DNA of 64,000 nucleotides. Source: Bacilli bacterium. Its GTDB lineage: Bacteria; Bacillota_I; Bacilli_A; RF39; UBA660. The DNA lies in NCBI GenBank assembly GCA_017410525.1, contig JAFQQQ010000001.1, positions 62,001 through 126,000 on the forward strand. The letters run 5' to 3'. The notes under the pieces are model-generated. The model was not told where the DNA came from and made no database searches. It saw only the letters and a program-made list of their open reading frames with translations. The translations under genes and the position numbers were made by a program. Below are positions 1 to 64,000 of this stretch, piece by piece. Positions within the stretch are counted from its first letter, which is position 1, and each line of letters starts with the position of its first letter.

Positions 1-1790
1 CAACCGACCCAGATCGTGAAGGAGAAGCAATTTCTTGGCACTTACAAGATGTTTTAGGGTTAAAAGAAAACGATTATGATAGAGTTGTATTTAATGAAAT
101 AACTAAAAATGCTGTAGTAGAAGCTTTCAAGTCTGTTAGAAAGATAGATAAAAACTTAGTTAATAGTCAAGAAACAAGAAGAATACTTGATAGAATTATA
201 GGATTTAGACTTTCAAGATTAATACAATCTAAAACAGATGGAAGTAGTGCTGGACGTGTCCAAAGTGTCGCTTTAAAACTTATAGTGGATAAAGAAAGAG
301 AAATAAGTGCTTTCAATCCAGAAGAGTATTGGACTATAGAAGCTGTATTTCCCGAATTTACTGCAGAACTTTTTAACTATAATCATAAAGATTTTAAAAT
401 AAATAATGAAATAGAAGCTAATGAGGTGTTAGATTCTTTAAGCAATACTTTTGAAATAGAGAGTGTTGATAAAAAGACTAGACAGAAACAATCTAAATCA
501 CCATATACTACAAGTACTATGCAACAAGATGCATCAAGTAAATTAAACTTTAATGCTAAAAAGACAATGCAAATTGCTCAAAAACTTTATGAGGGTATAG
601 AACTTGAAGATGATACAGTGGGTTTAATTACATATATGCGTACCGATTCTATAAGATTATCTAATGATTTTATTGCTTCAACTTATAAATATATAGAAGC
701 TAAATATGGTAAAGAGTATATAGGTCATGTAAAGGAAAGTAAGAAAACTGAAAATGTTCAAGATGCTCATGAAGGTATTAGACCAACCAGTATTAATAGG
801 ACTCCAGAATCAGTTAAACCTTTCTTAAGTAATGATGAATTTAAATTATATAGAATGATTTATTATAGAGCTTTGGCATCTTTAATGAAGAATGCTACAA
901 CTATCAATACGACAGTTATACTTGATAATAATAATTATCAATTTAAAGTAACTGGACAAATAATTGATTTTGATGGTTATTTAAAAGTTTATAAAGATTA
1001 TGAAGATACTAAAGATAAACTTTTACCACCCCTAGATCAATATAATTCTAAAATATTAGTATCTAAAGAAATAAACAAGGAGCAACATTTTACTCAACCT
1101 CCAGCGCGTTATACAGAAGCTAAACTTATAAAAGAGATGGAAGAGTTAGGTATTGGTAGACCTAGTACTTATGCCACAACTATGGATATAATAAAAAAAC
1201 GTGGTTATGCTAATTTAGTTGAGAAAAAGTTTATTCCAACTGATATTGGGTTTGAAATAACTGATAAACTACAAGAATTCTTTAGTCATTTAATAAATGT
1301 AGAATATACTGCTAATATGGAAACAGATTTAGATAAGATTGCTGAAGGTAATCAAGATTATGTTAAAGTATTAAGAGAGTTTTATAATGAATTTGAGCCA
1401 AGTGTTAAAAATGCGTTTGATGCTATGCCTAAAAAAGAAGCAGAAAAAACTGGAGAAGATTGTCCAGAATGTGGGAACCCTTTAGTAATTAGAAAAGGTA
1501 AATATGGAGAGTTTATTGCTTGTAGTAATTATCCAAAATGCAAATATATTAAACAAGATGAAAGGCAAATTACTGAAATATGTAATTGTCCAAAATGCGA
1601 TGGCAAAATAATTGAAAAAAAGAGTAAAAGAGGAAAAGTATTCTACGGATGTAACAATTATCCAAAATGTAAAGAAGCATACTGGGATAAACCAATTGGT
1701 AAAAAATGTCCAGAATGTGGAAGTATGTTAACAGAAAAAAAGAATACAATTAAATGTAGTAGTTGTGATTATAAAAGTGATACTGAATAG
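1..1790 (+). CDS. topA: DNA topoisomerase I (type IA), 5' end outside window
   Basis: This enzyme relaxes negatively supercoiled DNA through a single-strand break and a 5'-phosphotyrosine link. The open frame runs from base 3 without a stop, so the N-terminus is missing. The visible part starts inside the TOPRIM domain with TDPDREGEAISWHL. Next come the SAGRVQSVAL motif and the active-site region YMRTDS (Tyr is the nucleophile). The C-terminus holds three zinc-ribbon modules (CPECG...CSNYPKC, CPKCD...CNNYPKC, CPECG...CSSC), as in Bacillota TopA. A start at base 285 is possible in this frame but would remove the TOPRIM motif, so it is not the true start. The next gene has its own promoter. Confidence 0.97.
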   Translation, partial: TDPDREGEAISWHLQDVLGLKENDYDRVVFNEITKNAVVEAFKSVRKIDKNLVNSQETRRILDRIIGFRLSRLIQSKTDGSSAGRVQSVALKLIVDKEREISAFNPEEYWTIEAVFPEFTAELFNYNHKDFKINNEIEANEVLDSLSNTFEIESVDKKTRQKQSKSPYTTSTMQQDASSKLNFNAKKTMQIAQKLYEGIELEDDTVGLITYMRTDSIRLSNDFIASTYKYIEAKYGKEYIGHVKESKKTENVQDAHEGIRPTSINRTPESVKPFLSNDEFKLYRMIYYRALASLMKNATTINTTVILDNNNYQFKVTGQIIDFDGYLKVYKDYEDTKDKLLPPLDQYNSKILVSKEINKEQHFTQPPARYTEAKLIKEMEELGIGRPSTYATTMDIIKKRGYANLVEKKFIPTDIGFEITDKLQEFFSHLINVEYTANMETDLDKIAEGNQDYVKVLREFYNEFEPSVKNAFDAMPKKEAEKTGEDCPECGNPLVIRKGKYGEFIACSNYPKCKYIKQDERQITEICNCPKCDGKIIEKKSKRGKVFYGCNNYPKCKEAYWDKPIGKKCPECGSMLTEKKNTIKCSSCDYKSDTE

Positions 1791-1803
1791 TATTGCTTTT
1801 AAT

Positions 1804-1832
1804 TTGACAAAGTATAAAATTTATGTTAGTAT
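1804..1832 (+). promoter_or_regulatory. Sigma-A promoter, TTGACA-N17-TAGTAT with extended -10
   Basis: A perfect -35 TTGACA (1804-1809), a 17-bp spacer and -10 TAGTAT (1827-1832) preceded by TGT. It lies just after the topA stop and would drive the gene starting at 1888. Confidence 0.65.
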
Positions 1833-1887
1833 ATACGACATAGATTTGAAAAGAAAAATTTTTTCAAGAAAGAAAGAGGGTTATGGT

Positions 1888-2835
1888 ATGAAAAACAATT
1901 ATGAAACATTAGATCAAAAGTTAGATAGTATACATGGCAAAAAGAAAACAACAAAACCAGTAAAAGCGTCTAAATCAAAGAAAATTAAATCAAAAGACGA
2001 AAGAACTAAAAGGAATAAAAAGTTTATAGTTGGTACAATTGCTTTGTTTGCTGCAAGTGCAATTACTTTAACTTCACTTGTTGCAACCTTAGTAAGCTGT
2101 TTCAAAAAGAAAAATAATGATGTTCCAAAAACATTAGATAATAGTATTGTTCAAATAGATGATATGGGAACTGAATTAGAACTTTCAGAAAATAATACAT
2201 CTAAATATGGAAAAACTACTGGAAATATTGATGCAAATGAATTGGTAGAAAAAAATGGAAAAATCTATAAAGATAAAGATAGTGCTGATAAATCTGATAA
2301 AGTAGGTACTAGTTCAGTTGATACTAAAGGTGATTCACTTGTAGTAGAAGATGGGAAAGTAAAAGATAAAACTGATGGTTATGAAATTAAGGATGAATCA
2401 GGCAAAGTTATTGAAAATGGTGATGATATACCAGATGGTTATAAGGAAGTAGAAGAAGGAAAACTTTTACCAGAAGGATATGTTTATTCGGATGCTACTT
2501 ATTATAATGAAGAAGGAAATATTTTGTTAAATAAGGGTGATAGAGTAAGTAAAGAGAAGTTAGAATATATTAAGAAAAACTTTTCAACAACCAAACCTTC
2601 AAAAACAGAAACAAGTTCAATAACTGATACTTCATCAAAACAAGAAACGACTTCAAACAAAGGTAAAGTAAACACAAACGGAACATATACTGATTCTTAT
2701 GGAAATATATGGATTAGTTATGAGGACTATGTAAATGGTATGTTAGATTTAGATGGGGTATACACAAAAGCAGATGGAATATTACGTTATAGTCCAAATG
2801 TAAATAAAAATACTGAAAAACAATTAGTAAAATAG
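1888..2835 (+). CDS. Membrane-anchored low-complexity protein, unknown function
   Basis: I do not recognise this family. I place the start at 1888 because AAAGAGGG lies a proper distance upstream and a promoter lies at 1804-1832; an upstream in-frame start at 1765 would precede that promoter. The 315-residue product has a Lys-rich cytoplasmic N-terminus of about 48 residues and one hydrophobic segment (about 49-72, ending in a Cys). A long hydrophilic outside part follows, rich in Asp, Lys, Ser and Thr, with a Thr/Ser-rich linker near residues 235-265. The C-terminal part contains short DSYGNIW-like and DGVYTKADG-like stretches that resemble surface-protein repeats. It is probably a cell-surface protein; the role is unknown. 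Confidence 0.7.
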   Translation: MKNNYETLDQKLDSIHGKKKTTKPVKASKSKKIKSKDERTKRNKKFIVGTIALFAASAITLTSLVATLVSCFKKKNNDVPKTLDNSIVQIDDMGTELELSENNTSKYGKTTGNIDANELVEKNGKIYKDKDSADKSDKVGTSSVDTKGDSLVVEDGKVKDKTDGYEIKDESGKVIENGDDIPDGYKEVEEGKLLPEGYVYSDATYYNEEGNILLNKGDRVSKEKLEYIKKNFSTTKPSKTETSSITDTSSKQETTSNKGKVNTNGTYTDSYGNIWISYEDYVNGMLDLDGVYTKADGILRYSPNVNKNTEKQLVK

Positions 2836-2857
2836 GAATTAATGTTCCTATTTTTTC
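2831..2857 (+). terminator. Rho-independent terminator
   Basis: AATAGGAA (2831-2838) pairs with TTCCTATT (2845-2852) and is followed by T residues; it overlaps the stop codon of the upstream gene. Confidence 0.8.
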
Positions 2858-2909
2858 TTGCTAAATAAAATTATAAGTGCTATCATAGATATATAATAGG
2901 TGATAAAAA

Positions 2910-3896
2910 GTGAAACAATATTTAAAAGAAAATTATAAATTTATATTAAGTATAATATTTATTTTAGTAGTATTTTCAATTAGATTTCCATATTATATAG
3001 ATGCTCCTGGTGGAATAACTGATGTGAGTGAAAAAATAGAAATAAATGGTTATGAAAGTGAAGGCAGTTTTAATCTAGCTTATGTAAAAGAATATAGGGC
3101 TACCATTCCTACATTAATTTTTTCTTTGTTTAACAAAGATTGGAAAGTAATTAAACAAGATGAAGTTATGCTGGATACTGAAGATTATAAAGCCTATGAA
3201 ATTAGAGATAAAATACTAATGGATGAATCCATTAGTAATGCCGTATATGTTGCTTTTAAAAATTCAAATAGATACATAAAAGAATTGTCTAATAAATTGG
3301 TTATTATTTATATAACAGACACTTCAAATACGGATTTAAAAGTAGGAGATGAGATAATATCTATAAATAATGAATATGTGTATAGTAAAGAAAATGTAGC
3401 AAACATAGTAAATGATTTACCTATAGGTTGCAAAATAGATATTAAAGTTAAAAATAATAACACAGAATATAACAGATATGCCTATATAATTGAAGAAGAT
3501 AATAATAAAATAATAGGTATTTTAATTAGTAATTTAAAAGAATATCAAACTAATCCCAAAGTAAATGTAATTGTCGATAAAAATGAATCTGGTTCAAGTG
3601 GTGGTTTAATTACTGCTTTATCAATTTATGATTCTTTAGTTAAAGAAGATATAACTAATGGATTAAAAATAGTGGGCACAGGAACAATAGATTTAGATGG
3701 GAATATTGGTAGTATAGGTGGGGTAGAATATAAATTAAAGAGTGCTGTAAAAAGATCAGCTGATTTATTTATAGTACCTAAAGATGAAAATTATGCAGAG
3801 GCAATTAAATTAAAAAAAGAAAACAATTATGATATAGAAATACTTGGTGTATCTACATTTAATGAAGTTATAGATTATTTAAATAGTAAAAACTAG
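2910..3896 (+). CDS. Membrane-anchored PDZ/Lon-like serine protease (YlbL/SepM type)
   Basis: A secreted-side protease with one N-terminal membrane segment (about residues 10-27). A PDZ domain lies around residues 115-190 (TDLKVGDEIISIN). A Lon-type (S16) catalytic domain follows, with the Ser in ESGSSGGL (about 230) and the partner Lys in the GGVEYKLKSAVKR stretch (about 275). The length of 328 residues fits YlbL and streptococcal SepM, which cut envelope or signal peptides. The start codon is GTG, with AGGTGATAAAAA before it. A -10-like TATAAT lies at 2892-2897, only 12 nt before the start. The substrate is unknown. Confidence 0.87.
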   Translation: MKQYLKENYKFILSIIFILVVFSIRFPYYIDAPGGITDVSEKIEINGYESEGSFNLAYVKEYRATIPTLIFSLFNKDWKVIKQDEVMLDTEDYKAYEIRDKILMDESISNAVYVAFKNSNRYIKELSNKLVIIYITDTSNTDLKVGDEIISINNEYVYSKENVANIVNDLPIGCKIDIKVKNNNTEYNRYAYIIEEDNNKIIGILISNLKEYQTNPKVNVIVDKNESGSSGGLITALSIYDSLVKEDITNGLKIVGTGTIDLDGNIGSIGGVEYKLKSAVKRSADLFIVPKDENYAEAIKLKKENNYDIEILGVSTFNEVIDYLNSKN

Positions 3897-3914
3897 AAAA
3901 AACTAGTTTTTTTA
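3888..3914 (+). terminator. Rho-independent terminator
   Basis: AAAAACTAG (3888-3896) pairs with CTAGTTTTT (3903-3911), followed by further T residues. Confidence 0.8.
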
Positions 3915-3971
3915 TTTAAAAACTAGATTTACTTTAATGAATTTGATAAAATATTTATTAGGTGAATAAGT

Positions 3972-6509
3972 ATGAAGATGTCAGATGTAGATTTAAATAA
4001 AGTGTCTCCTATGATGAGGCATTATATAAGTGTAAAAAATGACTATCCTGATGTAATAATATTTTATAGATTAGGAGATTTTTATGAGGTTTTCTTTGAA
4101 GATGCAATTATAACCTCAAGAGAATTAGAACTTACTTTAACAGGTAGAAATGCAGGATTAGAAGAAAGAGTACCTATGTGTGGAGTACCACACCATGCTG
4201 TAAATATTTATGTAGAAAAGATGGTTGAAAAAGGATATAAAATAGGTATTTGTGATCAACTAGAGGATGCTAAAGATGCCAAAGGAATAGTTCAAAGGGG
4301 AATAACACAAATAATAAGTAAAGGTACTATTATGAATAGTGATTCTTTAAAAGAAAATGAATTTAACTATATAGGAAACATAATAGACTTTGATCACTGT
4401 TATAGTATCTGTTATACAGATATAACAACAGGAATAGTTTATGTAACTCTTATAAACCATAATCCAAGCAATTTAGTTAGTGAAATAGTTAGTTTAGGAC
4501 TAAAAGAAGTAATAGTTAATTCTACATTTGATAAAAGTATTACAAGTATACTTAAAAATCAATTTAAAACTTATATATCTATATCTGATGATATAGAAGA
4601 ATTAGAAGAATGTAAAAATGTATTTGAAGATATAGAAGATGAAAGATTAGTTAAAACAATTAAACATTTAATAACTTATATTACTAAAATAAAAATGACT
4701 AGTTTAAGTCATTTACAAAAAGCTATAATAAAAGTAAATAAAAATTATTTAAAGATGGACATCCATACTAAAAGAAACTTAGAACTAACAGAGACATTAA
4801 GACTTAAACAAAGGCAATATTCTTTGATATGGTTACTTGATAAAACTAAAACAGCTATGGGATCCAGAATGTTAAAGAATTATATAGAAAATCCATTAAT
4901 TGATAAAAATGAAATAAATAAAAGATACGATGTAGTAGAAACATTACTTGAAGAGTTTATATTAAAAGAAGATTTGAAAACATTACTTTATGAAGTATAT
5001 GACTTAGAAAGGCTTTCTGGCAGAATAGCTTTTGGTAATGCCAACGCTAGAGATTTATTGCAATTAAAAAACTCTTTAAAGGTTTTACCTGATATAAAAA
5101 ATATATTAAATGCGATTAAGTTTAAAGATATAGAAACATTAAATGATTTATACGAGTTGCTTGAAAGTTCTATATATGAAAATCCTCCAATAACTATTAA
5201 AGAAGGTTATCTAATTAAAGAAGGATTTAATAAAGAATTAGATGAATTAAAAAGCATAAGAACTAATGGTAAAAATTTTATAGCACGTTTTGAAGCGGAA
5301 GAAAAAGAAAAAACTGGTATTAAAACTTTAAAAGTAGGTTACAACAAAGTATTTGGTTATTATATAGAAGTATCTAAAGGTATGACTAATTTGGTTAAAG
5401 ATGAATATGGTTATGAAAGAAAACAAACTTTAAGTAACTGTGAAAGATATATTAGTCCAATACTTAAAGAAAAAGAATCTATGATACTTAATGCAGAAGA
5501 AAAAATAATAAATTTGGAATACGATTTATTTATAAGCGTTAGAGATAAAATAAAAGAATATATACCAAGACTTCAAGAGATTGCTAAAGTAATAAGCGAA
5601 ATAGATGTATTACAATCTTTCTCTATAGTAGCAGAAGAAAATAATTATATTAGACCAACTATTACTGATGAAAGAGTAGTAGATATAAAAGAAAATAGAC
5701 ATGCAGTAGTAGAAAAAGTATTAGATAGTGAATATGTATCAAATGATATATATATGCCTAAAGATAAAAATATATTACTTATTACTGGACCTAATATGGC
5801 AGGTAAGAGTACATATATGAGACAACTGGCTATTACAGTTATAATGGCTCAAATAGGATGTTTTGTTCCTGCAAAAAGTGCTACAATGCCTATATTTGAT
5901 GCTATATATACTAGAATTGGTGCTAGTGATGACTTAGTTAGTGGAGAATCTACATTTATGGTAGAAATGAATGAAGCTAATAATGCTATTCAAAATGCTA
6001 CTAACAATTCGTTAGTACTATTTGATGAATTAGGTAGGGGAACTGCTACATTTGATGGAATGGCGCTTGCTCAATCAATTATTGAATATATTCATGATAA
6101 TATAAAGTGTAAAATGATGTTTTCAACACATTACCACGAACTTACTGATTTAGAAAATAATCTTAAATATTTAAAAAATATACACGTTAGTGCTTATGAA
6201 GAAAATGGCACAGTAACATTCTTGCATAAAATAAAAGATGGTAGTGTTGATAAAAGTTATGGTATTCATGTAGCCAAGCTAGCCAATCTACCTAATAGCT
6301 TAATAAAAAGAGCAAGTGATATATTGAAAGTTTATGAATCCAAAGAAAAGAAAAGAGATATAAAAATACAAGAAAGTCTTCCTTTGGATTTAGTAATGCC
6401 TAAAGAAGAATCAAAAATAGAAAAAATTATAAAAGAAATAGATCCTATGAATATAACACCGATAGAAGCTTTTAACATCATCTATGAATTAAAAAAAGAT
6501 TTAAAATAA
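3972..6509 (+). CDS. mutS: DNA mismatch repair protein MutS
   Basis: Recognises mismatched bases and starts repair. The mismatch-binding motif FYRLGDFYE sits at residues 31-39 (Phe and Glu of the F-x-E wedge). The connector, lever and clamp regions follow. The C-terminal ATPase has Walker A GPNMAGKST (about 606-614) and the LVLFDELGRGT Walker B region (about 681-690), then STHYHEL. The length of 845 residues is typical. AGGTGAATAAGT precedes the ATG, with a TGATAAAAT -10-like box about 20 nt upstream. MutL usually follows MutS in Bacillota, but here murF follows instead. Confidence 0.98.
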   Translation: MKMSDVDLNKVSPMMRHYISVKNDYPDVIIFYRLGDFYEVFFEDAIITSRELELTLTGRNAGLEERVPMCGVPHHAVNIYVEKMVEKGYKIGICDQLEDAKDAKGIVQRGITQIISKGTIMNSDSLKENEFNYIGNIIDFDHCYSICYTDITTGIVYVTLINHNPSNLVSEIVSLGLKEVIVNSTFDKSITSILKNQFKTYISISDDIEELEECKNVFEDIEDERLVKTIKHLITYITKIKMTSLSHLQKAIIKVNKNYLKMDIHTKRNLELTETLRLKQRQYSLIWLLDKTKTAMGSRMLKNYIENPLIDKNEINKRYDVVETLLEEFILKEDLKTLLYEVYDLERLSGRIAFGNANARDLLQLKNSLKVLPDIKNILNAIKFKDIETLNDLYELLESSIYENPPITIKEGYLIKEGFNKELDELKSIRTNGKNFIARFEAEEKEKTGIKTLKVGYNKVFGYYIEVSKGMTNLVKDEYGYERKQTLSNCERYISPILKEKESMILNAEEKIINLEYDLFISVRDKIKEYIPRLQEIAKVISEIDVLQSFSIVAEENNYIRPTITDERVVDIKENRHAVVEKVLDSEYVSNDIYMPKDKNILLITGPNMAGKSTYMRQLAITVIMAQIGCFVPAKSATMPIFDAIYTRIGASDDLVSGESTFMVEMNEANNAIQNATNNSLVLFDELGRGTATFDGMALAQSIIEYIHDNIKCKMMFSTHYHELTDLENNLKYLKNIHVSAYEENGTVTFLHKIKDGSVDKSYGIHVAKLANLPNSLIKRASDILKVYESKEKKRDIKIQESLPLDLVMPKEESKIEKIIKEIDPMNITPIEAFNIIYELKKDLK

Positions 6510-6533
6510 AACGTATTTCACATACGTTTTATT
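6505..6533 (+). terminator. Rho-independent terminator
   Basis: AATAAAACGTA (6505-6515) pairs with TACGTTTTATT (6523-6533) across a 7-nt loop. Confidence 0.8.
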
Positions 6534-6555
6534 CATATATTATAATGGTGATATT

Positions 6556-7836
6556 ATGACTTTGAATGAATTTATAAAAGTTATAAATGGTATATCTAAT
6601 ATAAATAGTGAAGAAAGAATAAAACAAATAAAAACTGATACTAGAAAGATAAATAAAGGAGATATATTTATAGCTTTAAAAGGCAAAAAATATAATGGAG
6701 AAGATTTTGTTAATATTGCGATACAAAAAGGAGCTATCGCTTGTGTAGTGGAAAAAAGCATTAATGATAAATGTATACAAGTAAAAGACACTACACAATG
6801 TTTATTTTTAATTGGACTATATATAAGAAAACAATATAATATACCTTTAATTGGTATTACGGGATCAAATGGTAAAACGACTACAAAAGATTTACTTTAT
6901 CATGTGCTAAGTAGTAAATATAAAGTATTAAAAAATGATGGCAGTAAGAATAATATAATTGGTGTATCAGATACATTATTTAAATTAAATAAAAATCATG
7001 AAATAATAGTTATGGAATTAGGTACTAATCATCTAGGGGAAATTAGTTATTTGTCTAAGATGTGTGAACCAGATGTAGGAATAATAACTAATATAGGATC
7101 ATCGCATTTAGAATATTTTAAAACGAGAAAAAATATATTTAAAGAAAAAATAAGTATATTAGATGGAATGAAAGATGGGAATTTAATAGTTAATGGTGAT
7201 GATAAATATTTAAAAAGATTATGTAGCTTTAAATGCGGATTAAATAAAAATAATGATTTAAAAGCTTATAATATAAAAGAATATACTGATCATATAATAT
7301 TTAATATATATTTAGATAAAGAATATACAATAATATTTAATAACCCAGGGACACATTTTATTAATGATATATTATTGGTTATTAAGTGTGCTTTAAATTA
7401 TGAGATAAAAATAAAAACAATTATAAATAAAATAAAAAGTTTTAAATTAACTGATAAGAGAATGAATCTTGTAAAAATTAAAGATAATATATTAATAAAT
7501 GATTGTTATAATGCGAGTTTAGAATCCACGGTTGCTGGAATTAATTATTTAAAAAATATAAGTCAAAAAAAAATATTAATAATAGGTGATATATTAGAAC
7601 TTGGTAAACACTCTAAAAAGATACATAAAAAAATAAATAAAGAAATAAAAAAATTAAAAAATAAAGAAATTTATACTATAGGTGTGAATTCTAAATATAT
7701 TAGAGGTATTAATTTTAAAAATGTAGATGAGTTTATAGAATATATAAGGCATAAAAAATTAGATAATTGTTATATTTATGTAAAGGGTTCCAGAAGAATG
7801 AATTTAGATAAATTTGTAGATTATATGACAAACTAA
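6556..7836 (+). CDS. murF: UDP-MurNAc-tripeptide--D-alanyl-D-alanine ligase
   Basis: Adds D-Ala-D-Ala to the UDP-MurNAc-tripeptide, the last cytoplasmic step of muropeptide synthesis. Mur-ligase layout: an N-terminal substrate domain (DTRKINKGDIFIALKG), a central ATPase with GITGSNGKTTT (about residues 100-110) and MELGTNHLGEI. The NDCYNAS motif (about 315) begins the C-terminal domain and is typical of MurF. The length of 426 residues is slightly short, as expected for this lineage. GGTGAT lies 3 nt before the ATG and TATAAT (6541-6546) ends 9 nt before it, giving an almost leaderless arrangement. Confidence 0.95.
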   Translation: MTLNEFIKVINGISNINSEERIKQIKTDTRKINKGDIFIALKGKKYNGEDFVNIAIQKGAIACVVEKSINDKCIQVKDTTQCLFLIGLYIRKQYNIPLIGITGSNGKTTTKDLLYHVLSSKYKVLKNDGSKNNIIGVSDTLFKLNKNHEIIVMELGTNHLGEISYLSKMCEPDVGIITNIGSSHLEYFKTRKNIFKEKISILDGMKDGNLIVNGDDKYLKRLCSFKCGLNKNNDLKAYNIKEYTDHIIFNIYLDKEYTIIFNNPGTHFINDILLVIKCALNYEIKIKTIINKIKSFKLTDKRMNLVKIKDNILINDCYNASLESTVAGINYLKNISQKKILIIGDILELGKHSKKIHKKINKEIKKLKNKEIYTIGVNSKYIRGINFKNVDEFIEYIRHKKLDNCYIYVKGSRRMNLDKFVDYMTN

Positions 7837-7864
7837 AAAGAGTATTATTTAAACACTCTTTTTT
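7835..7864. terminator. Bidirectional terminator
   Basis: AAAAAGAGT (7835-7843) pairs with ACTCTTTTT (7855-7863). It lies between converging murF and the minus-strand gene and has T-runs in both directions. Confidence 0.8.
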
Positions 7865-8318
7865 CAATTTCTTCATTAATTTCTTTTTTGTGGTTTTCGG
7901 ACAAAAAATATTGTATAAACTCTTTTTCTATAGATATTAATCTATGATCATATAATTCAAAAACATTCTTCATTTTTCTTTTTATATCATTTACATGATT
8001 ACTTTCACCATATATTTTTACAGCTTCAAAAGTTGGATCTACGGAAAACATAAATAATATATATTTTTCTTCTATACAATCTACATTATATTTTTTTTGA
8101 TTGATGTTGAGTCTCTTCATTTTTTTTATATAATTTACAAAATTATTAGAAGTTATGTTTTCTTGTTCAAGCAAATTTAAAGCGTTTTTTTTCAGTATCG
8201 ATATTTTTTCGTTGTCTACGTTTTTAAAATTAATATTTTTAAAATCTTTATAAAATTCTTGGACTATTTTTTTTGAATATTCAATGAAATCTTTATCTGC
8301 AATACATGTTTTTTTCAT
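7845..8318 (-). CDS. Hypothetical cytoplasmic protein
   Basis: I do not recognise this family. The 157-residue product is soluble, Lys/Asn/Glu-rich and has no membrane segment, signal peptide or cysteine cluster. A hydrophobic core stretch (KYILFMFSVDPTFEAVKIYG) lies near residues 85-105 and the rest looks helical. The ribosome site AAGGAGGAATAATTC is among the strongest in the chromosomal part of the window, which supports it as a real expressed gene. It is a single gene between murF and tgt, divergent from tgt. Confidence 0.7.
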   Translation of the reverse strand: MKKTCIADKDFIEYSKKIVQEFYKDFKNINFKNVDNEKISILKKNALNLLEQENITSNNFVNYIKKMKRLNINQKKYNVDCIEEKYILFMFSVDPTFEAVKIYGESNHVNDIKRKMKNVFELYDHRLISIEKEFIQYFLSENHKKEINEEIEKRVFK

Positions 8319-8375
8319 GAATTATTCCTCCTTGGTAGGTAACTATTATACTAAAAAACAAAAAAAAGTCAATTA

Positions 8376-8404
8376 TTTACTTATTTTAGGGAAGATGCTA
8401 TAAT
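8376..8404 (+). promoter_or_regulatory. Promoter for tgt, extended -10
   Basis: TTTACT (8376-8381), a 17-bp spacer, then TGC-TATAAT (-10 at 8399-8404). The resulting leader of about 80 nt before tgt is longer than elsewhere in this window. I see no preQ1 riboswitch signature in it. Confidence 0.6.
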
Positions 8405-8490
8405 AAATGTGTTTGTAAATAGCTCTGCCAACCATTTTAATAAAAGAAATGATGCAATATATTGATAATAAAATATGAAAAAGGAAGTGA

Positions 8491-10391
<1,901 letters not shown>

Positions 10392-10393
<2 letters not shown>

Positions 10394-10416
10394 TTGATTA
10401 ACCTCAATCTTTTTTT
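10392..10416 (+). terminator. Rho-independent terminator
   Basis: GATTG (10392-10396) pairs with CAATC (10405-10409), followed by seven T residues. Confidence 0.7.
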
Positions 10417-10422
10417 ATACAC

Positions 10423-11052
10423 TTAATTATTTTTAGTAATTACATACTCTTCAAATGTTAAATTATTTTTATAAATATAAGTTGCTATTTCAATGCCTAC
10501 ATATCTATAATGCCAAGGTTCATATTTAAAGCCAGTTATATGAAATTTACCTTTAGGATACCTAAGTATAAAACCATATTTATAACAGTTTTCCTTCATC
10601 CAAATAAATTCTTTAGTACTTTCAAAATTATCATAATCTAAACTTTTATCAGCGACATCAACTGCTAAACCAGTTTGATGTTCAGAGTGGCCGGCTCTAG
10701 CACTTGCCATATCAGCATAATAAAAACCATTATTTAAACCATAATTATTATAAAGTTTTTTTTGATATAAATAACTTCTATAAGTAGAAACTGCAATTAT
10801 ATTAAAACCCGCTTCTTTAGCATCCATAGCCATCTTTTCAAAGTTTATTCTTGCCTCGTGTCTTAAATATTTATCTTTGCAAGAATATTTAATATCTACA
10901 ACTTCTAGGTCATCCGGTATATAATCACTAGTCAATTTATTATTTTTATTAACTAAAAAATCATAAGAAGTAGGGTTGTGTATTGTAGTTATATTTTTAT
11001 AAAAATCGTTTTCAAGTATAATAAGTAATAGTATATAAATAATTTTTTCCAT
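10423..11052 (-). CDS. VanY-family D-alanyl-D-alanine carboxypeptidase (short form)
   Basis: A zinc peptidase of family M15B that trims the last D-Ala of wall peptides. It has a short N-terminal hydrophobic segment (residues 4-13). The zinc motif SEHQTGLAVDV (S-x-H-x(6)-D pattern) is followed by EPWHYRYVG with the catalytic Glu and third zinc ligand His. The 209 residues hold the catalytic domain with little extra. GGTGATTAT precedes the ATG. It is the last of three tandem minus-strand paralogs, each with its own ribosome site and most with their own terminator. Confidence 0.9.
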   Translation of the reverse strand: MEKIIYILLLIILENDFYKNITTIHNPTSYDFLVNKNNKLTSDYIPDDLEVVDIKYSCKDKYLRHEARINFEKMAMDAKEAGFNIIAVSTYRSYLYQKKLYNNYGLNNGFYYADMASARAGHSEHQTGLAVDVADKSLDYDNFESTKEFIWMKENCYKYGFILRYPKGKFHITGFKYEPWHYRYVGIEIATYIYKNNLTFEEYVITKNN

Positions 11053-11074
11053 ATAATCACCACTATATTATATG

Positions 11075-11100
11075 AAAAAAGATAGTAAAAACTATCTTAA
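11075..11100 (-). terminator. Rho-independent terminator (minus strand)
   Basis: On the minus strand AAGATAGT pairs with ACTATCTT, followed by a T-run; it closes the gene ending at 11092. Confidence 0.75.
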
Positions 11101-12252
11101 AAAGTAAGCATAATATTCTTCATATGTAATATTATTTTCGTAAATATAAGTAGCAATTTCAATGCCAACATAACGATAGTGCCATGATTCAAACATATAT
11201 CCAGTTATATATTCTTTAGCTTTAGGATATCTCATAATAAAACCGTATTTATGAGCATTATCTTTTAACCATTTATATTCATCTGTATTTTCAAAGTCAT
11301 CAAATGCAACGTTTTTAGCGTTCGTTAAATCAGCGGAATATCCAAGTTGGTGCTCTGAATATCCTGGTCTAGCAGAGTAAGTATCGGCATTCTTAACTCC
11401 GTCCACTTTAACATAATTATTATAGAGAGTAGATTGAAAGTTATAACTTCTATATCCAGTTGTAATTTTTATAGTTAAATTACTTTTTCTGGCATCATCT
11501 GCCATTTTAACAAAATTATCATAAGCAACGTTTACTAACTCGGCTTTATCTCTAGCATACATCCCTGTAACATTTACTAAATTATCCGGCACATAATCTT
11601 TGTTTAAATAATTATATTTGTTAACAAGTGTATACATTTCTTTAGTTAAATCAGATTTATTAGAGTCAGTATAAAACTGATAATCTAAATTAGAATTAAC
11701 TCTGGTAATTATTTCTTTATATTCTAAATCTTTATGTTTTTCATAATAATTTAAATATCTATCCAAAAAATCAATTATAAAATATTTTTCCTTTATAAGT
11801 GATAGGGTAGTAGAGTTTAATTTAACATTACTATTTTCGTATTCATTAACATATTTTATAATTCCATCTATATTATCAAACTTTTTTAAATGAGTAATAT
11901 ATTTATCTATATTTTCTTCTTTAAAATTTTCATGATTTATAATATTAAATATTTTTAAATAATCAATATCATTATTTTTTAAAGTATAGTCCATATATAA
12001 GTCTAATCTATCTTTATTGTAGTTTTCACTTGAAACTATATAAATTAAATTACTATTGTAATCATATTTATATATAGTATTTAATTCTTCTTTGCTTAAT
12101 TTTTCTAATTCTTGAATTTCAAGACTATTATAACCAATTTTTTCTAACGTGTTATTATTTTTATTAAATAAAACCAATAAAGTAAAAATTATAATTATAA
12201 CAATAAGAAGTAATATTAATATGTTTTTAATTTTTAATTTTCTTTTCTTCAT
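11092..12252 (-). CDS. VanY-family D-alanyl-D-alanine carboxypeptidase with long N-terminal region
   Basis: An M15B zinc carboxypeptidase of 386 residues. One N-terminal membrane anchor (about 10-28) and a Lys/Asn/Tyr-rich, mostly helical outside region of about 180 residues precede the catalytic domain. Catalytic motifs are GYSEHQLGYSADL and ESWHYRYVG. The helical spacer (starting at IGYNSLEIQEL) resembles one in the neighbouring paralog (LGYSKEDVVEI) but is about twice as long. GGTGATGAT lies before the ATG. The spacer may set the reach into the wall. Confidence 0.9.
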   Translation of the reverse strand: MKKRKLKIKNILILLLIVIIIIFTLLVLFNKNNNTLEKIGYNSLEIQELEKLSKEELNTIYKYDYNSNLIYIVSSENYNKDRLDLYMDYTLKNNDIDYLKIFNIINHENFKEENIDKYITHLKKFDNIDGIIKYVNEYENSNVKLNSTTLSLIKEKYFIIDFLDRYLNYYEKHKDLEYKEIITRVNSNLDYQFYTDSNKSDLTKEMYTLVNKYNYLNKDYVPDNLVNVTGMYARDKAELVNVAYDNFVKMADDARKSNLTIKITTGYRSYNFQSTLYNNYVKVDGVKNADTYSARPGYSEHQLGYSADLTNAKNVAFDDFENTDEYKWLKDNAHKYGFIMRYPKAKEYITGYMFESWHYRYVGIEIATYIYENNITYEEYYAYFLR

Positions 12253-12288
12253 ATCATCACCATGATAATTATATAATAAAAATAAAAT

Positions 12289-12312
12289 AAAAAAAAGGAG
12301 TTTACCCCTTTT
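12289..12312 (-). terminator. Rho-independent terminator (minus strand)
   Basis: An AAAAGG/CCTTTT stem with one mismatch, followed on the minus strand by a long T-run; it closes the gene ending at 12302. Confidence 0.65.
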
Positions 12313-13240
12313 CTACAAAATATGCATAATATTCATCGAACGTAATATTATTTTCATAAATATAAGTAGCGACTTCAATACCCACATAACGATAGTGCCA
12401 AGACTCATATTCATATCCAGTTAAATATTCTTTGTCTTTAGGATATCTTAATATAAAACCGTATTTATGAGCATTATCTTTTAACCATTTAAATTCATCA
12501 AACTCTTCAAATGTTTTAGCATTAGAACCATAAGTTTGAATATCTATAGCCATACCAGTTTGGTGTTCTGAGAAACCGGCTTTAGCTGCTATTTTGTTTG
12601 CTGCTTCTTCACCACGATTATCCAAATATTCATTATATATTTCTTCTTGATCTTCATAGCTTCTATAAGACGAATTAATTATTAAAGTCAAATCTTCTTT
12701 TTTTGCAGCTTTAAACATTTTAATAAATGCATTATATGTTTCTTGTGTAAGCATTTGATTATTACCATAACTGTATTGTTTACTAATTTTAACCATATTA
12801 TCAGAATTATAAGAGTTATCTAAACTATAGAACTTATTAGTAAGCATCAATTCATTTTTAGAAATATCTGTTTTTTTAGTATTAGTGTACCACTCATTAT
12901 CTGATCCAACATTTATAACTGCAATTGTATCTGCTAAATCTCTACCATTTTCATTTAAATATTCTATATATTTTTTTAAGTTCTTTTCTAAGAAATATTT
13001 TTCATTCAATAAAGGAATAACGTTCTTATTATATTCTATAGATACTAAATAATCTTTTGTCTTATTTTTCATTTTTAGTATCTCTACAACATCTTCCTTA
13101 GAATAACCAAGTTTTAATAATTTGTATTCATAGGTTTTGTGGTAGTTTATAGTTCTAACAGCAAATATAATTGAAAAAATAATAAATGCAACTACAAAGA
13201 GTAGAGTAACAATCGGTTTAATTTTTAATCTTCTTTTCAT
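12302..13240 (-). CDS. VanY-family D-alanyl-D-alanine carboxypeptidase
   Basis: An M15B zinc carboxypeptidase of 312 residues. I choose the ATG at 13240 because GGTGATGAT sits directly before it; an upstream in-frame start at 13267 has no such site. It has one membrane anchor (about 12-28) and a spacer of about 100 residues. The catalytic domain shows AGFSEHQTGMAIDI and ESWHYRYVG. The last 60 residues are almost the same in all three tandem paralogs (WHYRYVGIE.ATYIYENNITFDEYYAYF), pointing to recent duplication or conversion. Confidence 0.91.
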   Translation of the reverse strand: MKRRLKIKPIVTLLFVVAFIIFSIIFAVRTINYHKTYEYKLLKLGYSKEDVVEILKMKNKTKDYLVSIEYNKNVIPLLNEKYFLEKNLKKYIEYLNENGRDLADTIAVINVGSDNEWYTNTKKTDISKNELMLTNKFYSLDNSYNSDNMVKISKQYSYGNNQMLTQETYNAFIKMFKAAKKEDLTLIINSSYRSYEDQEEIYNEYLDNRGEEAANKIAAKAGFSEHQTGMAIDIQTYGSNAKTFEEFDEFKWLKDNAHKYGFILRYPKDKEYLTGYEYESWHYRYVGIEVATYIYENNITFDEYYAYFVEKG

Positions 13241-13326
13241 ATCATCACCATTATTATTGTAGCACATTTCTTACCAAATTTATACAGAAAAATGTTAATG
13301 TGTGTTATAATTAGGTAGGTGGTAAT

Positions 13327-13992
13327 ATGATAGGCATAATTGTCGCAGAAGAAAAAGAGTTAATAGAAGTAAAAAAAATAATAAAGAATATAAAAGAAAA
13401 GAATATTTATGAAAAAACTTTTTATATAGGAAATATAGAAGAAAAACAAGTTGTTTTAGTTAAAAGTAATGTTGGTAAGGTTAATAGTGCGAGAGTAACG
13501 CAACTTTTGATAGATAATTTTGATATAAAGCTTGTTATAAATGTAGGAACTGCTGGAAGCGTAGATAATAGTATGGAGATAGGGGATGTAGTAGTTGCTA
13601 CAGAACTTGTTCAACATGATTTTGATGTAACTCCTTTTGGAAGAAAATTAGGTGAAATAGAAAATATTGGTGAAAGTATAAAAATAGATAATAAACTTTT
13701 AAGTTTATTTGATGAAATGGATGTTAAAAAAGGAATAATTGCTAGCGGAGATAAGTTTATAATTAATAGAGAAGAAAAAGATAACATTAGAAATATTTTT
13801 AAAGCAATGTGTATAGAAATGGAAGGTGCTAGTGTAGCTCAAGTTTGTTTTTTAGATAAAATACCATTTTTAGTAATTAGATCTATTACTGATAAACTTG
13901 ATGGCTCATCAAAAGTAGACTTTGAAAAATTCTTAGAATCATCTTCTAAAAACGCAGCAACCATATTAAAAGATGTATTAAAAAAGTATTAG
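13327..13992 (+). CDS. mtnN: 5'-methylthioadenosine/S-adenosylhomocysteine nucleosidase
   Basis: Cleaves adenine from MTA and SAH, recycling products of SAM-dependent reactions. Purine phosphorylase fold motifs: NVGTAGSVD, DVVVATELVQHDFDVTPFG, ASGDKFI and CIEMEGASVAQVC (Glu and Met contact the ribose), then RSITD with the catalytic Asp. The length of 221 residues is normal. AGGTGGTAAT precedes the ATG and the -10 TATAAT (13306-13311, preceded by TGT) ends 15 nt before it. Confidence 0.96.
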   Translation: MIGIIVAEEKELIEVKKIIKNIKEKNIYEKTFYIGNIEEKQVVLVKSNVGKVNSARVTQLLIDNFDIKLVINVGTAGSVDNSMEIGDVVVATELVQHDFDVTPFGRKLGEIENIGESIKIDNKLLSLFDEMDVKKGIIASGDKFIINREEKDNIRNIFKAMCIEMEGASVAQVCFLDKIPFLVIRSITDKLDGSSKVDFEKFLESSSKNAATILKDVLKKY

Positions 13993-14005
13993 TGTAAAAG
14001 AATGT

Positions 14006-14041
14006 GTAATTAAAATAATTTATTAAGTAATTAAAATAATT
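14006..14041 (+). repeat. Two perfect 15-nt direct repeats, 21-bp period
   Basis: GTAATTAAAATAATT occurs at 14006-14020 and again at 14027-14041. The spacing is about two helical turns, upstream of the -10 TATAAT at 14085-14090 of the next gene. It could be an operator or simply AT-rich sequence. Confidence 0.55.
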
Positions 14042-14124
14042 CACGAAGAAGTATATTTTTGTAAAAAACTACTTTTTTTTGAGGTATAATAGAATTGTAA
14101 TATTATTATTAAAGGAGGATTAAT

Positions 14125-14751
14125 ATGAAGAATGTAGTTATAATAATACTTACAATGTTAGTATTAGGTTTAGGTGGATTTTTGGTTTATGCTAAAATTA
14201 TTGACAACAATGAAGTTTCAAAAGGAAAAGAAGAAATAAAGGATTCTCAAAAAGAACCAATGAATGAATTTTTAATTGAACAAAAAGATTCTACTTATTT
14301 TAATGAGTATCTTAAAGCTTTTTTAAGTTGCGATGGTGCTCTTTATATTTCTAGAAATACAGAAAATTTTTCTAATAAAGATATTAGTAATTTTGTTTCA
14401 AGATATTATAATTTTGTTGGTTATGATGTTGAAGGTGGTTATAAGGTAAATGTATCAGATGTAGATGCGTTAATATATAAATATTTTAATAAAAGAGATG
14501 TTGTTTTAGAAACAAAACCTAATGAGGTAACAACAATTACAAAACAAGATAATGTGTATAAATTTAATTGGGAAGCAGTTGGTTGTGGTTCTTATGGATA
14601 TAAAGATTCTGTTGTAACTTATAAGGCGGAAAACGTAACTGTTAAGTATTCTGAATATGATAATCTAGGAGAACGATACACTGGTAAGTTTTTAACATTC
14701 CATTTAAAATATAATAATGGAAATTATAACGTTATAAAAATTGAAGGATAA
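14125..14751 (+). CDS. Secreted or membrane-anchored hypothetical protein
   Basis: I do not recognise this family. The 208-residue product has an N-terminal membrane segment or signal anchor (residues 4-24) and a charged linker (about 28-45). The remaining outside domain is mixed alpha/beta with two separated Cys (SCDG near residue 68 and GCGSYGY near 152) that could form a disulfide. AAAGGAGGATTAAT is a full-strength ribosome site. TATAAT at 14085-14090 is the likely -10. It stands alone, closed by a terminator. Confidence 0.75.
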   Translation: MKNVVIIILTMLVLGLGGFLVYAKIIDNNEVSKGKEEIKDSQKEPMNEFLIEQKDSTYFNEYLKAFLSCDGALYISRNTENFSNKDISNFVSRYYNFVGYDVEGGYKVNVSDVDALIYKYFNKRDVVLETKPNEVTTITKQDNVYKFNWEAVGCGSYGYKDSVVTYKAENVTVKYSEYDNLGERYTGKFLTFHLKYNNGNYNVIKIEG

Positions 14752-14777
14752 TTAAGAGATGAAAATCTCTTTTTTTT
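14752..14777 (+). terminator. Rho-independent terminator
   Basis: AAGAGAT (14754-14760) pairs with ATCTCTT (14765-14771), loop GAAA, then T-run. Confidence 0.85.
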
Positions 14778-14815
14778 AATATTCATTTATTGTATAATAT
14801 TAAGTAGGTGGTAGT

Positions 14816-17131
14816 ATGTTAGAAACAATAAAAAATAATACTATAATAATTTGTAATAATAATTACAAAATACAAATATTAAAAGATATAAAAAAAATAA
14901 TTAATATTAAGTTTATGAGTATGGATGAGTTTATAAAATCATACTACTTTGATTATGATGAAAAAACTATTCTTTATGTAATAAAAAAATATAACGTAAA
15001 ATATGATACAGCTTTAGAATATTTAAATAATTTAATATATATTGAAGATAAAAAATATATACAAGATAAATTAAATTTTTTAGTTAATTTAAAAAAAGAA
15101 TTAGTAGATAATAATTTACTTATATTTAATAGTAAATTTAAAAACTTAATAAAAGATAAAGACATAATCATTTATAATTATTCATTAAGTAAGTTTGAAA
15201 AATATATATTAAGAGATTTAGATTATCAAATAATAGAAAAAGAAACAAATAAATACATTCATACCATTTATGAGTTTAATACTATGGAAGAAGAAATAGA
15301 ATATGTAGCTAGAAAAATAAGTGAACTTATAAATAGTGGTCTAGATATAAATAATATTAAATTAACTAATGTTAGTAGTGATTATATAAATATAATAACT
15401 AAAATATTTAATTTTTATAATTTAAAAATAAATAAGTTTAATAATGTACCAATAATATCCACTGTAATAGGTAAAACATTTTTTGAAAATCTAAGTAGTG
15501 TTGAAAGTGCTATAGAAGCAATAGAAAAATATAATACTACTGATACTTATAATAAAATAGTTAGTATGTGTAATAAATATATTTGGTGTGGTGATATAAA
15601 TGATTTAAAAATATTACTTGAATATGATTTAAAACACACTTATATAGAAAATACTAAATATACAAATATGATAGAAGTAGTAGATTATAAGAATTATGAT
15701 TTTAAAGATGATTATGTATTTATGTTAGGATTTAATCAAGGTATAATTCCTAAACTTTATAAAGATGAGGATTATATATCAGATAATATTAAACCGGATT
15801 ATTTAGATAACACCGTAGAGAAAAATAAAAAGGAAAAAGAAGATGTAATTAAGTCTATTAAAAATATTAAAAACTTAACTATAACTTATAAATTAAAAAA
15901 TTCATTCACAACTTTTTATCCATCTAATTTAATAGATGAATTAAATTGTGAAATAGAAAAAACAGAACTTGATTATAAAACTAGTTATAGTGAAATAAGT
16001 GATAAAATAGCTTTAACTAATATGTTGGATAATTTAATTAAATTTGGATCTATTGATACTAATTTAAACTTATTAAATTCTAATTATGATATACCTTATA
16101 ATACTTATTCACATGCATTTACAGGGATAAGTAAAGATAAATTAAATAAGTTTATTAAGTCTTTAAAAAGTTTCAATTTATCATATACACTCATGGATAA
16201 TTATAATAGATGTGCTTTTAGATTTTATATAGATAAAATATTATGCCTAAAAGATAATATAGATTTATTTAGTGTAACTATAGGTAATATTTATCACGAT
16301 GTATTAGAAAAAGCAATTAAAGGTAGTATAGACGTAGAAAAAGAAGTTTATAAATATATAAGTGATAATAATATAGTTTTAACTAATTCAAATAAATTCT
16401 TCTTAAATAGAACAATTAAAAATATAAAATATGTAATAGAAGTATTAAAAAAACAAGATAGTTTCTCTAACTTAAAAAATATAGAAACAGAAAAATTTGT
16501 TAAAATACCTTTAAAAGATAATATTAATTTTGTAGGATTTATAGATAAGATTGTTTATAATACTTTAAATGATATGGTAATAGCTGCTATAATTGATTAT
16601 AAAACTTATGTCAAGAAACCAAGTTTAAAATATATAGATAGTGGTATTGGATTACAACTTCCAACTTATATGTTACTTTCTAAATATAGTTTTAAAAATA
16701 TAAGATTTGCAGGATTCTATTTACAAAACATCACACTTGACAATAAGTCAGAAAGTGATAAAGAAAAAAGTTTAAAACTTATAGGGTATACAAATACTGA
16801 TAAAAATATATTAAAAGAATTTGATAGTAACTATATGGATAGTGGTGTTATTGACGGAATAAAAGTAAATAATGATGGAAGTTTTAGTGCAAATAGTTTA
16901 AAACACATGTTAAATGATGAAGAGATAAATAAAGTCATTGATATAACAAAAGAGAAGATAGATGAAACTATGAATAATATATTAGAATCCAGATTTGATA
17001 TAAACCCTAAATATGATGGAGCTAATATAGGATGTGAATTCTGTAAATATAAAGATTTATGTTTTATGAAAGAATATGATTTCATTAAGATTAAGTCAAG
17101 TGAAGTATTTGGCGGTGATGAAGATGAGTAA
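14816..17131 (+). CDS. addB: AddB/RexB-like nuclease subunit with [4Fe-4S] site
   Basis: The partner of AddA in the helicase-nuclease that processes double-strand DNA ends for recombination. The sequence is diverged and at 771 residues much shorter than B. subtilis AddB (about 1,160). The C-terminal nuclease half is clear: YNRCAFRFY (first iron-sulfur Cys, about 463), GNIYHDVLEKA, AIIDYKTY (catalytic Asp and Lys, about 594), GLQLPTYMLL, and CEFCKYKDLC with the remaining Cys ligands (about 740-749). The N-terminal half corresponds to the inactive helicase-like region. It overlaps addA by 8 nt in the standard addBA order. The -10 TATAAT is at 14793-14798. Confidence 0.9.
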   Translation: MLETIKNNTIIICNNNYKIQILKDIKKIINIKFMSMDEFIKSYYFDYDEKTILYVIKKYNVKYDTALEYLNNLIYIEDKKYIQDKLNFLVNLKKELVDNNLLIFNSKFKNLIKDKDIIIYNYSLSKFEKYILRDLDYQIIEKETNKYIHTIYEFNTMEEEIEYVARKISELINSGLDINNIKLTNVSSDYINIITKIFNFYNLKINKFNNVPIISTVIGKTFFENLSSVESAIEAIEKYNTTDTYNKIVSMCNKYIWCGDINDLKILLEYDLKHTYIENTKYTNMIEVVDYKNYDFKDDYVFMLGFNQGIIPKLYKDEDYISDNIKPDYLDNTVEKNKKEKEDVIKSIKNIKNLTITYKLKNSFTTFYPSNLIDELNCEIEKTELDYKTSYSEISDKIALTNMLDNLIKFGSIDTNLNLLNSNYDIPYNTYSHAFTGISKDKLNKFIKSLKSFNLSYTLMDNYNRCAFRFYIDKILCLKDNIDLFSVTIGNIYHDVLEKAIKGSIDVEKEVYKYISDNNIVLTNSNKFFLNRTIKNIKYVIEVLKKQDSFSNLKNIETEKFVKIPLKDNINFVGFIDKIVYNTLNDMVIAAIIDYKTYVKKPSLKYIDSGIGLQLPTYMLLSKYSFKNIRFAGFYLQNITLDNKSESDKEKSLKLIGYTNTDKNILKEFDSNYMDSGVIDGIKVNNDGSFSANSLKHMLNDEEINKVIDITKEKIDETMNNILESRFDINPKYDGANIGCEFCKYKDLCFMKEYDFIKIKSSEVFGGDEDE

Positions 17132-20100
17132 ATGGACAATCGAACAAGAACAAGCAATAACTGAGTCAGGTACTAATATAATTGTATCTGCTGGTGCAGG
17201 TTCAGGTAAAACAGCAGTACTTACAGAACGAACTATTAGAAAATTATTAAATGGTGGCAATATTAATAGATTACTTATTTTAACATTCACTAATGCTGCG
17301 GCAGGAGAAATGAAAGATAGAATAAGAAAGGCTATAAAAAAAGCAGGATTGAAAGAACAATTAAATTATATAGATTCTGCTTATATAACTACATTTGACT
17401 CATTTGCTTTATCACTCGTTAAAAAGTATTCAACACTCCTAAATCTTTCACCCAATATATCTATTATGGATAATTCTATTGAAATTCTTAAAACAAACGA
17501 AATAATGGATGATATATTTGAAAGTATGTACGGAGATGTTAATTTTGATAAATTGATTAATGACTTTTGTATTAAAAGTGATGATAATATAAAAGAAATA
17601 GTTAAAGAAATATCAAAGAAATTAGATTTAATACCTGAAAAAAAAGTTTATTTAGAAAATTATATAGATACACATTTTAATGATAATTTTATAGATAATA
17701 AAATAAATAAATATTTGAATATTGTTAGTGAAGTAAAAAAATTAATAAATGAACCATATAAAGAATTAATTGCCAGAGTAGATAATAAGTTTATAGAAAC
17801 ATTTAATTTAGAACCTTTAATAAGTTCAAATACATATGATGAGATAAAAACTAATATTACTTTAGTAGGAAGCCCTAGAAAAAATAAAGATTGTTTAGAA
17901 GATTATAAAATATATAAAGATCAAATAACTAGTATTATAAAAAAATTAAAAGATTTAACTAGATTTGAAAGTATAGAAGAAATGAAAGAATCTTTACTTT
18001 CTACTAAACCTTATATAATTGCGATAAGTAATATAATAAATAAATTTGATTTAGAGTTTAATAAATATAAGAAAGATCATGATTTATATACGTTTGTAGA
18101 TATCGCTTTAATGGCTATAAATTTATTAAAGGAAAATGTAGATATTAAAGAAGAATTAAAAAACAGTTTTGATGAAATAATGGTAGATGAATACCAAGAC
18201 ACAAGTGATATACAAGAAGAGTTTATAAACTTAATTGCTAATAACAATCTTTACATGGTTGGGGATATAAAACAATCTATTTATAGATTTAGACATGCTA
18301 ATCCATATATATTTAGAAATAAGTATAAAGATTATTCTATGTGTAATAATGGAATAAAAATAGATTTGCTTAAAAACTTTAGATCGAGAGAAGAAGTATT
18401 AAATAATATAAATTTAATATTTAATTTAATAATGGATGAAAATATAGGTGATGCTCAGTATAAAGAATCTCATCAAATGAACTTTGGAAATAAAAGTTAT
18501 GTTGAAGAATGTAAAACAGATCAAAATAATAATATGGAAATACTTACATACAACCCTAAAGATATAGAAGATTTTTCTAATGATGAAGTAGAAGCATTCA
18601 CTATTTGTTATGACATAAAAGAAAAAATAGAAAATAAGTATTTAGTTGTAGATAAAGAAACAAAATCTTTAAGAGCGTGTAAATATAGCGATTTTGCTAT
18701 TATAATGGATAGGGGTACTAGTTTTGATTTATATAAAAAAATATTTGAATATGTAGGAATTCCTATTCTTCAAATAAAAAATGAAAAACTTACTTTAGGG
18801 GATGATTTAACTGTTTTAAAAAATTTAATCAACTTAATAGTAAAAATAAATCTAAATGAAATAGATGATGATTTTAAATATTATTTTACTAGTATATCAA
18901 GATCTTATTTATTTAAAACGGATGATGAAGAAATATTTGATATAATAAAAAGTAATAAATGCTATGAAACTGAACTTTATAAAAAGTGTAAGGAAATAAA
19001 TATATTTGAAATATCTAACTTAGATTTATTGAATCAAATAATAGATAAGTTTAATTATTATGAAAAATTAATTACTATAGGAAATATAAATGAATCTATG
19101 ATAAAAATAGATTACTTAAAAGATTTAAGTGTTAATTTATCTAATATTGGATATACACCTATTGATTTTGCTAAATACTTGAGTGATATGATAAATAGTG
19201 GCTCTATTGAATATTCATTAAATAGTGATAACAGTAATAGTGTTAAAATATTAAACATACATAAAAGTAAAGGGCTTGAATATAGTATTTGTTATTTTTC
19301 TGGATTATTTAAAAGAAGTAATGATGAAGATAAAAAAGCTAAGTTTATTGTAGATTCAAAATATAATATAATTACTCCTTATACAGATAATGGAGTAAAA
19401 CAAACTATACTTAAAGATTTATTACTTGATATAGAAAATAAAGAAAGTATAAGTGAAAAAATAAGACTTTTTTATGTCGCACTTACTCGTGCAAGAGAAA
19501 GAATTATTATAGTTTGTCCTTTGAATAAAGAAAATGATGGTTATAACACTCTAGTACCAAATAATATCAGATTAAATTATACTAAAATTAGTGATATGCT
19601 AGAATCTATTATACCTGTACTTTTGCCTTATGTAAAAGATATAGATTTTAATAAAGTTATATTAACTAGGGATTTTGAAAAAATTAAATCTTATAATTAT
19701 AAAAAAGAATTAAAAAATCTAGATACAAAAATAGAAAAACGAAAAAATAATATTCAATATGAAGTATTAAATGAATCTAGATTTTCTAAAGTTACTAATA
19801 AGTTAATAACTAAGGATGAATATAATAATATGAAAGAAGGAGTTAAACTACACTACATCTTTGAAACAGAAGATTTTAAAACAAGTAATAATTCTTATAT
19901 ATTAAATTTTATTAAACATATAGATTTAAATTATATAAATTGTTTTAAAGAGTATGAATTTATTTATGAACAAGATAATGAAATAAAACATGGTTTTATA
20001 GATTTAATGTTAGAATATCAAGAGTCTATAAATATCATAGACTATAAGATGAAAAATATAACAGATGAAAATTATTTAAAACAATTAAATGGGTATAAAG

Positions 20101-20183
20101 AATATATAGAAAGTATAACTGAAAAGAAAGTAAATATATATCTTTATTCTATATTAGATGATAATCTACAAAAATTAAATTAA
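17124..20183 (+). CDS. addA: ATP-dependent helicase/nuclease subunit A
   Basis: A UvrD-family helicase with a C-terminal nuclease; with AddB it resects broken DNA. Motifs: Walker A SAGAGSGKT (about 20-30), MVDEYQDT (Walker B, about 353), LKNFRSR, NIHKSKGLEYS (about 712), FYVALTRARERI (about 785). The C-terminal RecB-type nuclease has HYIFE, GFIDLML and IDYKMK (Asp-x-Lys, about 972). I start at the ATG at 17124, with GGTGATGAAG directly upstream and overlapping the end of addB; in-frame starts at 17118 and 17076 are less well placed. The product is 1,019 residues. Confidence 0.96.
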   Translation: MSKWTIEQEQAITESGTNIIVSAGAGSGKTAVLTERTIRKLLNGGNINRLLILTFTNAAAGEMKDRIRKAIKKAGLKEQLNYIDSAYITTFDSFALSLVKKYSTLLNLSPNISIMDNSIEILKTNEIMDDIFESMYGDVNFDKLINDFCIKSDDNIKEIVKEISKKLDLIPEKKVYLENYIDTHFNDNFIDNKINKYLNIVSEVKKLINEPYKELIARVDNKFIETFNLEPLISSNTYDEIKTNITLVGSPRKNKDCLEDYKIYKDQITSIIKKLKDLTRFESIEEMKESLLSTKPYIIAISNIINKFDLEFNKYKKDHDLYTFVDIALMAINLLKENVDIKEELKNSFDEIMVDEYQDTSDIQEEFINLIANNNLYMVGDIKQSIYRFRHANPYIFRNKYKDYSMCNNGIKIDLLKNFRSREEVLNNINLIFNLIMDENIGDAQYKESHQMNFGNKSYVEECKTDQNNNMEILTYNPKDIEDFSNDEVEAFTICYDIKEKIENKYLVVDKETKSLRACKYSDFAIIMDRGTSFDLYKKIFEYVGIPILQIKNEKLTLGDDLTVLKNLINLIVKINLNEIDDDFKYYFTSISRSYLFKTDDEEIFDIIKSNKCYETELYKKCKEINIFEISNLDLLNQIIDKFNYYEKLITIGNINESMIKIDYLKDLSVNLSNIGYTPIDFAKYLSDMINSGSIEYSLNSDNSNSVKILNIHKSKGLEYSICYFSGLFKRSNDEDKKAKFIVDSKYNIITPYTDNGVKQTILKDLLLDIENKESISEKIRLFYVALTRARERIIIVCPLNKENDGYNTLVPNNIRLNYTKISDMLESIIPVLLPYVKDIDFNKVILTRDFEKIKSYNYKKELKNLDTKIEKRKNNIQYEVLNESRFSKVTNKLITKDEYNNMKEGVKLHYIFETEDFKTSNNSYILNFIKHIDLNYINCFKEYEFIYEQDNEIKHGFIDLMLEYQESINIIDYKMKNITDENYLKQLNGYKEYIESITEKKVNIYLYSILDDNLQKLN

Positions 20184-20206
20184 ACTCGGTTTTATCGAGT
20201 TTTTTG
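20182..20206 (+). terminator. Rho-independent terminator after addBA
   Basis: AACTCG (20183-20188) pairs with CGAGTT (20196-20201), followed by T residues. Confidence 0.8.
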
Positions 20207-20276
20207 CTTTATAAAAAAATTATATAATCTTGTAATTTAACTTATTAGTGATATAATAATTGCCATAGGTGATGTT

Positions 20277-21011
20277 ATGTTAGAAAAATTACAATATAAA
20301 AATATAAAAAAATATAAAAGATATATTCCTTTTGATATAAATACAAATAGCAAATTATATTTTGATAAAGATTTAATACATAAAATTCCATTTATTAAAG
20401 AAAGAGGTTTGGATAATCTTTTAAAATATCTTGGAGAATTAAATTTAAAAGAACTTGTTGAAATAAGAAAATTAATTTATAATCATAATTTAATTGTTGG
20501 ATATAGTATGAAAAATTATAAAGGTTATAAAAGTTTGGCAAAATTTAAAAAAAGAAAATTAAATTTAAAAAAAGAAGATTGTTTTAAAATAATTAAATCA
20601 GTTCAAGTTTTATCACAAAATAAAATATCTTTTTTTGATAGTCATTTAGGTAATGTTTTATTAAATCGTAAAACTAATGATATTAAGATTTGTGATATAG
20701 ATGGTTTAGTGTTAAAAGAAAGTACTACTTTAGATTATGGAGAATTAAAAGATTTATTAATATTTTTATTATCATATTTATATAATATAAGAGAGTGTGA
20801 TATTAGAAATTATTTAAAATGTTCTGATAAAGGTTTAAATAATTTATTTATAGACAGTTGTAAACTAGGAGAAGATAATTTAAGTGTTGAAAAAATAAAA
20901 GAAATAGTTAATACTATAAAATATAAAACCATAATTCAAGAAAGAGAATATATAATTGATAAATCTATAGAGTTAACCGAAATGGGTTATGCAAAATATA
21001 ATAGATTTTAA
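20277..21011 (+). CDS. Protein-kinase-fold orphan protein
   Basis: A predicted phosphotransferase-like protein of 244 residues. The fold signature is FFDSHLGNVLL (a catalytic-loop-like D-x-H-x-x-N, about residue 120) followed by IKICDIDGLV (metal-binding DFG-like D-x-D). The N-lobe is short: I see only KRYIPFD and GYSMKNYKGYKSL hinge-like stretches and no clear glycine loop. It may therefore be a degenerate or minimal kinase. GGTGATGTT precedes the ATG, with TATAAT at 20252-20257. It stands alone between addA and polA. It resembles the gene at 40968 in fold only. The substrate is unknown. Confidence 0.65.
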   Translation: MLEKLQYKNIKKYKRYIPFDINTNSKLYFDKDLIHKIPFIKERGLDNLLKYLGELNLKELVEIRKLIYNHNLIVGYSMKNYKGYKSLAKFKKRKLNLKKEDCFKIIKSVQVLSQNKISFFDSHLGNVLLNRKTNDIKICDIDGLVLKESTTLDYGELKDLLIFLLSYLYNIRECDIRNYLKCSDKGLNNLFIDSCKLGEDNLSVEKIKEIVNTIKYKTIIQEREYIIDKSIELTEMGYAKYNRF

Positions 21012-21038
21012 AACATGTTAGAAATAACATGTTTTTTT
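21010..21038 (+). terminator. Rho-independent terminator
   Basis: AAACATGTTA (21011-21020) pairs with TAACATGTTT, loop GAAA, then T-run; the polA -10 starts only a few bases further on. Confidence 0.85.
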
Positions 21039-21063
21039 ATGTTATAATAAGGGTGGTGATGTT

Positions 21064-23640
21064 ATGGAAAAGATAATAATGGTAGATGGAAATAACTTAC
21101 TTTTTAGAAGTTATTATGCAACGGCATATAACGGTAATTTTATGAAAAATAGCAAAGGGTTTCCTACAAATGCTTTATTTGGACTTACTAATATGATAAA
21201 TAAAATAATTGCTGAAGAAAAACCAAATTATATATTGGTTGCTTTTGATAAAGGCAAAACTTTTAGACATGAAAAGTTTGATTTTTATAAAGATGGAAGA
21301 TCTGAAACTCCAGAAGAATTGAAAGTTCAATTTCCAAAAGCAAAAGAGTTATTAGATGCTATGGGAATAAAATATTATGAAATAGACAATTATGAAGCAG
21401 ATGATATAATCGGAACATTTGCTAAATATTGTGATATTCCAGATGATGATTATGAAGGATTAATAGTAAGTAGTGATAAAGATTTACTTCAATTAATTTC
21501 TAAACAAGTTCAAGTAAAATTATTAAAGTCTAAAGATTATATTAGATATAATATAGATAATTTTAAAGAAGAATGGGGTATAGATCCTATAAATATAATA
21601 GATTTAAAAGCACTAATGGGAGACTCTAGTGATAATATTCCAGGAGTTAAAGGAATAGGGGAAAAAACTGCTTTAAAATTACTACACGAATATAAAACAC
21701 TAGATGGTATATATGAAAATATAGATCAAATAAAAGGTGCTTTACAAACAAAACTTATTACAGATAAAGAAAATGCGTATATGAGTTATGAGATTGCAAC
21801 TATTTATAGAGATGTTCCTGTAGATATTAATATATCAGATATAAAATATTTAGGAAATAAACCTGAACTTATAGATCTTTATGAAGAATTAGAATTTTAT
21901 TCTTTACTTAGAAATGTAAAAGTTGAAAAGAAAGAAGAATTAAAAGAAGATAAAATACAATATAAAGAAATTAAAAGTATAGATGAAATAAACATAGATG
22001 AAGAAACTGCTATATATTTAGAACTTGATAATGATAATTATCACCAAGCTAATATAATAGGTATGGGAGTTTATAATAAAAATAATGCCTTATATATAAG
22101 TAGTGATATATTAAAGCAAAATCCAGAGTTTTTAAATAAAATAAACTTATATACTTATGATTATAAAAAACTTTTAGTAACAGCTAAGAAAAATAATCTT
22201 AATATATCTAATGTAATATTTGATACTGCTATTGCTGCTTATTTACTAGAATACAATTTAAAAGATGATATTGCATATCTATCTAATCAATTAGATTATA
22301 AAATACCATTTAAAACTGATATAGCAAAAGAAAAATTAGATATTAAAGAAATTATAATTGAAAAAGCAAAATTTATTTATGAAACTAAAGAAAAGTTTGA
22401 AAGTGAATTAAAAGATAAAGAAATGTATTCTTTATTTAAAGACATTGAACTTCCTTTAAGTGAAGTATTAGCTGATATGGAATATACTGGTTTTAATATA
22501 GATAAGTCTAAATTGATTGATATGGGTGAAGAAATAAAAATAAAAATAGAGCTTTTAAGCAAAACTATTTATAATTATGCAGGATGTGAGTTTAATATTT
22601 CATCACCAATTCAATTAGGTGAAGTATTGTTTGAAAAACTTAATTTACCACATGGTAAAAGAGGTAAAAATGGATATTCAACAGCTGCTGATGTACTAGA
22701 AAAATTAAGAGATAAACATCCTATAATAGAAAGCATTTTAGAATATAGATTACTTACTAAACTTTATAGTACTTATATAGAAGGTTTAATAAACTATATT
22801 CATGAAGATAATAAAATACATACAATTTATACACAAACACTAACACGTACAGGTAGACTTTCTAGTATAGAACCAAATCTTCAAAATATTCCTATAAGAA
22901 ATGAATATGGTAGATTAATTAGAAAAGCCTTTATTCCAAGTGATGATAGTATTATTGTAAGTGCAGATTATTCTCAAATAGAACTTAGAATATTCTCTTG
23001 TATGGCTAATATCGAATCACTTAAAGAAGCATTTCTTAATAACATAGATGTTCATACTAAGACTGCTAGTGATATATTTAGAGTGCCTATTCAAGCAGTT
23101 ACTAAAGATATGAGAAGAATGGCTAAAGCAGTTAATTTTGGTATTATATATGGAATAAGTGGATTTGGACTTTCTGAAAACTTAAATATAGATACAAAAG
23201 AAGCAACTAAGTTTATAAACGAATATTATGAAACATATCCAGGTATTAAGGCTTACAAAGAAGAAAGTATTAAACAAGCGCATAAAGATGGATTTGTTAA
23301 AACTAAGTTCAATAGAATTAGAACAATACCGGAATTAGAAAATAAAAATTATATGATTAGAAGTGGTGCTGAGAGAATGGCTTTAAATACACCAATACAA
23401 GGTACTGCTGCAGATATAATTAAGATTGCTATGGTAAAATTATTTAATGAGTTTAATAAACACAATTTAAAAAGTAAAATACTTGTTACTGTACACGATG
23501 AACTTGTTGTAGATTGTAAAAAAAATGAGTTTGAAACAGTTAAAAAACTTATGAAAGAAGTTATGGAAAGTGTAATAGAACTTCAAGTACCACTTCTAGT
23601 AGATATAGAATATGGAGATAATTGGTATCAAGCAAAATAA
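21064..23640 (+). CDS. polA: DNA polymerase I
   Basis: Fills gaps and removes RNA primers. An N-terminal 5'-3' exonuclease (FRSYYAT; SSDKDLLQLI; GDSSDNIPGVKGIGEKTA) is followed by a central 3'-5' exonuclease-like domain. Aligned by eye to the E. coli D-T-E motif, this reads Y-L-E, so the first catalytic Asp is lost and proofreading is probably absent, as in Bacillus. The C-terminal polymerase has RTGRLSSIEPNLQNIP, SADYSQIELR (about 635), RRMAKAVNFGIIYG (about 683) and VHDELV. At 858 residues it is full length. A -10 of TGT-TATAAT (21043-21048) ends 15 nt before the ATG; GGTGGTGAT is the ribosome site. Confidence 0.98.
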   Translation: MEKIIMVDGNNLLFRSYYATAYNGNFMKNSKGFPTNALFGLTNMINKIIAEEKPNYILVAFDKGKTFRHEKFDFYKDGRSETPEELKVQFPKAKELLDAMGIKYYEIDNYEADDIIGTFAKYCDIPDDDYEGLIVSSDKDLLQLISKQVQVKLLKSKDYIRYNIDNFKEEWGIDPINIIDLKALMGDSSDNIPGVKGIGEKTALKLLHEYKTLDGIYENIDQIKGALQTKLITDKENAYMSYEIATIYRDVPVDINISDIKYLGNKPELIDLYEELEFYSLLRNVKVEKKEELKEDKIQYKEIKSIDEINIDEETAIYLELDNDNYHQANIIGMGVYNKNNALYISSDILKQNPEFLNKINLYTYDYKKLLVTAKKNNLNISNVIFDTAIAAYLLEYNLKDDIAYLSNQLDYKIPFKTDIAKEKLDIKEIIIEKAKFIYETKEKFESELKDKEMYSLFKDIELPLSEVLADMEYTGFNIDKSKLIDMGEEIKIKIELLSKTIYNYAGCEFNISSPIQLGEVLFEKLNLPHGKRGKNGYSTAADVLEKLRDKHPIIESILEYRLLTKLYSTYIEGLINYIHEDNKIHTIYTQTLTRTGRLSSIEPNLQNIPIRNEYGRLIRKAFIPSDDSIIVSADYSQIELRIFSCMANIESLKEAFLNNIDVHTKTASDIFRVPIQAVTKDMRRMAKAVNFGIIYGISGFGLSENLNIDTKEATKFINEYYETYPGIKAYKEESIKQAHKDGFVKTKFNRIRTIPELENKNYMIRSGAERMALNTPIQGTAADIIKIAMVKLFNEFNKHNLKSKILVTVHDELVVDCKKNEFETVKKLMKEVMESVIELQVPLLVDIEYGDNWYQAK

Positions 23641-23664
23641 AAAGAAACTTTATTGTTTCTTTTT
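23638..23664. terminator. Bidirectional terminator
   Basis: AAAGAAAC (23641-23648) pairs with GTTTCTTT (23655-23662) between convergent polA and the minus-strand gene. Confidence 0.75.
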
Positions 23665-24015
23665 GTTTATTCCAATCATACTTCCTAGTATGGAAGAAAT
23701 AATTAGTATAATATAAAATAACAAATATTTAAATTTAAATGAATTATTAAGCCCTAAATAATTAAAAATAATAAGTACTATGGAAAATATAGAGCCTAAT
23801 TTTAAACCTTCTAAAAATCCTTTTTTTAAAGATCTTTTTCCTATATAAAATCCACCAACAAACATAGAAATAATAGGTATAATTATTTTTATAATAGAAG
23901 TAACCTTATCATTCAGCACATTAAAATAACTAAGTAGAGTAGTTATAAATGTTAAAACTAAAATAAATCCAATTATATATAAAAAAGATATACCTAAGTT
24001 TTTTAAATATTTCAT
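23650..24015 (-). CDS. TIGR04086-type four-helix membrane protein
   Basis: A small integral membrane protein of 121 residues with four predicted membrane segments (about 8-28, 40-58, 72-90, 95-115). The central FVGGFYIGKRSLKKGFLEGL loop matches what I know of the TIGR04086/YrzE family of Bacillota. That family has no established biochemical role; in sporulating species it often lies near secretion genes. AGGTGATTTT precedes the ATG. The N-terminus is divergent from the next gene. Confidence 0.75.
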   Translation of the reverse strand: MKYLKNLGISFLYIIGFILVLTFITTLLSYFNVLNDKVTSIIKIIIPIISMFVGGFYIGKRSLKKGFLEGLKLGSIFSIVLIIFNYLGLNNSFKFKYLLFYIILIISSILGSMIGINKKKQ

Positions 24016-24087
24016 AAAATCACCTATTAAAAATTATTCGTTTGTATAAAAGAATATTCTATGGTTCAATATAATATAGGTGATTAT

Positions 24088-24717
24088 ATGTATTTTTCCT
24101 TAATATTTAAAACGCTATTTATGTATTTTTTTATAATATTTGTTTATAGGCTTATGGGAAAAAAAGAAGTAGGACAATTAAGTATTGTAGATTTAATTGT
24201 ATCAATACTTATTGCTGAATTAATTGCTTTATCAATACAAGAAGACAGTAAAAGTATATTTATATCAGTAGTACCTATACTTGTTCTTGTAGGTGTTCAA
24301 ATTCTTATAAGCTTTATAACTTTAAAAAACGATAAATTGAGATATATTATAGACGGAAAACCTACAATAATAATAAAGAACGGTAAACTTAATTTTACTG
24401 AGATGTCTAAACTTAGATATTCACTAGATGATTTATTAACACAGTTAAGATTACAAGGAGTTAAGAGTATAGATAAAGTAAAATATGCGGTGTTAGAAAA
24501 TAACGGTGATTTATCTATATTTAATGATAATAGTGATTATCCATTACCTCTAATACTTGATGGAGTAATTGATTATAATACTTTAAAAGAGATAAAAAAA
24601 GACTATAATTGGTTAATAGATAGTTTAAAGAAAAAAAATTTAGAGATAGATGAAGTTTTTTATGCTTTTTATACTAATAACAAAACTTTTATAATAACAA
24701 GAAATGAGCTTTTATGA
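24088..24717 (+). CDS. DUF421 (YetF-type) membrane protein
   Basis: It has three N-terminal membrane segments and a cytoplasmic C-terminal domain. The RLMGKKEVGQLSIVDLIV motif and the LRYIIDGKPTIIIKNGKL stretch are hallmarks of DUF421/YetF proteins. I choose the ATG at 24088 (GGTGATTAT before it) instead of an in-frame start at 24061, which lies upstream of the -10 TATAAT (24070-24075). The 209-residue length is usual. Relatives are linked to spore or envelope stress, but the activity is unknown. Confidence 0.88.
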   Translation: MYFSLIFKTLFMYFFIIFVYRLMGKKEVGQLSIVDLIVSILIAELIALSIQEDSKSIFISVVPILVLVGVQILISFITLKNDKLRYIIDGKPTIIIKNGKLNFTEMSKLRYSLDDLLTQLRLQGVKSIDKVKYAVLENNGDLSIFNDNSDYPLPLILDGVIDYNTLKEIKKDYNWLIDSLKKKNLEIDEVFYAFYTNNKTFIITRNELL

Positions 24718-24782
24718 AAAATATTTGAAAAAATATTAGAAATGTGCTATGATTAACATGTAGTGTAGGGAAGAGGTAAAGC

Positions 24783-24956
24783 ATGGAAAATAATGAACAA
24801 AAAGGGAATTTATTGTTTAAAAAATTAGACTTAGCTTTTGTATATTTATTTGTATTTCTAGTAGGTGTTGCAATAGTTCTTGGTATGACATCGTTTTTAA
24901 ATGACAAAGTTAAAGAGTTTACAGAGGATGCAATTGTAATGAATACTCAAGGATAG
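24783..24956 (+). CDS. 57-residue single-pass membrane protein
   Basis: A small gene with GGGAAGAGGTAAAGC before the ATG. The product has a charged N-terminus (about 17 residues), one membrane helix (LAFVYLFVFLVGVAIVLGM, about 17-36) and a short acidic tail. It is followed immediately by a stem-loop terminator. Start, ribosome site, membrane helix and terminator together make it credible. Function unknown. Confidence 0.6.
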   Translation: MENNEQKGNLLFKKLDLAFVYLFVFLVGVAIVLGMTSFLNDKVKEFTEDAIVMNTQG

Positions 24957-24970
24957 TTAATCTATCTTTT
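24952..24970 (+). terminator. Rho-independent terminator
   Basis: GATAG (24952-24956) pairs with CTATC (24962-24966), followed by seven T residues; it overlaps the stop of the 57-residue gene. Confidence 0.65.
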
Positions 24971-25010
24971 TTTCTTATTAAAAATGTAGTATAATTATAT
25001 TGGTGATATA

Positions 25011-25979
25011 ATGAAAGTAACAATTTTAGGAACGGGTGCTTATGGATTAGCTTTATCGAAGATACTTGTAGAAAATAAAAATGAAGTAGTAATGTGGACT
25101 ACTTTTGAAAGTGAAAAGAAAGAATTATTAGAAACTAAAAAAAGTTCTAAATTAAAAGGCTTTAAATTAGATGATAGTGTTTTTGTAACTACTGATTTAG
25201 AAGAGTCTATAAAAATGAGTGAATTAATTGTAATAGCTATTCCAACTGCTTTTGTAACCGACGTGTGTAAAAGTTTAAAAAAATATATTAAAACTAATCA
25301 ACATATTTGCATAGCAAGTAAAGGAATAGAACAAGGTACTTGCTTATTTATACATGATATGATAAAAAAACAGATAAAAACTAAATATATAGGAGCGATA
25401 TCTGGACCTAGTTTTGCAGTTGATTTAGTTAAAAGTGTACCTGTAGGATTAGCCGTTGCTTCTAAATCAAAGAAAACATTAAATATAATAAGAGAAGCAT
25501 TTTCTAATAATCATTTTAAATTACATCCAACTAATGATATTATAGGAATCGAGGTGTGCGGCGCAGTTAAAAATATAATTGCAATCGCATCTGGCATGAT
25601 AGATGGGATGGGTTATCCAATATCAACTCAAGCATTATTAATTACACAATCCCTGCATGACATTAAAGCAATAATACACGCTTTAGGTGGTTCAAAAAAA
25701 ACAATACTTAGTTTTGCAGGTTTTGGAGATATTTTGCTTACTTGTACAAGTGAGAAGAGTAGAAATTATACATTTGGTAAATTAATAGGTTCTACTGCTT
25801 CTAAGGAAGAAATAGAGAAATATAAGAATAATATAACTGTAGAAGGTTTGTATACATTAAAAAGTATACATAAATTAATAAATAATAAAAAGATAGAAAT
25901 TCCAACAATAAATATAATATATGATATTGTATTTAAAGACGAAAAAATAGATAAATTAATTGAGTATCTTATGATTTGA
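25011..25979 (+). CDS. gpsA: Glycerol-3-phosphate dehydrogenase [NAD(P)+]
   Basis: Reduces dihydroxyacetone phosphate to sn-glycerol-3-phosphate, the backbone of membrane lipids. The Rossmann motif GTGAYG is at residues 7-12. The family motif AISGPSFAVD, the catalytic-Lys region VCGAVKNIIAIASGM and SFAGFGDILLTCTS are all present. At 322 residues it is normal length. GGTGATATA precedes the ATG and TATAAT (24990-24995) ends 15 nt before it. Its TGA stop overlaps the -35 of the next gene's promoter. Confidence 0.96.
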   Translation: MKVTILGTGAYGLALSKILVENKNEVVMWTTFESEKKELLETKKSSKLKGFKLDDSVFVTTDLEESIKMSELIVIAIPTAFVTDVCKSLKKYIKTNQHICIASKGIEQGTCLFIHDMIKKQIKTKYIGAISGPSFAVDLVKSVPVGLAVASKSKKTLNIIREAFSNNHFKLHPTNDIIGIEVCGAVKNIIAIASGMIDGMGYPISTQALLITQSLHDIKAIIHALGGSKKTILSFAGFGDILLTCTSEKSRNYTFGKLIGSTASKEEIEKYKNNITVEGLYTLKSIHKLINNKKIEIPTINIIYDIVFKDEKIDKLIEYLMI

Positions 25980-26004
25980 CAAAATAAACTTTTCATATTA
26001 TAAT
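25976..26004 (+). promoter_or_regulatory. Consensus sigma-A promoter TTGACA-N17-TATAAT
   Basis: Both hexamers match the consensus exactly (25976-25981 and 25999-26004) with the optimal 17-bp spacer. It is the strongest promoter I see in the window. It drives the NrtR-like gene and the small membrane gene after it. Confidence 0.85.
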
Positions 26005-26036
26005 ACAACTGTATTTTGAACACAAAGAGGGCTGTT

Positions 26037-26615
26037 ATGGAAGTAAATGTAAAAAGCATAATAAACATATTTACCATTATAGATGGAAAAATTAATTTAT
26101 TAGTTAATAATAATAAACTAATAGAGATAGAATGTTTAGATGAATTAGATTACGTTAATAGTAATTATATAAAAAACAATATTGATATAAAAAATTTAAT
26201 TTTAAAACAATGTTTTACACTCAGCAAAAAACAAGAAGACAAATTAAACTTAACTATCATATATATTGATATAGTAAATTATAAAAATATAAAATTAAAT
26301 AACAACTTTAGTTTTAAACAAATAGAAGAACTAAAAGATAATATATTTGTTCAAAAAAGTATTGAATGTTTAAAGAAGGAATTAGTTTTAAACAGTACAA
26401 TAAAAAAATTATATCCAGATGAATTTATATTACCAGAAATACAAAGAATGTATGAAGAATTATTAAATAAAAAATATGATAGAAGAAACTTTAGAAAAAA
26501 ATTAATTAAACTGGATGTTATAGAGGATTTAGATAAAATAAGTTCTAATAAAACTGGTAGGCCAGCAAAACTTTATAGATTTAAAGATATAAAAGAAGAT
26601 AAAATATTATTTTAG
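26037..26615 (+). CDS. NrtR-like winged-helix regulator with degenerate Nudix domain
   Basis: The C-terminal part (about residues 130-185) has FILPEIQRMYEELLNKK, then RRNFRKKL and GRPAKLYRF. That is the pattern of the winged helix in NrtR, the ADP-ribose-responsive repressor of NAD genes. The N-terminal part has the length and strand pattern of a Nudix domain but lacks the Nudix box (no GX5EX7REUXEEXGU), so it cannot hydrolyse and may only bind a ligand. I start at the ATG at 26037 (AAAGAGGGC upstream). No NAD-synthesis gene is adjacent, so the target is open; gpsA upstream uses NAD(P). Confidence 0.75.
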   Translation: MEVNVKSIINIFTIIDGKINLLVNNNKLIEIECLDELDYVNSNYIKNNIDIKNLILKQCFTLSKKQEDKLNLTIIYIDIVNYKNIKLNNNFSFKQIEELKDNIFVQKSIECLKKELVLNSTIKKLYPDEFILPEIQRMYEELLNKKYDRRNFRKKLIKLDVIEDLDKISSNKTGRPAKLYRFKDIKEDKILF

Positions 26616-26626
26616 GAGGTATTTAT

Positions 26627-26752
26627 ATGACAAAATGGGGAGTAAGATCAATGGTTTGGTATGTTTTTATACTTATAGTAGCATTCTGTGTGTCATTATT
26701 CTATTACATGAAATTAATAAATGATCCTAGTATACAAAGAGTATTTTTCTAA
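26627..26752 (+). CDS. 41-residue membrane peptide
   Basis: TTAGGAGGTATTTAT gives a full ribosome site 11 nt after the NrtR-like stop. The product starts MTKWGVRSMVW and has one membrane helix (about 10-30) and a short polar tail. It shares the consensus promoter of its neighbour and is followed by a terminator. Function unknown. Confidence 0.6.
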   Translation: MTKWGVRSMVWYVFILIVAFCVSLFYYMKLINDPSIQRVFF

Positions 26753-26779
26753 AAGAAGTGTTTTTTCATTTCTTTTTTA
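26749..26779 (+). terminator. Rho-independent terminator
   Basis: AAAAGAAGTG pairs with CATTTCTTTT (with a G-T wobble), followed by T residues. Confidence 0.65.
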
Positions 26780-26839
26780 TTTAAGGTTGTAATTTTTTGT
26801 TATGCATAGTATAATTAAATAGTAGAAAGTAGGGGTAAT

Positions 26840-27898
26840 ATGAAAAATAAATTAATTTTTAGAATATTAGGTGCTTTAGCATCCGCTTTAATTATAGTAT
26901 CTGTATTTGTACCATTTGTAAGTGTTACAGGATATTCTCCAAGTTTATGGGAAACTTATGAATTAACAAATTCGCTTTATTTACCAATAATGATAATAGT
27001 GTTTGGGGCAATAGGTGTTATATTCTTTTCTTTAAATGTAAAAACAGAATTTGCATATATGAGTGTGGGTGCTATAGCTTTCTTTGTCATAATTCAAACA
27101 ATAGACATATTAGATCAAGGTGCTTTTGGTTCTTTAAGTATAGGCTATTATCTTTTAGTTATAGGAGCGCTTTTAACAGGAATAATGGCATTTTTAACTA
27201 ATCTAAAAACAAAGAAAAGAGAAATGGTATCAGAAGAAATAAAAAAAACAGAAGAAAAGTCTATGTTAGAGCAAATAGATAAACTTTATAATGAACAAAC
27301 ATTTCCTCAAAGTGAAATGTCACCAATTCAACCTATAGATAATGTAGTTCAACCTTTACCAATTCAACCATTAGAATCAGTTGTTGAACAAATGGTTGAA
27401 GAAAAAACTATAGAAGAAAATCCAGTAAACGCAGTTCTTCAAGAAATGCCAACACAAAATTATCAAGTTATACAAGAACCTATTATAGAACAAGTTCAAG
27501 TTGAAAATACAAATCAACCATTAAATCAGGTATCACAACAATTCAATGTTCCAATATTCGAAGAAACTCAAGTACAAGACGTACCATTAGTAGAACAACA
27601 ACTTGTGGTAGAAACACCAGTCAGTCAACCAGTAAATCCAGTTCTACAAGAATTCTCACAACTAACTAATTCTGCAGTACAAGAGTCTAGAATTACTCCT
27701 GTTAATATGGTTGAACAGGTACCTATAGCACAAGAACAAGCCGTATTGAATCAAGGCGTTGCAACCGTTCCTTTATCAAGTATAAGTGAACCAGTAAATC
27801 CAATTGTACAAGAATTTACTAATCCAGGATTAACTGCGACCCCACAACAATCATCAAATGAACTTGATATATTTGGTCAACCAATAAATAAAAGTTAA
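26840..27898 (+). CDS. Four-helix membrane protein with Q/P/V-rich repeated tail
   Basis: I do not recognise this family. Four membrane segments fill residues 1-125. A cytoplasmic-looking tail of about 225 residues follows, very rich in Gln, Pro, Val and Glu. It contains three copies of a nine-residue motif: PVNAVLQEM, PVNPVLQEF and PVNPIVQEF (coding bases near 27423, 27630 and 27790). The short ending DIFGQPINKS is set apart. AGTAGGGGTAAT lies before the ATG. The tail looks like a repeated binding motif for a protein partner. Confidence 0.75.
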   Translation: MKNKLIFRILGALASALIIVSVFVPFVSVTGYSPSLWETYELTNSLYLPIMIIVFGAIGVIFFSLNVKTEFAYMSVGAIAFFVIIQTIDILDQGAFGSLSIGYYLLVIGALLTGIMAFLTNLKTKKREMVSEEIKKTEEKSMLEQIDKLYNEQTFPQSEMSPIQPIDNVVQPLPIQPLESVVEQMVEEKTIEENPVNAVLQEMPTQNYQVIQEPIIEQVQVENTNQPLNQVSQQFNVPIFEETQVQDVPLVEQQLVVETPVSQPVNPVLQEFSQLTNSAVQESRITPVNMVEQVPIAQEQAVLNQGVATVPLSSISEPVNPIVQEFTNPGLTATPQQSSNELDIFGQPINKS

Positions 27899-27920
27899 TA
27901 ATTAACTTTTATTTTTTTTT
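27889..27920 (+). terminator. Rho-independent terminator
   Basis: AAAAGTTAA (27890-27898) pairs with TTAACTTTT (27902-27910), then a long T-run. Confidence 0.8.
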
Positions 27921-27951
27921 ATTATGTTGTATAATTGTATTGGAGGTAATT

Positions 27952-28572
27952 ATGAACAAAGAAAGTAGAATAACAGTTAATAATTTAATTTATGCATTAT
28001 TATTTTTAGTATTTGGTATAATACTTTTAACTAGTACAGAGGATTTAATAACTATAATATCAAAGGTAATAGGTGGAGTATTAATAGTTATAGGTATTAT
28101 AAAAGCGATAATATATATTTATATGAAAGGTAAATTAGGAGAGTATAGTCTTTCTAAATTAATAGTTTCATTATCATTTATTAGTTTCGGAATGTTACTT
28201 ATATTTTTATCAGGAACACTTAGTTTTGCTATTAGAACAGTTATAGGGATATGGGTAGTATTTTCAGGAATAAATAGGGTAATATTTGCTATATCAATGT
28301 GTGCTATAGATAAAAAAAGTTTCTTAGTATATTTAATAACTTCACTTCTGATGATTACTCTAGGTATAGTAATTATAACAGGAGTATTTGATAAATTAAT
28401 TGGTTTACTTATAATAGTTTATTCTGTTATAGAGATTGTTAATTATATTTACTTTAAAGTTAAAAATAAAGATTTTGAAGAAATAATAGAAAAACCAGTA
28501 AAAAAAGAAAAAAAATTAAAAAGATTAAAAAAGGGTAAAGTGGTGGATGCTATTATAGAAGAAGGAAAATAA
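27952..28572 (+). CDS. DUF308/HdeD-like membrane protein
   Basis: About six membrane segments arranged as repeated helix pairs (for example LVFGIILLTSTEDL...VIGGVLIVIGIIKAI and FISFGMLLIFLSG...VIGIWVVFSGINRVI), as in DUF308/HdeD proteins. A Lys-rich cytoplasmic tail closes it. I choose the ATG at 27952, with TTGGAGGTAATT upstream; a TTG at 27940 would include the ribosome site. The -10 TATAAT (27930-27935) ends 16 nt before the ATG. The role is unknown; HdeD relatives are linked to acid stress. Confidence 0.8.
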   Translation: MNKESRITVNNLIYALLFLVFGIILLTSTEDLITIISKVIGGVLIVIGIIKAIIYIYMKGKLGEYSLSKLIVSLSFISFGMLLIFLSGTLSFAIRTVIGIWVVFSGINRVIFAISMCAIDKKSFLVYLITSLLMITLGIVIITGVFDKLIGLLIIVYSVIEIVNYIYFKVKNKDFEEIIEKPVKKEKKLKRLKKGKVVDAIIEEGK

Positions 28573-28598
28573 AAATCACAATTGAAGTGATTTTTTTA
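28571..28598. terminator. Bidirectional terminator
   Basis: AAAAATCAC (28571-28579) pairs with GTGATTTTT (28587-28595), between convergent genes with T-runs both ways. Confidence 0.75.
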
Positions 28599-30548
28599 TT
28601 GTTCTAATTTGATTGTTGGTATTAAATCTTCTAAAGAATCATTTTTATATGTAGGTTCAGTACCTTTGATATAATAAAACATAGTAGGTTTTTTAGTGTT
28701 TTTAGAAGCAACTTCACCACTTATAGGATCAACAAGTACACCAACTACATTACTAGGTAAATCATACCATGTACTTTCTTTATCTTTTGTATAATTTTCA
28801 ACAATTTCTGCCCACATATATTTTATTTGTTTACCTTCAGCAGTTTCACTGTATCTGTTATCATCATATCCACTCCAAATACCTACAACGACATCCTTAT
28901 TGTATCCAAATATAAGATGATCAGTATCTGTAGTACCTGTTTTAACTGAATACTTTTTGGTAAGTTTACCTGCTAAGTCATAACAAGTAGGGTAATTATA
29001 ATCTATAAAATTATAATTATAAGTGCTAGTTAATATTTCATTAGTAATATAAACTAAACTAGAGTTTAATACTTGTTCTTGTTTGCTTTTATATTCATAT
29101 AAAACATTTCCATTGGAATCTTCTATTTTTTTTATAAAATGAGGAGTGCTTCTAAAACCATTACTAGCAAGTGTTCCGTATGCGCTTACCATATCAATTA
29201 AAGATATTTCTTCACTACCTAAAGCAAGAGAAGGTATTGCTTCTAAATTAGATGTTATTCCAACTCTTTTAAGCATTTCAACTAACATTTCTTCACCTAA
29301 AAACAAATGAGTTTTAACGGCGTATATATTTTCAGAATAAGCAATAGCGGCAGCCATAGATATATTTTTATTACCATATTTATTATTATAATTAGAAGGA
29401 CTATAAGTTTTATTATTAGAAAAAACAAAAGTTGTTTCTTCACTAGTGAAAGTAGTAGATTCAGTAAAACCATTTTCTAAAGCAACATAATAAAGAAATG
29501 GTTTTAAAGTCGAACCAACTTGTCTTTTCGCGCTTATGGCTCTATTGAATTGACTAACGTTATAATCTTTGCCGCCTGCAAGAGCGATTACTTCAAATGT
29601 ATTAGGATCCATTACAATACTAGCAAGTTCCATTTCTTCGTTAGTGAAATTATTTTTAATAGATTTCTCAAGTATTGTTTGAGCATTCATATCTAATGTT
29701 GTATATATTTTAAGACCACCTGTTTCCAAAAATGAAGATGGTAGTGATAATGTCTTAAGCTCATTCATAACACTATCTTGAAAATACCTTAATGTTTTTA
29801 AATTGTTATTTTCTAAATAACCATAAAACTCTAGTTTTTCATTATAAGCACTTTCCATTTCTTCGTCAGTTATAAACTCATTATTAACCATTGCTTCAAG
29901 AACTAATTTTTGTCTTTTCTTAGAATTATCGTAATTTAAAATAGGAGAATAGTTAGAAGGTGATTTAGGTATTCCAGCAAGAATACTTGCTTCAGCAAGA
30001 GTTAATTCTGAAGCACTTTTATTAAAGTAATAGTAACTAGCATTTTCAATACCATAAACACCGCCATAATTTATAGTATTTAAATAGCCCTCAAGTATTT
30101 CATCTTTACTATATTGACTTTCAAGTCTTATAGTAAGCCATGCTTCTTTTAATTTTCTTTCCCAAGTTTTATCAAACTCTAAAAACAAATTTTTCGCATA
30201 TTGTTGTGTTATAGTAGATGCTCCTTGTAAAGTCTTCCTATTTACAACATTTATGTAAAGAGATTTGGCTATTCTTAAATAATCAAATCCTTGGTGTTTA
30301 TAAAAATTTTTATCTTCAATAGAAATAGTCGCATTAATTAAATTAGGTGAAATATCCTTTAATTTAATCCATTGATCACTAGTACCATTTATTAAATTAT
30401 TTTTTGTATCATATAGATAATATCCATTAGAAGTATTAATATCAAGTTTATTAGTCATTGAAGCAATTAGATAAATACCAAGATATATAAACATAAAAAA
30501 TACTATACAAAATATACCTATTTTTATACCTTTTTTTATCTTTTTCAC
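28596..30548 (-). CDS. Class A penicillin-binding protein (PBP1A type)
   Basis: A bifunctional glycosyltransferase/transpeptidase that polymerises and cross-links peptidoglycan. It has an N-terminal anchor (about 8-30). The GT51 domain has EDKNFYKHQGFD (catalytic Glu, about 78), GASTITQQYAKNL (about 114) and the LNTINYGG region. The transpeptidase has GSTLKPF (S-x-x-K, about 344), YSENIYAVK (S-x-N, about 403) and VKTGTTDTDHLIFGY (K-T-G-T, about 532). At 650 residues it is compact, with almost no C-terminal extension. AGGTGAAAGTG precedes the ATG. Confidence 0.96.
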   Translation of the reverse strand: MKKIKKGIKIGIFCIVFFMFIYLGIYLIASMTNKLDINTSNGYYLYDTKNNLINGTSDQWIKLKDISPNLINATISIEDKNFYKHQGFDYLRIAKSLYINVVNRKTLQGASTITQQYAKNLFLEFDKTWERKLKEAWLTIRLESQYSKDEILEGYLNTINYGGVYGIENASYYYFNKSASELTLAEASILAGIPKSPSNYSPILNYDNSKKRQKLVLEAMVNNEFITDEEMESAYNEKLEFYGYLENNNLKTLRYFQDSVMNELKTLSLPSSFLETGGLKIYTTLDMNAQTILEKSIKNNFTNEEMELASIVMDPNTFEVIALAGGKDYNVSQFNRAISAKRQVGSTLKPFLYYVALENGFTESTTFTSEETTFVFSNNKTYSPSNYNNKYGNKNISMAAAIAYSENIYAVKTHLFLGEEMLVEMLKRVGITSNLEAIPSLALGSEEISLIDMVSAYGTLASNGFRSTPHFIKKIEDSNGNVLYEYKSKQEQVLNSSLVYITNEILTSTYNYNFIDYNYPTCYDLAGKLTKKYSVKTGTTDTDHLIFGYNKDVVVGIWSGYDDNRYSETAEGKQIKYMWAEIVENYTKDKESTWYDLPSNVVGVLVDPISGEVASKNTKKPTMFYYIKGTEPTYKNDSLEDLIPTIKLEQ

Positions 30549-30619
30549 ACTTTCACCTACATTCTAAAATTAGTATTGTAAAAAAATATGAAAATATGAG
30601 TGCAAAATAGAAAAAAGTA

Positions 30620-30628
30620 TGCTATAAT
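30620..30628 (+). promoter_or_regulatory. Extended -10 promoter TGC-TATAAT
   Basis: TGC at 30620-30622 directly before TATAAT at 30623-30628; no good -35 is visible. It ends 13 nt before the ATG at 30642 and rules out the earlier in-frame ATG. Confidence 0.6.
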
Positions 30629-30641
30629 GTTTGGGATGTGT

Positions 30642-30998
30642 ATGGGAAAAATTAATTTAAAAGCAAATCTTGTATCTCCAGACGAAATATTAAACATTGA
30701 TACAACTGGTATAAAAACAAGTAATAAAATTATTTATAAAGAAAATAATATTACAGTAACTATTTTAATTCAAAATAATAGAATAGAAATGAATAGAGCT
30801 TGTAATGAATATAAGATTAATTTAGTTTTTGAAAAGAATAAAAAAACTATATCTACTTATCAAGTATTTGGTATGCCAAAAACATTTGATTTAGAAACAA
30901 AAACTAAAAAGCTTATTATAAAAGAAAATAAAATAGAACTTGAATATGAGTTAGAAGGAAATCATTTCTTTTACTCATTAGAAATGGAGGGTTTATGA
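30642..30998 (+). CDS. DUF1934 (YwiB-like) beta-barrel protein
   Basis: A small soluble protein of about 118 residues, mostly beta strands, with the K-I-x-L-K-A start and ending in the EGNHFFYSLEM stretch. It lies directly before argS. This gene order and pattern match DUF1934/YwiB, a calycin-like family next to argS-rpoE in Bacilli. I start at 30642 (GGGATGTGT upstream) because the promoter overlaps the earlier in-frame ATG at 30600. Its TGA overlaps the argS ATG (ATGA). Function unknown. Confidence 0.75.
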   Translation: MGKINLKANLVSPDEILNIDTTGIKTSNKIIYKENNITVTILIQNNRIEMNRACNEYKINLVFEKNKKTISTYQVFGMPKTFDLETKTKKLIIKENKIELEYELEGNHFFYSLEMEGL

Positions 30999-32692
30999 TA
31001 CTAGAAAAATTAAGTGAAATAATAACTAATATAGCTAACACTTTAGGTTATAATGAATATTTAAGAGTTATTAAATCTAATAGGCCAGATTTATGCGATT
31101 ACCAATGTGATGAAGTATTTAAATTAACTAAAATATATCATAAATCACCTATAGAAATAGGAGAAGAAATAGTTAATAAAATAAATGAAATAGAACATTT
31201 TAATAATTATTTTGATAAGGTAGAGTTTTGTAAACCAGGATTTATAAATATAACAGTTAGTAATAAGTTTATAAATGACTCATTAAAACTAATGGATAAT
31301 AATGCTAAGTTTAATATAAAAGTTCCAAGTACTGTAGAAACTTATGTAGTTGATTATGGTGGTCCAAATGTTGCTAAACCACTTCATGTAGGTCATATGA
31401 GACCTGCTGTAGTAGGTGAATCTATTAAAAGACTAATAGATTATATGGGGCATAAAACTATATCAGATGTTCATTTAGGAGATATTGGACTTCCTATAGG
31501 AGAAGTTATATATGCATGTCTTAGAGATAATGTATTACCAAATCAAATAACTTTAGAATATTTAAATAAAGTATATCCTGAAATGAGTGCTATAGTAAAA
31601 GAAAATGAACAAATAAAAGAAAAATGTGCTTCTATTATTAAGGATGTACAAGATAAAAAGAATTATTTAGATTATTGGAAAAAGATATGTGAAATATCAA
31701 ATCTTGATATAAAAAGACTTTATAAGTATTTGGATATATCATTTGATTATTGGTATGGTGAATCTGATGCATATGATTATATACCTAAAGTAAAAGATTA
31801 TTTAGAAGAAAAAGAATTACTTAAAGAAAGTCAAGGTGCTAAAGTAGTATTTATAAATAAAGAAGAAGATAAAATAGAATATCCACCTTTAATATTTCAA
31901 AAAAGTAATGGCGCATTCCTATACGAAAGTTCTGATTTAGGAACAATATATCAAAGAATGGAAGACTTTAATCCAGATTATATTTTATATGTAACAGATC
32001 AAAGACAAGCCATGCACTTTGAACAAGTATTTAGAGTTTGTGAATTAAGTAAGATGACAAAAGATACAAAATTACTTCATTTACCACACGGTACAATAAA
32101 TGGTATGGATGGTAAACCTTATAAAACAAGAAGTGGAGAAACTCCAAAACTTGATGACTTATTTAATGAAGTAAAAGAAATATTTATATCTAAAAAAGAA
32201 TCTAATAAAGATATGAAAGAAGAAGATATAAATAAAATAGTAAACTCTATATTAAAATTTGCTGATTTACAAAATGGTAGAGATAGAGATTACATATTTG
32301 ATTTAAATAAATTTAGTGATACTCAAGGTAAAACAGGGCCATATATTTTATATACTTATCTTAGAATGAATAAAATAGTTGAAAAATATGAAAATAATAT
32401 AAATAATTTAAGTAATAAAATATATAATAATTATGATAGAGATTTAAGAATAGGAATAATTGATTTAGAAAATTCTTTAAATAATGCATTTAAAGAATTT
32501 AAACCAAATTATATAGCTGAATATATATATAATATATGTGTTCTTATGAATTCATTCTATCAAAACAATCACATATCTAATCTAGAAGATAAAGAAAACT
32601 TAAGTGATTGGGTAAGTGTCATTAAACTTGCTAATAAAATAATAAAAGAAATGTTAAATTTACTTATAATAGATATACCTACAGAAATGTAG
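30995..32692 (+). CDS. argS: Arginyl-tRNA synthetase
   Basis: Charges tRNA(Arg). A class I synthetase with an N-terminal Add1 tRNA-recognition domain (about 1-110). The HIGH motif appears as KPLHVGHMRPAVVGES (about residue 130). YVTDQRQAMHFEQVF and the DGKPYKTRSGETPKLDDL region mark the Arg-specific active site. A DALR-type C-terminal domain (about 440-565) follows. The length of 565 residues is normal. It sits in an operon with the DUF1934 gene upstream (ATGA overlap) and rpoE downstream, a gene order typical of Bacilli. Confidence 0.97.
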   Translation: MILEKLSEIITNIANTLGYNEYLRVIKSNRPDLCDYQCDEVFKLTKIYHKSPIEIGEEIVNKINEIEHFNNYFDKVEFCKPGFINITVSNKFINDSLKLMDNNAKFNIKVPSTVETYVVDYGGPNVAKPLHVGHMRPAVVGESIKRLIDYMGHKTISDVHLGDIGLPIGEVIYACLRDNVLPNQITLEYLNKVYPEMSAIVKENEQIKEKCASIIKDVQDKKNYLDYWKKICEISNLDIKRLYKYLDISFDYWYGESDAYDYIPKVKDYLEEKELLKESQGAKVVFINKEEDKIEYPPLIFQKSNGAFLYESSDLGTIYQRMEDFNPDYILYVTDQRQAMHFEQVFRVCELSKMTKDTKLLHLPHGTINGMDGKPYKTRSGETPKLDDLFNEVKEIFISKKESNKDMKEEDINKIVNSILKFADLQNGRDRDYIFDLNKFSDTQGKTGPYILYTYLRMNKIVEKYENNINNLSNKIYNNYDRDLRIGIIDLENSLNNAFKEFKPNYIAEYIYNICVLMNSFYQNNHISNLEDKENLSDWVSVIKLANKIIKEMLNLLIIDIPTEM

Positions 32693-32710
32693 TTGGAGGG
32701 AGTTATTGTT

Positions 32711-33148
32711 ATGAAATTAAAAGATATGAAAAAAGAAGAGTTAGAAGTACTTTCTTATACAGATTTAACAGAAATGATTTTAAAAGAAAATAAGAAACCA
32801 ATGAATACAGCAAATATATTTAAGAAAATATGTGATTTACTTGAATTAAGTGAAGAAGAATATTCTTCTAAAATAGGGGATTACTACACATCTTTAACAA
32901 CTGATAAAAGATTCTTGCTTCTTGATACTGCTGAATGGGATTTAAAAGATAAACATAAAGTAGAAATTGTTTTAGACGAAGATGATGAAGAAGTATTTGA
33001 TGAAGAAGAAATAGAAGATAGGGAAGAATCAGAAGAAGAAAATGATGAATCTATAGAAATAACAGATGATGAAATAGATTTAGATGATTCAGATGATTTA
33101 GAAGAATTATCAATAGTAAGTGATGATGAAATGGAAGATGATATGTAG
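32711..33148 (+). CDS. rpoE: RNA polymerase delta subunit
   Basis: The delta factor raises RNA polymerase recycling and sensitivity to initiating NTP levels. The N-terminal HARE-HTH domain (about 1-85; SYTDLTEMILKENKKPMNTA, KIGDYYTSLTTDKRFLLLD) is followed by the family's typical acidic tail of more than 50 Asp/Glu-rich residues. I start at the ATG at 32711, with GGAGGGAG just after the argS stop; a TTG at 32693 would contain the ribosome site. Presence of delta supports a Bacilli assignment. Confidence 0.93.
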   Translation: MKLKDMKKEELEVLSYTDLTEMILKENKKPMNTANIFKKICDLLELSEEEYSSKIGDYYTSLTTDKRFLLLDTAEWDLKDKHKVEIVLDEDDEEVFDEEEIEDREESEEENDESIEITDDEIDLDDSDDLEELSIVSDDEMEDDM

Positions 33149-33161
33149 TCTTCTTTTTTTT
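33133..33161 (+). terminator. Rho-independent terminator
   Basis: GAAGA (33134-33138) pairs with TCTTC (33149-33153), followed by eight T residues. Confidence 0.65.
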
Positions 33162-33215
33162 GTATATTTTTTTATAAGTGGATAATAGTGTTGAATATAA
33201 AATAATTATAAAGAC

Positions 33216-33244
33216 TTGTAAATATAATATAATTATAGTATAAT
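33216..33244 (+). promoter_or_regulatory. Promoter for prfA, TTGTAA-N17-TATAAT
   Basis: -35 TTGTAA (33216-33221), 17-bp spacer, -10 TATAAT (33239-33244), 26 nt before the prfA ATG. Confidence 0.7.
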
Positions 33245-33270
33245 TTATATGTTTTGAAAGGGAGATTTTC

Positions 33271-34326
33271 ATGATAGAAAGATTAGAAAACATAGAAAAA
33301 AGATATAACGAAATAATGGAAGAAATAACTAAACCTGAGGTACTTGGCGACATTAAGAGAACTATGGAATTAAGTAAGGAACAATCTAGTTTAAGAGAAA
33401 ATTATGAAGCATATCAAGAATATAAAAAAGTATTAGAAAATATAAATGCTGCTAAAGAGTTAATGAAAGATCCTGAAATGGGAGAATTTGCTAAAGAAGA
33501 ATATCAAGAAAATGAAGAAAAAAGAAAAAAAATGGAAGCAGATTTTGAGATAATGTTATTACCAAAAGATCCTAATGATGGAAAAGATGTTATTGTTGAA
33601 ATAAGAGGAGCAGCTGGTGGTGATGAAGCTAATATCTTTGCAGGAGATCTTTATAGAATGTATACTTATTATTCTGAAAAAAACGGATGGAAAGTAGAAG
33701 AAATAAATGCTGAGGCTGGTGAAGCTGGAGGATATTCTCAAGTAGAGTTTAAAATAAAAGGAGATAATGTTTATTCTAAACTTAAATATGAAAGTGGTTC
33801 ACATAGAGTGCAGAGAATACCTACAACTGAATCAAATGGCAGAATACAAACTTCAACTGCTACTGTACTTGTTATGCCTGAAGTAGATGATATTGATATT
33901 GAAATTAAAGATTGTGATTTAAGAATAGATACTTACTGTGCGTCTGGACATGGTGGCCAAGGAGTTAATACAACACCATCAGCAGTAAGAATAACACATT
34001 TACCAACTAATACAGTTGTTACTTGTCAAAATCAAAGAAGTCAAATACAAAATAAAGCAGAGGCTATGGAAGTATTAAAATCTAGACTATATCAAATGGA
34101 ATTAGAGCGTCAAGAAAGTGAACTTGGAAGCGAGAGAAGAAACAAAATAGGCACTGGAGATAGATCAGAAAAAATTCGCACTTATAATTATCCTCAAAAT
34201 AGAGTTACAGATCATAGAATTGGTTTTTCTACTATGCAATTAGAAAGAGTAATGGATGGGGAAATTGATGATATAATTGAAGCTTTAATTACTGAAGATC
34301 AAGCACGCAAATTAAGAGGAGAATAA
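33271..34326 (+). CDS. prfA: Peptide chain release factor 1
   Basis: Terminates translation at UAA and UAG. The codon-recognition tripeptide P-x-T is seen in [18 protein letters not shown]. The hydrolysis motif GGQ lies in [16 protein letters not shown] (about residue 227). The N-terminal coiled-coil domain 1 (about 1-100) is normal for RF1 and absent from short relatives. At 351 residues it is typical. GAAAGGGAGATTTTC precedes the ATG. It is followed by the methyltransferase gene that modifies its GGQ glutamine. Confidence 0.98.
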
Positions 34327-34354
34327 TATTTTTCTTTTAAATTAAGGGGGATTT

Positions 34355-35062
34355 ATGGAAGGAATAGAATATTTAAAGAAATATTATAAAGGCAATATAG
34401 AAGATGGTATAAAAAGATTTGAAGCTGGTGAACCTGTTCAATATATAGTGGGAGATGTTGATTTTTATGGTAATACTATAAAGGTTGATAAAAGAGTATT
34501 AATACCTAGATTTGAAACTGAAGGATTATGTGAGATTGCTTTAAGTTATTTAACGAATGATAATTTAAATGTAATTGATTTAGGCACAGGTAGTGGATGT
34601 ATACCAATTACTTTAAAAAAGAAATTACCTAATATAAATATGGATGCGGTTGATATTAGTAGTGATGCATTGGAACTGGCAAAAGAAAATGCAAAACTTA
34701 ATGATGTAGAAATAAACTATTATGAAAGAGATATGTTATATCCTATAGATAAAAAATATGATTGTATAATAAGTAATCCACCTTATTTACCTTATGGTGG
34801 AGAAGTAATGGATATTGTTAAAAATAATGAGCCACATTTAGCTTTGTTTGCAGATAACAATGGATATTATTTTTATGAAGGTATTTTGAAAAATTATAAA
34901 GAGTATTTAAATAATAAATATGTTATCTTATTTGAGATAGGTTATAATCAAGGCCAAAAAGTTTGTGAACTTGCTCATACTTATTTGACTTGTAATACTA
35001 TTGTAAAACAAGATTTACAAGGTTATGATAGATATGTGATTATAACAAGTAAAAAGAATTAA
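34355..35062 (+). CDS. prmC: Release-factor glutamine methyltransferase
   Basis: Methylates the Gln of the GGQ loop in release factors using SAM. The SAM-binding motif is DLGTGSGCIPITL (about residue 75) and the catalytic NPPYLP is at about 141. The family marker RFEAGEPVQYIVG...LIPRFETE lies near the N-terminus. At 235 residues it is 40-50 shorter than usual: the N-terminal helical RF-binding domain is mostly reduced. AAGGGGGATTT precedes the ATG, 28 nt after prfA, so the pair is likely cotranscribed. Confidence 0.94.
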   Translation: MEGIEYLKKYYKGNIEDGIKRFEAGEPVQYIVGDVDFYGNTIKVDKRVLIPRFETEGLCEIALSYLTNDNLNVIDLGTGSGCIPITLKKKLPNINMDAVDISSDALELAKENAKLNDVEINYYERDMLYPIDKKYDCIISNPPYLPYGGEVMDIVKNNEPHLALFADNNGYYFYEGILKNYKEYLNNKYVILFEIGYNQGQKVCELAHTYLTCNTIVKQDLQGYDRYVIITSKKN

Positions 35063-35082
35063 TTATTGTTAATTCTTTTTAT
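35051..35082 (+). terminator. Rho-independent terminator
   Basis: AAAAAGAATTAA (35051-35062) pairs with TTAATTCTTTTT (35069-35080). Confidence 0.8.
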
Positions 35083-35110
35083 TTTTTGTATAATATAAAT
35101 TGGTGATAGT

Positions 35111-35731
35111 ATGGACTTATGGATGTATGAAAAAGAACTTTATAAAAAAGGTATAGAATATATAGGTGGAGTAGATGAAGTAGGTAGAGGACCTTTAATT
35201 GGTAATGTAGTTGCTGCTTGTTGTGTTCTTCCTAAAAATTTTAAATTAGATGGGCTTAATGATTCAAAGAAGTTAACTGAGAAAAAAAGAGATGAATATT
35301 ATGATTATATAATAGAAAATTGTATTGCTTATGGTATAGGTAAAGTAAGTCCTGAAGAAATAGATAAAATAAATATATATGAAGCGAGTCGTAAAGCTAT
35401 GATGATTGCTATAGAGAAAGTTAGAAAACAAATTGATTTGAATTATGTTTTAGTTGATGCAATGCCGCTTCCTGATTTAGATATACCATCAACTTCAATA
35501 ATTAAAGGGGATGCTAAAAGTATTAGTATAGCTGCTGCTAGTGTGATTGCTAAAGTAACTAGAGATCGTGAAATGTATGAATTAGATGAAAAATATCCTA
35601 TTTATGGATTTAAAAATCATAAGGGTTATCCAACAAAGAAACACATAGAAGCTATAAATAAATATGGTTTAATTGATGGGTATAGAAAAAGTTATGGTCC
35701 TGTAAAAGAGGTAGTAGATGCAAGTAAATAA
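35111..35731 (+). CDS. rnhB: Ribonuclease HII
   Basis: Removes ribonucleotides from RNA-DNA hybrids. The catalytic motif GVDEVGRGPL (Asp-Glu, about residues 19-28) is present. SKKLTEKKRDEYY, VDAMPLP and SIAAASVIAKVTRDREM complete the active site. The C-terminal HKGYPTKKHIEA matches the RNase HII family. At 206 residues it is normal. GGTGATAGT precedes the ATG; TATAAT (35089-35094) ends 16 nt before it. The last bases overlap the next gene. Confidence 0.97.
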   Translation: MDLWMYEKELYKKGIEYIGGVDEVGRGPLIGNVVAACCVLPKNFKLDGLNDSKKLTEKKRDEYYDYIIENCIAYGIGKVSPEEIDKINIYEASRKAMMIAIEKVRKQIDLNYVLVDAMPLPDLDIPSTSIIKGDAKSISIAAASVIAKVTRDREMYELDEKYPIYGFKNHKGYPTKKHIEAINKYGLIDGYRKSYGPVKEVVDASK

Positions 35732-36215
35732 AGTGGTAGTTGGTCCACTCGAAACAAATTGTTATATATTAACTATAAATAATAAATGTTTAGTTATAGA
35801 TCCAGGAGATGAAATAGATAAAATAAAACAAGAAATAGATAAGAAAAAAATTGTTGGTGTTATTGTTACTCATCATCATTTTGATCATATAGGAGGACTA
35901 AATTATTTTGATAAGAATTTAATATTAGATAAAAATAATTTAGAAGAAAAAGAATACAATATAGAAGATTTTATTTTTGAAGTTATATATACTCCAGGTC
36001 ATAAAGAAGATGCAATTACTATTTATTTTAAACAATATAGTATCATGTTTACAGGAGATTTCATATTTGAAGGTGCTATAGGAAGAGTGGATTTAGAAGG
36101 TGGTAGTACTATAGATATGAAGAAAAGTTTAAATAAAATAAAGAAATATTATGGTGGTATAAATGTATATCCGGGTCATGGTAACAGTACTTATTTATAT
36201 AAAGAAATTGACTAA
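35718..36215 (+). CDS. MBL-fold hydrolase, glyoxalase II-like
   Basis: A small metallo-beta-lactamase-fold hydrolase of 165 residues. Metal motif THHHFDHIGG (H-x-H-x-D-H, about 51-60), YTPGHKEDAITIYF (third His), FTGDFIFEGAIGRVDL (bridging Asp) and VYPGHG (last His). It resembles YqgX-type proteins of Bacilli that hydrolyse thioesters. It overlaps rnhB by 14 nt and uses AGAGGTAGTAG as ribosome site, so translation is probably coupled. Confidence 0.9.
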   Translation: MQVNKVVVGPLETNCYILTINNKCLVIDPGDEIDKIKQEIDKKKIVGVIVTHHHFDHIGGLNYFDKNLILDKNNLEEKEYNIEDFIFEVIYTPGHKEDAITIYFKQYSIMFTGDFIFEGAIGRVDLEGGSTIDMKKSLNKIKKYYGGINVYPGHGNSTYLYKEID

Positions 36216-36233
36216 AAGGTAAGTGTGTGTTAA

Positions 36234-36257
36234 AATATCACTACTTTGGGTGATATT
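36234..36257 (+). repeat. 8-bp inverted repeat over ribosome site
   Basis: AATATCAC (36234-36241) and GTGATATT (36250-36257) are perfect inverted repeats with an 8-nt spacer, ending at the base before the ATG at 36258. They include the GGTGAT ribosome site. They could be an RNA hairpin in read-through transcripts or a DNA operator at the TAAAAT -10 (36231-36236). Confidence 0.5.
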
Positions 36258-36761
36258 ATGGATAATATAAAATTAGTAAATATTAATGGTAATAAAGACT
36301 TAATAATACAAGGTGTTTTATTTGATGATGAACATACTTGTTACCACGACTATCAAGATTTTAATGATATAATTATTGGATTTATGTTGGTTGCTGATAA
36401 TTATGGAATATTTAATAATGATGAGTTTATTGGTTTAATAAGTATATTCCCACATTATTATAAAGATACAAGTAGATTAGAAATATCTATTAGTATAAAG
36501 AGTGAATATAGAAATAAAAAAATAGGTAAGCATTCTTTAAAAAATATAATAGACATTTGTTTTAAAGAAGAAAATAATAAAAGTATACATTTATCAATAA
36601 GAGAAGATAATATTAAATCTAGAAAAATGGCTGAAGGTTGTGGATTTAAATTATATAAGGGTTATAAATGCGATAATACATTTGCTGATTTAGATGGTAA
36701 TATTATCCCGCAAGTTCAATATTTATTAAAAAGAAAAGATTATTTAAAGGGAGAACTATGA
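36258..36761 (+). CDS. GNAT-family N-acetyltransferase (RimJ/RimL-like)
   Basis: Predicted acetyl-CoA-dependent N-acetyltransferase of 167 residues. RLEISISIKSEYRNKKIGKHSLKNIID gives the acetyl-CoA pocket, and SIHLSIREDNIKSRKMAEGCGFKLYKGY matches the C-terminal substrate half of RimJ/RimL-type enzymes. I choose the ATG at 36258 (GGGTGATATT upstream); a TTG at 36246 is less likely. The stop overlaps the ATG of the next gene (ATGA). The target is unknown. Confidence 0.85.
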   Translation: MDNIKLVNINGNKDLIIQGVLFDDEHTCYHDYQDFNDIIIGFMLVADNYGIFNNDEFIGLISIFPHYYKDTSRLEISISIKSEYRNKKIGKHSLKNIIDICFKEENNKSIHLSIREDNIKSRKMAEGCGFKLYKGYKCDNTFADLDGNIIPQVQYLLKRKDYLKGEL

Positions 36762-37216
36762 CATTAACAGAGAAAAAGAAAATAAATTTAAAAAGAATTG
36801 AAACAGCAAGATTTACTTTAAATATGTATCTTGCAAATGGTTTTATAACTGAAGAAGATATACTTCGTTTATTAAAAGTAAAAAGCAATTATGGATTTAA
36901 GTATAAAGACAGAAAACATTCTTATAAATCAAGTGTATTAAGAGATATATTTAATTCACCTTTTATATTATGTGATCAAGATTGTTTAAGTCTAAATATA
37001 AAACAATTATTACCTATAATTTTAAAAACTAGATATGATAAAGAAATAGATGAATTAAAATATATGTTAGAAAATGGTTTTATAACTAAAGAAGAATATA
37101 TAGAAGAAGAGAAGTTAATAAAATATAATTATTATGGCAGTTCAAAAGATGGAAAAAATATATTAAAAATTGGACACGTAGATAATTTGTTAGATAATAA
37201 AATAAAAGTAAGATAA
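36758..37216 (+). CDS. Hypothetical protein with two SHOCT-like motifs
   Basis: I do not recognise the whole protein (152 residues, soluble, Lys-rich). It contains two similar helical pieces, LANGFITEEDILRLL (about 25-39) and LENGFITKEEYIEEEKL (about 105-121). These resemble the short SHOCT oligomerisation motif (G-x-I-T-x-E-E). At the DNA level they share 15 identical bases. Between them is a SPFILCDQDC stretch with two Cys. The ATGA overlap with the GNAT gene and GGGAGAACT before the ATG imply coupled expression. Confidence 0.65.
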   Translation: MTLTEKKKINLKRIETARFTLNMYLANGFITEEDILRLLKVKSNYGFKYKDRKHSYKSSVLRDIFNSPFILCDQDCLSLNIKQLLPIILKTRYDKEIDELKYMLENGFITKEEYIEEEKLIKYNYYGSSKDGKNILKIGHVDNLLDNKIKVR

Positions 37217-37239
37217 GTATTTATTTTTATTAAAAAGTG

Positions 37240-37248
37240 TGTTATAAT
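37240..37248 (+). promoter_or_regulatory. Extended -10 promoter for the T-box-pheST operon
   Basis: TGT (37240-37242) precedes TATAAT (37243-37248); it starts the long T-box leader. Confidence 0.65.
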
Positions 37249-37254
37249 TTATAC

Positions 37255-37477
37255 GTTAAAGCAAAGACGAAAGAGTAGTAGTAAGTCTAATTGTTATTTA
37301 GAGAAAAAGTGGTTGGTGAAAACTTTTAATAAATTCTTATGAATTCACTTTCTAGCGTTATTAATAGTAAACGAGTGATGAGCGTTATATCATTTAAAGA
37401 TAATATGTATTTAACTATTATGAAATAGGGTGGTACCGTCTATACTAGGCCCCTATATTTTATAATAGTTTTTTTGT
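37255..37477 (+). promoter_or_regulatory. T-box leader, specific for tRNA(Phe)
   Basis: A leader of about 240 nt that reads tRNA charging and controls transcription of pheST. The conserved T-box core AGGGTGGTACCG is at 37427-37438. The candidate specifier codon is TTC (Phe) at 37344-37346, within GAATTCACTTTCT. The terminator stem AACTATTAT...ATAATAGTT (about 37413-37470) ends in a T-run and contains the T-box core, so binding of uncharged tRNA can switch it to the antiterminator. The specifier fits the downstream phenylalanyl-tRNA synthetase. Confidence 0.93.
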
Positions 37478-37490
37478 TAGGAGGAATAGT

Positions 37491-38546
37491 ATGCAAGAAA
37501 AAGTAGAAATGTTATGTAAAGAAATTGAAGAAAAAATAAGTAATATTAGGAGTTTAAAAGATTTAACTGAATTAAAAGCAGAATACATGGGTAAAAAAGG
37601 TATAGTTACTGAGTTACAAAGTGGTATTAAAGATGCTGTAGATAAAAAAGAATATGGTATTCAAGTTAATATCGTTAGAACTACTTTCAATGAATCATTT
37701 GATAAGAAATTGAAACAATTGCAAGAAGAAGAATTAAATAGAAAACTTGAAAGTGAAAAAATAGATGTAACTTTACCTAGTAAAAGAATAAGACAAGGTT
37801 CAAAACACCCAATGACTCGTATTCAAGAAGAATTAGAAGATTTATTCTTATCTATGGGATATGATGTTTATGATGGTCCTGAAATAGAAACTGATGAAAA
37901 TTGTTTCCAAAAGTTAAATTTACCAATAGGTCATCCAGCTAGAGATGCTCAAGATACTTTCTATTTAGAAAATGAATATGAAAACTATTTACTTAGAAGT
38001 CAAACGTCTACTGGTCAAGTAAGAGTAATGGAAGCAGATGTAAAAAAAGGACCAATAAGAGTTGTTTGCCCTGGTAAAGTATATAGAAGAGATGATGATG
38101 CGACTCACTCTCATCAATTTATGCAAATGGAAGGTCTTGTTATAGATGAAAATGTATCTATGGCAGATTTAAAAGGAACACTTGAAACATTCTGTAAAAA
38201 ATTATTAGGAGAAAAAACAGATGTTAGATTTAGACCAAGTTTCTTCCCATTTACTGAGCCAAGTGTTGAAGTAGATGCAACTTGTTTTAAATGTGGTGGT
38301 AAAGGATGTCCACTATGTAAACAAACTGGTTGGATAGAAGTATTAGGTGCTGGTATGGTTCATCCTGATGTACTTAAAATGAGTGGATATGATCCTGAAA
38401 AATATCAAGGTTTTGCTTTTGGTACAGGATTAGATAGATTTGCTATGTTTAGATTTGGTATAACAGATATCAGAACAATTTATGGTAATGATGTTAGATT
38501 CTTAAATCAATTTACGAAAGGAGATGAAACACATGAAACTAAGTAG
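37491..38546 (+). CDS. pheS: Phenylalanyl-tRNA synthetase alpha subunit
   Basis: The catalytic subunit that charges tRNA(Phe) as an alpha2-beta2 enzyme. An N-terminal coiled coil (about 1-90) is followed by class II motifs: HPMTRIQEELEDLF, the RSQTSTGQVRVM motif 2 region, DATHSHQFMQMEGLVID, and a motif 3-like GTGLDRFAMFRFGI near the end. An extra zinc-like Cys set, CFKCGGKGCPLCKQTGW (about 263-279), is a known insertion in Bacillota PheS. RBS TTAGGAGGAATAGT. Under T-box control. Confidence 0.98.
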   Translation: MQEKVEMLCKEIEEKISNIRSLKDLTELKAEYMGKKGIVTELQSGIKDAVDKKEYGIQVNIVRTTFNESFDKKLKQLQEEELNRKLESEKIDVTLPSKRIRQGSKHPMTRIQEELEDLFLSMGYDVYDGPEIETDENCFQKLNLPIGHPARDAQDTFYLENEYENYLLRSQTSTGQVRVMEADVKKGPIRVVCPGKVYRRDDDATHSHQFMQMEGLVIDENVSMADLKGTLETFCKKLLGEKTDVRFRPSFFPFTEPSVEVDATCFKCGGKGCPLCKQTGWIEVLGAGMVHPDVLKMSGYDPEKYQGFAFGTGLDRFAMFRFGITDIRTIYGNDVRFLNQFTKGDETHETK

Positions 38547-40896
38547 AAAGTTTTTAAGTGATTATATAAATATTCCAAGTGATGTAACAACAAAACAACT
38601 TGCAGAAGATATGACTAATGTAGGTAATGAATATGATTCTTGTGAAAAATTAATACCTGCTACAAACTTAGTAATAGGTGAAGTAGTTGAATGTGTAGAT
38701 CATCCAGATAGTGATCACCTACATGTTTGTAAAGTAGATGTTGGTACTGAAGTATTAAATATAGTTTGTGGTGCTCCTAACTGTCGTAAAGGATTAAAAG
38801 TTATAGTTGCTCTTAACGGTGCTAAACTTCCAGGTGGAGAAATTAAAAAAGGTATGATTCGTGGAGTAGAATCCAATGGTATGTTATGTGCTTTAAGTGA
38901 ACTAGGATTAGATTCTAAATTCTTAAATGAAGAAGATTATAAAGGAATATATGAACTAGGTAGTGATGCTATAGTAGGAGAAGATCCTATTAAGTATTTA
39001 GGACTTGATGATGAAGTAATTGATTTTGAACTTACTTCAAATAGAGGAGATTTATTAAGTATTTTAGGTATGGCTTATGAAGTAGGTGCTATATATGGAA
39101 GTAAAGTTAAAGATATAGATCTTACTTATAATGCTAGTGGTAATATAGATTTTAATCTTAATATAGAAACGGACAATTGTAGTTTATTCTTAGCTAAACA
39201 AGTTAAAGATGTAACAATAAAAGAAAGCCCAGATTTTATTAAAAATAGATTGATTGCTAGCGGTATTAGACCTATAAATAATGTAGTTGATATTTCTAAC
39301 TATGTAATGTTAGAATTAGGTCAACCATTACACTTCTATGATAATGATACATTAGGTAATACTATTGTAGTTAGAATGGCTGAAGATGGAGAAAAATTAA
39401 TTACACTAGATAATGAAGAAAGAACTTTATCTAAAGATGATATAGTTATAACTGATGGAAATAAAGCAGTAGGTCTTGCTGGTGTAATGGGAGGACTTTC
39501 TACTGAAATAGAAGAAGGTACTAAAAATATCTTAATTGAAGCAGCAATATTCAATAGTATTAAAATAAGAAAAACTGCTAAAAAAATACTTAGAAGTGAA
39601 GCTTCTAATAGATTTGAAAAAGGTATTGATCCTAAAAGAACTTATATGGCTATTGAAAGATGTTGTAACTTACTTGAAAAATATGCAGATGCTAAAATAG
39701 TAGATGGAATGAAAGTAATAGATAATACAAATAATACTGATAAAGAAATAACTCTTTCTTTAGAAAAAATAAATAAAGTATTAGGTACAAATATAGAAAA
39801 GCAAGAAGTAGTAGATATATTTGAAAGATTAGGATTTAGTGTTAAAGAAGAAAATAATATATTTATTGTAACTGTTCCAACTAGAAGATTAGATATTTCT
39901 ATTAAAGAAGATTTAATTGAAGAAGTTGGTAGATATTATGGAATGGATAAAATAAAAGGTTCTAAATTAGTATTACCTTTAAAACAAGGTTCTTTAGATA
40001 GAACTAGAAGACAAATAAAAAATAAAATGATTTCTATGGGATTAAATGAAGCTTTATCATATGCTTTAATTCCTGAAAGTGAAGTTCATAAATATACAAC
40101 TGATGAATTTACTCATATCAATTTAGCTGACCCTATGAGTGAAGATAGAAAAACTCTTCGTTATAGTTTACTTTATTCTTTAGAACAAATCTATAAATTT
40201 AATAAAGCTCGTAATTTTAAAGATACTTGTGTATTTGAAATAGGTAAAGGATTCTTTAAAGAAAATGATCAATATAAAGAAGAATTAAAACTTGCAGGTC
40301 TTATGACTGGTAAATATTATTTAGATATAAATAATACTAATGTAGATTTCTATATTGTAAAAGGTATTGTTGAAGAATTGTTAGATTTCTTAGGATATAA
40401 TGGTAGATATAGTATATTACCAGGAAATGTTCCAAGTGAACTTCATCCAGGAGTATCTGCTTCTATAATCCTACAAGGTAAAGAAATAGGTATAATAGGT
40501 AAACTTCATCCATCAATTACAAAAAATAATGTATTTGTATTTGAAATTAATTTAGATAAATTACTTCAAAATAGAACTTCTAATATTAAATTTAAAGAAA
40601 TACCTAAATTCTTAGGTATGGAAAAAGACGTTGCTTTTGTAGTTAAGAAAAATATTACTAATAAAGAAATAGTAGATGTAATTAAAAAATCAGGTGGAAG
40701 ACTCTTAACTAATATTGAAGTATTTGATGTTTATACAGGTGAAAAAATAAGTAATGATGAAGTATCAATTGCTTATAATTTAAAATTTGAAGATATGAAT
40801 AAAACACTTACTGAAGAAGAAGTAATGACAGTATTTAATAAAATTATAAGTGATGTAGAAAATAAATTAGGTGCAAGAGTAAGAAAAGGAGAATAA
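38533..40896 (+). CDS. pheT: Phenylalanyl-tRNA synthetase beta subunit
   Basis: The structural and editing subunit of PheRS. It has an N-terminal tRNA-binding OB domain (VVECVDHPDSDHLHVCKVD...ICGAPN-like block, about 40-150). The B3/B4 editing domain (IRPINNVVDISNYVMLELGQPLH-type block), the B5 domain, a catalytic-like core and the C-terminal FDX-ACB anticodon-binding domain (about 700-787) follow. I start at the ATG at 38533, as AAAGGAG lies 9 nt before it; the ATG at 38524 directly abuts that site. It overlaps the pheS end. 787 residues. Confidence 0.97.
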   Translation: MKLSRKFLSDYINIPSDVTTKQLAEDMTNVGNEYDSCEKLIPATNLVIGEVVECVDHPDSDHLHVCKVDVGTEVLNIVCGAPNCRKGLKVIVALNGAKLPGGEIKKGMIRGVESNGMLCALSELGLDSKFLNEEDYKGIYELGSDAIVGEDPIKYLGLDDEVIDFELTSNRGDLLSILGMAYEVGAIYGSKVKDIDLTYNASGNIDFNLNIETDNCSLFLAKQVKDVTIKESPDFIKNRLIASGIRPINNVVDISNYVMLELGQPLHFYDNDTLGNTIVVRMAEDGEKLITLDNEERTLSKDDIVITDGNKAVGLAGVMGGLSTEIEEGTKNILIEAAIFNSIKIRKTAKKILRSEASNRFEKGIDPKRTYMAIERCCNLLEKYADAKIVDGMKVIDNTNNTDKEITLSLEKINKVLGTNIEKQEVVDIFERLGFSVKEENNIFIVTVPTRRLDISIKEDLIEEVGRYYGMDKIKGSKLVLPLKQGSLDRTRRQIKNKMISMGLNEALSYALIPESEVHKYTTDEFTHINLADPMSEDRKTLRYSLLYSLEQIYKFNKARNFKDTCVFEIGKGFFKENDQYKEELKLAGLMTGKYYLDINNTNVDFYIVKGIVEELLDFLGYNGRYSILPGNVPSELHPGVSASIILQGKEIGIIGKLHPSITKNNVFVFEINLDKLLQNRTSNIKFKEIPKFLGMEKDVAFVVKKNITNKEIVDVIKKSGGRLLTNIEVFDVYTGEKISNDEVSIAYNLKFEDMNKTLTEEEVMTVFNKIISDVENKLGARVRKGE

Positions 40897-40909
40897 TCTC
40901 CTTTTTTTT
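40884..40909 (+). terminator. Rho-independent terminator after pheST
   Basis: AAAAGGAGA pairs with TCTCCTTTT, then further T residues; it overlaps the pheT stop. Confidence 0.85.
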
Positions 40910-40912
40910 AAT

Positions 40913-40941
40913 TTGATTTTTAATGGATTTGGTGCTATAAT
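40913..40941 (+). promoter_or_regulatory. Promoter TTGATT-N17-TATAAT with TGC
   Basis: -35 TTGATT (40913-40918), 17-bp spacer, TGC then -10 TATAAT (40936-40941), 26 nt before the next ATG. Confidence 0.65.
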
Positions 40942-40967
40942 ACACAGCAAATCAGGGGTGGTTTTGT

Positions 40968-41867
40968 ATGAAAATAATAAATATATCAAAAAAGAAGTTA
41001 CAAGAATTAAAGAAAATAGATTTATCTAGAGAAATATTTAATACTGAAGGAACTATTTATGACTTTGAATATAGAGGAGAAAAGAAAGTATTAAAAACTC
41101 TATATACATTAAATGGTTATACGTTTGCTAATAAATTATATACAATAGAGATGCTTGATAGTAATAAAGAATATTTACCTAGTAGTTTCTATATTCCGGA
41201 TTATTTATGTGCATCTGAAGGTAAAATTATAGGTTTTACTGTTCCGAAAATAGAAGGTACTAATCTTTCTACAATACTAAATGATAGTTCTATAAATTAT
41301 AAAGAACAAGTATATTATTTGAAAAAAATTGGTGAAATATTAAATCAGTTACACAACATAAGAAAATATACTCCATTAAATAGTATTTATATAAACGATT
41401 TACACGAATCTAACTTTATTGTAGATAATAATAATAGAGAATTAAAAGTAATAGATTTAGATAGTTGTAAGATATGTTCTAATGAACCTTTTGCTGCTAG
41501 ATTTTTAACCCCTGTATCTATGGTGAATGAAGTAGATAAATATAAAGTTAATAATGATCCACATAGTAATGGTTATATAGCGCCCAACTCAGATTCAGAT
41601 TTATACTGTTATTCTATGATAATACTTAATTATTTATATGGAGGTAAAATAAGTAATATTGGTATAGAAAACTTTTATGAATATTTGAATTACTTAGAAA
41701 CTATAGGAGTTAATAAAGAACTAATAGATATATTTAGTAAGTTATTAGTTGGTAACTGTAAAAATGAGAATCCGCTTAATTATTTAGATTCTTTAACAAG
41801 TACTCAAATTTGTAGATCTAAAAAATTAGTATATGAAAAAACAAAAGATAAAATAATAAATATTTAA
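40968..41867 (+). CDS. Protein-kinase-like orphan with intact catalytic residues
   Basis: A kinase-fold protein of 299 residues. The N-lobe has a beta-strand Lys in RGEKKVLKTLY (about 42) and a hinge-like VPKIEGTNLSTIL (about 98). The catalytic loop INDLHESNFIV (Asp and Asn, about 147) and the metal motif LKVIDLDSCKI (about 162) keep the phosphotransfer residues. The C-lobe contains NSDSDLYCYSMIILNYLYGG, like the F-helix region of Ser/Thr kinases. It has its own promoter and terminator and no obvious partner gene. It could be a true protein kinase or a small-molecule kinase. Confidence 0.7.
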   Translation: MKIINISKKKLQELKKIDLSREIFNTEGTIYDFEYRGEKKVLKTLYTLNGYTFANKLYTIEMLDSNKEYLPSSFYIPDYLCASEGKIIGFTVPKIEGTNLSTILNDSSINYKEQVYYLKKIGEILNQLHNIRKYTPLNSIYINDLHESNFIVDNNNRELKVIDLDSCKICSNEPFAARFLTPVSMVNEVDKYKVNNDPHSNGYIAPNSDSDLYCYSMIILNYLYGGKISNIGIENFYEYLNYLETIGVNKELIDIFSKLLVGNCKNENPLNYLDSLTSTQICRSKKLVYEKTKDKIINI

Positions 41868-41875
41868 TCAAGTGA

Positions 41876-41919
41876 GGACATAGAGTCACTTTTATAGAGT
41901 GATTTTGTGTCTTTTTATT
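41876..41919 (+). terminator. Long stem-loop terminator
   Basis: GACAT...AGTCACT folds onto AGTGA...GTGTC with an internal bulge, followed by five T residues. Confidence 0.6.
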
Positions 41920-41960
41920 ATTAATTATGTTATAATTTAAATAGAATGGGATGTGATAAT

Positions 41961-42788
41961 ATGCTTGAAAAAGTATTAAATAGTGAAGAATATAAAAAAG
42001 AAAGAACTACATTTAATATTATTTCGCTTATCATAACTTCAGATACTTTAGAGTATTATACTGATGGAGAAAATTATTTAATATGTAGATCTAATCCAAA
42101 TACCCCTATATGGGTATGGAATAAAGATGGTATAAGTGAAGATATAGTAAATGAAATATTAATAAAATTAGATAGTATGTTAGATGATGAGAAAGTAATT
42201 CAAATAACATCTAAAGAAATTATATTTAAAAAGTTAATGGAAAAATATAAAGACATAGTAGTAGATAATTATTTTATGCAAAAAGGTAACTATTTACAAA
42301 TGAGAGTTTATGAATGTAATAATTTAATAAAACCTAAAAATATAATTGGTTATAAAGAAAGACCCACTTATAACGATTTAGATTTACTTACTTATTTTCA
42401 AAAATGTGATGTAGAAGATACAATAAGAGAAGAATATGCAAAACAAGTAACAGAGGAACAACTAATTAATGCTGCAAAAAGACATATAGATATTCCTAAT
42501 TTTTATGTATGGAAAGTAGACAATAGAATAGTTGCTACTGCAGGATATATAGATAATAGAGTAAGTATGGTATTTACTAATAGAATAGATAGAGGCAATG
42601 GATATGCTGGAATGCTATGTTATGAATTATGTGAAGAATTAATTAGAGAAGGTAAAACACCTATGTTATATGCAGATGCCGATTATATTGCTTCAAATAG
42701 AGCATACCAAAAAATAGGGTTTGAAAAAGTAGGGACTTTATATAATGTAAAAATTGGTAAAGCAAAAATTAAAAAGATGGATAGATAA
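41961..42788 (+). CDS. GNAT-family N-acetyltransferase with long N-terminal domain
   Basis: The C-terminal half (about 150-270) is a GNAT domain: TAGYIDNRVSMVFT, DRGNGYAGMLCYELCEELIREG (acetyl-CoA pyrophosphate loop) and YADADYIASNRAYQKIGFEKVG. The N-terminal 140 residues resemble the extra domain of two-domain GNATs. I start at the ATG at 41961 (GGGATGTGATAAT before it), not at 41946, which would include that site. 275 residues. The next gene starts 38 nt after its stop, so they are probably cotranscribed. Confidence 0.85.
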   Translation: MLEKVLNSEEYKKERTTFNIISLIITSDTLEYYTDGENYLICRSNPNTPIWVWNKDGISEDIVNEILIKLDSMLDDEKVIQITSKEIIFKKLMEKYKDIVVDNYFMQKGNYLQMRVYECNNLIKPKNIIGYKERPTYNDLDLLTYFQKCDVEDTIREEYAKQVTEEQLINAAKRHIDIPNFYVWKVDNRIVATAGYIDNRVSMVFTNRIDRGNGYAGMLCYELCEELIREGKTPMLYADADYIASNRAYQKIGFEKVGTLYNVKIGKAKIKKMDR

Positions 42789-42825
42789 TAATATAAATAA
42801 TAAAAAGAGAAAAGATAGTGATAGT

Positions 42826-43602
42826 ATGAAATATAGATATAAATTATCTAAGGTTATTGAAAAATTTATTAATGATTGTGTATTAGAAGAAATTAATATT
42901 GGTTGTTCTGATTCACAAGTTATAAAAATAATAAAAAATGACAGCACATATTTTTTAAAAATAGCTCGTTTAGGATTGATAACTTCTGAATATGAAAAAC
43001 TAAAATGGTTAGATAATAAATTAGATGTTCCTAAAGTTATTTTATATGATAAAGATGATGTAACGGAATTTTTAATTACAGAATCTATAAATGGAGAAAT
43101 GGTTTGTTCTGATAAATATATACAAGATCCAATGTTAGGATTAAATGTAATAGCGCAAGCATTTAAAAAAATATTAGAAGTAGATATTAATGATTGTCCT
43201 TTTGATGTTTCAATTGACTATAAATTAAAATTAGTTGAAAATAATGTCAAAAATAAATTAATAGATATATCACAATTATCTGAATCAGCATTAAATAAAT
43301 TTGGAAATTTAGAAAATATATTAGAGTTCTTAAAAATAAATAAATTTTCTGAAGAAAAATGTTTTTCTCATGGTGATACAAGTTTACCTAATATATTTGC
43401 ACTAGATAATAAATTTTCTGGTTTTATAGATGTTGGCGAATGTGGCATAGCAGATAAATGGTTTGATTTAGCAATCTGTGAAAAATCTATTAAAAGAAAT
43501 TATGGAGAAGAATATATATCTAAATTTTATGAAGAATTAAATATAATACCAGATAGAGATAAGATAGAGTATTATTTATTAATGATGGAATTATATTTGT
43601 AA
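42826..43602 (+). CDS. Aminoglycoside phosphotransferase-like kinase (APH(3')-like)
   Basis: A kinase of the APH fold with 258 residues, the size of APH(3') enzymes. The N-lobe Lys is in TYFLKIAR; LITESINGEMV is the hinge region. The catalytic FSHGDTSLPNIF (H-G-D-x4-N) and GFIDVGECGIADKWFDLAI (D-x-G-x-x-x-x-D) match the antibiotic kinase signature. I choose the ATG at 42826 (GATAGTGATAGT before it); the upstream in-frame start at 42754 lies inside the GNAT gene. Whether it modifies an antibiotic or a cell metabolite is not decidable here. Confidence 0.82.
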   Translation: MKYRYKLSKVIEKFINDCVLEEINIGCSDSQVIKIIKNDSTYFLKIARLGLITSEYEKLKWLDNKLDVPKVILYDKDDVTEFLITESINGEMVCSDKYIQDPMLGLNVIAQAFKKILEVDINDCPFDVSIDYKLKLVENNVKNKLIDISQLSESALNKFGNLENILEFLKINKFSEEKCFSHGDTSLPNIFALDNKFSGFIDVGECGIADKWFDLAICEKSIKRNYGEEYISKFYEELNIIPDRDKIEYYLLMMELYL

Positions 43603-43612
43603 TAATATAAAC

Positions 43613-43643
43613 AAAAAAATAGTTTAAATACTATTTTTTTTAT
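43613..43643 (+). terminator. Rho-independent terminator
   Basis: AAAAATAGT pairs with ACTATTTTT across a short loop, then T residues. Confidence 0.8.
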
Positions 43644-43671
43644 TATTTTAATATAATTAATTGGTGATACT

Positions 43672-44802
43672 ATGTTTTTTAAAAATATACATACTAGAAT
43701 TAAAATAATAATATTAGTAACTGTTTTTTTATTTATAGTTATTATAGGTAAAGTATTTTATATACAAGTAATAGATTATAAAAAATTAAATAAATATGCG
43801 ACTAGTTTATGGAGTCGTAATTTACCACTTGCTGCTAATAGAGGCACAATATACGACACTAATGGAATAGAACTTGCTGGAAATATTACAACAACATCAC
43901 TAGTATTAATACCTAATCAAATAGGAGATAAAAAGAAGGTTGCTAAAGATTTAAGTGAAATATTGAATGTTACTTATGAAGAGATGTATAAACATGTATC
44001 TAAAAAAACATCTATAGAAAGAGTACACCCAGAAGGTAGAAATCTTAGTTATGAAATAGCAGATAAAATAAATAGCTTAGGTTATGATGGAGTGTATCTT
44101 GTTAAAGAAGCAAAAAGATATTATCCATATGATACAATGTTATCTCATAGTATTGGATTTGTTGGAATAGATAATCAAGGATTAAGTGGACTTGAACTTA
44201 TTTATGATGATTACTTAACAGGTAGTGATGGTTCTATAAAATATTTTAGTGATGCGAAAGGAAATAGTCTTTCTATGTCACAAATATATGAACAACCTAC
44301 AAGTGGAGTTAATATGACATTAACAATCAATTATAAATTACAAGAAGCACTAGAAAGAGAACTTGATATAGCAGTATCTGAATATAATCCAGATCAAGCT
44401 TTAGGTATTGCGATGAATCCAAATACAGGAGAAATACTTGCTATTGCATCAAGACCTACATTTAGTCCAAGTAATTATCAAAATTATACAGTAGAAGAAA
44501 TAAATAGAAATCTTCCTATATGGATGACATATGAACCAGGAAGTACATTTAAAATAATAACTCTTGCTGCTTCATTAGAAGAAAAAATAGTTGATTTAGA
44601 AAGTGATAATTTTTTTGATGGAGGAGCAGTAACTGTTGGAGGAGCTACATTACACTGTTGGAAACATGGTGGACATGGTAATCAAACTTATTTGCAAGTA
44701 GTAGAAAACTCTTGTAACCCGAGTTGCGAGCTAGAGATACCAAGACAAGCGAAGAAACCCTTGAAAATAAAGGGAAAAACAAAATTTCACCAAAGTTTAT
44801 AA
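43672..44802 (+). CDS. Class B penicillin-binding protein (SpoVD/FtsI-like), 3'-truncated at element junction
   Basis: A transpeptidase that cross-links septal or spore peptidoglycan, but here broken. Intact parts: a membrane anchor (about 12-32), the dimerisation domain with NRGTIYDTNG and YYPYDTMLSHSIGFVG, and the transpeptidase start with EPGSTFKIITLAA (S-x-x-K, about 290). HCWKHGGHG and VVENSCNP also match the family. Right after NSCNP (base about 44,720) the similarity stops, and a 27-residue unrelated tail follows to the stop. The S-x-N and K-T-G motifs and any PASTA domains are missing, so it cannot be active as written. The -10 TATAAT at 43652-43657 and GGTGATACT remain. Confidence 0.88.
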   Translation: MFFKNIHTRIKIIILVTVFLFIVIIGKVFYIQVIDYKKLNKYATSLWSRNLPLAANRGTIYDTNGIELAGNITTTSLVLIPNQIGDKKKVAKDLSEILNVTYEEMYKHVSKKTSIERVHPEGRNLSYEIADKINSLGYDGVYLVKEAKRYYPYDTMLSHSIGFVGIDNQGLSGLELIYDDYLTGSDGSIKYFSDAKGNSLSMSQIYEQPTSGVNMTLTINYKLQEALERELDIAVSEYNPDQALGIAMNPNTGEILAIASRPTFSPSNYQNYTVEEINRNLPIWMTYEPGSTFKIITLAASLEEKIVDLESDNFFDGGAVTVGGATLHCWKHGGHGNQTYLQVVENSCNPSCELEIPRQAKKPLKIKGKTKFHQSL

Positions 44803-45371
44803 AAACATTGTTAGCAAGAGAAACCTGTAATTATAGTGAAAACCTATATAATAATAAAAAGGTAGAATATACTTACGAAGTTGAGTTTGTATTGTTGAAA
44901 GACTTGAGAGGTAGTAATTCATTATGTAATGATTTAGCATATAAAGATTATTATGAGAGTGAAGTATCAAGATTCCAAAATAAGACTTATGATGAAGATA
45001 TCCATATTAGAGATTTATACCCATTAGAAATCCATACTAGTAATAAAAGAGAAATTGATATTAATAGATTTAATTTATTAAATGATTTCATATTAGGATC
45101 TAGTGATAACATAACAAGACGTGTTACAAAGAAAGAAATAGTATATAAAAAGAATAAAGCAAAAAGTATTGTAACAATTTCTATAAAGAAAGATTATATA
45201 AACTTATATACTTTATCAAATATTGAAAGATTTGATATTAATGAAAGAATGGAAGATGTGCCAGAGAAGAGTAGAAAACCAATGAATAAAAAATTAATTA
45301 TAACTAGTGAAGAAGATATGTATTATGCGCAGAGCATACTGAAAAATTATTTTGTAGAACTACAGGTGTAG
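44724..45371 (+). CDS. Hypothetical ORF at element edge, start uncertain
   Basis: I do not recognise this protein. The open frame runs through the junction and could start at a TTG at 44724 or at 44808, neither with a ribosome site; no ATG occurs until late. The body has charged, mixed alpha/beta sequence (YTYEVEFVLLKDLRGSN, TRRVTKKEIVYKKNKAKSIVTISI) without membrane segments. The first 30 residues come from sequence next to the break, which contains a short CCCTT...AAGGG inverted repeat. It could be the C-terminal part of a gene whose start lies at the far end of the element and is joined only in the circular form. Confidence 0.5.
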   Translation: MRARDTKTSEETLENKGKNKISPKFIKTLLARETCNYSENLYNNKKVEYTYEVEFVLLKDLRGSNSLCNDLAYKDYYESEVSRFQNKTYDEDIHIRDLYPLEIHTSNKREIDINRFNLLNDFILGSSDNITRRVTKKEIVYKKNKAKSIVTISIKKDYINLYTLSNIERFDINERMEDVPEKSRKPMNKKLIITSEEDMYYAQSILKNYFVELQV

Positions 45372-45381
45372 TTCTTTTTTA
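45356..45381 (+). terminator. Rho-independent terminator
   Basis: AGAACTACA (45356-45364) pairs with TGTAGTTCT (45367-45375), then T-run. Confidence 0.8.
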
Positions 45382-45395
45382 TTGGAGGTGATTAT

Positions 45396-46097
45396 ATGGC
45401 AGTATTTAAAGTTGAAAAAAGAAATAATTTTACAGTTATGAATAACTATCATTTAAGAGATAAAAACATATCTCATAAGGCAAGAGGTTTATTATCATTT
45501 ATGTTAAGTTTACCAGAAGATTGGGATTATTCATTGAGCGGACTAGTAAGTATTAGTAAAGAAAATAAAACAGCAATAAGAACTGCGTTAGAAGAATTAA
45601 AAGAAAATGGATATTTAATTATAGATAAAATATATCCAAATAAAACTAAAAGTGGAAGAATAGAATATGTTTATAATATATATGAATTACCACAAATAAA
45701 ACAAGATACTGAAAATCTATATCTTGAAAATCTAGATATAGAAAAGGACACACAAATAAATACTAATAAACTAAACGATAAAGAAGATAAAACTAAATCT
45801 TCTTTTTTTGATGCCGAAGAACATAATAGATTAACATTAGAATTAATTGAAAAAAACTATATAGATAAGAATGATATTCAGTTGTATTTTTATGACGAAC
45901 TTTTTGAAGAATTATTAAAAGAAAATAGTTATATAGATTTAATATGTATTATTCATTATATTTTAAATAGAGTAAAATTAAATAGATTTAAAGATGAAGA
46001 TGGTAATATTATAAGTAATAAATTTGGATATATGAAACAATCAATAATTCATAATATAAAAAGATTAAATTTTGATATTAATGATTTGTGGAATTAA
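45396..46097 (+). CDS. HTH_36 replication-initiator-like protein of integrative elements
   Basis: The N-terminal 100 residues hold a winged helix-turn-helix of the HTH_36 type: NYHLRDKNISHKARGLLSFM, LPEDWDYSLSGLVSISKENK, then TALEELKENGYLI. The SLPEDWDY stretch is very typical of RepA-like/DnaD-like initiators encoded by Bacillota ICEs and plasmids. The remaining 130 residues (EEHNRLTLELIEKNYI, KFGYMKQSIIHNIKRLNFD) are helical, like the conserved C-terminal domain of such proteins. TTGGAGGTGATTAT is a strong ribosome site. It probably acts in replication of the excised circle. Confidence 0.8.
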   Translation: MAVFKVEKRNNFTVMNNYHLRDKNISHKARGLLSFMLSLPEDWDYSLSGLVSISKENKTAIRTALEELKENGYLIIDKIYPNKTKSGRIEYVYNIYELPQIKQDTENLYLENLDIEKDTQINTNKLNDKEDKTKSSFFDAEEHNRLTLELIEKNYIDKNDIQLYFYDELFEELLKENSYIDLICIIHYILNRVKLNRFKDEDGNIISNKFGYMKQSIIHNIKRLNFDINDLWN

Positions 46098-46099
46098 AA

Positions 46100-46121
46100 A
46101 AGATTAGTCATTGCTAACCTT
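46100..46121 (-). terminator. Terminator of repressor 1
   Basis: On the minus strand AAGGTTAG pairs with CTAATCTT (one G-T pair), followed by T residues. Confidence 0.6.
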
Positions 46122-46547
46122 ATTTCTTAATATATCATCTGCTGATAATTTGTGATTCTTACAAAATATATATAAACTTCTTGTAGTAATCAAATTTTTA
46201 CCTAATTCATAATAAGTAAGAGTAGTTCTTGATATAGAGCATTCATCTGCTATATCTTTTTGTGTTAAGTGTAACTCTTTTCTGATTTTGCGTAGTTTTG
46301 CACCTAATTCTTTTTTATTTAAAACTATTTTTGTGTCATATAAAGTATTTCTTTTTGTTAAACCTAGTGCATAATCTACTGAATAATTATATAAATTACA
46401 AAATCTTATTAATTTAGGTAAAGGTATACTATCGTAAGCATTTTCCCAATTAGCGATTGTTTTGTCTGATACTCCAAATACAAATCCTAACTCTTTTTGT
46501 GTCATTTCTAATTCTTCACGACAAAATTTTAAATTATTATCAAACAT
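46104..46547 (-). CDS. Transcriptional repressor with two XRE domains (repressor 1)
   Basis: A 147-residue protein made of two consecutive Cro/CI-type helix-turn-helix domains. The first is at about 4-58 (REELEMTQKELGFVFGVSDKTIANWENA) and the second at about 75-130 (RKIRKELHLTQKDIADECSISRTTLTYYELGK). Having two domains in one chain lets it bind direct repeats. I choose the ATG at 46547, with AGGTGAG six bases upstream; a GTG at 46595 and ATG at 46577 are alternatives. It is divergent from the cargo operon and, by analogy with phage repressors, probably controls both itself and that operon. It is a paralog of the gene at 58045. Confidence 0.85.
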   Translation of the reverse strand: MFDNNLKFCREELEMTQKELGFVFGVSDKTIANWENAYDSIPLPKLIRFCNLYNYSVDYALGLTKRNTLYDTKIVLNKKELGAKLRKIRKELHLTQKDIADECSISRTTLTYYELGKNLITTRSLYIFCKNHKLSADDILRNKVSND

Positions 46548-46588
46548 TTTACGCTCACCTAATGTTAATTTTCCCATTAAAACGTAAA

Positions 46589-46632
46589 ATATCACCGAAA
46601 CTATGGGCTATATCACCTTTTTGTGTTATAAT
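46589..46632 (+). promoter_or_regulatory. Control region 1: operator repeats and extended -10 promoter
   Basis: ATATCACC occurs twice as a direct repeat (46589-46596 and 46610-46617), 21 bp apart (two helical turns). It lies just upstream of TGT-TATAAT (-10 at 46627-46632) and overlaps the expected -35 position. A tandem-HTH repressor bound here would block the cargo promoter. Confidence 0.6.
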
Positions 46633-46656
46633 GAATAATAGAGAGGAGTAACAAAT

Positions 46657-46710
46657 ATGAAAGATAAAATATATATAGAAAAAATAAATATTAAGGAGAA
46701 AAGAGAATGA
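46657..46710 (+). CDS. 17-residue leader peptide coupled to the first cargo gene
   Basis: GAGAGGAGTAACAA precedes an ATG that opens a 17-codon, Lys/Ile/Glu-rich frame (starts MKDKIYIEK). Its TGA overlaps the ATG of the next gene (ATGA). AAGGAG for the next gene lies inside it. The same promoter and ribosome site stand before the 92-residue gene at 58595, so this may be a remnant of a longer gene or a true coupling peptide. Confidence 0.45.
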   Translation: MKDKIYIEKINIKEKRE

Positions 46711-47171
46711 GTACTGAATTAATAGCAAAAGCAATTACTGCAATAGCATTTGGTATTGTAGGTGCGATAGTCATTACTCCAATCTTTATCTTTTTAAGGA
46801 AATTATTTTACGGACCTTTTATAAATAAAAAGTTAGTAGAAAAAGCGAAAGCAAAAGGTAATATAGTTACAGCGAGATTAATAAAACATTATGACCAATA
46901 TGATCATAGTGGGCAATTTAGTAGAACAACTGGAAAAGAAATTGGTGTATATGAGTATGAAGTTAATGGTCGCAAGTATAAATTTAGATCAATAAGTATT
47001 AACAGATTACCACGAGAGATTACACTTTATTATTTAAATAACCCTAGGAAGGCATCATTTGCAAAAGAAATTTATGTAACTGAACGCTCTCCGTGGTTTA
47101 AATCTTTTATGGCAATATGTTTTATATGCTGGTTAATAGCTTTTATATGTTTGATTAATATGAATATTTAG
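46707..47171 (+). CDS. DUF3592-like membrane protein
   Basis: Membrane segments lie at about 10-32 and 132-150, with the main domain between them. That domain has VEKAKAKGNIVTARLI, then VYEYEVNGRKYKFRS and ITLYYLNNPRKASF. This series (gene-specific strand, YEYEVNGKKY, IxLYYxxNPxK) is the DUF3592 pattern and recurs in the genes at 51679, 53543, 55207 and 55681. AAGGAGAAAAGAG precedes the ATG, which overlaps a 17-codon leader peptide. 154 residues; function unknown. Confidence 0.75.
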   Translation: MSTELIAKAITAIAFGIVGAIVITPIFIFLRKLFYGPFINKKLVEKAKAKGNIVTARLIKHYDQYDHSGQFSRTTGKEIGVYEYEVNGRKYKFRSISINRLPREITLYYLNNPRKASFAKEIYVTERSPWFKSFMAICFICWLIAFICLINMNI

Positions 47172-47180
47172 TTTTAATTT

Positions 47181-47345
47181 GAAGGAGTGATAATATGGAT
47201 CAAAATAATAATTTTAATACACAGGGGTATAATGGTTTTACAAATAATCAACCGAATACAAATATGAACAACAACTTTTATCAACCACCAGTAAATAATC
47301 AAGCACCAAAGAAGAAACCTAATATAGGTTTAATTGCTGGTATTA
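47181..47345 (+). repeat. Conserved 5' module, copy 1
   Basis: About 165 nt covering the ribosome site (GAAGGAGTGATAAT), the MDQNNNFNTQGYN tail code and the start of the membrane helix. It is near-identical to four other copies in this element. Confidence 0.85.
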
Positions 47346-48130
47346 TTGTGGGAATTATTGCAGTAGGAATTGGAGCATTTTTAATGTTTAATAAAAATAC
47401 TGATAATAATTCTAATGGCGGAACAAATAATTCTAATAGTGGAACAAATAATGTTAATTTATCAATTGATGAGAGTATTTCTAAATACCTAACTTGTAAT
47501 TTAGTTGGTAATGCAATTTATGGTGATAAAGCAAGTTATTCTTATGAGTATATTTTACCTAATTGGAATAGATATACTTTCTTAAAAGACTATGAACCAG
47601 AGTATATGAATGAACCAGGTAAATTATATAATGTTAAATATGATAAAGAATGTAAGGCAGATAGAAAAGTTGATTCAACAACTGCACAAACAAATGATTT
47701 TGGTATTTATATTCATTATAGTGTTGATAAATATGCGTCTACTGCTTGGGCAAATATAAAAGAACGTACTACAGGTAATTTATTATATACTCAGACAGCA
47801 GGAAGTCCGACTTTATATGGAAACGATAATGGATATTGGTATGCTTATATGAAAAAAGACACTCAAACATCAACTGGTGAAGAATTAAATGAACTTCATA
47901 TAGAGATTAGAAAAGAAGTTGCTAAAATTGAAGATGCAGTGAAAACACCACTTGGTGATACAGTTGTTGGTGATGAATTTCACGCTTTAGAAATATCAAT
48001 TGTAATTTCATATCAAAATGAAACAGGTAAGACTAAATTAAATTATTTATTAAATGATTTAAAAGGAATGTTAGAGGAAAAATATAATTTAGATTTATCT
48101 AAATTAACAGTTGATATGATAAAAAAATAG
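47195..48130 (+). CDS. MDQNNN-family single-pass surface protein 1
   Basis: A 311-residue protein of a five-member local family. The N-terminal cytoplasmic tail of about 45 residues is rich in Asn, Gln and Pro (MDQNNNFNTQGYNGF...QPPVNNQAPKKKP). Then come one membrane helix (GLIAGIIVGIIAVGIGAFLMF, about 47-67), an Asn/Ser/Gly-rich linker and an outside domain of about 215 residues. That domain has two Cys (YLTCNLVG and DKECKAD), probably a disulfide, and resembles no other copy here. The Lys-rich stretch before the helix fits an N-in orientation. Function unknown. Confidence 0.8.
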   Translation: MDQNNNFNTQGYNGFTNNQPNTNMNNNFYQPPVNNQAPKKKPNIGLIAGIIVGIIAVGIGAFLMFNKNTDNNSNGGTNNSNSGTNNVNLSIDESISKYLTCNLVGNAIYGDKASYSYEYILPNWNRYTFLKDYEPEYMNEPGKLYNVKYDKECKADRKVDSTTAQTNDFGIYIHYSVDKYASTAWANIKERTTGNLLYTQTAGSPTLYGNDNGYWYAYMKKDTQTSTGEELNELHIEIRKEVAKIEDAVKTPLGDTVVGDEFHALEISIVISYQNETGKTKLNYLLNDLKGMLEEKYNLDLSKLTVDMIKK

Positions 48131-48142
48131 AGAGGTGTAAGT

Positions 48143-48293
48143 ATGGATCAAAATAACAATTTTAATACACAGGGGTATAACAATTTTACAAATAATCAAT
48201 CAAATACAAATATGAACAATAATTTTAATCAACCACCAGTAAATAATCAAGCACCAAGGAAGAAACCTAATATAGGTTTAATTGCTGGTATTG
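48143..48293 (+). repeat. Conserved 5' module, copy 2
   Basis: The same ~150-nt coding module, with its own small substitutions (AGGAAGAAA in place of AAGAAGAAA before the helix). Confidence 0.85.
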
Positions 48294-49291
48294 TAGGTGC
48301 AGTTTTAGTTGTAGGAATAGGTGGAATATTATTATTTAATAAGCCATCAAACGAGCCAAATAATAATATGCAAAATAATGGTGGAACAAATAATTCTTCT
48401 AATGTTGTATACAATGATAGTTCAAGAAGTATTAATTCTACTTATACATTTGATGAGGCAACAAGTAAATTTGCATTTAAAGAATATGAAACAACTTTGA
48501 TTTTTCAACAAAATAATAATATAAAACTTTCTAGTATAAAGTTAGGTAATATAAGTAATGTTTCTTTTTACTATGAAAATGCTTCTGCTTATTATACTTT
48601 CAATTTTGAAGAAAGTGGCTCTTCAAGTATTAATGAATTTGTAGAAAATTTTAATAATGGTATTTTAGGTGGTGGAAAAAGACAAACGACTTTCCAAAAT
48701 ATCAAAATGTTAGAATCAAATGAAGAGTATGCTTTTATTTCTTGTCAAGAATCAGGAAATTCATCTTATAAATATTATTTTGCAAAACAAATAGGTGGTA
48801 AGGTTTTCTATGCTTATAGTGATCGTCATTTAAATGAATTAGATGACAATAAAAAAACTGAAATGTTAATAGGGTTTAAAGAACTATTTAATGCTTTATC
48901 TACTGATGATAATAAAGAGCCTTATATAAGTGATAAAATTATAAATGTACCTGTTGTTTTAAACAAACAAATAAAGGATTATAAGTTTATAGATACTATT
49001 CAATTAGTTCATCCTAAAACATCAACTGCTAACTATCGCAATTATATGAAAGGGTCTGTTAATTTATATAGTGCAGATAATAAGAGTCTTGTAGTTCAAT
49101 ATGATGCAGACAAATTTTATAATAAAGTTGAGTGGAATAAAAATTTAAGTTCAAAAATCAAATATAGTGATGAAGATAATTTCTTTGGAATAAAAGATGG
49201 AAATAATACTCAAATGTTTAGTATAAGTAAGTCTGAAAATATTGAAACTGAAAACAACTTTAATGAATATTTAAATAAGTTCTTTAATTAA
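48143..49291 (+). CDS. MDQNNN-family single-pass surface protein 2
   Basis: The family's N/Q/P-rich tail and membrane helix (GLIAGIVGAVLVVGIGGILLF) are followed by an outside domain of about 300 residues. That domain is clearly related to the one at 54033: VVYNDSSRSINSTYTFDEA then SKFAFK, YYFAKQIGGKVFYAY, EPYISDKIINVPVVLNK and FFGIKDGN. The membrane segment, however, is closer to copies 1 and 5 than to copy 4. The ribosome site is AGAGGTGTAAGT, 13 nt after the previous stop. 382 residues; function unknown. Confidence 0.8.
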   Translation: MDQNNNFNTQGYNNFTNNQSNTNMNNNFNQPPVNNQAPRKKPNIGLIAGIVGAVLVVGIGGILLFNKPSNEPNNNMQNNGGTNNSSNVVYNDSSRSINSTYTFDEATSKFAFKEYETTLIFQQNNNIKLSSIKLGNISNVSFYYENASAYYTFNFEESGSSSINEFVENFNNGILGGGKRQTTFQNIKMLESNEEYAFISCQESGNSSYKYYFAKQIGGKVFYAYSDRHLNELDDNKKTEMLIGFKELFNALSTDDNKEPYISDKIINVPVVLNKQIKDYKFIDTIQLVHPKTSTANYRNYMKGSVNLYSADNKSLVVQYDADKFYNKVEWNKNLSSKIKYSDEDNFFGIKDGNNTQMFSISKSENIETENNFNEYLNKFFN

Positions 49292-49309
49292 AAAAGAGAG
49301 GTAGAGATT

Positions 49310-50071
49310 ATGAAAAATAAAATATTATTTAGTTTATTATGTGCTGGTCTTGTTTTAGGACTTGCGACAGGTTGTGGAAATAAAACTAATAATGAAAATA
49401 ATAATAACAATAATATACAAAACAATGGTGGAACAAATCATAATAATCAAGAAAATAAATTAAAATTTACAGAAGAGTATACATATTTTGGTTTTACATT
49501 CTATTATCCTAATGAATTAGCTACGGCACAAAATAATCATACGGGATATTTATTAAATGATTATGTTAGCAATTTTTATGGTGGTGCTTATATAAGCAAA
49601 CAAAAATATGAAGGTAATGCAGGAACTACTTATTATATGACTGCAATATCTAGTCCATTTGCTCAAATGACTAATGCAGAAGTTAAGAATGAAAATATAA
49701 CATTAGATAATATTGTTGAAAAGAGCAAAGAAAAATTAATAAAATCATTTGGTTATTATAGTACTCTTATGGGTGATCCAAAGGGTAATCAAGTTTATAG
49801 TGGCGATTTAAATCAGGTTATTTCTAAACAAGAAAAGATAACTATAAATGGAATAGATATGGTTAAAGTAGAAGGGTACTTTGAGGACACTAATAGGAAT
49901 TTAATAGGGCAAGAAAAGTTTGTTGCTTATTATATGATTGCTAATATCAAAGATACAGATGGTAGTATTGTTAACTTACCAGTATATTATTTAGGATTTG
50001 GGGTTGATTCTGATTATAGTGAAGTAAAATCTTATATGGAAGAATCAATAAAATATATTAAAAAAAATTAG
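49310..50071 (+). CDS. Lipoprotein, unknown function (family A)
   Basis: A signal peptide and lipobox (SLLCAGLVLGLATGC, Cys about residue 22) are followed by an Asn-rich linker. A 200-residue outside domain begins YFGFTFYYPNELA and contains ITINGIDMVKVEGYFEDT and KFVAYYMIANIK...LPVYYLGFG. The same blocks occur in the lipoprotein at 50776, so the two are paralogs. Its signal peptide is almost the same as that of the lipoprotein at 62233. RBS AGAGAGGTAGAGATT. Function unknown. Confidence 0.8.
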   Translation: MKNKILFSLLCAGLVLGLATGCGNKTNNENNNNNNIQNNGGTNHNNQENKLKFTEEYTYFGFTFYYPNELATAQNNHTGYLLNDYVSNFYGGAYISKQKYEGNAGTTYYMTAISSPFAQMTNAEVKNENITLDNIVEKSKEKLIKSFGYYSTLMGDPKGNQVYSGDLNQVISKQEKITINGIDMVKVEGYFEDTNRNLIGQEKFVAYYMIANIKDTDGSIVNLPVYYLGFGVDSDYSEVKSYMEESIKYIKKN

Positions 50072-50080
50072 GGTGATATG

Positions 50081-50752
50081 ATGAAAAAAATATTATTAAG
50101 TTTGTTATGTGGAGTAATGATTTTAGGAGTTGCAGTAGGTTGTAGTAATTCAAATAAAAATAGTGATGATAATCAAGGCAACAATCAATCTAGTGGATGG
50201 AATGATTATACATTTTATATAAATGACTATAAAATAGAATTACCAATGAAGTTTAGTGAGTTTAATAAATTAATTACTCAAAATAGTGATTATGAATTAG
50301 GAAAATCAGAAAAATTTTATAATGGATCTGGAATTGATGATGATAAATTAATTTCAGGTGAAAGAGAAGAATTTTACTATTTAAATCAATATGGTGATAC
50401 AATTTTTGAACAATATTATTTATATTTCACTTTACAAAATGAAACAGATGCAACTTTACCTAACGAAGATTGTACAGTTGTTGGAGTAAGAGTTGGTAAT
50501 TTAACTGATCCAATTACGTATTTTGATAAAAATATTAAATTTACTTCTAAAAAATTATATACAGGTATAGAAATGACAGAAGATAAATTAGTAAAAACAT
50601 TTGGTAAGTATGATGATTTTAGTGCTTCCACATATAGGTATGATAAATTTGAATATGGAATGAGTACAAATTATTCATTTCAAATTTCTACTAAAAATGA
50701 TGTGATTTCTCAATTAGAAATAAGTTGGATCGACAAAACAAGAGATGAATAG
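50081..50752 (+). CDS. Lipoprotein, unknown function (family B)
   Basis: Signal peptide with lipobox MILGVAVGC (Cys about 21), a short polar linker and a domain of about 190 residues. That domain has DYTFYINDYKIELPMKFSEFNKL and KLVKTFGKYDDFSASTYRYDKFEYG, similar in layout to the C-terminal domain of the protein at 52751 (an extracellular gene product tracking a target value of strength or charge cannot be inferred). I choose the second ATG (50081), 5 nt after GGGTGAT; the first (50078) is too close. Function unknown. Confidence 0.75.
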   Translation: MKKILLSLLCGVMILGVAVGCSNSNKNSDDNQGNNQSSGWNDYTFYINDYKIELPMKFSEFNKLITQNSDYELGKSEKFYNGSGIDDDKLISGEREEFYYLNQYGDTIFEQYYLYFTLQNETDATLPNEDCTVVGVRVGNLTDPITYFDKNIKFTSKKLYTGIEMTEDKLVKTFGKYDDFSASTYRYDKFEYGMSTNYSFQISTKNDVISQLEISWIDKTRDE

Positions 50753-50775
50753 TAATCAGAGTGAGGTGAAAAGTA

Positions 50776-51399
50776 ATGAAAAAAATATTATTAAGTATAT
50801 TATGTGCAATAATGATTGTAGGTCTTGCTGGATGTGGTAATTCTAATAATACTGATTTAACTGAAAATAATGATAATTTAAATAATTCAGAAAATCAAAA
50901 TAGTAAAACTGATTTTTCTAATAAATTAACATTTATGGGTTACGATATTAGCTATCCAAGTGATGCAGGAAAAAATTCATCAGATTATGGTAATTTGCTT
51001 GGAACAAGTGAATATATCGTAATTGTTGAAGCACCATCAACTGCTGGGATATTAAAAGAAGTGTCTAATATAAATGACGCTCCAAAAGTAGTAGAAGAAT
51101 ATGTGCTTTCAACATTAGAACATAAAGTTCGTTCGCTTTTTAATTTTGATAGTACAGAGCAAATAACTGAAAAAACAACTAAAACAACTAAAAATGGAAT
51201 AGAAATGCTTCGTGCAGAAGGTGTATTTAAAAATACTAGAGATAATACAGAAGTTGAATTTGTGGCTTATTATTTATTAGCAGGAGATAATGGTAATATG
51301 CCAGTATATCTTGTTGGTATACCAATGAAGGATTCTACAATTTCTATTAAAAACATAATGGATGAAATGTCATCACATATTACGAAGTATAAAGGTTAG
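50776..51399 (+). CDS. Lipoprotein, unknown function (family A)
   Basis: Signal peptide with lipobox IVGLAGC (Cys about 20), an Asn/Asp/Ser linker, and a domain of about 160 residues paralogous to that at 49310. Shared blocks are LTFMGYDISYPSDA, KNGIEMLRAEGVFKNT, EFVAYYLLAGD and PVYLVGIP. It is shorter than its paralog by about 45 residues, mainly in the middle. RBS GTGAGGTGAAAAGTA. Gene order A-B-A suggests local duplication. Confidence 0.78.
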   Translation: MKKILLSILCAIMIVGLAGCGNSNNTDLTENNDNLNNSENQNSKTDFSNKLTFMGYDISYPSDAGKNSSDYGNLLGTSEYIVIVEAPSTAGILKEVSNINDAPKVVEEYVLSTLEHKVRSLFNFDSTEQITEKTTKTTKNGIEMLRAEGVFKNTRDNTEVEFVAYYLLAGDNGNMPVYLVGIPMKDSTISIKNIMDEMSSHITKYKG

Positions 51400-51409
51400 G
51401 AGTGATAAT

Positions 51410-51682
51410 ATGAAGTCATTTAGATATGAATTTACTATGGAAGAATTAAAGTACTATCTTTTTAATAAAAAGAAATGTCCTAAATGTCAAAATAAGATGA
51501 TAAAATCAAAAGGATATGAACTTGTAGATGGGTCAATTTTTAATTCTGCTTCTACACCTCTATATATTCAAGGTAGAGATAAAGTTAAACATTATCATTA
51601 CTTATTTAATTGTTCTAAATGTGGATTTCAATATACATTAAAAGAATTAGTACAAAAAAATAAAGGAAGTGATAAAAGATGA
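51410..51682 (+). CDS. Small zinc-ribbon protein
   Basis: A soluble protein of 90 residues with CPKCQNKM (about 24-31) and CSKCGFQY (about 73-80), four Cys that fit one zinc ribbon with a long inserted loop. I start at the ATG at 51410 (TAGGAGTGATAAT before it), not at 51362, which lies inside the upstream gene. Its TGA overlaps the ATG of the DUF3592-like gene (ATGA), so the two are made together. Function unknown. Confidence 0.7.
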   Translation: MKSFRYEFTMEELKYYLFNKKKCPKCQNKMIKSKGYELVDGSIFNSASTPLYIQGRDKVKHYHYLFNCSKCGFQYTLKELVQKNKGSDKR

Positions 51683-52110
51683 ATTTTCCTATTTTAATAT
51701 TTATCGGAATAATACTTTTAATAATGGGAGTTGTGTTTATTGGTGTATCTATCACAATAAAAAAACATTATGAAAAATTATATAATAATTGCACAGAATC
51801 TACCATTGGTAAATTTGATAAAGTATCTGAAAGATTAGGGTTAAATGATACAAATGATATGAGAAGCTACTATCCTATTTTTAAATATAATGTTAAAGGA
51901 AAAGATTATTATTGTAAAGGGAATAAAGGTGCTTATCATATAAAAGATGTAGATATAAAAGACATAACAATTTATTATAATCCTAATAATCCTAATGAAT
52001 CGTATACAAACAAAAAAACAAATAATACAATAATAAATGTTTTTAAATTGTTAGGAATTATATTTGTAGTAATTGGATTATGTTTAATAGTTTTAAAATT
52101 AATAGTTTAA
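51679..52110 (+). CDS. DUF3592 family membrane protein
   Basis: Two membrane segments (about 4-26 and 116-138) flank a domain with YYPIFKYNVKGKDYYCKGNKG and DITIYYNPNNPNESY. This is the best match to classical DUF3592 in the window: the Y-x-P-x-F-x-Y-x-V-x-G-x-x-Y block and the YYNPxNP block are both present. 143 residues. It is coupled to the zinc-ribbon gene by ATGA. Function unknown. Confidence 0.82.
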   Translation: MNFPILIFIGIILLIMGVVFIGVSITIKKHYEKLYNNCTESTIGKFDKVSERLGLNDTNDMRSYYPIFKYNVKGKDYYCKGNKGAYHIKDVDIKDITIYYNPNNPNESYTNKKTNNTIINVFKLLGIIFVVIGLCLIVLKLIV

Positions 52111-52130
52111 ATAGAAAGAAAGGAAAAATT

Positions 52131-52724
52131 ATGAAGAAAAAAATATTATTAAGTATATTTTGTTGCCTATCTATTCTGTTGGTGGTAACTGGTTGTGGCA
52201 CACAAAAACCAAAATTAATTGATGAAAAATCGGTTTTAAATTATTTAAAAGATACTTACCCTAATGAAACTTTTGAAATAATTAGTAATGAAGAAATTGA
52301 TATTACTCATAGTAATTGTGGAGATGATACATTTGTGGGTAATTCTTGGTTAGTAAAATCAAATAATACAGGCATAGAATTTAATGTAGAAGATTCTTAT
52401 AACTTTAATTCTATCTATTGTGAATTTGGAATAAAGAATGATTATGTTTCGACTGCATTAGAAGAAAAATCTAAATTAAACACTTTTAACAAATTACATA
52501 TTTCTTATAATTCAATTGAAGTATATGAAAAAGAATTTTATAGTAGAGCTGAAATGGTAGATGCGCTATATAATGCGATTAGTGAGTTAAAAAATGAAGC
52601 TCCATTTAAATATGGTACTAATATAAATGTTTATATTAATTTGAAAGATGAAGAAAACTATAAATTCCTTTATTTTGATAAAATTTCAAGTAAAGAATAT
52701 ATTACTAATATTTTAGATAATTAA
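52131..52724 (+). CDS. Lipoprotein, unknown function
   Basis: Signal peptide with lipobox LLVVTGC (Cys about 21), then a domain of about 175 residues with a SNCGDDTFVGNSWLVKSNNTGIEF block and two further Cys. It does not clearly match the family A or B lipoproteins. I start at the ATG at 52131 with AAAGGAAAAATT upstream; an earlier in-frame start at 52080 lies inside the DUF3592 gene. 197 residues. Function unknown. Confidence 0.75.
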   Translation: MKKKILLSIFCCLSILLVVTGCGTQKPKLIDEKSVLNYLKDTYPNETFEIISNEEIDITHSNCGDDTFVGNSWLVKSNNTGIEFNVEDSYNFNSIYCEFGIKNDYVSTALEEKSKLNTFNKLHISYNSIEVYEKEFYSRAEMVDALYNAISELKNEAPFKYGTNINVYINLKDEENYKFLYFDKISSKEYITNILDN

Positions 52725-52738
52725 TAAAAAACAAAAAA

Positions 52739-52900
52739 AGGAGTGATAATATGGATCAAAACAATAATTTTAATATGCAGGGGTATAATGGTTTTACAAA
52801 TAATCAACCGAATACAAATATGAATAACAATTTTAATCAACCACCAGTAAATAATCAATCACCAAAGAAGAAATTTAATATGGGTTTAATTGTTGGTATT
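52739..52900 (+). repeat. Conserved 5' module, copy 3
   Basis: The ribosome site AAGGAGTGATAAT and ~150 coding bases, near-identical to the other copies; it has AATATGCAG where the others have AATACACAG or AATACACAA. Confidence 0.85.
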
Positions 52901-53533
52901 GGTGTTGTTGCAATAGTTGCTGTTGTGGGCATTGTTTTTGGTAGTAAATTATTTTTAAATAGTGGTAATAATAGTACAGATAATAGTAATGATAATATAA
53001 ATAATAATGTACAAAATAATGATATCAGTAACGATTCTACTATAAATTATGATGAATTAATGAAAATGCAAATTATTATTAATGGTAATGAGATATTTTT
53101 GAATAAAACTACTATTGATGATTTTCTAGAAAGTAGCAAATGGGAAAATTATGAAGAATCATCATTTTCAACAGAAGTAAACAAAGCAATTGTTTTAAAA
53201 GATGGTGTTAATGAAATAACATTGACTTATTTAAAATCAAATAATGTAATTTTCCAAGTTACAACCAACTCAGATTTTGATAATAATGTAACAAAAATAC
53301 AATATAAGGATTCATACATAGGTACTTTGAATATAGGAGATAATATATTAGAAGAACAATTAAAGGAAAAGTACATAATAAATAAAACAAATTATCGTTT
53401 TGATATAAGAAGAACTAATCCATCAGACCTTATTATTTTATATGAAAAATCTTCGCCAATTGTATTGAATTATTTGTATCATGATGAAGAATATAATTTA
53501 ACAGGTTTTTCTGCTTGGTGGTATATTTATTAG
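52751..53533 (+). CDS. MDQNNN-family single-pass surface protein 3
   Basis: The shortest family member (260 residues). The N/Q/P-rich tail is followed by a helix (GLIVGIGVVAIVAVVGIVFG, about 47-66) almost the same as in copy 4, an Asn/Asp-rich linker and an outside domain of about 170 residues (MQIIINGNEIFLNKTTIDDFL, YKDSYIGTLNIGDNILEEQL). That domain has the look of the lipoprotein at 50081, with a threshold-like I-x-I-x-G-x-x-x-x-L pattern, but similarity is weak. Function unknown. Confidence 0.78.
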   Translation: MDQNNNFNMQGYNGFTNNQPNTNMNNNFNQPPVNNQSPKKKFNMGLIVGIGVVAIVAVVGIVFGSKLFLNSGNNSTDNSNDNINNNVQNNDISNDSTINYDELMKMQIIINGNEIFLNKTTIDDFLESSKWENYEESSFSTEVNKAIVLKDGVNEITLTYLKSNNVIFQVTTNSDFDNNVTKIQYKDSYIGTLNIGDNILEEQLKEKYIINKTNYRFDIRRTNPSDLIILYEKSSPIVLNYLYHDEEYNLTGFSAWWYIY

Positions 53534-53542
53534 AGGTATAAG

Positions 53543-54019
53543 ATGGAAAATGAAATAACATTAAAAGAAGCTTGGGAACAAATACTAGATTATGATCCAT
53601 CTTTATGGTTTGGGTTGATAGGTGCTATTGTTGTTTTTGTAATTGAAATTATTTTGGTAAAGAAAAAAATAATATTTAATGGTTTTGAAAAGAAAGTAAA
53701 AGAAGCACAGAAAGATGGTAGAGTTTTAAATGCAACAAGAATTAGTTGTAGATATGAAAATAGAAATCCAGGAACTAAAACTATCAATAGGATATATATA
53801 GCACATTACCAATATGAATTGAATGGAAAAACAGAAAAATATCAAGTGGTTTCTACTAGTATGGAGCCACCTCGTACTATATCTTTATATTATGAAAAAA
53901 ATTCTAATAAAGTATTTAGTAAATATGGAAAGAAGAGTAATCCATTAATAGTGTTAATATATATAATACCTATATTGGTAGCATATTTTATTATGAAAAT
54001 ATTGGGATTTCATTTTTAA
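53543..54019 (+). CDS. DUF3592-like membrane protein (MENEITLK start)
   Basis: Membrane segments at about 22-42 and 133-152. The domain between them has KEAQKDGRVLNATRIS, AHYQYELNGKTEKYQV and PPRTISLYYEKNSNKVFS. Its first 13 residues (MENEITLKEAWEQ) and its ribosome-site region nearly match the gene at 55681, a second case of a shared 5' end with a different body. 158 residues. It follows the MDQNNN gene by 9 nt. Function unknown. Confidence 0.72.
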   Translation: MENEITLKEAWEQILDYDPSLWFGLIGAIVVFVIEIILVKKKIIFNGFEKKVKEAQKDGRVLNATRISCRYENRNPGTKTINRIYIAHYQYELNGKTEKYQVVSTSMEPPRTISLYYEKNSNKVFSKYGKKSNPLIVLIYIIPILVAYFIMKILGFHF

Positions 54020-54020
54020 A

Positions 54021-54183
54021 AGGAGTGATAATATGGATCAAAATAATAATTTTAATACACAAGGGTATAACAATTTTACAAATAATCAATCAAATACAAA
54101 TATGAACAATAATTTTTATCAACCACCAATAAATAATCAACCACCAAAGAAGAAACCTAATATAGGCTTAATTGCTGGAATTG
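54021..54183 (+). repeat. Conserved 5' module, copy 4
   Basis: The ribosome site AAGGAGTGATAAT and ~150 coding bases, near-identical to the other copies, continuing into a helix code shared with copy 3. Confidence 0.85.
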
Positions 54184-55196
54184 TTGTTGTTGCAATAGTT
54201 GCTATTGTAGGCGTTGTTTTTGGTGGCAAACTTTTATCAGATAACGATACAAATAATTCTACTGGTGGATCTTCTAATAATGAAAAAGTAGATGTTGTAT
54301 ATTATGATAACTCTAGAGAATTAAAAGATAGTTATACATTTAAAGAAGCGGTAAGTAAGTTTGCATTTAAAGTAAATGAAAGCACACTTATATTTGAAGA
54401 AAATGATAAAACAACTTTAGAACATATTATGCAAGAAGAAACAAAACACAATGATTTATGGAATGCTCAATTTGAATATAAACAAGATATTTATACTTCA
54501 GTAGGACAAATATATGTAGGTGAAAGTAGTGCAACAACATTAGAAGAATTTGTAAATAATTTTAAAGTTGGTAAATTAAGTGAAAATACTACTTGGGAAG
54601 TAGAAAATGTAAATATAGTTGAGGCAAATAATGACTATGTTTTTGCATCTTGGACTAATAAAGGTTTAGTAACAAATTATGAATACTATTTTGCTAAAAA
54701 AATTGGAAGTAAAATTTATTATGCTTATAATAGTTCAGTTGTTTCTTATAATGATACAAAGTTTGCTTTATTGCTACCACAATTTAAAGAGTTTTTTACT
54801 TGTTTAAAAGAGGATGATGGCAAGGAACCATACATATACGACAAAATAATGAATGTGCCTATTGTTTTAAATAAGAGAATAAAAAATATTGATTATATCT
54901 ATGGAATAATAAATAGTGATACAGGTTATATAGATGGCTCAGTTAGTTTGAATAAAGAAGATACTACTGACTTTATTACTATAGAATATGGTGCAGATGG
55001 TTATTATAATAAAATTGATTGGGCAAAAAAATTAGATTCTAATATTCAATATATGAGAGAAGATAGTGAGAACTTTTATGGAATAAAAGATAATGGAGTT
55101 GTTCAAATAATTCAAATTCAAAATTATAATGATGATGAAGTTAAAAATCTTGACGAACTTAATGGTTTTATGAAAGCGTATTTAACAAATAAATAA
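54033..55196 (+). CDS. MDQNNN-family single-pass surface protein 4
   Basis: N/Q/P-rich tail, helix (GLIAGIVVVAIVAIVGVVFGG), short Asn/Ser/Gly linker, then an outside domain of about 300 residues homologous to that of copy 2: VVYYDNSRELKDSYTFKEA, YYFAKKIGSKIYYAY, EPYIYDKIMNVPIVLNK, IEYGADGYYNKIDWAKKL. The helix and linker resemble copy 3 instead, so the gene is mosaic. 387 residues. It is followed by two DUF3592-like genes. Function unknown. Confidence 0.8.
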   Translation: MDQNNNFNTQGYNNFTNNQSNTNMNNNFYQPPINNQPPKKKPNIGLIAGIVVVAIVAIVGVVFGGKLLSDNDTNNSTGGSSNNEKVDVVYYDNSRELKDSYTFKEAVSKFAFKVNESTLIFEENDKTTLEHIMQEETKHNDLWNAQFEYKQDIYTSVGQIYVGESSATTLEEFVNNFKVGKLSENTTWEVENVNIVEANNDYVFASWTNKGLVTNYEYYFAKKIGSKIYYAYNSSVVSYNDTKFALLLPQFKEFFTCLKEDDGKEPYIYDKIMNVPIVLNKRIKNIDYIYGIINSDTGYIDGSVSLNKEDTTDFITIEYGADGYYNKIDWAKKLDSNIQYMREDSENFYGIKDNGVVQIIQIQNYNDDEVKNLDELNGFMKAYLTNK

Positions 55197-55206
55197 GGAT
55201 AGTATT

Positions 55207-55665
55207 ATGGATAGTTTTAAACAATTTCAAGAATTAATTTCAAATATAAATATTGATCCAGTAATAGCAATAGGTGTAATAGTAATTATTGCAACATTTA
55301 TAATAGAGTTTGTTTTAGTCAGTAAAGGATATTTGAATTTTGGGAACAGTAAAAAGAAACTAGATAAAGCAGTAAAATTAAATCATCAAATAAAAGCTAA
55401 AAGAATTTCTTATTATGATGATGATGTAACTGGTACTCAAGTTGATTCATGGTATCATGCTAAATATGAGTATACATTAAATAATAAGAAAAAAATATAT
55501 AGATATTTAAGTAGAAAGCAACCACCATTAATATTGAATTTATATTATGTTAATAATCCACGTAAGGTATTTCATTATGAAGATAAAAAATCATCTATAT
55601 TAGATTTATTAATATATATTATTCCTTTTGCTTTGGGAATACTTATTATTAATTTATTAAAGTAA
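55207..55665 (+). CDS. DUF3592-like membrane protein
   Basis: Membrane segments at about 18-40 and 131-151. The domain has KLDKAVKLNHQIKAKRISYYDDD, AKYEYTLNNKKKIYRYL and PPLILNLYYVNNPRKVFHYED, closest to the gene at 53543. It starts differently (MDSFKQFQELI) and lacks the MENEITLK piece. AAGGATAGTATT precedes the ATG, 10 nt after the previous stop. 152 residues; function unknown. Confidence 0.72.
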   Translation: MDSFKQFQELISNINIDPVIAIGVIVIIATFIIEFVLVSKGYLNFGNSKKKLDKAVKLNHQIKAKRISYYDDDVTGTQVDSWYHAKYEYTLNNKKKIYRYLSRKQPPLILNLYYVNNPRKVFHYEDKKSSILDLLIYIIPFALGILIINLLK

Positions 55666-55680
55666 AATAAGAGGTGTAAA

Positions 55681-56181
55681 ATGGAAAATGAAATAACATT
55701 GAAAGATGCTTGGACACAATTATTTGGAGATAATCCAATAAGTTGGTTAAAATGGATATGTGTGTTTGTCGTGTTAGGATTATCCTTTTATATTCTTGTT
55801 TATAAATTGTTTGGAAAACTGGAATATAAAACAGATATAAAAAGAAAAGTAGAGAAAGCGAAAGCAAAAGGTAATGTGTTAAAAGGCATCTTAGTTAAAA
55901 CTAAAATTAGACATCAAAGAAATAGCACAAAAAGAACATTTAGAGGTGTGTATGAGTATGAAATTAATGGAAAGAAATATCATTATTCAACTTTCTTTCC
56001 TGATGAAATACAGCCACCACGTGTTTTAAATTTATATTATCTTAATTCTCCCAATAAGATATTTTGTGAAGAAGAGTATGAATGGAAACCTTTTATTGGA
56101 GTTATATATATAATTAGTATTTTATTATCGTTTGTAATAGCAGGATTTGTTGCAAAATGGTTAGGTTTAATTAATGTTTAG
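55681..56181 (+). CDS. DUF3592-like membrane protein (MENEITLK start)
   Basis: Membrane segments at about 20-42 and 138-160. It starts MENEITLKDAW, like the gene at 53543. The domain has VEKAKAKGNVLKGILV, which matches the gene at 46707 even at DNA level (a stretch of about 20 identical bases), then VYEYEINGKKYHYS and PPRVLNLYYLNSPNKIF. It thus combines parts seen in two different paralogs. 166 residues; it ends 13 nt before the next ATG. Function unknown. Confidence 0.73.
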   Translation: MENEITLKDAWTQLFGDNPISWLKWICVFVVLGLSFYILVYKLFGKLEYKTDIKRKVEKAKAKGNVLKGILVKTKIRHQRNSTKRTFRGVYEYEINGKKYHYSTFFPDEIQPPRVLNLYYLNSPNKIFCEEEYEWKPFIGVIYIISILLSFVIAGFVAKWLGLINV

Positions 56182-56182
56182 A

Positions 56183-56345
56183 AGGAGTGATAGAATGGAT
56201 CAAAATAACAATTTTAATACACAGGGGTATAACACATTTACGAATAATCAATCAAATACAAATATGAACAACAACTTTTATCAACCACCAGTAAATAATC
56301 AAGCACCAAAGAAGAAACCTAATATAGGTTTAATTGCTGGTATTG
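56183..56345 (+). repeat. Conserved 5' module, copy 5
   Basis: The ribosome site GAAGGAGTGATAG and ~150 coding bases, near-identical to the others; the downstream 20 bases match copy 2. Confidence 0.85.
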
Positions 56346-57730
56346 TAGGTGCAGTAGCAGTTATTGCCACAATAGGTATAACTTTTGCTTTAAAAGGAAA
56401 TAGTGGTAGTTTATTTGGAAATAAAGGCACAGTTAAATTATATTCTGATAGTTTAACTTTAGCAGATGGTGATACACATAAATATAATTTATATAAAGAA
56501 AATGGTAATGAAGTTAATATGAAAATATATAAAATGACTGATTACCTAGTTGCATATCAAAATGTAGATAAAGATTATAATTATTTTGGGTTTGCTTTTT
56601 ATAATTTAGATAATGAAAAAAATTATGTGCTAGAAACAACTAATTTAGGACATAATGTTGAAAATTCAGGTTATATAAATACAGATATAGAGAAAAAGGG
56701 AACTGATTTTACTAATATACACGATATAGCTACTAAATTTGGAAATAGCAATGGTGCAAATGAATATTCCAAAGAAAATGCAAAAGTTGAAAAAATAAGT
56801 AATACTATTTCTAAAGTAACATCAGTAAAAACTTGGGGAGAAGAAAAATATACATATTTTATAGATATAGATGATTCACATTATTTTGAAATACAAGTTA
56901 CTTGTAATCCTGGTACTGGTTGTGATTTAGAGTCTGAAACTACAAAGGGAACTTTAAAAATATTTGAAAATCTTAAAATAGAACTAGTAGATGATAATGA
57001 TAAAGAGAATGTTGGACAAACCAATAATAAAAATTCAATAGATGAAAGATTCGAATATTATTTTGCCTTTAAAGATATTGATCTTAAAAAATTTGATAAG
57101 TCTAAAGCATTAAAAAGTATAAATGATTTTAATGGTAATGAGATAACTACATATCCTATTACCTATGAAAAATTAAGTTCAAAGTTAAAACCTTATTATG
57201 AAAAAAAGGGAAAATATTTTGATGAATGGTTAGAAACATCCGTTGTTAGTAGTTCAGAAATACGTTGGTGTACTAATAGTAGTGATTGCTATTTGACAAC
57301 AAATTTTTATGATAGTAATAATTCTTCAATTTCTGAAGCGATGAAAAGTCATAAATTTTATATAGAAATAAGTGGATATGGTTATAATACAATATTAGGT
57401 ATTTCAGAAGATGATACTAAAGATGATATTGATTTAATACTAGAAACTATAGGAAATCCAAACGAAATTTATATACATTCAGAAGTCTATACAAAACAAG
57501 AAAATGCTGATTATTATTTAGTATATAATTATAATGATTATATGTTGGCTTTCAATTTTACTGAAAGTTCGTCTGCTGATAGATCTAAAGATTCGGCTTT
57601 ATATATAGCACCTCATTTAGAGAATATTTATTATATTGATGGTAATTCATTTAAAGATGCAATAAATGCTATTAAAAGTGGTACATACACCGATTATTAT
57701 GATAAAAATATTGATATAGTTTTAAAATAG
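56195..57730 (+). CDS. MDQNNN-family single-pass surface protein 5 (two-domain)
   Basis: The longest family member, 511 residues. N/Q/P-rich tail, helix (GLIAGIVGAVAVIATIGITFAL), then two outside domains. The first (about 75-265) has KLYSDSLTLADGDTHKYNLY and two Cys (VTCNPGTGCDLES). The second (about 285-505) has YAFKDIDLKKFDKSKALKSIND, a CTNSSDC pair and GYNTILGISEDDTKDDIDLILETIG. I choose the ATG at 56195 over the in-frame start at 56174 because the ribosome site lies between them. Function unknown. Confidence 0.78.
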   Translation: MDQNNNFNTQGYNTFTNNQSNTNMNNNFYQPPVNNQAPKKKPNIGLIAGIVGAVAVIATIGITFALKGNSGSLFGNKGTVKLYSDSLTLADGDTHKYNLYKENGNEVNMKIYKMTDYLVAYQNVDKDYNYFGFAFYNLDNEKNYVLETTNLGHNVENSGYINTDIEKKGTDFTNIHDIATKFGNSNGANEYSKENAKVEKISNTISKVTSVKTWGEEKYTYFIDIDDSHYFEIQVTCNPGTGCDLESETTKGTLKIFENLKIELVDDNDKENVGQTNNKNSIDERFEYYFAFKDIDLKKFDKSKALKSINDFNGNEITTYPITYEKLSSKLKPYYEKKGKYFDEWLETSVVSSSEIRWCTNSSDCYLTTNFYDSNNSSISEAMKSHKFYIEISGYGYNTILGISEDDTKDDIDLILETIGNPNEIYIHSEVYTKQENADYYLVYNYNDYMLAFNFTESSSADRSKDSALYIAPHLENIYYIDGNSFKDAINAIKSGTYTDYYDKNIDIVLK

Positions 57731-57761
57731 TTTATGATTTAAATAGTAGGAGGAATTATAT

Positions 57762-58043
57762 ATGGCAAAGAAAACAAAAAATGTTCTAAATAAAAAAGTA
57801 GATTTAAACAAGAAAATTGATTTAAATAAAAAAATAGATTTGAATAAAGAAGTAGAATCACACGGCACGATTTATGGTTTAATGATAGGTGCTGTTGTAG
57901 GAATGGTTTTATCATTAATATTTGAAGTTGATATGGGGTTTGCTTATGGTATAGCACCTGGATTATTAATAGGAATAATAATTGATTGTTGTAATGCTGA
58001 AAGCAAGAAAAACAAAAAGAAAAAAGTATCAAAGAAAAAATAA
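57762..58043 (+). CDS. Lys-rich small membrane protein with KKIDLN repeats
   Basis: A 93-residue protein. Residues 11-28 are three copies of the hexapeptide K-K-[VI]-D-L-N, encoded by nearly identical 18-nt repeats (57792-57845). Two membrane segments follow (about 37-55 and 59-78) and a very basic tail. GTAGGAGGAATTATAT precedes the ATG. It is the last gene of the first cargo operon and ends at a bidirectional terminator. The repeat length could vary by slippage. Function unknown. Confidence 0.72.
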   Translation: MAKKTKNVLNKKVDLNKKIDLNKKIDLNKEVESHGTIYGLMIGAVVGMVLSLIFEVDMGFAYGIAPGLLIGIIIDCCNAESKKNKKKKVSKKK

Positions 58044-58063
58044 CCTATTTGGTTATTTTTTTT
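58035..58063. terminator. Bidirectional terminator between operon 1 and repressor 2
   Basis: AAAAAATAACC (58035-58045) pairs with GGTTATTTTTT (58051-58061) between convergent genes. Confidence 0.8.
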
Positions 58064-58488
58064 CGCCCTAATACTTTATCTATAGAAAAGTTTTTGTATA
58101 TTAAGGATAGACTATATAGAAAGTTTGTAGGTATCAAGTTTCTTGCATTTTCATAATGTGCGTATGCAGATGAACTAGTATTGAGAACTTGTGCTATGTC
58201 TTCTTGTGTTTTATTGTTTTGTTTTCTAATTGTTCTTAAATTTCTACCAATTAATTCTAGATCAATTTCTAATGGCTCATACAACTCATTAAAATCTTTT
58301 AAACCAAATAAGTAATCCAAACTATAATTATACTTATTTGCATATTTAATCAATTGTTTTAAAGGGATAGTATCTTTACCTGTTTCATACCCAGAAATTG
58401 TTGAATAAGAAACCTCAAATAAGGGTATTAAATCCTTTTGTTTTAAATATAATGACTCTCTTGTATCTCTTAATCTTTTTACAATCAT
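58045..58488 (-). CDS. Transcriptional repressor with two XRE domains (repressor 2)
   Basis: 147 residues with two tandem Cro/CI-type domains: RDTRESLYLKQKDLIPLFEVSYSTISGYETGKD (about 5-40) and RTIRKQNNKTQEDIAQVLNTSSSAYAHYENARN (about 82-115). It is a paralog of repressor 1, with the same length, layout and ribosome site (GGTGAG, 5-6 nt from ATG), but the recognition helices differ (SYSTISGYE versus SDKTIANWE). It diverges from the second cargo operon, whose operator repeats also differ, which suggests matched specificities. Confidence 0.86.
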   Translation of the reverse strand: MIVKRLRDTRESLYLKQKDLIPLFEVSYSTISGYETGKDTIPLKQLIKYANKYNYSLDYLFGLKDFNELYEPLEIDLELIGRNLRTIRKQNNKTQEDIAQVLNTSSSAYAHYENARNLIPTNFLYSLSLIYKNFSIDKVLGRKKITK

Positions 58489-58519
58489 TTACTCTCACCA
58501 TATTAATTTTTCCATTAAT

Positions 58520-58570
58520 TTGGGGAAATATGTATTTTCTTGGGGAAATAGACCAAAAATGTGTTATAAT
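58520..58570 (+). promoter_or_regulatory. Control region 2: operator repeats and extended -10 promoter
   Basis: TTGGGGAAATA occurs twice as a direct repeat (58520-58530 and 58540-58550), 20 bp apart, upstream of TGT-TATAAT (-10 at 58565-58570). From TGTGTTATAATG to the gene start the sequence is almost the same as in control region 1, but the operator repeats are different. Confidence 0.65.
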
Positions 58571-58594
58571 GAATAATAGAGAGGAGTAATAAAT

Positions 58595-58873
58595 ATGAAA
58601 GAAACAAATGGAATAGTTATTGATTTAAAAGTAAAAGGGATAGATTCGCCAACTATTGCAATAGTTGAATATGAAGTAGAAGGTAAAAAATATACTATTC
58701 AAGAATCTTTAAAACTTGAAAGTAAGGCAATTAAAATAGGTTTCTTACCTATAGGTCAAAAGAAAGTTCCAAAAATAAAATGTGAAAAGGGTGGAAAAGT
58801 TGTAGTTGTTTACGATAGTAAAAAACCACAAAAAGCCTATTTAAAAGGTAATGAAGGTAAAGTAAATTGTTAA
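58595..58873 (+). CDS. Small soluble DUF3592-like protein
   Basis: A 92-residue protein without membrane segments. It has AIVEYEVEGKKYTIQE and GGKVVVVYDSKKPQKAYLKG, a soluble version of the YEYEVNGKKY and LYYxxNPxK blocks seen in the membrane paralogs. It is the first gene of the second cargo operon, directly under control region 2 (GAGAGGAGTAATAA). Function unknown. Confidence 0.7.
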   Translation: MKETNGIVIDLKVKGIDSPTIAIVEYEVEGKKYTIQESLKLESKAIKIGFLPIGQKKVPKIKCEKGGKVVVVYDSKKPQKAYLKGNEGKVNC

Positions 58874-58885
58874 GGAGGTGGCAAA

Positions 58886-59344
58886 ATGAAAAAGAAAAGT
58901 AATAAAATAATTATTATAATTGGTATTTTCTTAATTGTAGGAATTATTGGATTTTATGTTTGTAATAAAATATATAAAGATAATAAGGTACCAAATTATG
59001 ATTTTAATGCTACTTGGTCTTGTAGTAAAACAGATTCGGATCCAAGTAGAACATATACATTCGAGGAAAATGGTGAAGTAAGAGCTGAATTAGATTCTAA
59101 TCCTGAAGACAATTATTTAGTTGGTACATATAAAATATTAGACTCTAAAATGGATATTAGTGTTTATTCTGGAGAACGTGAGGGAAAAACTAAACGTTAT
59201 GATTTAAATATATCATTTAGCGAATATGTTGAAAAAGGCGTAGATAGAGCCAAAGATTCTGTAAAATGGTATGTGGAAGTATATAATGGAAATTATATGA
59301 GATTAACATTACCAGGCGGTAATTATCATTGTACAATGAAATAA
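58886..59344 (+). CDS. Membrane-anchored protein with small outside domain
   Basis: A 152-residue protein: N-terminal membrane segment (about 8-27), then an outside beta-rich domain starting FNATWSCSKTDSDPSRTYTFEENG, with GTYKILDSKMDISVYSG, and ending GGNYHCTMK. The two Cys at the domain ends probably pair. The layout (W-x-C...YTF...NG...GTY) resembles small lipocalin-like or DUF-type domains, but I cannot name it. RBS AAGGAGGTGGCAAA, full strength. Confidence 0.7.
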   Translation: MKKKSNKIIIIIGIFLIVGIIGFYVCNKIYKDNKVPNYDFNATWSCSKTDSDPSRTYTFEENGEVRAELDSNPEDNYLVGTYKILDSKMDISVYSGEREGKTKRYDLNISFSEYVEKGVDRAKDSVKWYVEVYNGNYMRLTLPGGNYHCTMK

Positions 59345-59359
59345 TAAAGGAAGATTTAT

Positions 59360-59818
59360 ATGGCAAAACTCACAAAGAAGAAAAAAGAGAAAATTGCTAA
59401 TACAATATTATATTGTGTTATAGGTGCTATTGTTTTAGGAATAATTGGTTTTGGTCTTTATATTAAATTAAGTAGTAGAGGTAATACGGATATATCAGAC
59501 AATGAATGGAATTATATGATTAACTATATAAATGAAGAATTTGGTAATGGTGAAGAAATACATATTATAAGTAAAGATGTTGATGAAATAACTAAAACTG
59601 ATTCTTATAAAAATCCAAATAAAGATTATCCAACAACTTATACAAAAACATTAGGTGCAAGAGTTTCAATAGTAGGATACTTTGATTCTCAAGATAAAAT
59701 ATATAGTATAGGGTTTGTTAGATATAATAGCGATCACGGAATATATAAAGCGGGTGAACTTACGTTTTCTGCAGTAGCGTCAAATTATTCAAAAGATGAA
59801 TATTTAAATAATAAGTGA
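59360..59818 (+). CDS. Membrane-anchored hypothetical protein
   Basis: A 152-residue protein: Lys-rich N-terminus, one membrane segment (about 14-34), and an outside domain with WNYMINYINEEFGNGEEIHIISKD and GARVSIVGYFDSQDKIYSIGFVRYN. AAGGAAGATTTAT precedes the ATG. Its end overlaps sequence before the next gene. I do not recognise the family. Confidence 0.68.
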   Translation: MAKLTKKKKEKIANTILYCVIGAIVLGIIGFGLYIKLSSRGNTDISDNEWNYMINYINEEFGNGEEIHIISKDVDEITKTDSYKNPNKDYPTTYTKTLGARVSIVGYFDSQDKIYSIGFVRYNSDHGIYKAGELTFSAVASNYSKDEYLNNK

Positions 59819-59835
59819 AAAAAGAGGTAGAGATT

Positions 59836-60111
59836 ATGAAAAAAAATAAAAAGAAGAAAAATACATCTTTTACAAAATTTTCAGATAATTATTATATTTC
59901 AACAGGTGGGTTATTTTTGTTGGGATTGAGTTTTTATTTGATTTCAGAGGGAATGGCTTGGTTATCAATATTAATTTCACTTTTGGTAACAGGTGTATGT
60001 TTTGGAATTGCTAAAAAAAGTGAAAAAAAAGGTTGGTGGATCTTTTTAGGAATATTAGCAATTATATTTGATGTTATAAATCTTATAGCAGCAATTCAAT
60101 TATTTTTATAA
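59836..60111 (+). CDS. Three-helix small membrane protein
   Basis: A protein of 91 residues with a Lys-rich start (MKKNKKKKNTSF) and three membrane segments (about 22-38, 42-58, 68-90). I start at the ATG at 59836 with AAGAGGTAGAGATT upstream, the same site found before the lipoprotein at 49310; the earlier GTG at 59815 overlaps the previous gene. Function unknown. Confidence 0.68.
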   Translation: MKKNKKKKNTSFTKFSDNYYISTGGLFLLGLSFYLISEGMAWLSILISLLVTGVCFGIAKKSEKKGWWIFLGILAIIFDVINLIAAIQLFL

Positions 60112-60136
60112 TATTATGGAAAGGAAGTTTTAAATT

Positions 60137-60574
60137 ATGGAAAATACAAGACAAATTTTAAAAGTAAAATTTAATAAAGATATTAATGAGGTTAATGACA
60201 TAATTAATAGTTATTTAAAAAGTTGTAAATTTATAGAAGTTGATTATAACAATGAAAAAGTTTTAAAACATAATAGTTTTATGACAAAACTAGATTTTTT
60301 TAAGACATATATAAAAATACATTTATCTGATGATGAATTAACTCTTATAGGTTGGGTAGTATGGAAAAATGTTGAATATGGGTTTGATGATACATTAGAT
60401 TTAAATAATCCATATAATGAAAGCAATTGGCAAGTCGCAAAAAATCTTTTTAATACATTCTATGCTTTTGCTTCAGGATTAAACATTGAAAATGGGAATG
60501 TAATATGTAAAAAAGTTAATTCAAATGAAGCAACTTTACCAGTTGATGAAAACAAATTTATATTAAAATTCTAA
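60137..60574 (+). CDS. Soluble hypothetical protein with shared three-gene domain
   Basis: A 145-residue soluble protein. Blocks LKVKFNKDINEVNDIINSYLK, then KTYIKIHLSDDELTLIGWVVW align by eye with the N-terminal domains of the genes at 60666 and 62960. The common pattern is a basic beta strand, helix ending in F-x-x-x, and a strand ending in the I-x-x-W-L/V motif. GGAAGGAAGTTTTAAATT precedes the ATG. Function unknown. Confidence 0.65.
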   Translation: MENTRQILKVKFNKDINEVNDIINSYLKSCKFIEVDYNNEKVLKHNSFMTKLDFFKTYIKIHLSDDELTLIGWVVWKNVEYGFDDTLDLNNPYNESNWQVAKNLFNTFYAFASGLNIENGNVICKKVNSNEATLPVDENKFILKF

Positions 60575-60665
60575 AGACAATATGTGATATATATAACTTA
60601 AACTAACTTACTTGGGAATATTCTACAAGTAATGATTATAAAAACAAAAAGAGAGAGGTAAGATT

Positions 60666-61373
60666 ATGGCTAAAGGGAAAAGCGAATATACAATTCAATT
60701 TAATTGTGATCCAAATGTTGTGAACACATTAATACAAACTTATTTACAAGCAAATGGATTTCAATTTTATGAAAAAAAAGGAGAACAATATTATAGAGCA
60801 GGAGATCAAATGCAGGGATATAGAGGTTTTACTTATGCATTTCAGGGACAAAACTTGATGATAACTGCTTGGTTAGATGGTGCTTTAGGTGATTTTAAAT
60901 TAGAACAAAATAATATGATGGCAGTTAATTATAGAAATTCATTAGGTACTTTATTTAATGAAATATCTAAATTAAACAATGGAGGAATAAATATGAATAA
61001 TGAAATTAATGGACAAGTTCCAAGTCAAAATGGTAATAATAATCAAATGAATTATGATCCTAATACAGGACAACCAATTAATCAAAACAATTTTCAACAA
61101 CCAGTTCAAAATAATGCTAATCAATTTGCACAAACATTCCAAGATGAAACAAATAAGAGAAAAGAAAAATTATGTGAAATTGGTTTTTGGCTTTCAATAT
61201 TAGGTGTGTTAGGAGCATTAGGTGGAGTAGCAATGGGATTATTAGTATATGTAATGGATTTCTATTTTGCTTCACAAGGATTGAAAACTAAAAAAAGAGG
61301 TAAAGCAATAGCAACTATTGTATTATCAATTATTTCAATTTTAATTACTATATTACTATTAATGTCAGCTTAG
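60666..61373 (+). CDS. Soluble domain plus N/Q-rich linker plus two-helix membrane domain
   Basis: 235 residues in three parts. Residues 1-105 carry the shared domain (YTIQFNCDPNVVNTLIQTYLQ, GYRGFTYAFQGQNLMITAWLDG). Residues 106-160 are an Asn/Gln/Pro-rich linker (PNTGQPINQNNFQQPVQNN), similar in make-up to the tails of the MDQNNN family. The rest contains membrane helices (about 172-195 and 212-232) with a KTKKRGKAIATI loop, like DUF4190-type membrane domains. RBS AGAGAGGTAAGATT. Function unknown. Confidence 0.72.
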   Translation: MAKGKSEYTIQFNCDPNVVNTLIQTYLQANGFQFYEKKGEQYYRAGDQMQGYRGFTYAFQGQNLMITAWLDGALGDFKLEQNNMMAVNYRNSLGTLFNEISKLNNGGINMNNEINGQVPSQNGNNNQMNYDPNTGQPINQNNFQQPVQNNANQFAQTFQDETNKRKEKLCEIGFWLSILGVLGALGGVAMGLLVYVMDFYFASQGLKTKKRGKAIATIVLSIISILITILLLMSA

Positions 61374-61392
61374 CAATTTTAGGAGGTAATTA

Positions 61393-62217
61393 ATGAGTAA
61401 GTTTACAAAGTATACTACGACCATAAATGCAGTTAATAATTTGGCTGAAGTTGAAAAACAAGTTAATGAGGTCAAACATTCTAATCTTACTGAAGAAGAA
61501 AAAAACAAAGCATTAAAATCACATAACAAAATGGTGAAAACGGTAGTTTGGTTTGTTATAGGTCTTGTTGTTGCTATGGGAATATTTATGACTATTGGTT
61601 TTTCCATAAGTGGTGAAATGGGAGCAATTTTTGGGGCAATTTCTATGGTTGCAATGACAATAATTTTAATTGCTTTTCTTATTATAATTAAAAAGAAAAA
61701 ATTATTTTCAGATTGGCAAAATGCTTATGAAAAAGTTGATAATGGTTTTGATGGCCTTTCTGAAAGTGAAATAAATCAATTAAAGCCACAAAATAATGAA
61801 GAAAAAGTTATAAAATATTATCAAAAACAAAGTTTGAAATATGGAATTATATTTTTAATAGCAATCGCTATTGAATTTTCAATTCTTTTAGGAATCGGAG
61901 TTCCTGTCTATTCGCCAATAACTATAATAATTACAATAGTAATCACAATAGTTTGGTATATTAAGCAAGATACTTGCCAAGTTGAAATTCATAGAATTAA
62001 ATCAGGATATTATAAAAAAAGTTTTGGTTTCTTATGTCAAAACTGCAAGACTGAAGTAAAAATTAAATTTGAAGAAATTGACAAATATAATTCTTTACCA
62101 AGAAATGAAAGTGGTATAAGAGTTATGCCTTGCCCTAAATGTAATAATCCTGTTCCATTTTATAATTTTGATATAACTATGCAAGATTATAAAAAATATT
62201 TAGAAAAAATTAAATAA
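61393..62217 (+). CDS. Four-helix membrane protein with C-terminal zinc ribbon
   Basis: 274 residues. A coiled, charged N-terminus (about 1-50) is followed by membrane helices at about 53-75, 80-102, 150-170 and 174-195. A cytoplasmic zinc ribbon with CQNCKTEV (about 215) and CPKCNNPVPFYNF (about 245) closes it. Four Cys fit one zinc. RBS TAGGAGGTAATTA. Function unknown. Confidence 0.72.
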   Translation: MSKFTKYTTTINAVNNLAEVEKQVNEVKHSNLTEEEKNKALKSHNKMVKTVVWFVIGLVVAMGIFMTIGFSISGEMGAIFGAISMVAMTIILIAFLIIIKKKKLFSDWQNAYEKVDNGFDGLSESEINQLKPQNNEEKVIKYYQKQSLKYGIIFLIAIAIEFSILLGIGVPVYSPITIIITIVITIVWYIKQDTCQVEIHRIKSGYYKKSFGFLCQNCKTEVKIKFEEIDKYNSLPRNESGIRVMPCPKCNNPVPFYNFDITMQDYKKYLEKIK

Positions 62218-62232
62218 AGAAGTGAGGTAATT

Positions 62233-62943
62233 ATGAAAAAGAAATTATTATTAAGTTTATTATGTGGTGGTCTTGTTTTAGGACTTGCTACAGGGTGTGG
62301 AACATCATCTACTGATGATTCAAAAAAATATGATATTAATGTTAATGCATCTGAAAACATTGATGTAAAAACATATGTAGATCACGATAAAGATTATTTA
62401 ATTGTTTATTTAACAAACAATAATGATTATAATATTGGAAGTTTAGATGTTGATGCAAAATTTTATGATGCAAATGGAAATAATTTAGGTGATGATTCAA
62501 ACACATTCCTAGATTTTGTAAGCGGTGGTAATTATGTATATACAGTAGATTTACCACACGATGATGATTATAATAATTATGTGCCTGAAAAGATTGATTT
62601 ATCTATTCAAATAGATCAAGAATATCAAGACTATGTTGATGGTGGTACTTTATATAACGATAAAGTTGTTACTAGTTATACTAAATCAGGTGATGAAATA
62701 AATGTTACTATTAAAAATAATTCGGGTGTAGAATTATACACAGTTGACGTTGCAGTATTATTTATGAAAAATGGTAAACCTATTTATGTAGATGGTATTA
62801 GTTCATATTTAGAAGCAGGTGAATCTGAAACTGAAAGTATTGATATTCCAGAAGATTGGGAAGCATCTGAAAAAGCAGATGAAGATGTTTTAATAGATTT
62901 CGATTCAATTGAATTTGTAGTTAATAGAGCATCAGCAGAATAA
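62233..62943 (+). CDS. Lipoprotein with two repeated beta-sandwich-like domains
   Basis: Lipoprotein signal SLLCGGLVLGLATGC, almost the same as in the gene at 49310. The mature part (about 215 residues) has two halves of similar pattern: NIDVKTYVDHDKDYLIVYLTNNNDYNIGSLDVDAKFYDANG and later INVTIKNNSGVELYTVDVAVLFMKNGKPI. Both show the N-x-(S/G)-x-x-x-L-x-x-x-D-V-x-x-x-F pattern of FxLYD-type domains. The spacing between halves is about 95 residues. GTGAGGTAATT precedes the ATG. Probable surface protein. Confidence 0.78.
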   Translation: MKKKLLLSLLCGGLVLGLATGCGTSSTDDSKKYDINVNASENIDVKTYVDHDKDYLIVYLTNNNDYNIGSLDVDAKFYDANGNNLGDDSNTFLDFVSGGNYVYTVDLPHDDDYNNYVPEKIDLSIQIDQEYQDYVDGGTLYNDKVVTSYTKSGDEINVTIKNNSGVELYTVDVAVLFMKNGKPIYVDGISSYLEAGESETESIDIPEDWEASEKADEDVLIDFDSIEFVVNRASAE

Positions 62944-62959
62944 TTAGGAGTAAATCAAT

Positions 62960-63523
62960 ATGACAGGCGTATATATTTATTTAGGAATTGTTATTTTATT
63001 ATTTATTTTATTTGTTGCTTGGATTTTATATATCTTTATTAAGCCTACAATTAAGTTGCAAAAAGCAAGAAATGGTGGACGTACTAAATTTGAAATAGAT
63101 TTAAAAGATAAAGATTATGAATATTATAAGAAGAAAATTGATAAGTGGCTTGATGATACTGGCTTTAAAAAGTATAATTCAAAAAAATTAGCAAGATATT
63201 ACAAATATCGCAATGAAGGATTAAGATTTACATTTGGATTTAATTATTATAAACAAGATGATAAATTAATAATAGAAACTTGGTTAGTAGTTCTTGGTGC
63301 TGAATCACCAATTTCTTGGGTATCTTATAGTTATGACGAAAATGAAACAAATTTACTTGGTAAAGTAGTAGCACATAATGAAAAAGATAAAGAATTAGAA
63401 AAGATGCCTACAGTATTAGATCAACAAGGTAAAGACATTTATATTGATATGTTAAGGGAATTGTTGGATTTACCCGAATATATTGTAGAAGACTATAATA
63501 AAGTAAATATAAAAAATTTATGA
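62960..63523 (+). CDS. Membrane-anchored protein with the shared three-gene domain
   Basis: 187 residues: one N-terminal membrane segment (about 6-28), then TKFEIDLKDKDYEYYKKKIDKWL, NEGLRFTFGFNYYKQDDKLIIETWLVV and a helical C-terminus. The middle part aligns by eye with the domains at 60137 and 60666. TTAGGAGTAAATCAAT precedes the ATG. It has no N/Q-rich linker. Function unknown. Confidence 0.7.
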   Translation: MTGVYIYLGIVILLFILFVAWILYIFIKPTIKLQKARNGGRTKFEIDLKDKDYEYYKKKIDKWLDDTGFKKYNSKKLARYYKYRNEGLRFTFGFNYYKQDDKLIIETWLVVLGAESPISWVSYSYDENETNLLGKVVAHNEKDKELEKMPTVLDQQGKDIYIDMLRELLDLPEYIVEDYNKVNIKNL

Positions 63524-63536
63524 GGAGGTACTTTAT

Positions 63537-64000
63537 ATGAAAATATTTCTGTATGATGAAAATGAAGCTAAAAAAAATAAATGTGATTATAAATTGCCAC
63601 CAGTTGTATATTTTATGATTTATTTATCAATTCTTATTTTCTTTCTATTTTTTAATATATTTTCTTTCATTTTTATCAATTCGCAAGTATTAGTAATTTT
63701 GCTTTGGATAGTATGGGGAGTATATATGGTTTTAGGAATGATTAAATTTATAAAATCATTAAAAAGAAATTATTGGGGTAAACAAATTGCGTTTATAAAA
63801 GAAGACAACACTTTCTGGGCTGTTAAATTAGTTTATTTAAATGATTCATATTTTACTATCAATTCATCAGATCCAGTTATGACAGGTCTAACATTAGGAT
63901 TATCGGTTAATTCTGCAATTAATGTTCAAAAACAAGAAAAAATTATGAATGAAAAGAAAAAAGAAGCATCAAGTTATGTTAAGGCATTGCAAGAAGTAAA
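63537..64000 (+). CDS. Two-helix membrane protein, 3' end outside window
   Basis: The frame is open from the ATG at 63537 (GAGGAGGTACTTTAT before it) to the last base, about 154 codons. The start MKIFLYDENEAKKNK is followed by two membrane helices (about 24-47 and 51-70) and a cytoplasmic domain with IAFIKEDNTFWAVKLVYLND and a Lys/Glu-rich helical end. The layout recalls small PH-like or DUF-type membrane proteins, but I cannot name it. Part of the second cargo operon. Confidence 0.7.
   Translation, partial: MKIFLYDENEAKKNKCDYKLPPVVYFMIYLSILIFFLFFNIFSFIFINSQVLVILLWIVWGVYMVLGMIKFIKSLKRNYWGKQIAFIKEDNTFWAVKLVYLNDSYFTINSSDPVMTGLTLGLSVNSAINVQKQEKIMNEKKKEASSYVKALQEV

Follow-up and report, generated by a model that had tools for sequence, protein, structure and literature searches.

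By profile score, the PBP gene interrupted in the 64,000-nucleotide stretch of DNA analysed here (the window) is spoVD, which encodes a sporulation class B PBP and not a vegetative wall synthase, and the anatomy of its junctions indicates that an element was integrated into it by a large serine recombinase (LSR). The insertion is precise and apparently reversible. The best reading, and in our judgement a probable one, is a sporulation-gene intervening element of the skin or gin type, whose excision would rebuild spoVD.

In the window, the spoVD reading frame runs on into the element as far as a stop at 44802. A profile search of this ORF (43672–44802) detected a PBP_dimer domain and, of the 299 positions of the transpeptidase domain, only 4–105, and homology to intact relatives (∼635 aa) ends at residue 349–351 (N349/P350). 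The break lies at 44,716–44,720, within the SxN codons, with the junction inside the Asn codon. The earlier note on this DNA had described a PBP that matches its family up to VVENSCNP and changes at about 44,720, and this was confirmed by alignment to the intact relatives and to the closest relative, G009. It had also placed SxxK to the left of the break and counted both SxN and KTG as lost; SxxK is indeed on the left and KTG (residue 493 of the joined protein) is absent from the left part, but the SCN of VVENSCNP is itself the SxN motif, which thus stays on the left. A functional fusion protein encoded by ORF 43672–44802 was considered and rejected, because the element-coded tail is not kept in other carriers of an insertion at this site.

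For identification of the interrupted gene, the intact orthologue (PBP_dimer, transpeptidase and one PASTA domain) was scored against NCBIfam TIGR02214 (SpoVD), giving 713.1 bits against a cut-off of 688; positions 396–635 of this profile are covered by the 3′ fragment of the interrupted gene. Within the class but outside the family, a spoVD-like PBP was present in all eight relatives with Spo0A and in none of the 15 without it (Fisher, 2e-6). Both the equivalog score and this link to Spo0A contradict the earlier description of the target as a wall synthase. Starting from the broken transpeptidase gene, the note had further read the element as a switch that toggles a wall PBP in growing cells, or as making the host rely on another PBP. 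Such a role is very improbable for a SpoVD whose presence tracks Spo0A, and reliance on a substitute is unnecessary, because the same genome separately encodes a 795-aa FtsI-like PBP, an MrdA-like PBP and two class A PBPs.

The genome from which the window is taken (G000) consists of 10 contigs totalling 1.04 Mb, is 95% complete and carries the window gene on contig C10. A profile search of this genome located a transpeptidase fragment (profile positions 103–298) on contig C7, where the spoVD 3′ half (C7:40277–41140, residues 348–635) shows 96% identity to the intact G009 gene. The uninterrupted spoVD locus of G009 aligns with C10 up to window position 44,720 and then with C7, with a 5-bp overlap, so that 44,720 is not a join between organisms. 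When the halves were joined at AACCC, one uninterrupted, in-frame SpoVD of 635 aa resulted, 612 residues of which are identical to the G009 protein. The far ends of the two contigs (C10 145191 and C7 55781) overlap exactly over 118 bp, a sequence found at no other place in G000, and the element therefore closes at 53,002 bp. The note had proposed an insertion of more than 19 kb in the PBP gene; the insertion stands, and its actual size takes it beyond the window. Both the missing 3′ half and a recombinase, for which the note had suggested a search, were found in the same genome on C7, and the two outcomes that it had named as fatal, no 3′ half anywhere or a join of different organisms at 44,720, are contradicted by that half and by the collinear G009 locus. 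An assembly artefact or chimera at 44,720 might be suspected in a ten-contig assembly; against the collinear flanks with their 5-bp overlap, the 118-bp overlap of the contig ends, the conserved att arms and the same class of junction in many independent assemblies, its probability is negligible.

The features of the gene and of the element are collected in Table 1. A 597-aa LSR with Resolvase, Recombinase and Zn ribbon domains adjoins attR and the spoVD 3′ half on C7. Matches within the element also include a VirD4 coupling protein (T4SS-DNA_transf), a VirB4-like ATPase closest to the Mbov_0397 (mycoplasma-type) ICE family with a score under the cut-off of that family, and a relaxase with a weak MobL/MobP2-type match (Relaxase/MobL just under its cut-off). 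With an integrase, relaxase, coupling protein and T4SS ATPase, the element is by gene content an ICE, for which self-transfer by conjugation is predicted. Further genes encode a sortase, an adhesin-like protein and a very large SNF2-type helicase protein. Between 47195 and 57730 of the window lie five or more element ORFs (47195, 48143, 52751, 54033 and 56174) whose products begin alike, with MDQNNNFNTQGYN..FTNNQ..NTNMNNNF and a membrane anchor, and diverge beyond this N-terminus; they form a series of paralogous cargo proteins, secreted or membrane-bound. The predicted attP spans about 50 bp, with inverted arms around the AACCC core.

Table 1. Features of the interrupted spoVD gene and of the inserted element (window coordinates unless a contig is named)
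Feature	Position	Strand	Remarks
5′ part of spoVD, PBP_dimer domain	43672..44720	+	Profile match and alignment to intact relatives
SxxK of spoVD, S291–K294	~44542-44553	+	Left of break
SxN of spoVD, S347–N349	44710-44718	+	Left of break
attL core AACCC	44716..44720	+	Common to attR at C7:41137-41133 (minus strand); crossover in the SxN Asn codon
Left part of the 53,002-bp element	44721..64000	.	Goes on past the window to C10 145191
Rest of the element	C7 55781 down to 41138	-	Follows the 118-bp overlap
Element-side arm of attL	44721..44747	+	Inverted repeat of the partner arm next to attR (GTATCTCT...AGAGATAC)
Element ORF, 215 aa	44724..45371	+	DUF5655-like
Element ORF, 233 aa	45396..46097	+	HTH_36 (replication-initiator-like)
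Element HTH_3 regulator	46104..46595	-	
Second element HTH_3 regulator	58045..58488	-	

By anatomy, the insertion belongs with the sporulation-gene intervening elements: a sporulation gene is split, a recombinase lies near the junction, a short direct repeat is present and the frame is restored on joining. Intervening elements in sigK, spsM, spoVFB, spoVR, gerE and yabG have been shown or proposed to be excised during sporulation (PMC6957869, PMC5595907, PMC4191935, PMC10747680), and the analogy with excision from sporulation genes drawn in the earlier note is apt. The skin element in sigK of Bacillus subtilis and Clostridioides difficile is an LSR element whose excision rebuilds the gene (PMC6957869, PMC5025042), and Skr, a small ORF adjoining the LSR SpoIVCA, is the recombination directionality factor (RDF) of B. 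subtilis skin (PMC6957869). Like skin, the spoVD element carries an LSR with a small ORF near it and splits a sporulation gene at a short direct repeat; skin is a defective prophage, whereas the spoVD element is a complete-looking ICE, for which excision is predicted. The gin element in gerE of Bacillus cereus ATCC10987 (28.6 kb, three serine recombinases) likewise interrupts a sporulation gene; it is a non-phage LSR element whose junctions have a short repeat in common (PMC5595907), but the spoVD element is larger (53 kb), has a conjugation gene set and a single LSR was found in it. SP-beta prophage in spsM, vfbin in spoVFB, an element in spoVR and yin in yabG also interrupt sporulation genes, their targets being other than spoVD (PMC4191935, PMC6957869, PMC10747680). 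ICEBs1 has been obtained within B. subtilis spoVD, a secondary site, after deletion of its native attB, the site being imperfect and excision undetectable (PMC3715440); this too is an ICE in spoVD, but a laboratory insertion. In the literature searched, there was no report of spoVD as a natural target, of several distinct sites in one gene or of more than one element per gene. The kind of element is thus already known, and a spoVD target, three sites and multiple splitting appear to be without precedent in that literature.

Judging from the junctions, the element was integrated through recombination of attP with attB at the SxN Asn codon of spoVD, catalysed by its own LSR. During sporulation, the LSR, with a small upstream ORF serving as the RDF, would excise the element from the mother-cell chromosome and so rebuild spoVD for spore peptidoglycan synthesis, and the spore's own chromosome would retain the element; conjugative excision in vegetative cells would provide a second, ordinary exit. 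A small ORF of 42–126 aa with a weak SHOCT-like match, often overlapping by 4 bp, lies directly upstream of the LSR in 22 of 22 cases, and by this Skr-like position is a candidate RDF. A scan for sigma-E promoters upstream of the 22 LSRs returned three with no more than two mismatches against 0.7 expected, and the window element was negative.

The state of spoVD was then compiled for a family sample of 145 genomes, about one per genus. Interruption was scored where element sequence was present at the junction, and breaks at contig ends without element sequence were counted as fragmentation. The gene was full-length in 81 genomes, interrupted in 32 and broken by contig ends only in 9, with none or only distant paralogues in the remaining 23; 32 of the 113 classifiable genomes (28%) therefore have an interrupted spoVD. 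Insertions fall at three sites: site A directly after SxxK (residue 294–297 of SpoVD), site B in SxN (residue 349; the site of the window element) and site C at SVTPIQ (residue 415). Two interruptions per gene were seen at B + C in G087 and G118 and at A + C in G104, G105 and G003, and all three sites are occupied in G061 and G093, leaving the gene in four pieces. In G087, a single contig holds residues 1–352, an element with its LSR, residues 349–415, a second element with its LSR and residues 412–633. Spore formation probably needs removal of the elements, because they cut spoVD, sometimes into four pieces.

In a tree of the LSRs, three clades were recovered, one each for sites A, B and C (supports of 100/100, 100/99 and 100/100, respectively). 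Element ends at each site are kept within subfamilies, forming inverted arms, and the attL arm of the window element is found again in further site-B elements whose LSRs fall into its subclade. We asked whether all three sites occupy the most conserved spoVD DNA; this holds for A (90th percentile of conservation within the gene) and B (87th) and fails for C (42nd). Four IMG/VR contigs matching the predicted site-B attP all carried one and the same segment of an ordinary gene of phage structural type, had no LSR and were set aside as chance matches, and the site-C attP pattern gave no match in IMG/VR. A marked excess of contig ends was seen at the att junctions (within 200 bp in 23 of 83), which is consistent with coexisting integrated and empty forms in the samples; strain mixtures, or an element common to several species, may also explain this. 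At one locus (L092:4447-11905), the right end of a site-B element, spoVD residues 347–417 and the left end of a site-C element lie on one contig and are followed, 3.6 kb further on, by a full intact spoVD and then mraY, so that a broken and an intact copy stand next to each other. At another (L172, G171:C43:6300-7242), a 3′ fragment begins at residue 406 after unrelated sequence, perhaps marking a fourth site near FGQG.

These surveys also bear on whether the window element is simply an ordinary ICE that excises at low frequency for conjugation, with spoVD as a dispensable landing site restored by chance and most carriers unable to finish sporulation. Its full conjugation gene set, the sigma-E scan without a clear promoter and negative for the window element, and the expectation that spoVD is not necessary for growth would all fit. 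However, spoVD elements range from the 53-kb window ICE down to 3.5 kb with few cargo genes, and the small site-A and site-C elements (3.5–8 kb) at the same gene had no conjugation genes in their ORF lists. In addition, Spo0A and SpoIVA are retained in interrupted genomes, and the spoVD halves are free of stops in dozens of carriers. We therefore consider this account unlikely.

A static disruption, in which sporulation has been or is being lost and the split spoVD is turning into a pseudogene, is less likely still. G000 retains Spo0A, SpoIIGA, SpoIVA and SpoIVB, but SpoVAC/SpoVAEB were not found in it, and its lineage may on this ground be losing sporulation; nearly all family members have SpoVA, most relatives in two copies, and its absence in G000 may reflect an assembly gap or a lineage loss. 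Other interrupted genomes do have SpoVA. SpoIIIAE is missing from almost the whole class, Spo0A carriers included, and is for that reason uninformative as a sporulation marker. Polarised amino-acid changes in SpoVD numbered 12 on the G000 branch and 8 on the G009 branch, a non-significant excess, and the intact copy next to the broken one at L092 would also suit a disruption. Against this, dN/dS between the interrupted G000 and intact G009 genes was 0.067, within the 0.05–0.25 seen for intact pairs, although a recent insertion may give the same value, which would then say little. With dN/dS like that of intact pairs and both halves free of stops and frameshifts, spoVD is not visibly decaying, and the excisable intervening element remains the reading that we prefer.

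The pattern of splitting reaches several sporulation genes, since spoIVA and carboxypeptidase genes also adjoin LSR elements. In G002, a 3.1-kb element carrying a different LSR, 26% identical, interrupts spoIVA behind ...RMVKTPW (L226, G002:C25:8000-13500), and the gene is cut at the same codons in G017 (L227 and L228) and G015 (L229). At six loci (L230, L231, L234, L235, L236 and L237), LSRs related to that of the window lie next to the 3′ portions of dacB/dacF-like genes for D-Ala-D-Ala carboxypeptidases, cut close to SxN or SxxK; the 5′ halves of these genes were not found. At L235, the carboxypeptidase 3′ part is followed downstream by genes for a SpoIIAA-like STAS protein, a sigma factor and SpoVA, in what looks like a spoIIA-sigF-spoVA cluster.

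The mechanism, LSR integration, is an ordinary one; the setting is unusually rich, with a sporulation gene that offers three landing sites to elements throughout a gut family. Earlier known intervening elements are scattered cases in Bacillus and Clostridium, and here a single gene is hit in roughly 28% of the genomes that could be classified in an uncultured gut family, in at least two of them at all three sites. The family also supplies three groups of serine recombinases with predicted att sites. For prediction of sporulation from MAGs, caution is needed, as spoVD may be recorded there as absent or broken. On a broader reading, for which we would claim not quite even chances, spoVD, and probably spoIVA and the D-Ala-D-Ala carboxypeptidase genes too, would be genes in pieces, with three LSR lineages specialised one per site, up to three elements per gene and all of them cut from the mother-cell genome for the spore wall, as a guild exploiting the disposable mother cell. 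The three-site system opens two ideas to testing, namely that elements evolve to target genes whose use is confined to the doomed mother cell, and that sporulation may rely on the coordination of several excisions.

Follow-up and report, generated by a model that had tools for sequence, protein, structure and literature searches.

The cytosolic tails of five neighboring membrane-protein genes have a history that is independent of that of the ectodomains they carry. In the window, that is, the whole stretch of 64,000 nucleotides analyzed here, the five genes begin with nearly the same DNA and continue with outer parts that are mostly unrelated. We consider it quite likely that this 5' module has been exchanged or homogenized among paralogues and that the tail has a common job inside the cell. 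Orthologues of the ectodomains that carry other tails, conflicting trees and the distribution of silent changes together indicate that the cytosolic tail is an exchangeable 5' module.

Five genes with a common 5' end

The genes are colinear on the + strand, at 47195..48130 (copy 1), 48143..49291 (copy 2), 52751..53533 (copy 3), 54033..55196 (copy 4) and 56195..57730 (copy 5), with the starts that an earlier note on this DNA had given. Each protein starts with an Asn/Gln/Pro-rich tail of about 42 residues; a basic stretch and one hydrophobic helix (codons 44-65) come next, and an Asn-rich linker leads to the outer part, which measures 190-440 residues. In none of the five was a second helix evident. 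The genes would thus encode membrane proteins of N-in, C-out topology, with the tail in the cytosol. We found no usable family for the ectodomains in Pfam, NCBIfam or PADLOC. The structure predicted for ectodomain 2/4 is of low confidence (mean pLDDT of 47.6, with residues 62-162 better), and a PDB search with this low-confidence model gave a best E of 0.017, with PsbP, Flpp3 and DcrB as matches.

The common module extends from about -14, at the ribosome-binding site, to codon 50, with pairwise identities of 85-95%. Hence, it is nearer 165 nt than the 150 nt first proposed, although the description of a common 5' module followed by divergence was correct. The common blocks measure 167 nt between copies 1 and 5 (93% identity), 164 nt between 2 and 5 (95%), 163 nt between 1 and 3 (93%), 176 nt between 4 and 5 (91%), 164 nt between 3 and 5 (87%) and 226 nt between 3 and 4 (86%). 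The ribosome-site sequence of copy 2 differs from those of the other copies. The short tail occurs five times in this genome and is absent from the 385 further family genomes searched, as well as from 15 other genomes of the genus (one genome per species). The only match in genome_contigs, L008 from a Lachnospiraceae, was rejected, since it resembles a TM2-domain protein in which an N-rich stretch is present by chance. There was no match to tail or ectodomain in viral_contigs, nor to copy 2 in plasmid and phage searches.

The resemblances between copies form a mosaic. As the earlier note had observed, the P/S site sets copies 1 and 3 against 2, 4 and 5, the Y/N site sets copies 1, 4 and 5 against 2 and 3, and all four combinations are present. 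Copies 2 and 4, which it had paired by their ectodomains, are the sole pair in which these are homologous (41% over 281 aa); ectodomains 1, 3 and 5 matched nothing within the cluster. Its pairing of the helices is clear for copies 3 and 4 and holds for copies 1 and 2, which have helix and linker in common (256 nt, 80%), but copies 2 and 5 resemble each other only at the start of the helix, to codon 54. The membrane helix itself is mosaic: the inner edge of the module lies near the helix start in copies 1, 2 and 5 and in two genes of another genome (G074a and G074b, see below), and at the helix end in copies 3 and 4. The notion of a constant membrane anchor must be replaced: what is constant is the ribosome site with the cytosolic tail, and it stops where the membrane helix begins. 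In a four-gamete test, 21 of the 45 pairs of biallelic informative sites were incompatible. An order-permutation test, with only 10 sites, gave P=0.02-0.03 for neighbor windows 1-3 and P=0.10 for window 5, which is a marginal, no more than suggestive sign that recombination took place within the tail. Tails of such short length and low complexity make for weak trees within the tail. A diversity-generating retroelement was considered and rejected, the sole reverse transcriptase (RVT_1) match of the genome being on contig C2.

Ectodomains with other tails in other genera

Orthologues came to light when the ectodomains, rather than the tail, served as queries against the family genomes. Ectodomain 1 has one in G288 (75% identity over the ectodomain query), ectodomain 2 one in G120 (71%), and ectodomain 4 two, in G042 (57%) and G205 (56%). 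Ectodomain 3 is unique, and so is ectodomain 5, which gave only its self-match among 145 family genomes. None of the four orthologues carries the short tail of the window. Those of G120, G042 and G288 have a different, longer N/Q-rich tail (MNQEQNNLNPNNFNTQGNNGIPNNQ... PKKMNLGLIIGI), and that of G205 is without an N-rich tail.

These orthologues allow the histories of the two parts to be compared. In the ectodomain tree, copy 2 groups with G120 (100/100) and copy 4 with G042/G205, and an AU test rejects keeping copies 2 and 4 in one clade (p=3e-57, at a cost of 180 log-likelihood units). In the tail tree, the five window tails are together (100/99), and AU tests reject the grouping of copy 2 with G120 (p=0.003), of copy 4 with G042 (p=1e-63) and of copy 1 with G288 (p=2e-4). 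The comparison of tail and ectodomain trees, which the earlier note had framed within the cluster, thus ends with each tree rejecting the other when the orthologues from other genera are included, and this conflict supports the gene conversion or module shuffling that had been suggested. Since ectodomains 1, 2 and 4 predate the tail set of this element and have other tails elsewhere, replacement or homogenization of the tails in the window came after the divergence of the ectodomains.

The silent sites point in the same direction. Tails within the element differ at 40 of 357 silent codons. Copies 2 and 4 differ at 2/36 in their tails versus 44/115 in their ectodomains (Fisher p=7e-5; residue-matched P=5e-5), and the orthologous ectodomains of different genera differ at 61/204, 45/158 and 49/167 (28-35%). 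Given the tree conflict, so few silent differences among the tails indicate that they arose after the ectodomains had split. At the same time, tail pN is about 0.05 versus a pS of about 0.24 (mean of ten pairs). This ratio of about 0.2 places the tail under purifying selection and suggests that it is kept for a purpose. Motifs such as NNFNTQGxNG are kept between tail types.

Could such constraint account for everything? The five genes could be plain duplicates with a constrained tail and fast-evolving ectodomains, in which case there would have been no exchange and the mosaic sites would be homoplasy. A tail that is under purifying selection, low in complexity and poor in informative sites would suit this explanation. 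However, the silent codons and the ribosome-site DNA are also alike, and protein constraint alone is therefore not sufficient. Furthermore, ectodomains 1, 2 and 4 each have an orthologue in another genus whose tail is of a different kind, and the AU tests contradict plain duplication. We regard plain duplication as highly improbable.

The longer tail shows the same behavior on a wider scale. Additional genes of G033, G050, G074 and G266 carry it in front of other ectodomains, which include a BspA-type LRR (E=1.7e-47) and RCC1-like repeats. The genes of G120 and G033, which belong to different genera and have unrelated ectodomains, have 161 nt in common (91%), from -58 to codon 34. Those of G042 and G050 have common sequence from -186 through the tail. 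The neighboring genes G074a and G074b have tails that are 90% identical, with 1/48 silent differences, and no ectodomain in common, an LRR_5 ectodomain being present on only one of them. Judging from these alignments, the exchangeable 5' unit consists of the ribosome site and the tail, with the promoter region in single genes and sometimes part of the helix. As a separate observation, made by eye, several longer-tail genes adjoin serine recombinases and others lie between housekeeping genes.

The probable operon and its mobile element

The tail genes are part of a run of genes from 46707 to 58043, together with lipoprotein-like and small membrane protein genes. The gaps range from -4 to 31 nt and no terminator-like site was found within the run, so the five genes are probably in one operon. 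An XRE-type double-HTH regulator (Pfam HTH_3; 46104..46595, - strand) is divergent from it and has paralogues at 58045-58488 and at L006:1527-1973, each beside a + operon; the former, also on the - strand, stands at the start of the next cargo operon. In a blastn self comparison, the 43 nt of 46622..46664 (+ strand), with a TATAAT at about 46629, recurred with 98% identity at 58560-58602 in that next operon, and they could be the promoter or leader of the first. Consensus promoters are no commoner than in shuffles, and a common leader motif within the window no commoner than chance.

Small membrane protein genes and lipoprotein leaders also show sharing restricted to the 5' end, as do the promoters. 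The first gene (46707..47171, +) encodes a small, weakly DUF3592-like membrane protein and opens a paralogous family with 53543..54019, 55207..55665 and 55681..56181 (all +). The genes at 53543 and 55681 have the RBS and first codons in common (53529-53584 versus 55667-55722, 86% over 56 nt). The lipoprotein gene at 49310..50071 (+) has its leader in common with 62233-62943 (49284-49379 and 62210-62302, 87.5% over 96 nt), while the mature parts are unrelated. Strong copies of this leader are confined to the element, in a search of this genome. The 46707 protein is 40% identical to the product of the gene after the ectodomain 2 orthologue in G120. The 55207 gene, directly downstream of copy 4, has a homologue in G205 (52%) at the same place behind the ectodomain 4 orthologue. 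The gene after a type-2/4 ectodomain is of the 46707/55207 family in window copy 4, G120 and G205, and its product is possibly a partner of type-2/4 ectodomains only.

The whole run lies in a mobile element that interrupts spoVD (PBP). The N-terminal half of this gene is at 43672..44802 (+; TIGR02214 profile positions 3-348) and is cut by the left end of the element near 44720. The C-terminal half is at G000:C7:40280-41140 (profile positions 345-635). Since the ends of contigs C10 and C7 overlap by exactly 118 nt, the contigs probably join, giving an element of about 53 kb. Its ends have a short common core, possibly AACCC, as read by eye. An HTH_36 replication-initiator-like gene of the element (45396..46097, +; PF13730, E=2.6e-8) has homologues in related ICEs and is 60% identical to that of the G002 ICE. 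Pfam identifies a VirB4-like ATPase (P0001) and a MobL/VirD2-like relaxase; coupling-protein-like and serine-recombinase ORFs on C7 were recognized by reading only. The element also encodes an M23 peptidase, a SpaA adhesin and a sortase. From this gene content, the five tail genes are cargo of an ICE inserted in spoVD. Related ICEs are present in the family, the closest being in G002 (VirB4 82%). The related ICEs that were fetched have other cargo and no homologues of the tail genes, and that of G002 has a DnaK-like set in their place.

Such a cluster could undergo phase or antigenic variation in the manner of Mycoplasma vpma/vsp, where a recombinase acting on the conserved 5' region switches the expressed ectodomain. 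The anatomy is the same, with a conserved 5' region and N terminus, a variable outer part and tandem genes. However, the copies are colinear in a gapless operon and each has its own ribosome site. No recombinase ORF was found in the cluster (44-64 kb searched), and the sole ICE recombinase found, a large serine recombinase of 597 aa, adjoins the second half of spoVD on C7, at the end of the ICE far from the cluster. There is no long inverted repeat either, the longest arms being 25-26 nt, AT-rich and imperfect. Lastly, the DNA of the tail copies has diverged by 5-13%, more than frequent switching would allow. We therefore think that switching is very unlikely and that exchange is infrequent over short periods. 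The divergence of the tails and the absence of switching machinery in the cluster make the process look like slow concerted evolution rather than rapid antigenic variation.

History of the tail and known systems

How could the exchange have occurred? The 5' ends of paralogues could recombine, by homologous recombination or gene conversion, using the homology provided by the common tail, the pre-helix motif PKKxNxGLIxGI and the Asn-rich linkers, even across tail types. A tail already in place and ready for expression may have acquired new ectodomains, the tails being kept alike afterwards. The tail would probably serve one common job inside the cell (topology, localization or docking, for example), the outer domains would do different jobs, and the five genes would be co-transcribed from one XRE-controlled operon. 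Homogenization among genes already present and the capture of ectodomains by a single tail leave much the same marks in the DNA.

The exchange could also be real and the tail a neutral passenger, a ready-made ribosome site and N-in start that has no partner or signal function. This is a serious possibility, to which we give somewhat less than even credence. The module brings its ribosome site along, and that of single genes also the promoter region; the G205 ectodomain exists without the N-rich tail; and the lipoprotein leaders show the same 5'-only sharing. Yet the tail is longer than a simple start would require, its pN/pS is about 0.2, and NNFNTQGxNG-type motifs are kept between tail types. 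A more specific version of a functional tail is, in our opinion, rather unlikely. In it, a mobile 5' cassette of this family, made of a promoter or ribosome site and the N/Q-rich tail, would recombine onto unrelated ectodomains at the conserved pre-helix motif, and the tail would stay constant since every tail protein docks to a single partner in the cytosol or membrane. If true, it would make a display platform by which the cell or the ICE gains new outer functions without new regulation. For an exchanged tail in general, the orthologues in other genera make the process measurable, each ectodomain being traceable through its tail swaps, and a tail that stays constant while everything behind it changes offers a clear handle on its function.

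Several known systems resemble parts of this picture. The bab and hop genes of H. pylori undergo partial concerted evolution, with one segment homogenized among paralogues and another divergent. A similar division is described for vertebrate TLR1 and TLR6 (PMC2077338). The likeness to both lies in this contrast between segments. The parts joined here are, in contrast, often non-homologous (LRR, RCC1-like and other ectodomains), and hence there is also domain recombination, beyond concerted evolution. The TcaA-like proteins of Firmicutes combine a zinc-ribbon or low-complexity tail, a TM helix and an ectodomain. Such proteins (e.g., L090 and L091) have the same cytosolic N-terminal tail, basic pre-helix residues, single helix and variable ectodomain, but here the tail is N/Q-rich, lacks cysteines and is nearly unchanged, including its DNA, across unrelated ectodomains. 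In eukaryotes, exon shuffling is familiar as a way to combine one constant intracellular part with outer domains that are unrelated to each other, and tail copying between genes would be a bacterial equivalent. The element itself is like other ICEs with a large serine recombinase in its VirB4-type ATPase, MobL/VirD2-like relaxase, VirD4-type coupling protein, serine recombinase, SpaA-type adhesin, sortase and variable cargo, and differs in having a tail-protein operon as cargo and spoVD as insertion site. In open-access text, we found no paper that describes 5'-module exchange in ICE cargo or among the N-in membrane proteins that low-GC gut-type bacteria make.

Further close parallels are the Vpma of Mycoplasma agalactiae and the Vsp of M. 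bovis, which have conserved 5' untranslated and signal-peptide DNA (PMC2268961). The Vpma are lipoproteins with one promoter and a Xer1 recombinase that inverts DNA at high frequency, at sites within 72 nt of the start (PMC2268961). They have in common with our genes the tandem surface genes, the conserved 5' DNA and the divergent outer parts. They differ in that here the products would be N-in membrane proteins, each gene has a ribosome site, the cluster has no recombinase, and the tails are 5-13% apart. The five-gene set is a variant of these mosaic genes with a constant 5' end, one that lacks switching machinery, joins non-homologous outer domains and lies on an ICE.

Regulators and leaders of the cargo operon

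Three paralogous XRE-type double-HTH genes (window 46104, window 58045 and locus L006:1527) each have an operon divergent from them, and two of these operons have in common a 43-nt promoter/leader (98% identity). A 17-codon leader ORF (MKDKIYIEKINIKEKRE, window 46659-46712) shows an ATGA overlap with the start of the gene at 46707, an arrangement that could allow translational coupling of the two.

A linker common to two anchor types

The DNA for an Asn-rich NNGGTN linker in copy 2 of the tail proteins recurs in the lipoprotein gene next to it (36 nt, 89%, window 48359-48394 vs 49406-49441). This likeness could reflect exchange between the two anchor types.

ICE insertion sites and other genes

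The ICE interrupts spoVD, whose halves lie at window 43672-44802 and G000:C7:40280-41140, on the contig with the far end of the element; in the protein, the break falls at NSCNP|GFVNL. There is a short common core, read by eye as possibly AACCC. At one end each, contigs C10 and C7 have exactly 118 nt in common; the two probably connect there, and the window's own genome is therefore joinable across the ICE.

Read by eye, three tandem minus-strand genes for VanY-like D,D-carboxypeptidases (window 10423-13267) appear similar in their C-terminal parts. The cargo of the related ICE in G002, also read by eye (L040:35-7847), includes a DnaK-like ATPase, a zinc-ribbon protein and further genes without assigned role. 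By the same reading, this ICE appears to adjoin a truncated PBP5-like D-Ala-D-Ala carboxypeptidase gene (L040:8935-9132), and therefore another cell-wall gene besides spoVD may serve as an insertion target.

Some elements sit inside sporulation genes and exit during sporulation. The target here, the sporulation PBP gene spoVD, recalls such elements.
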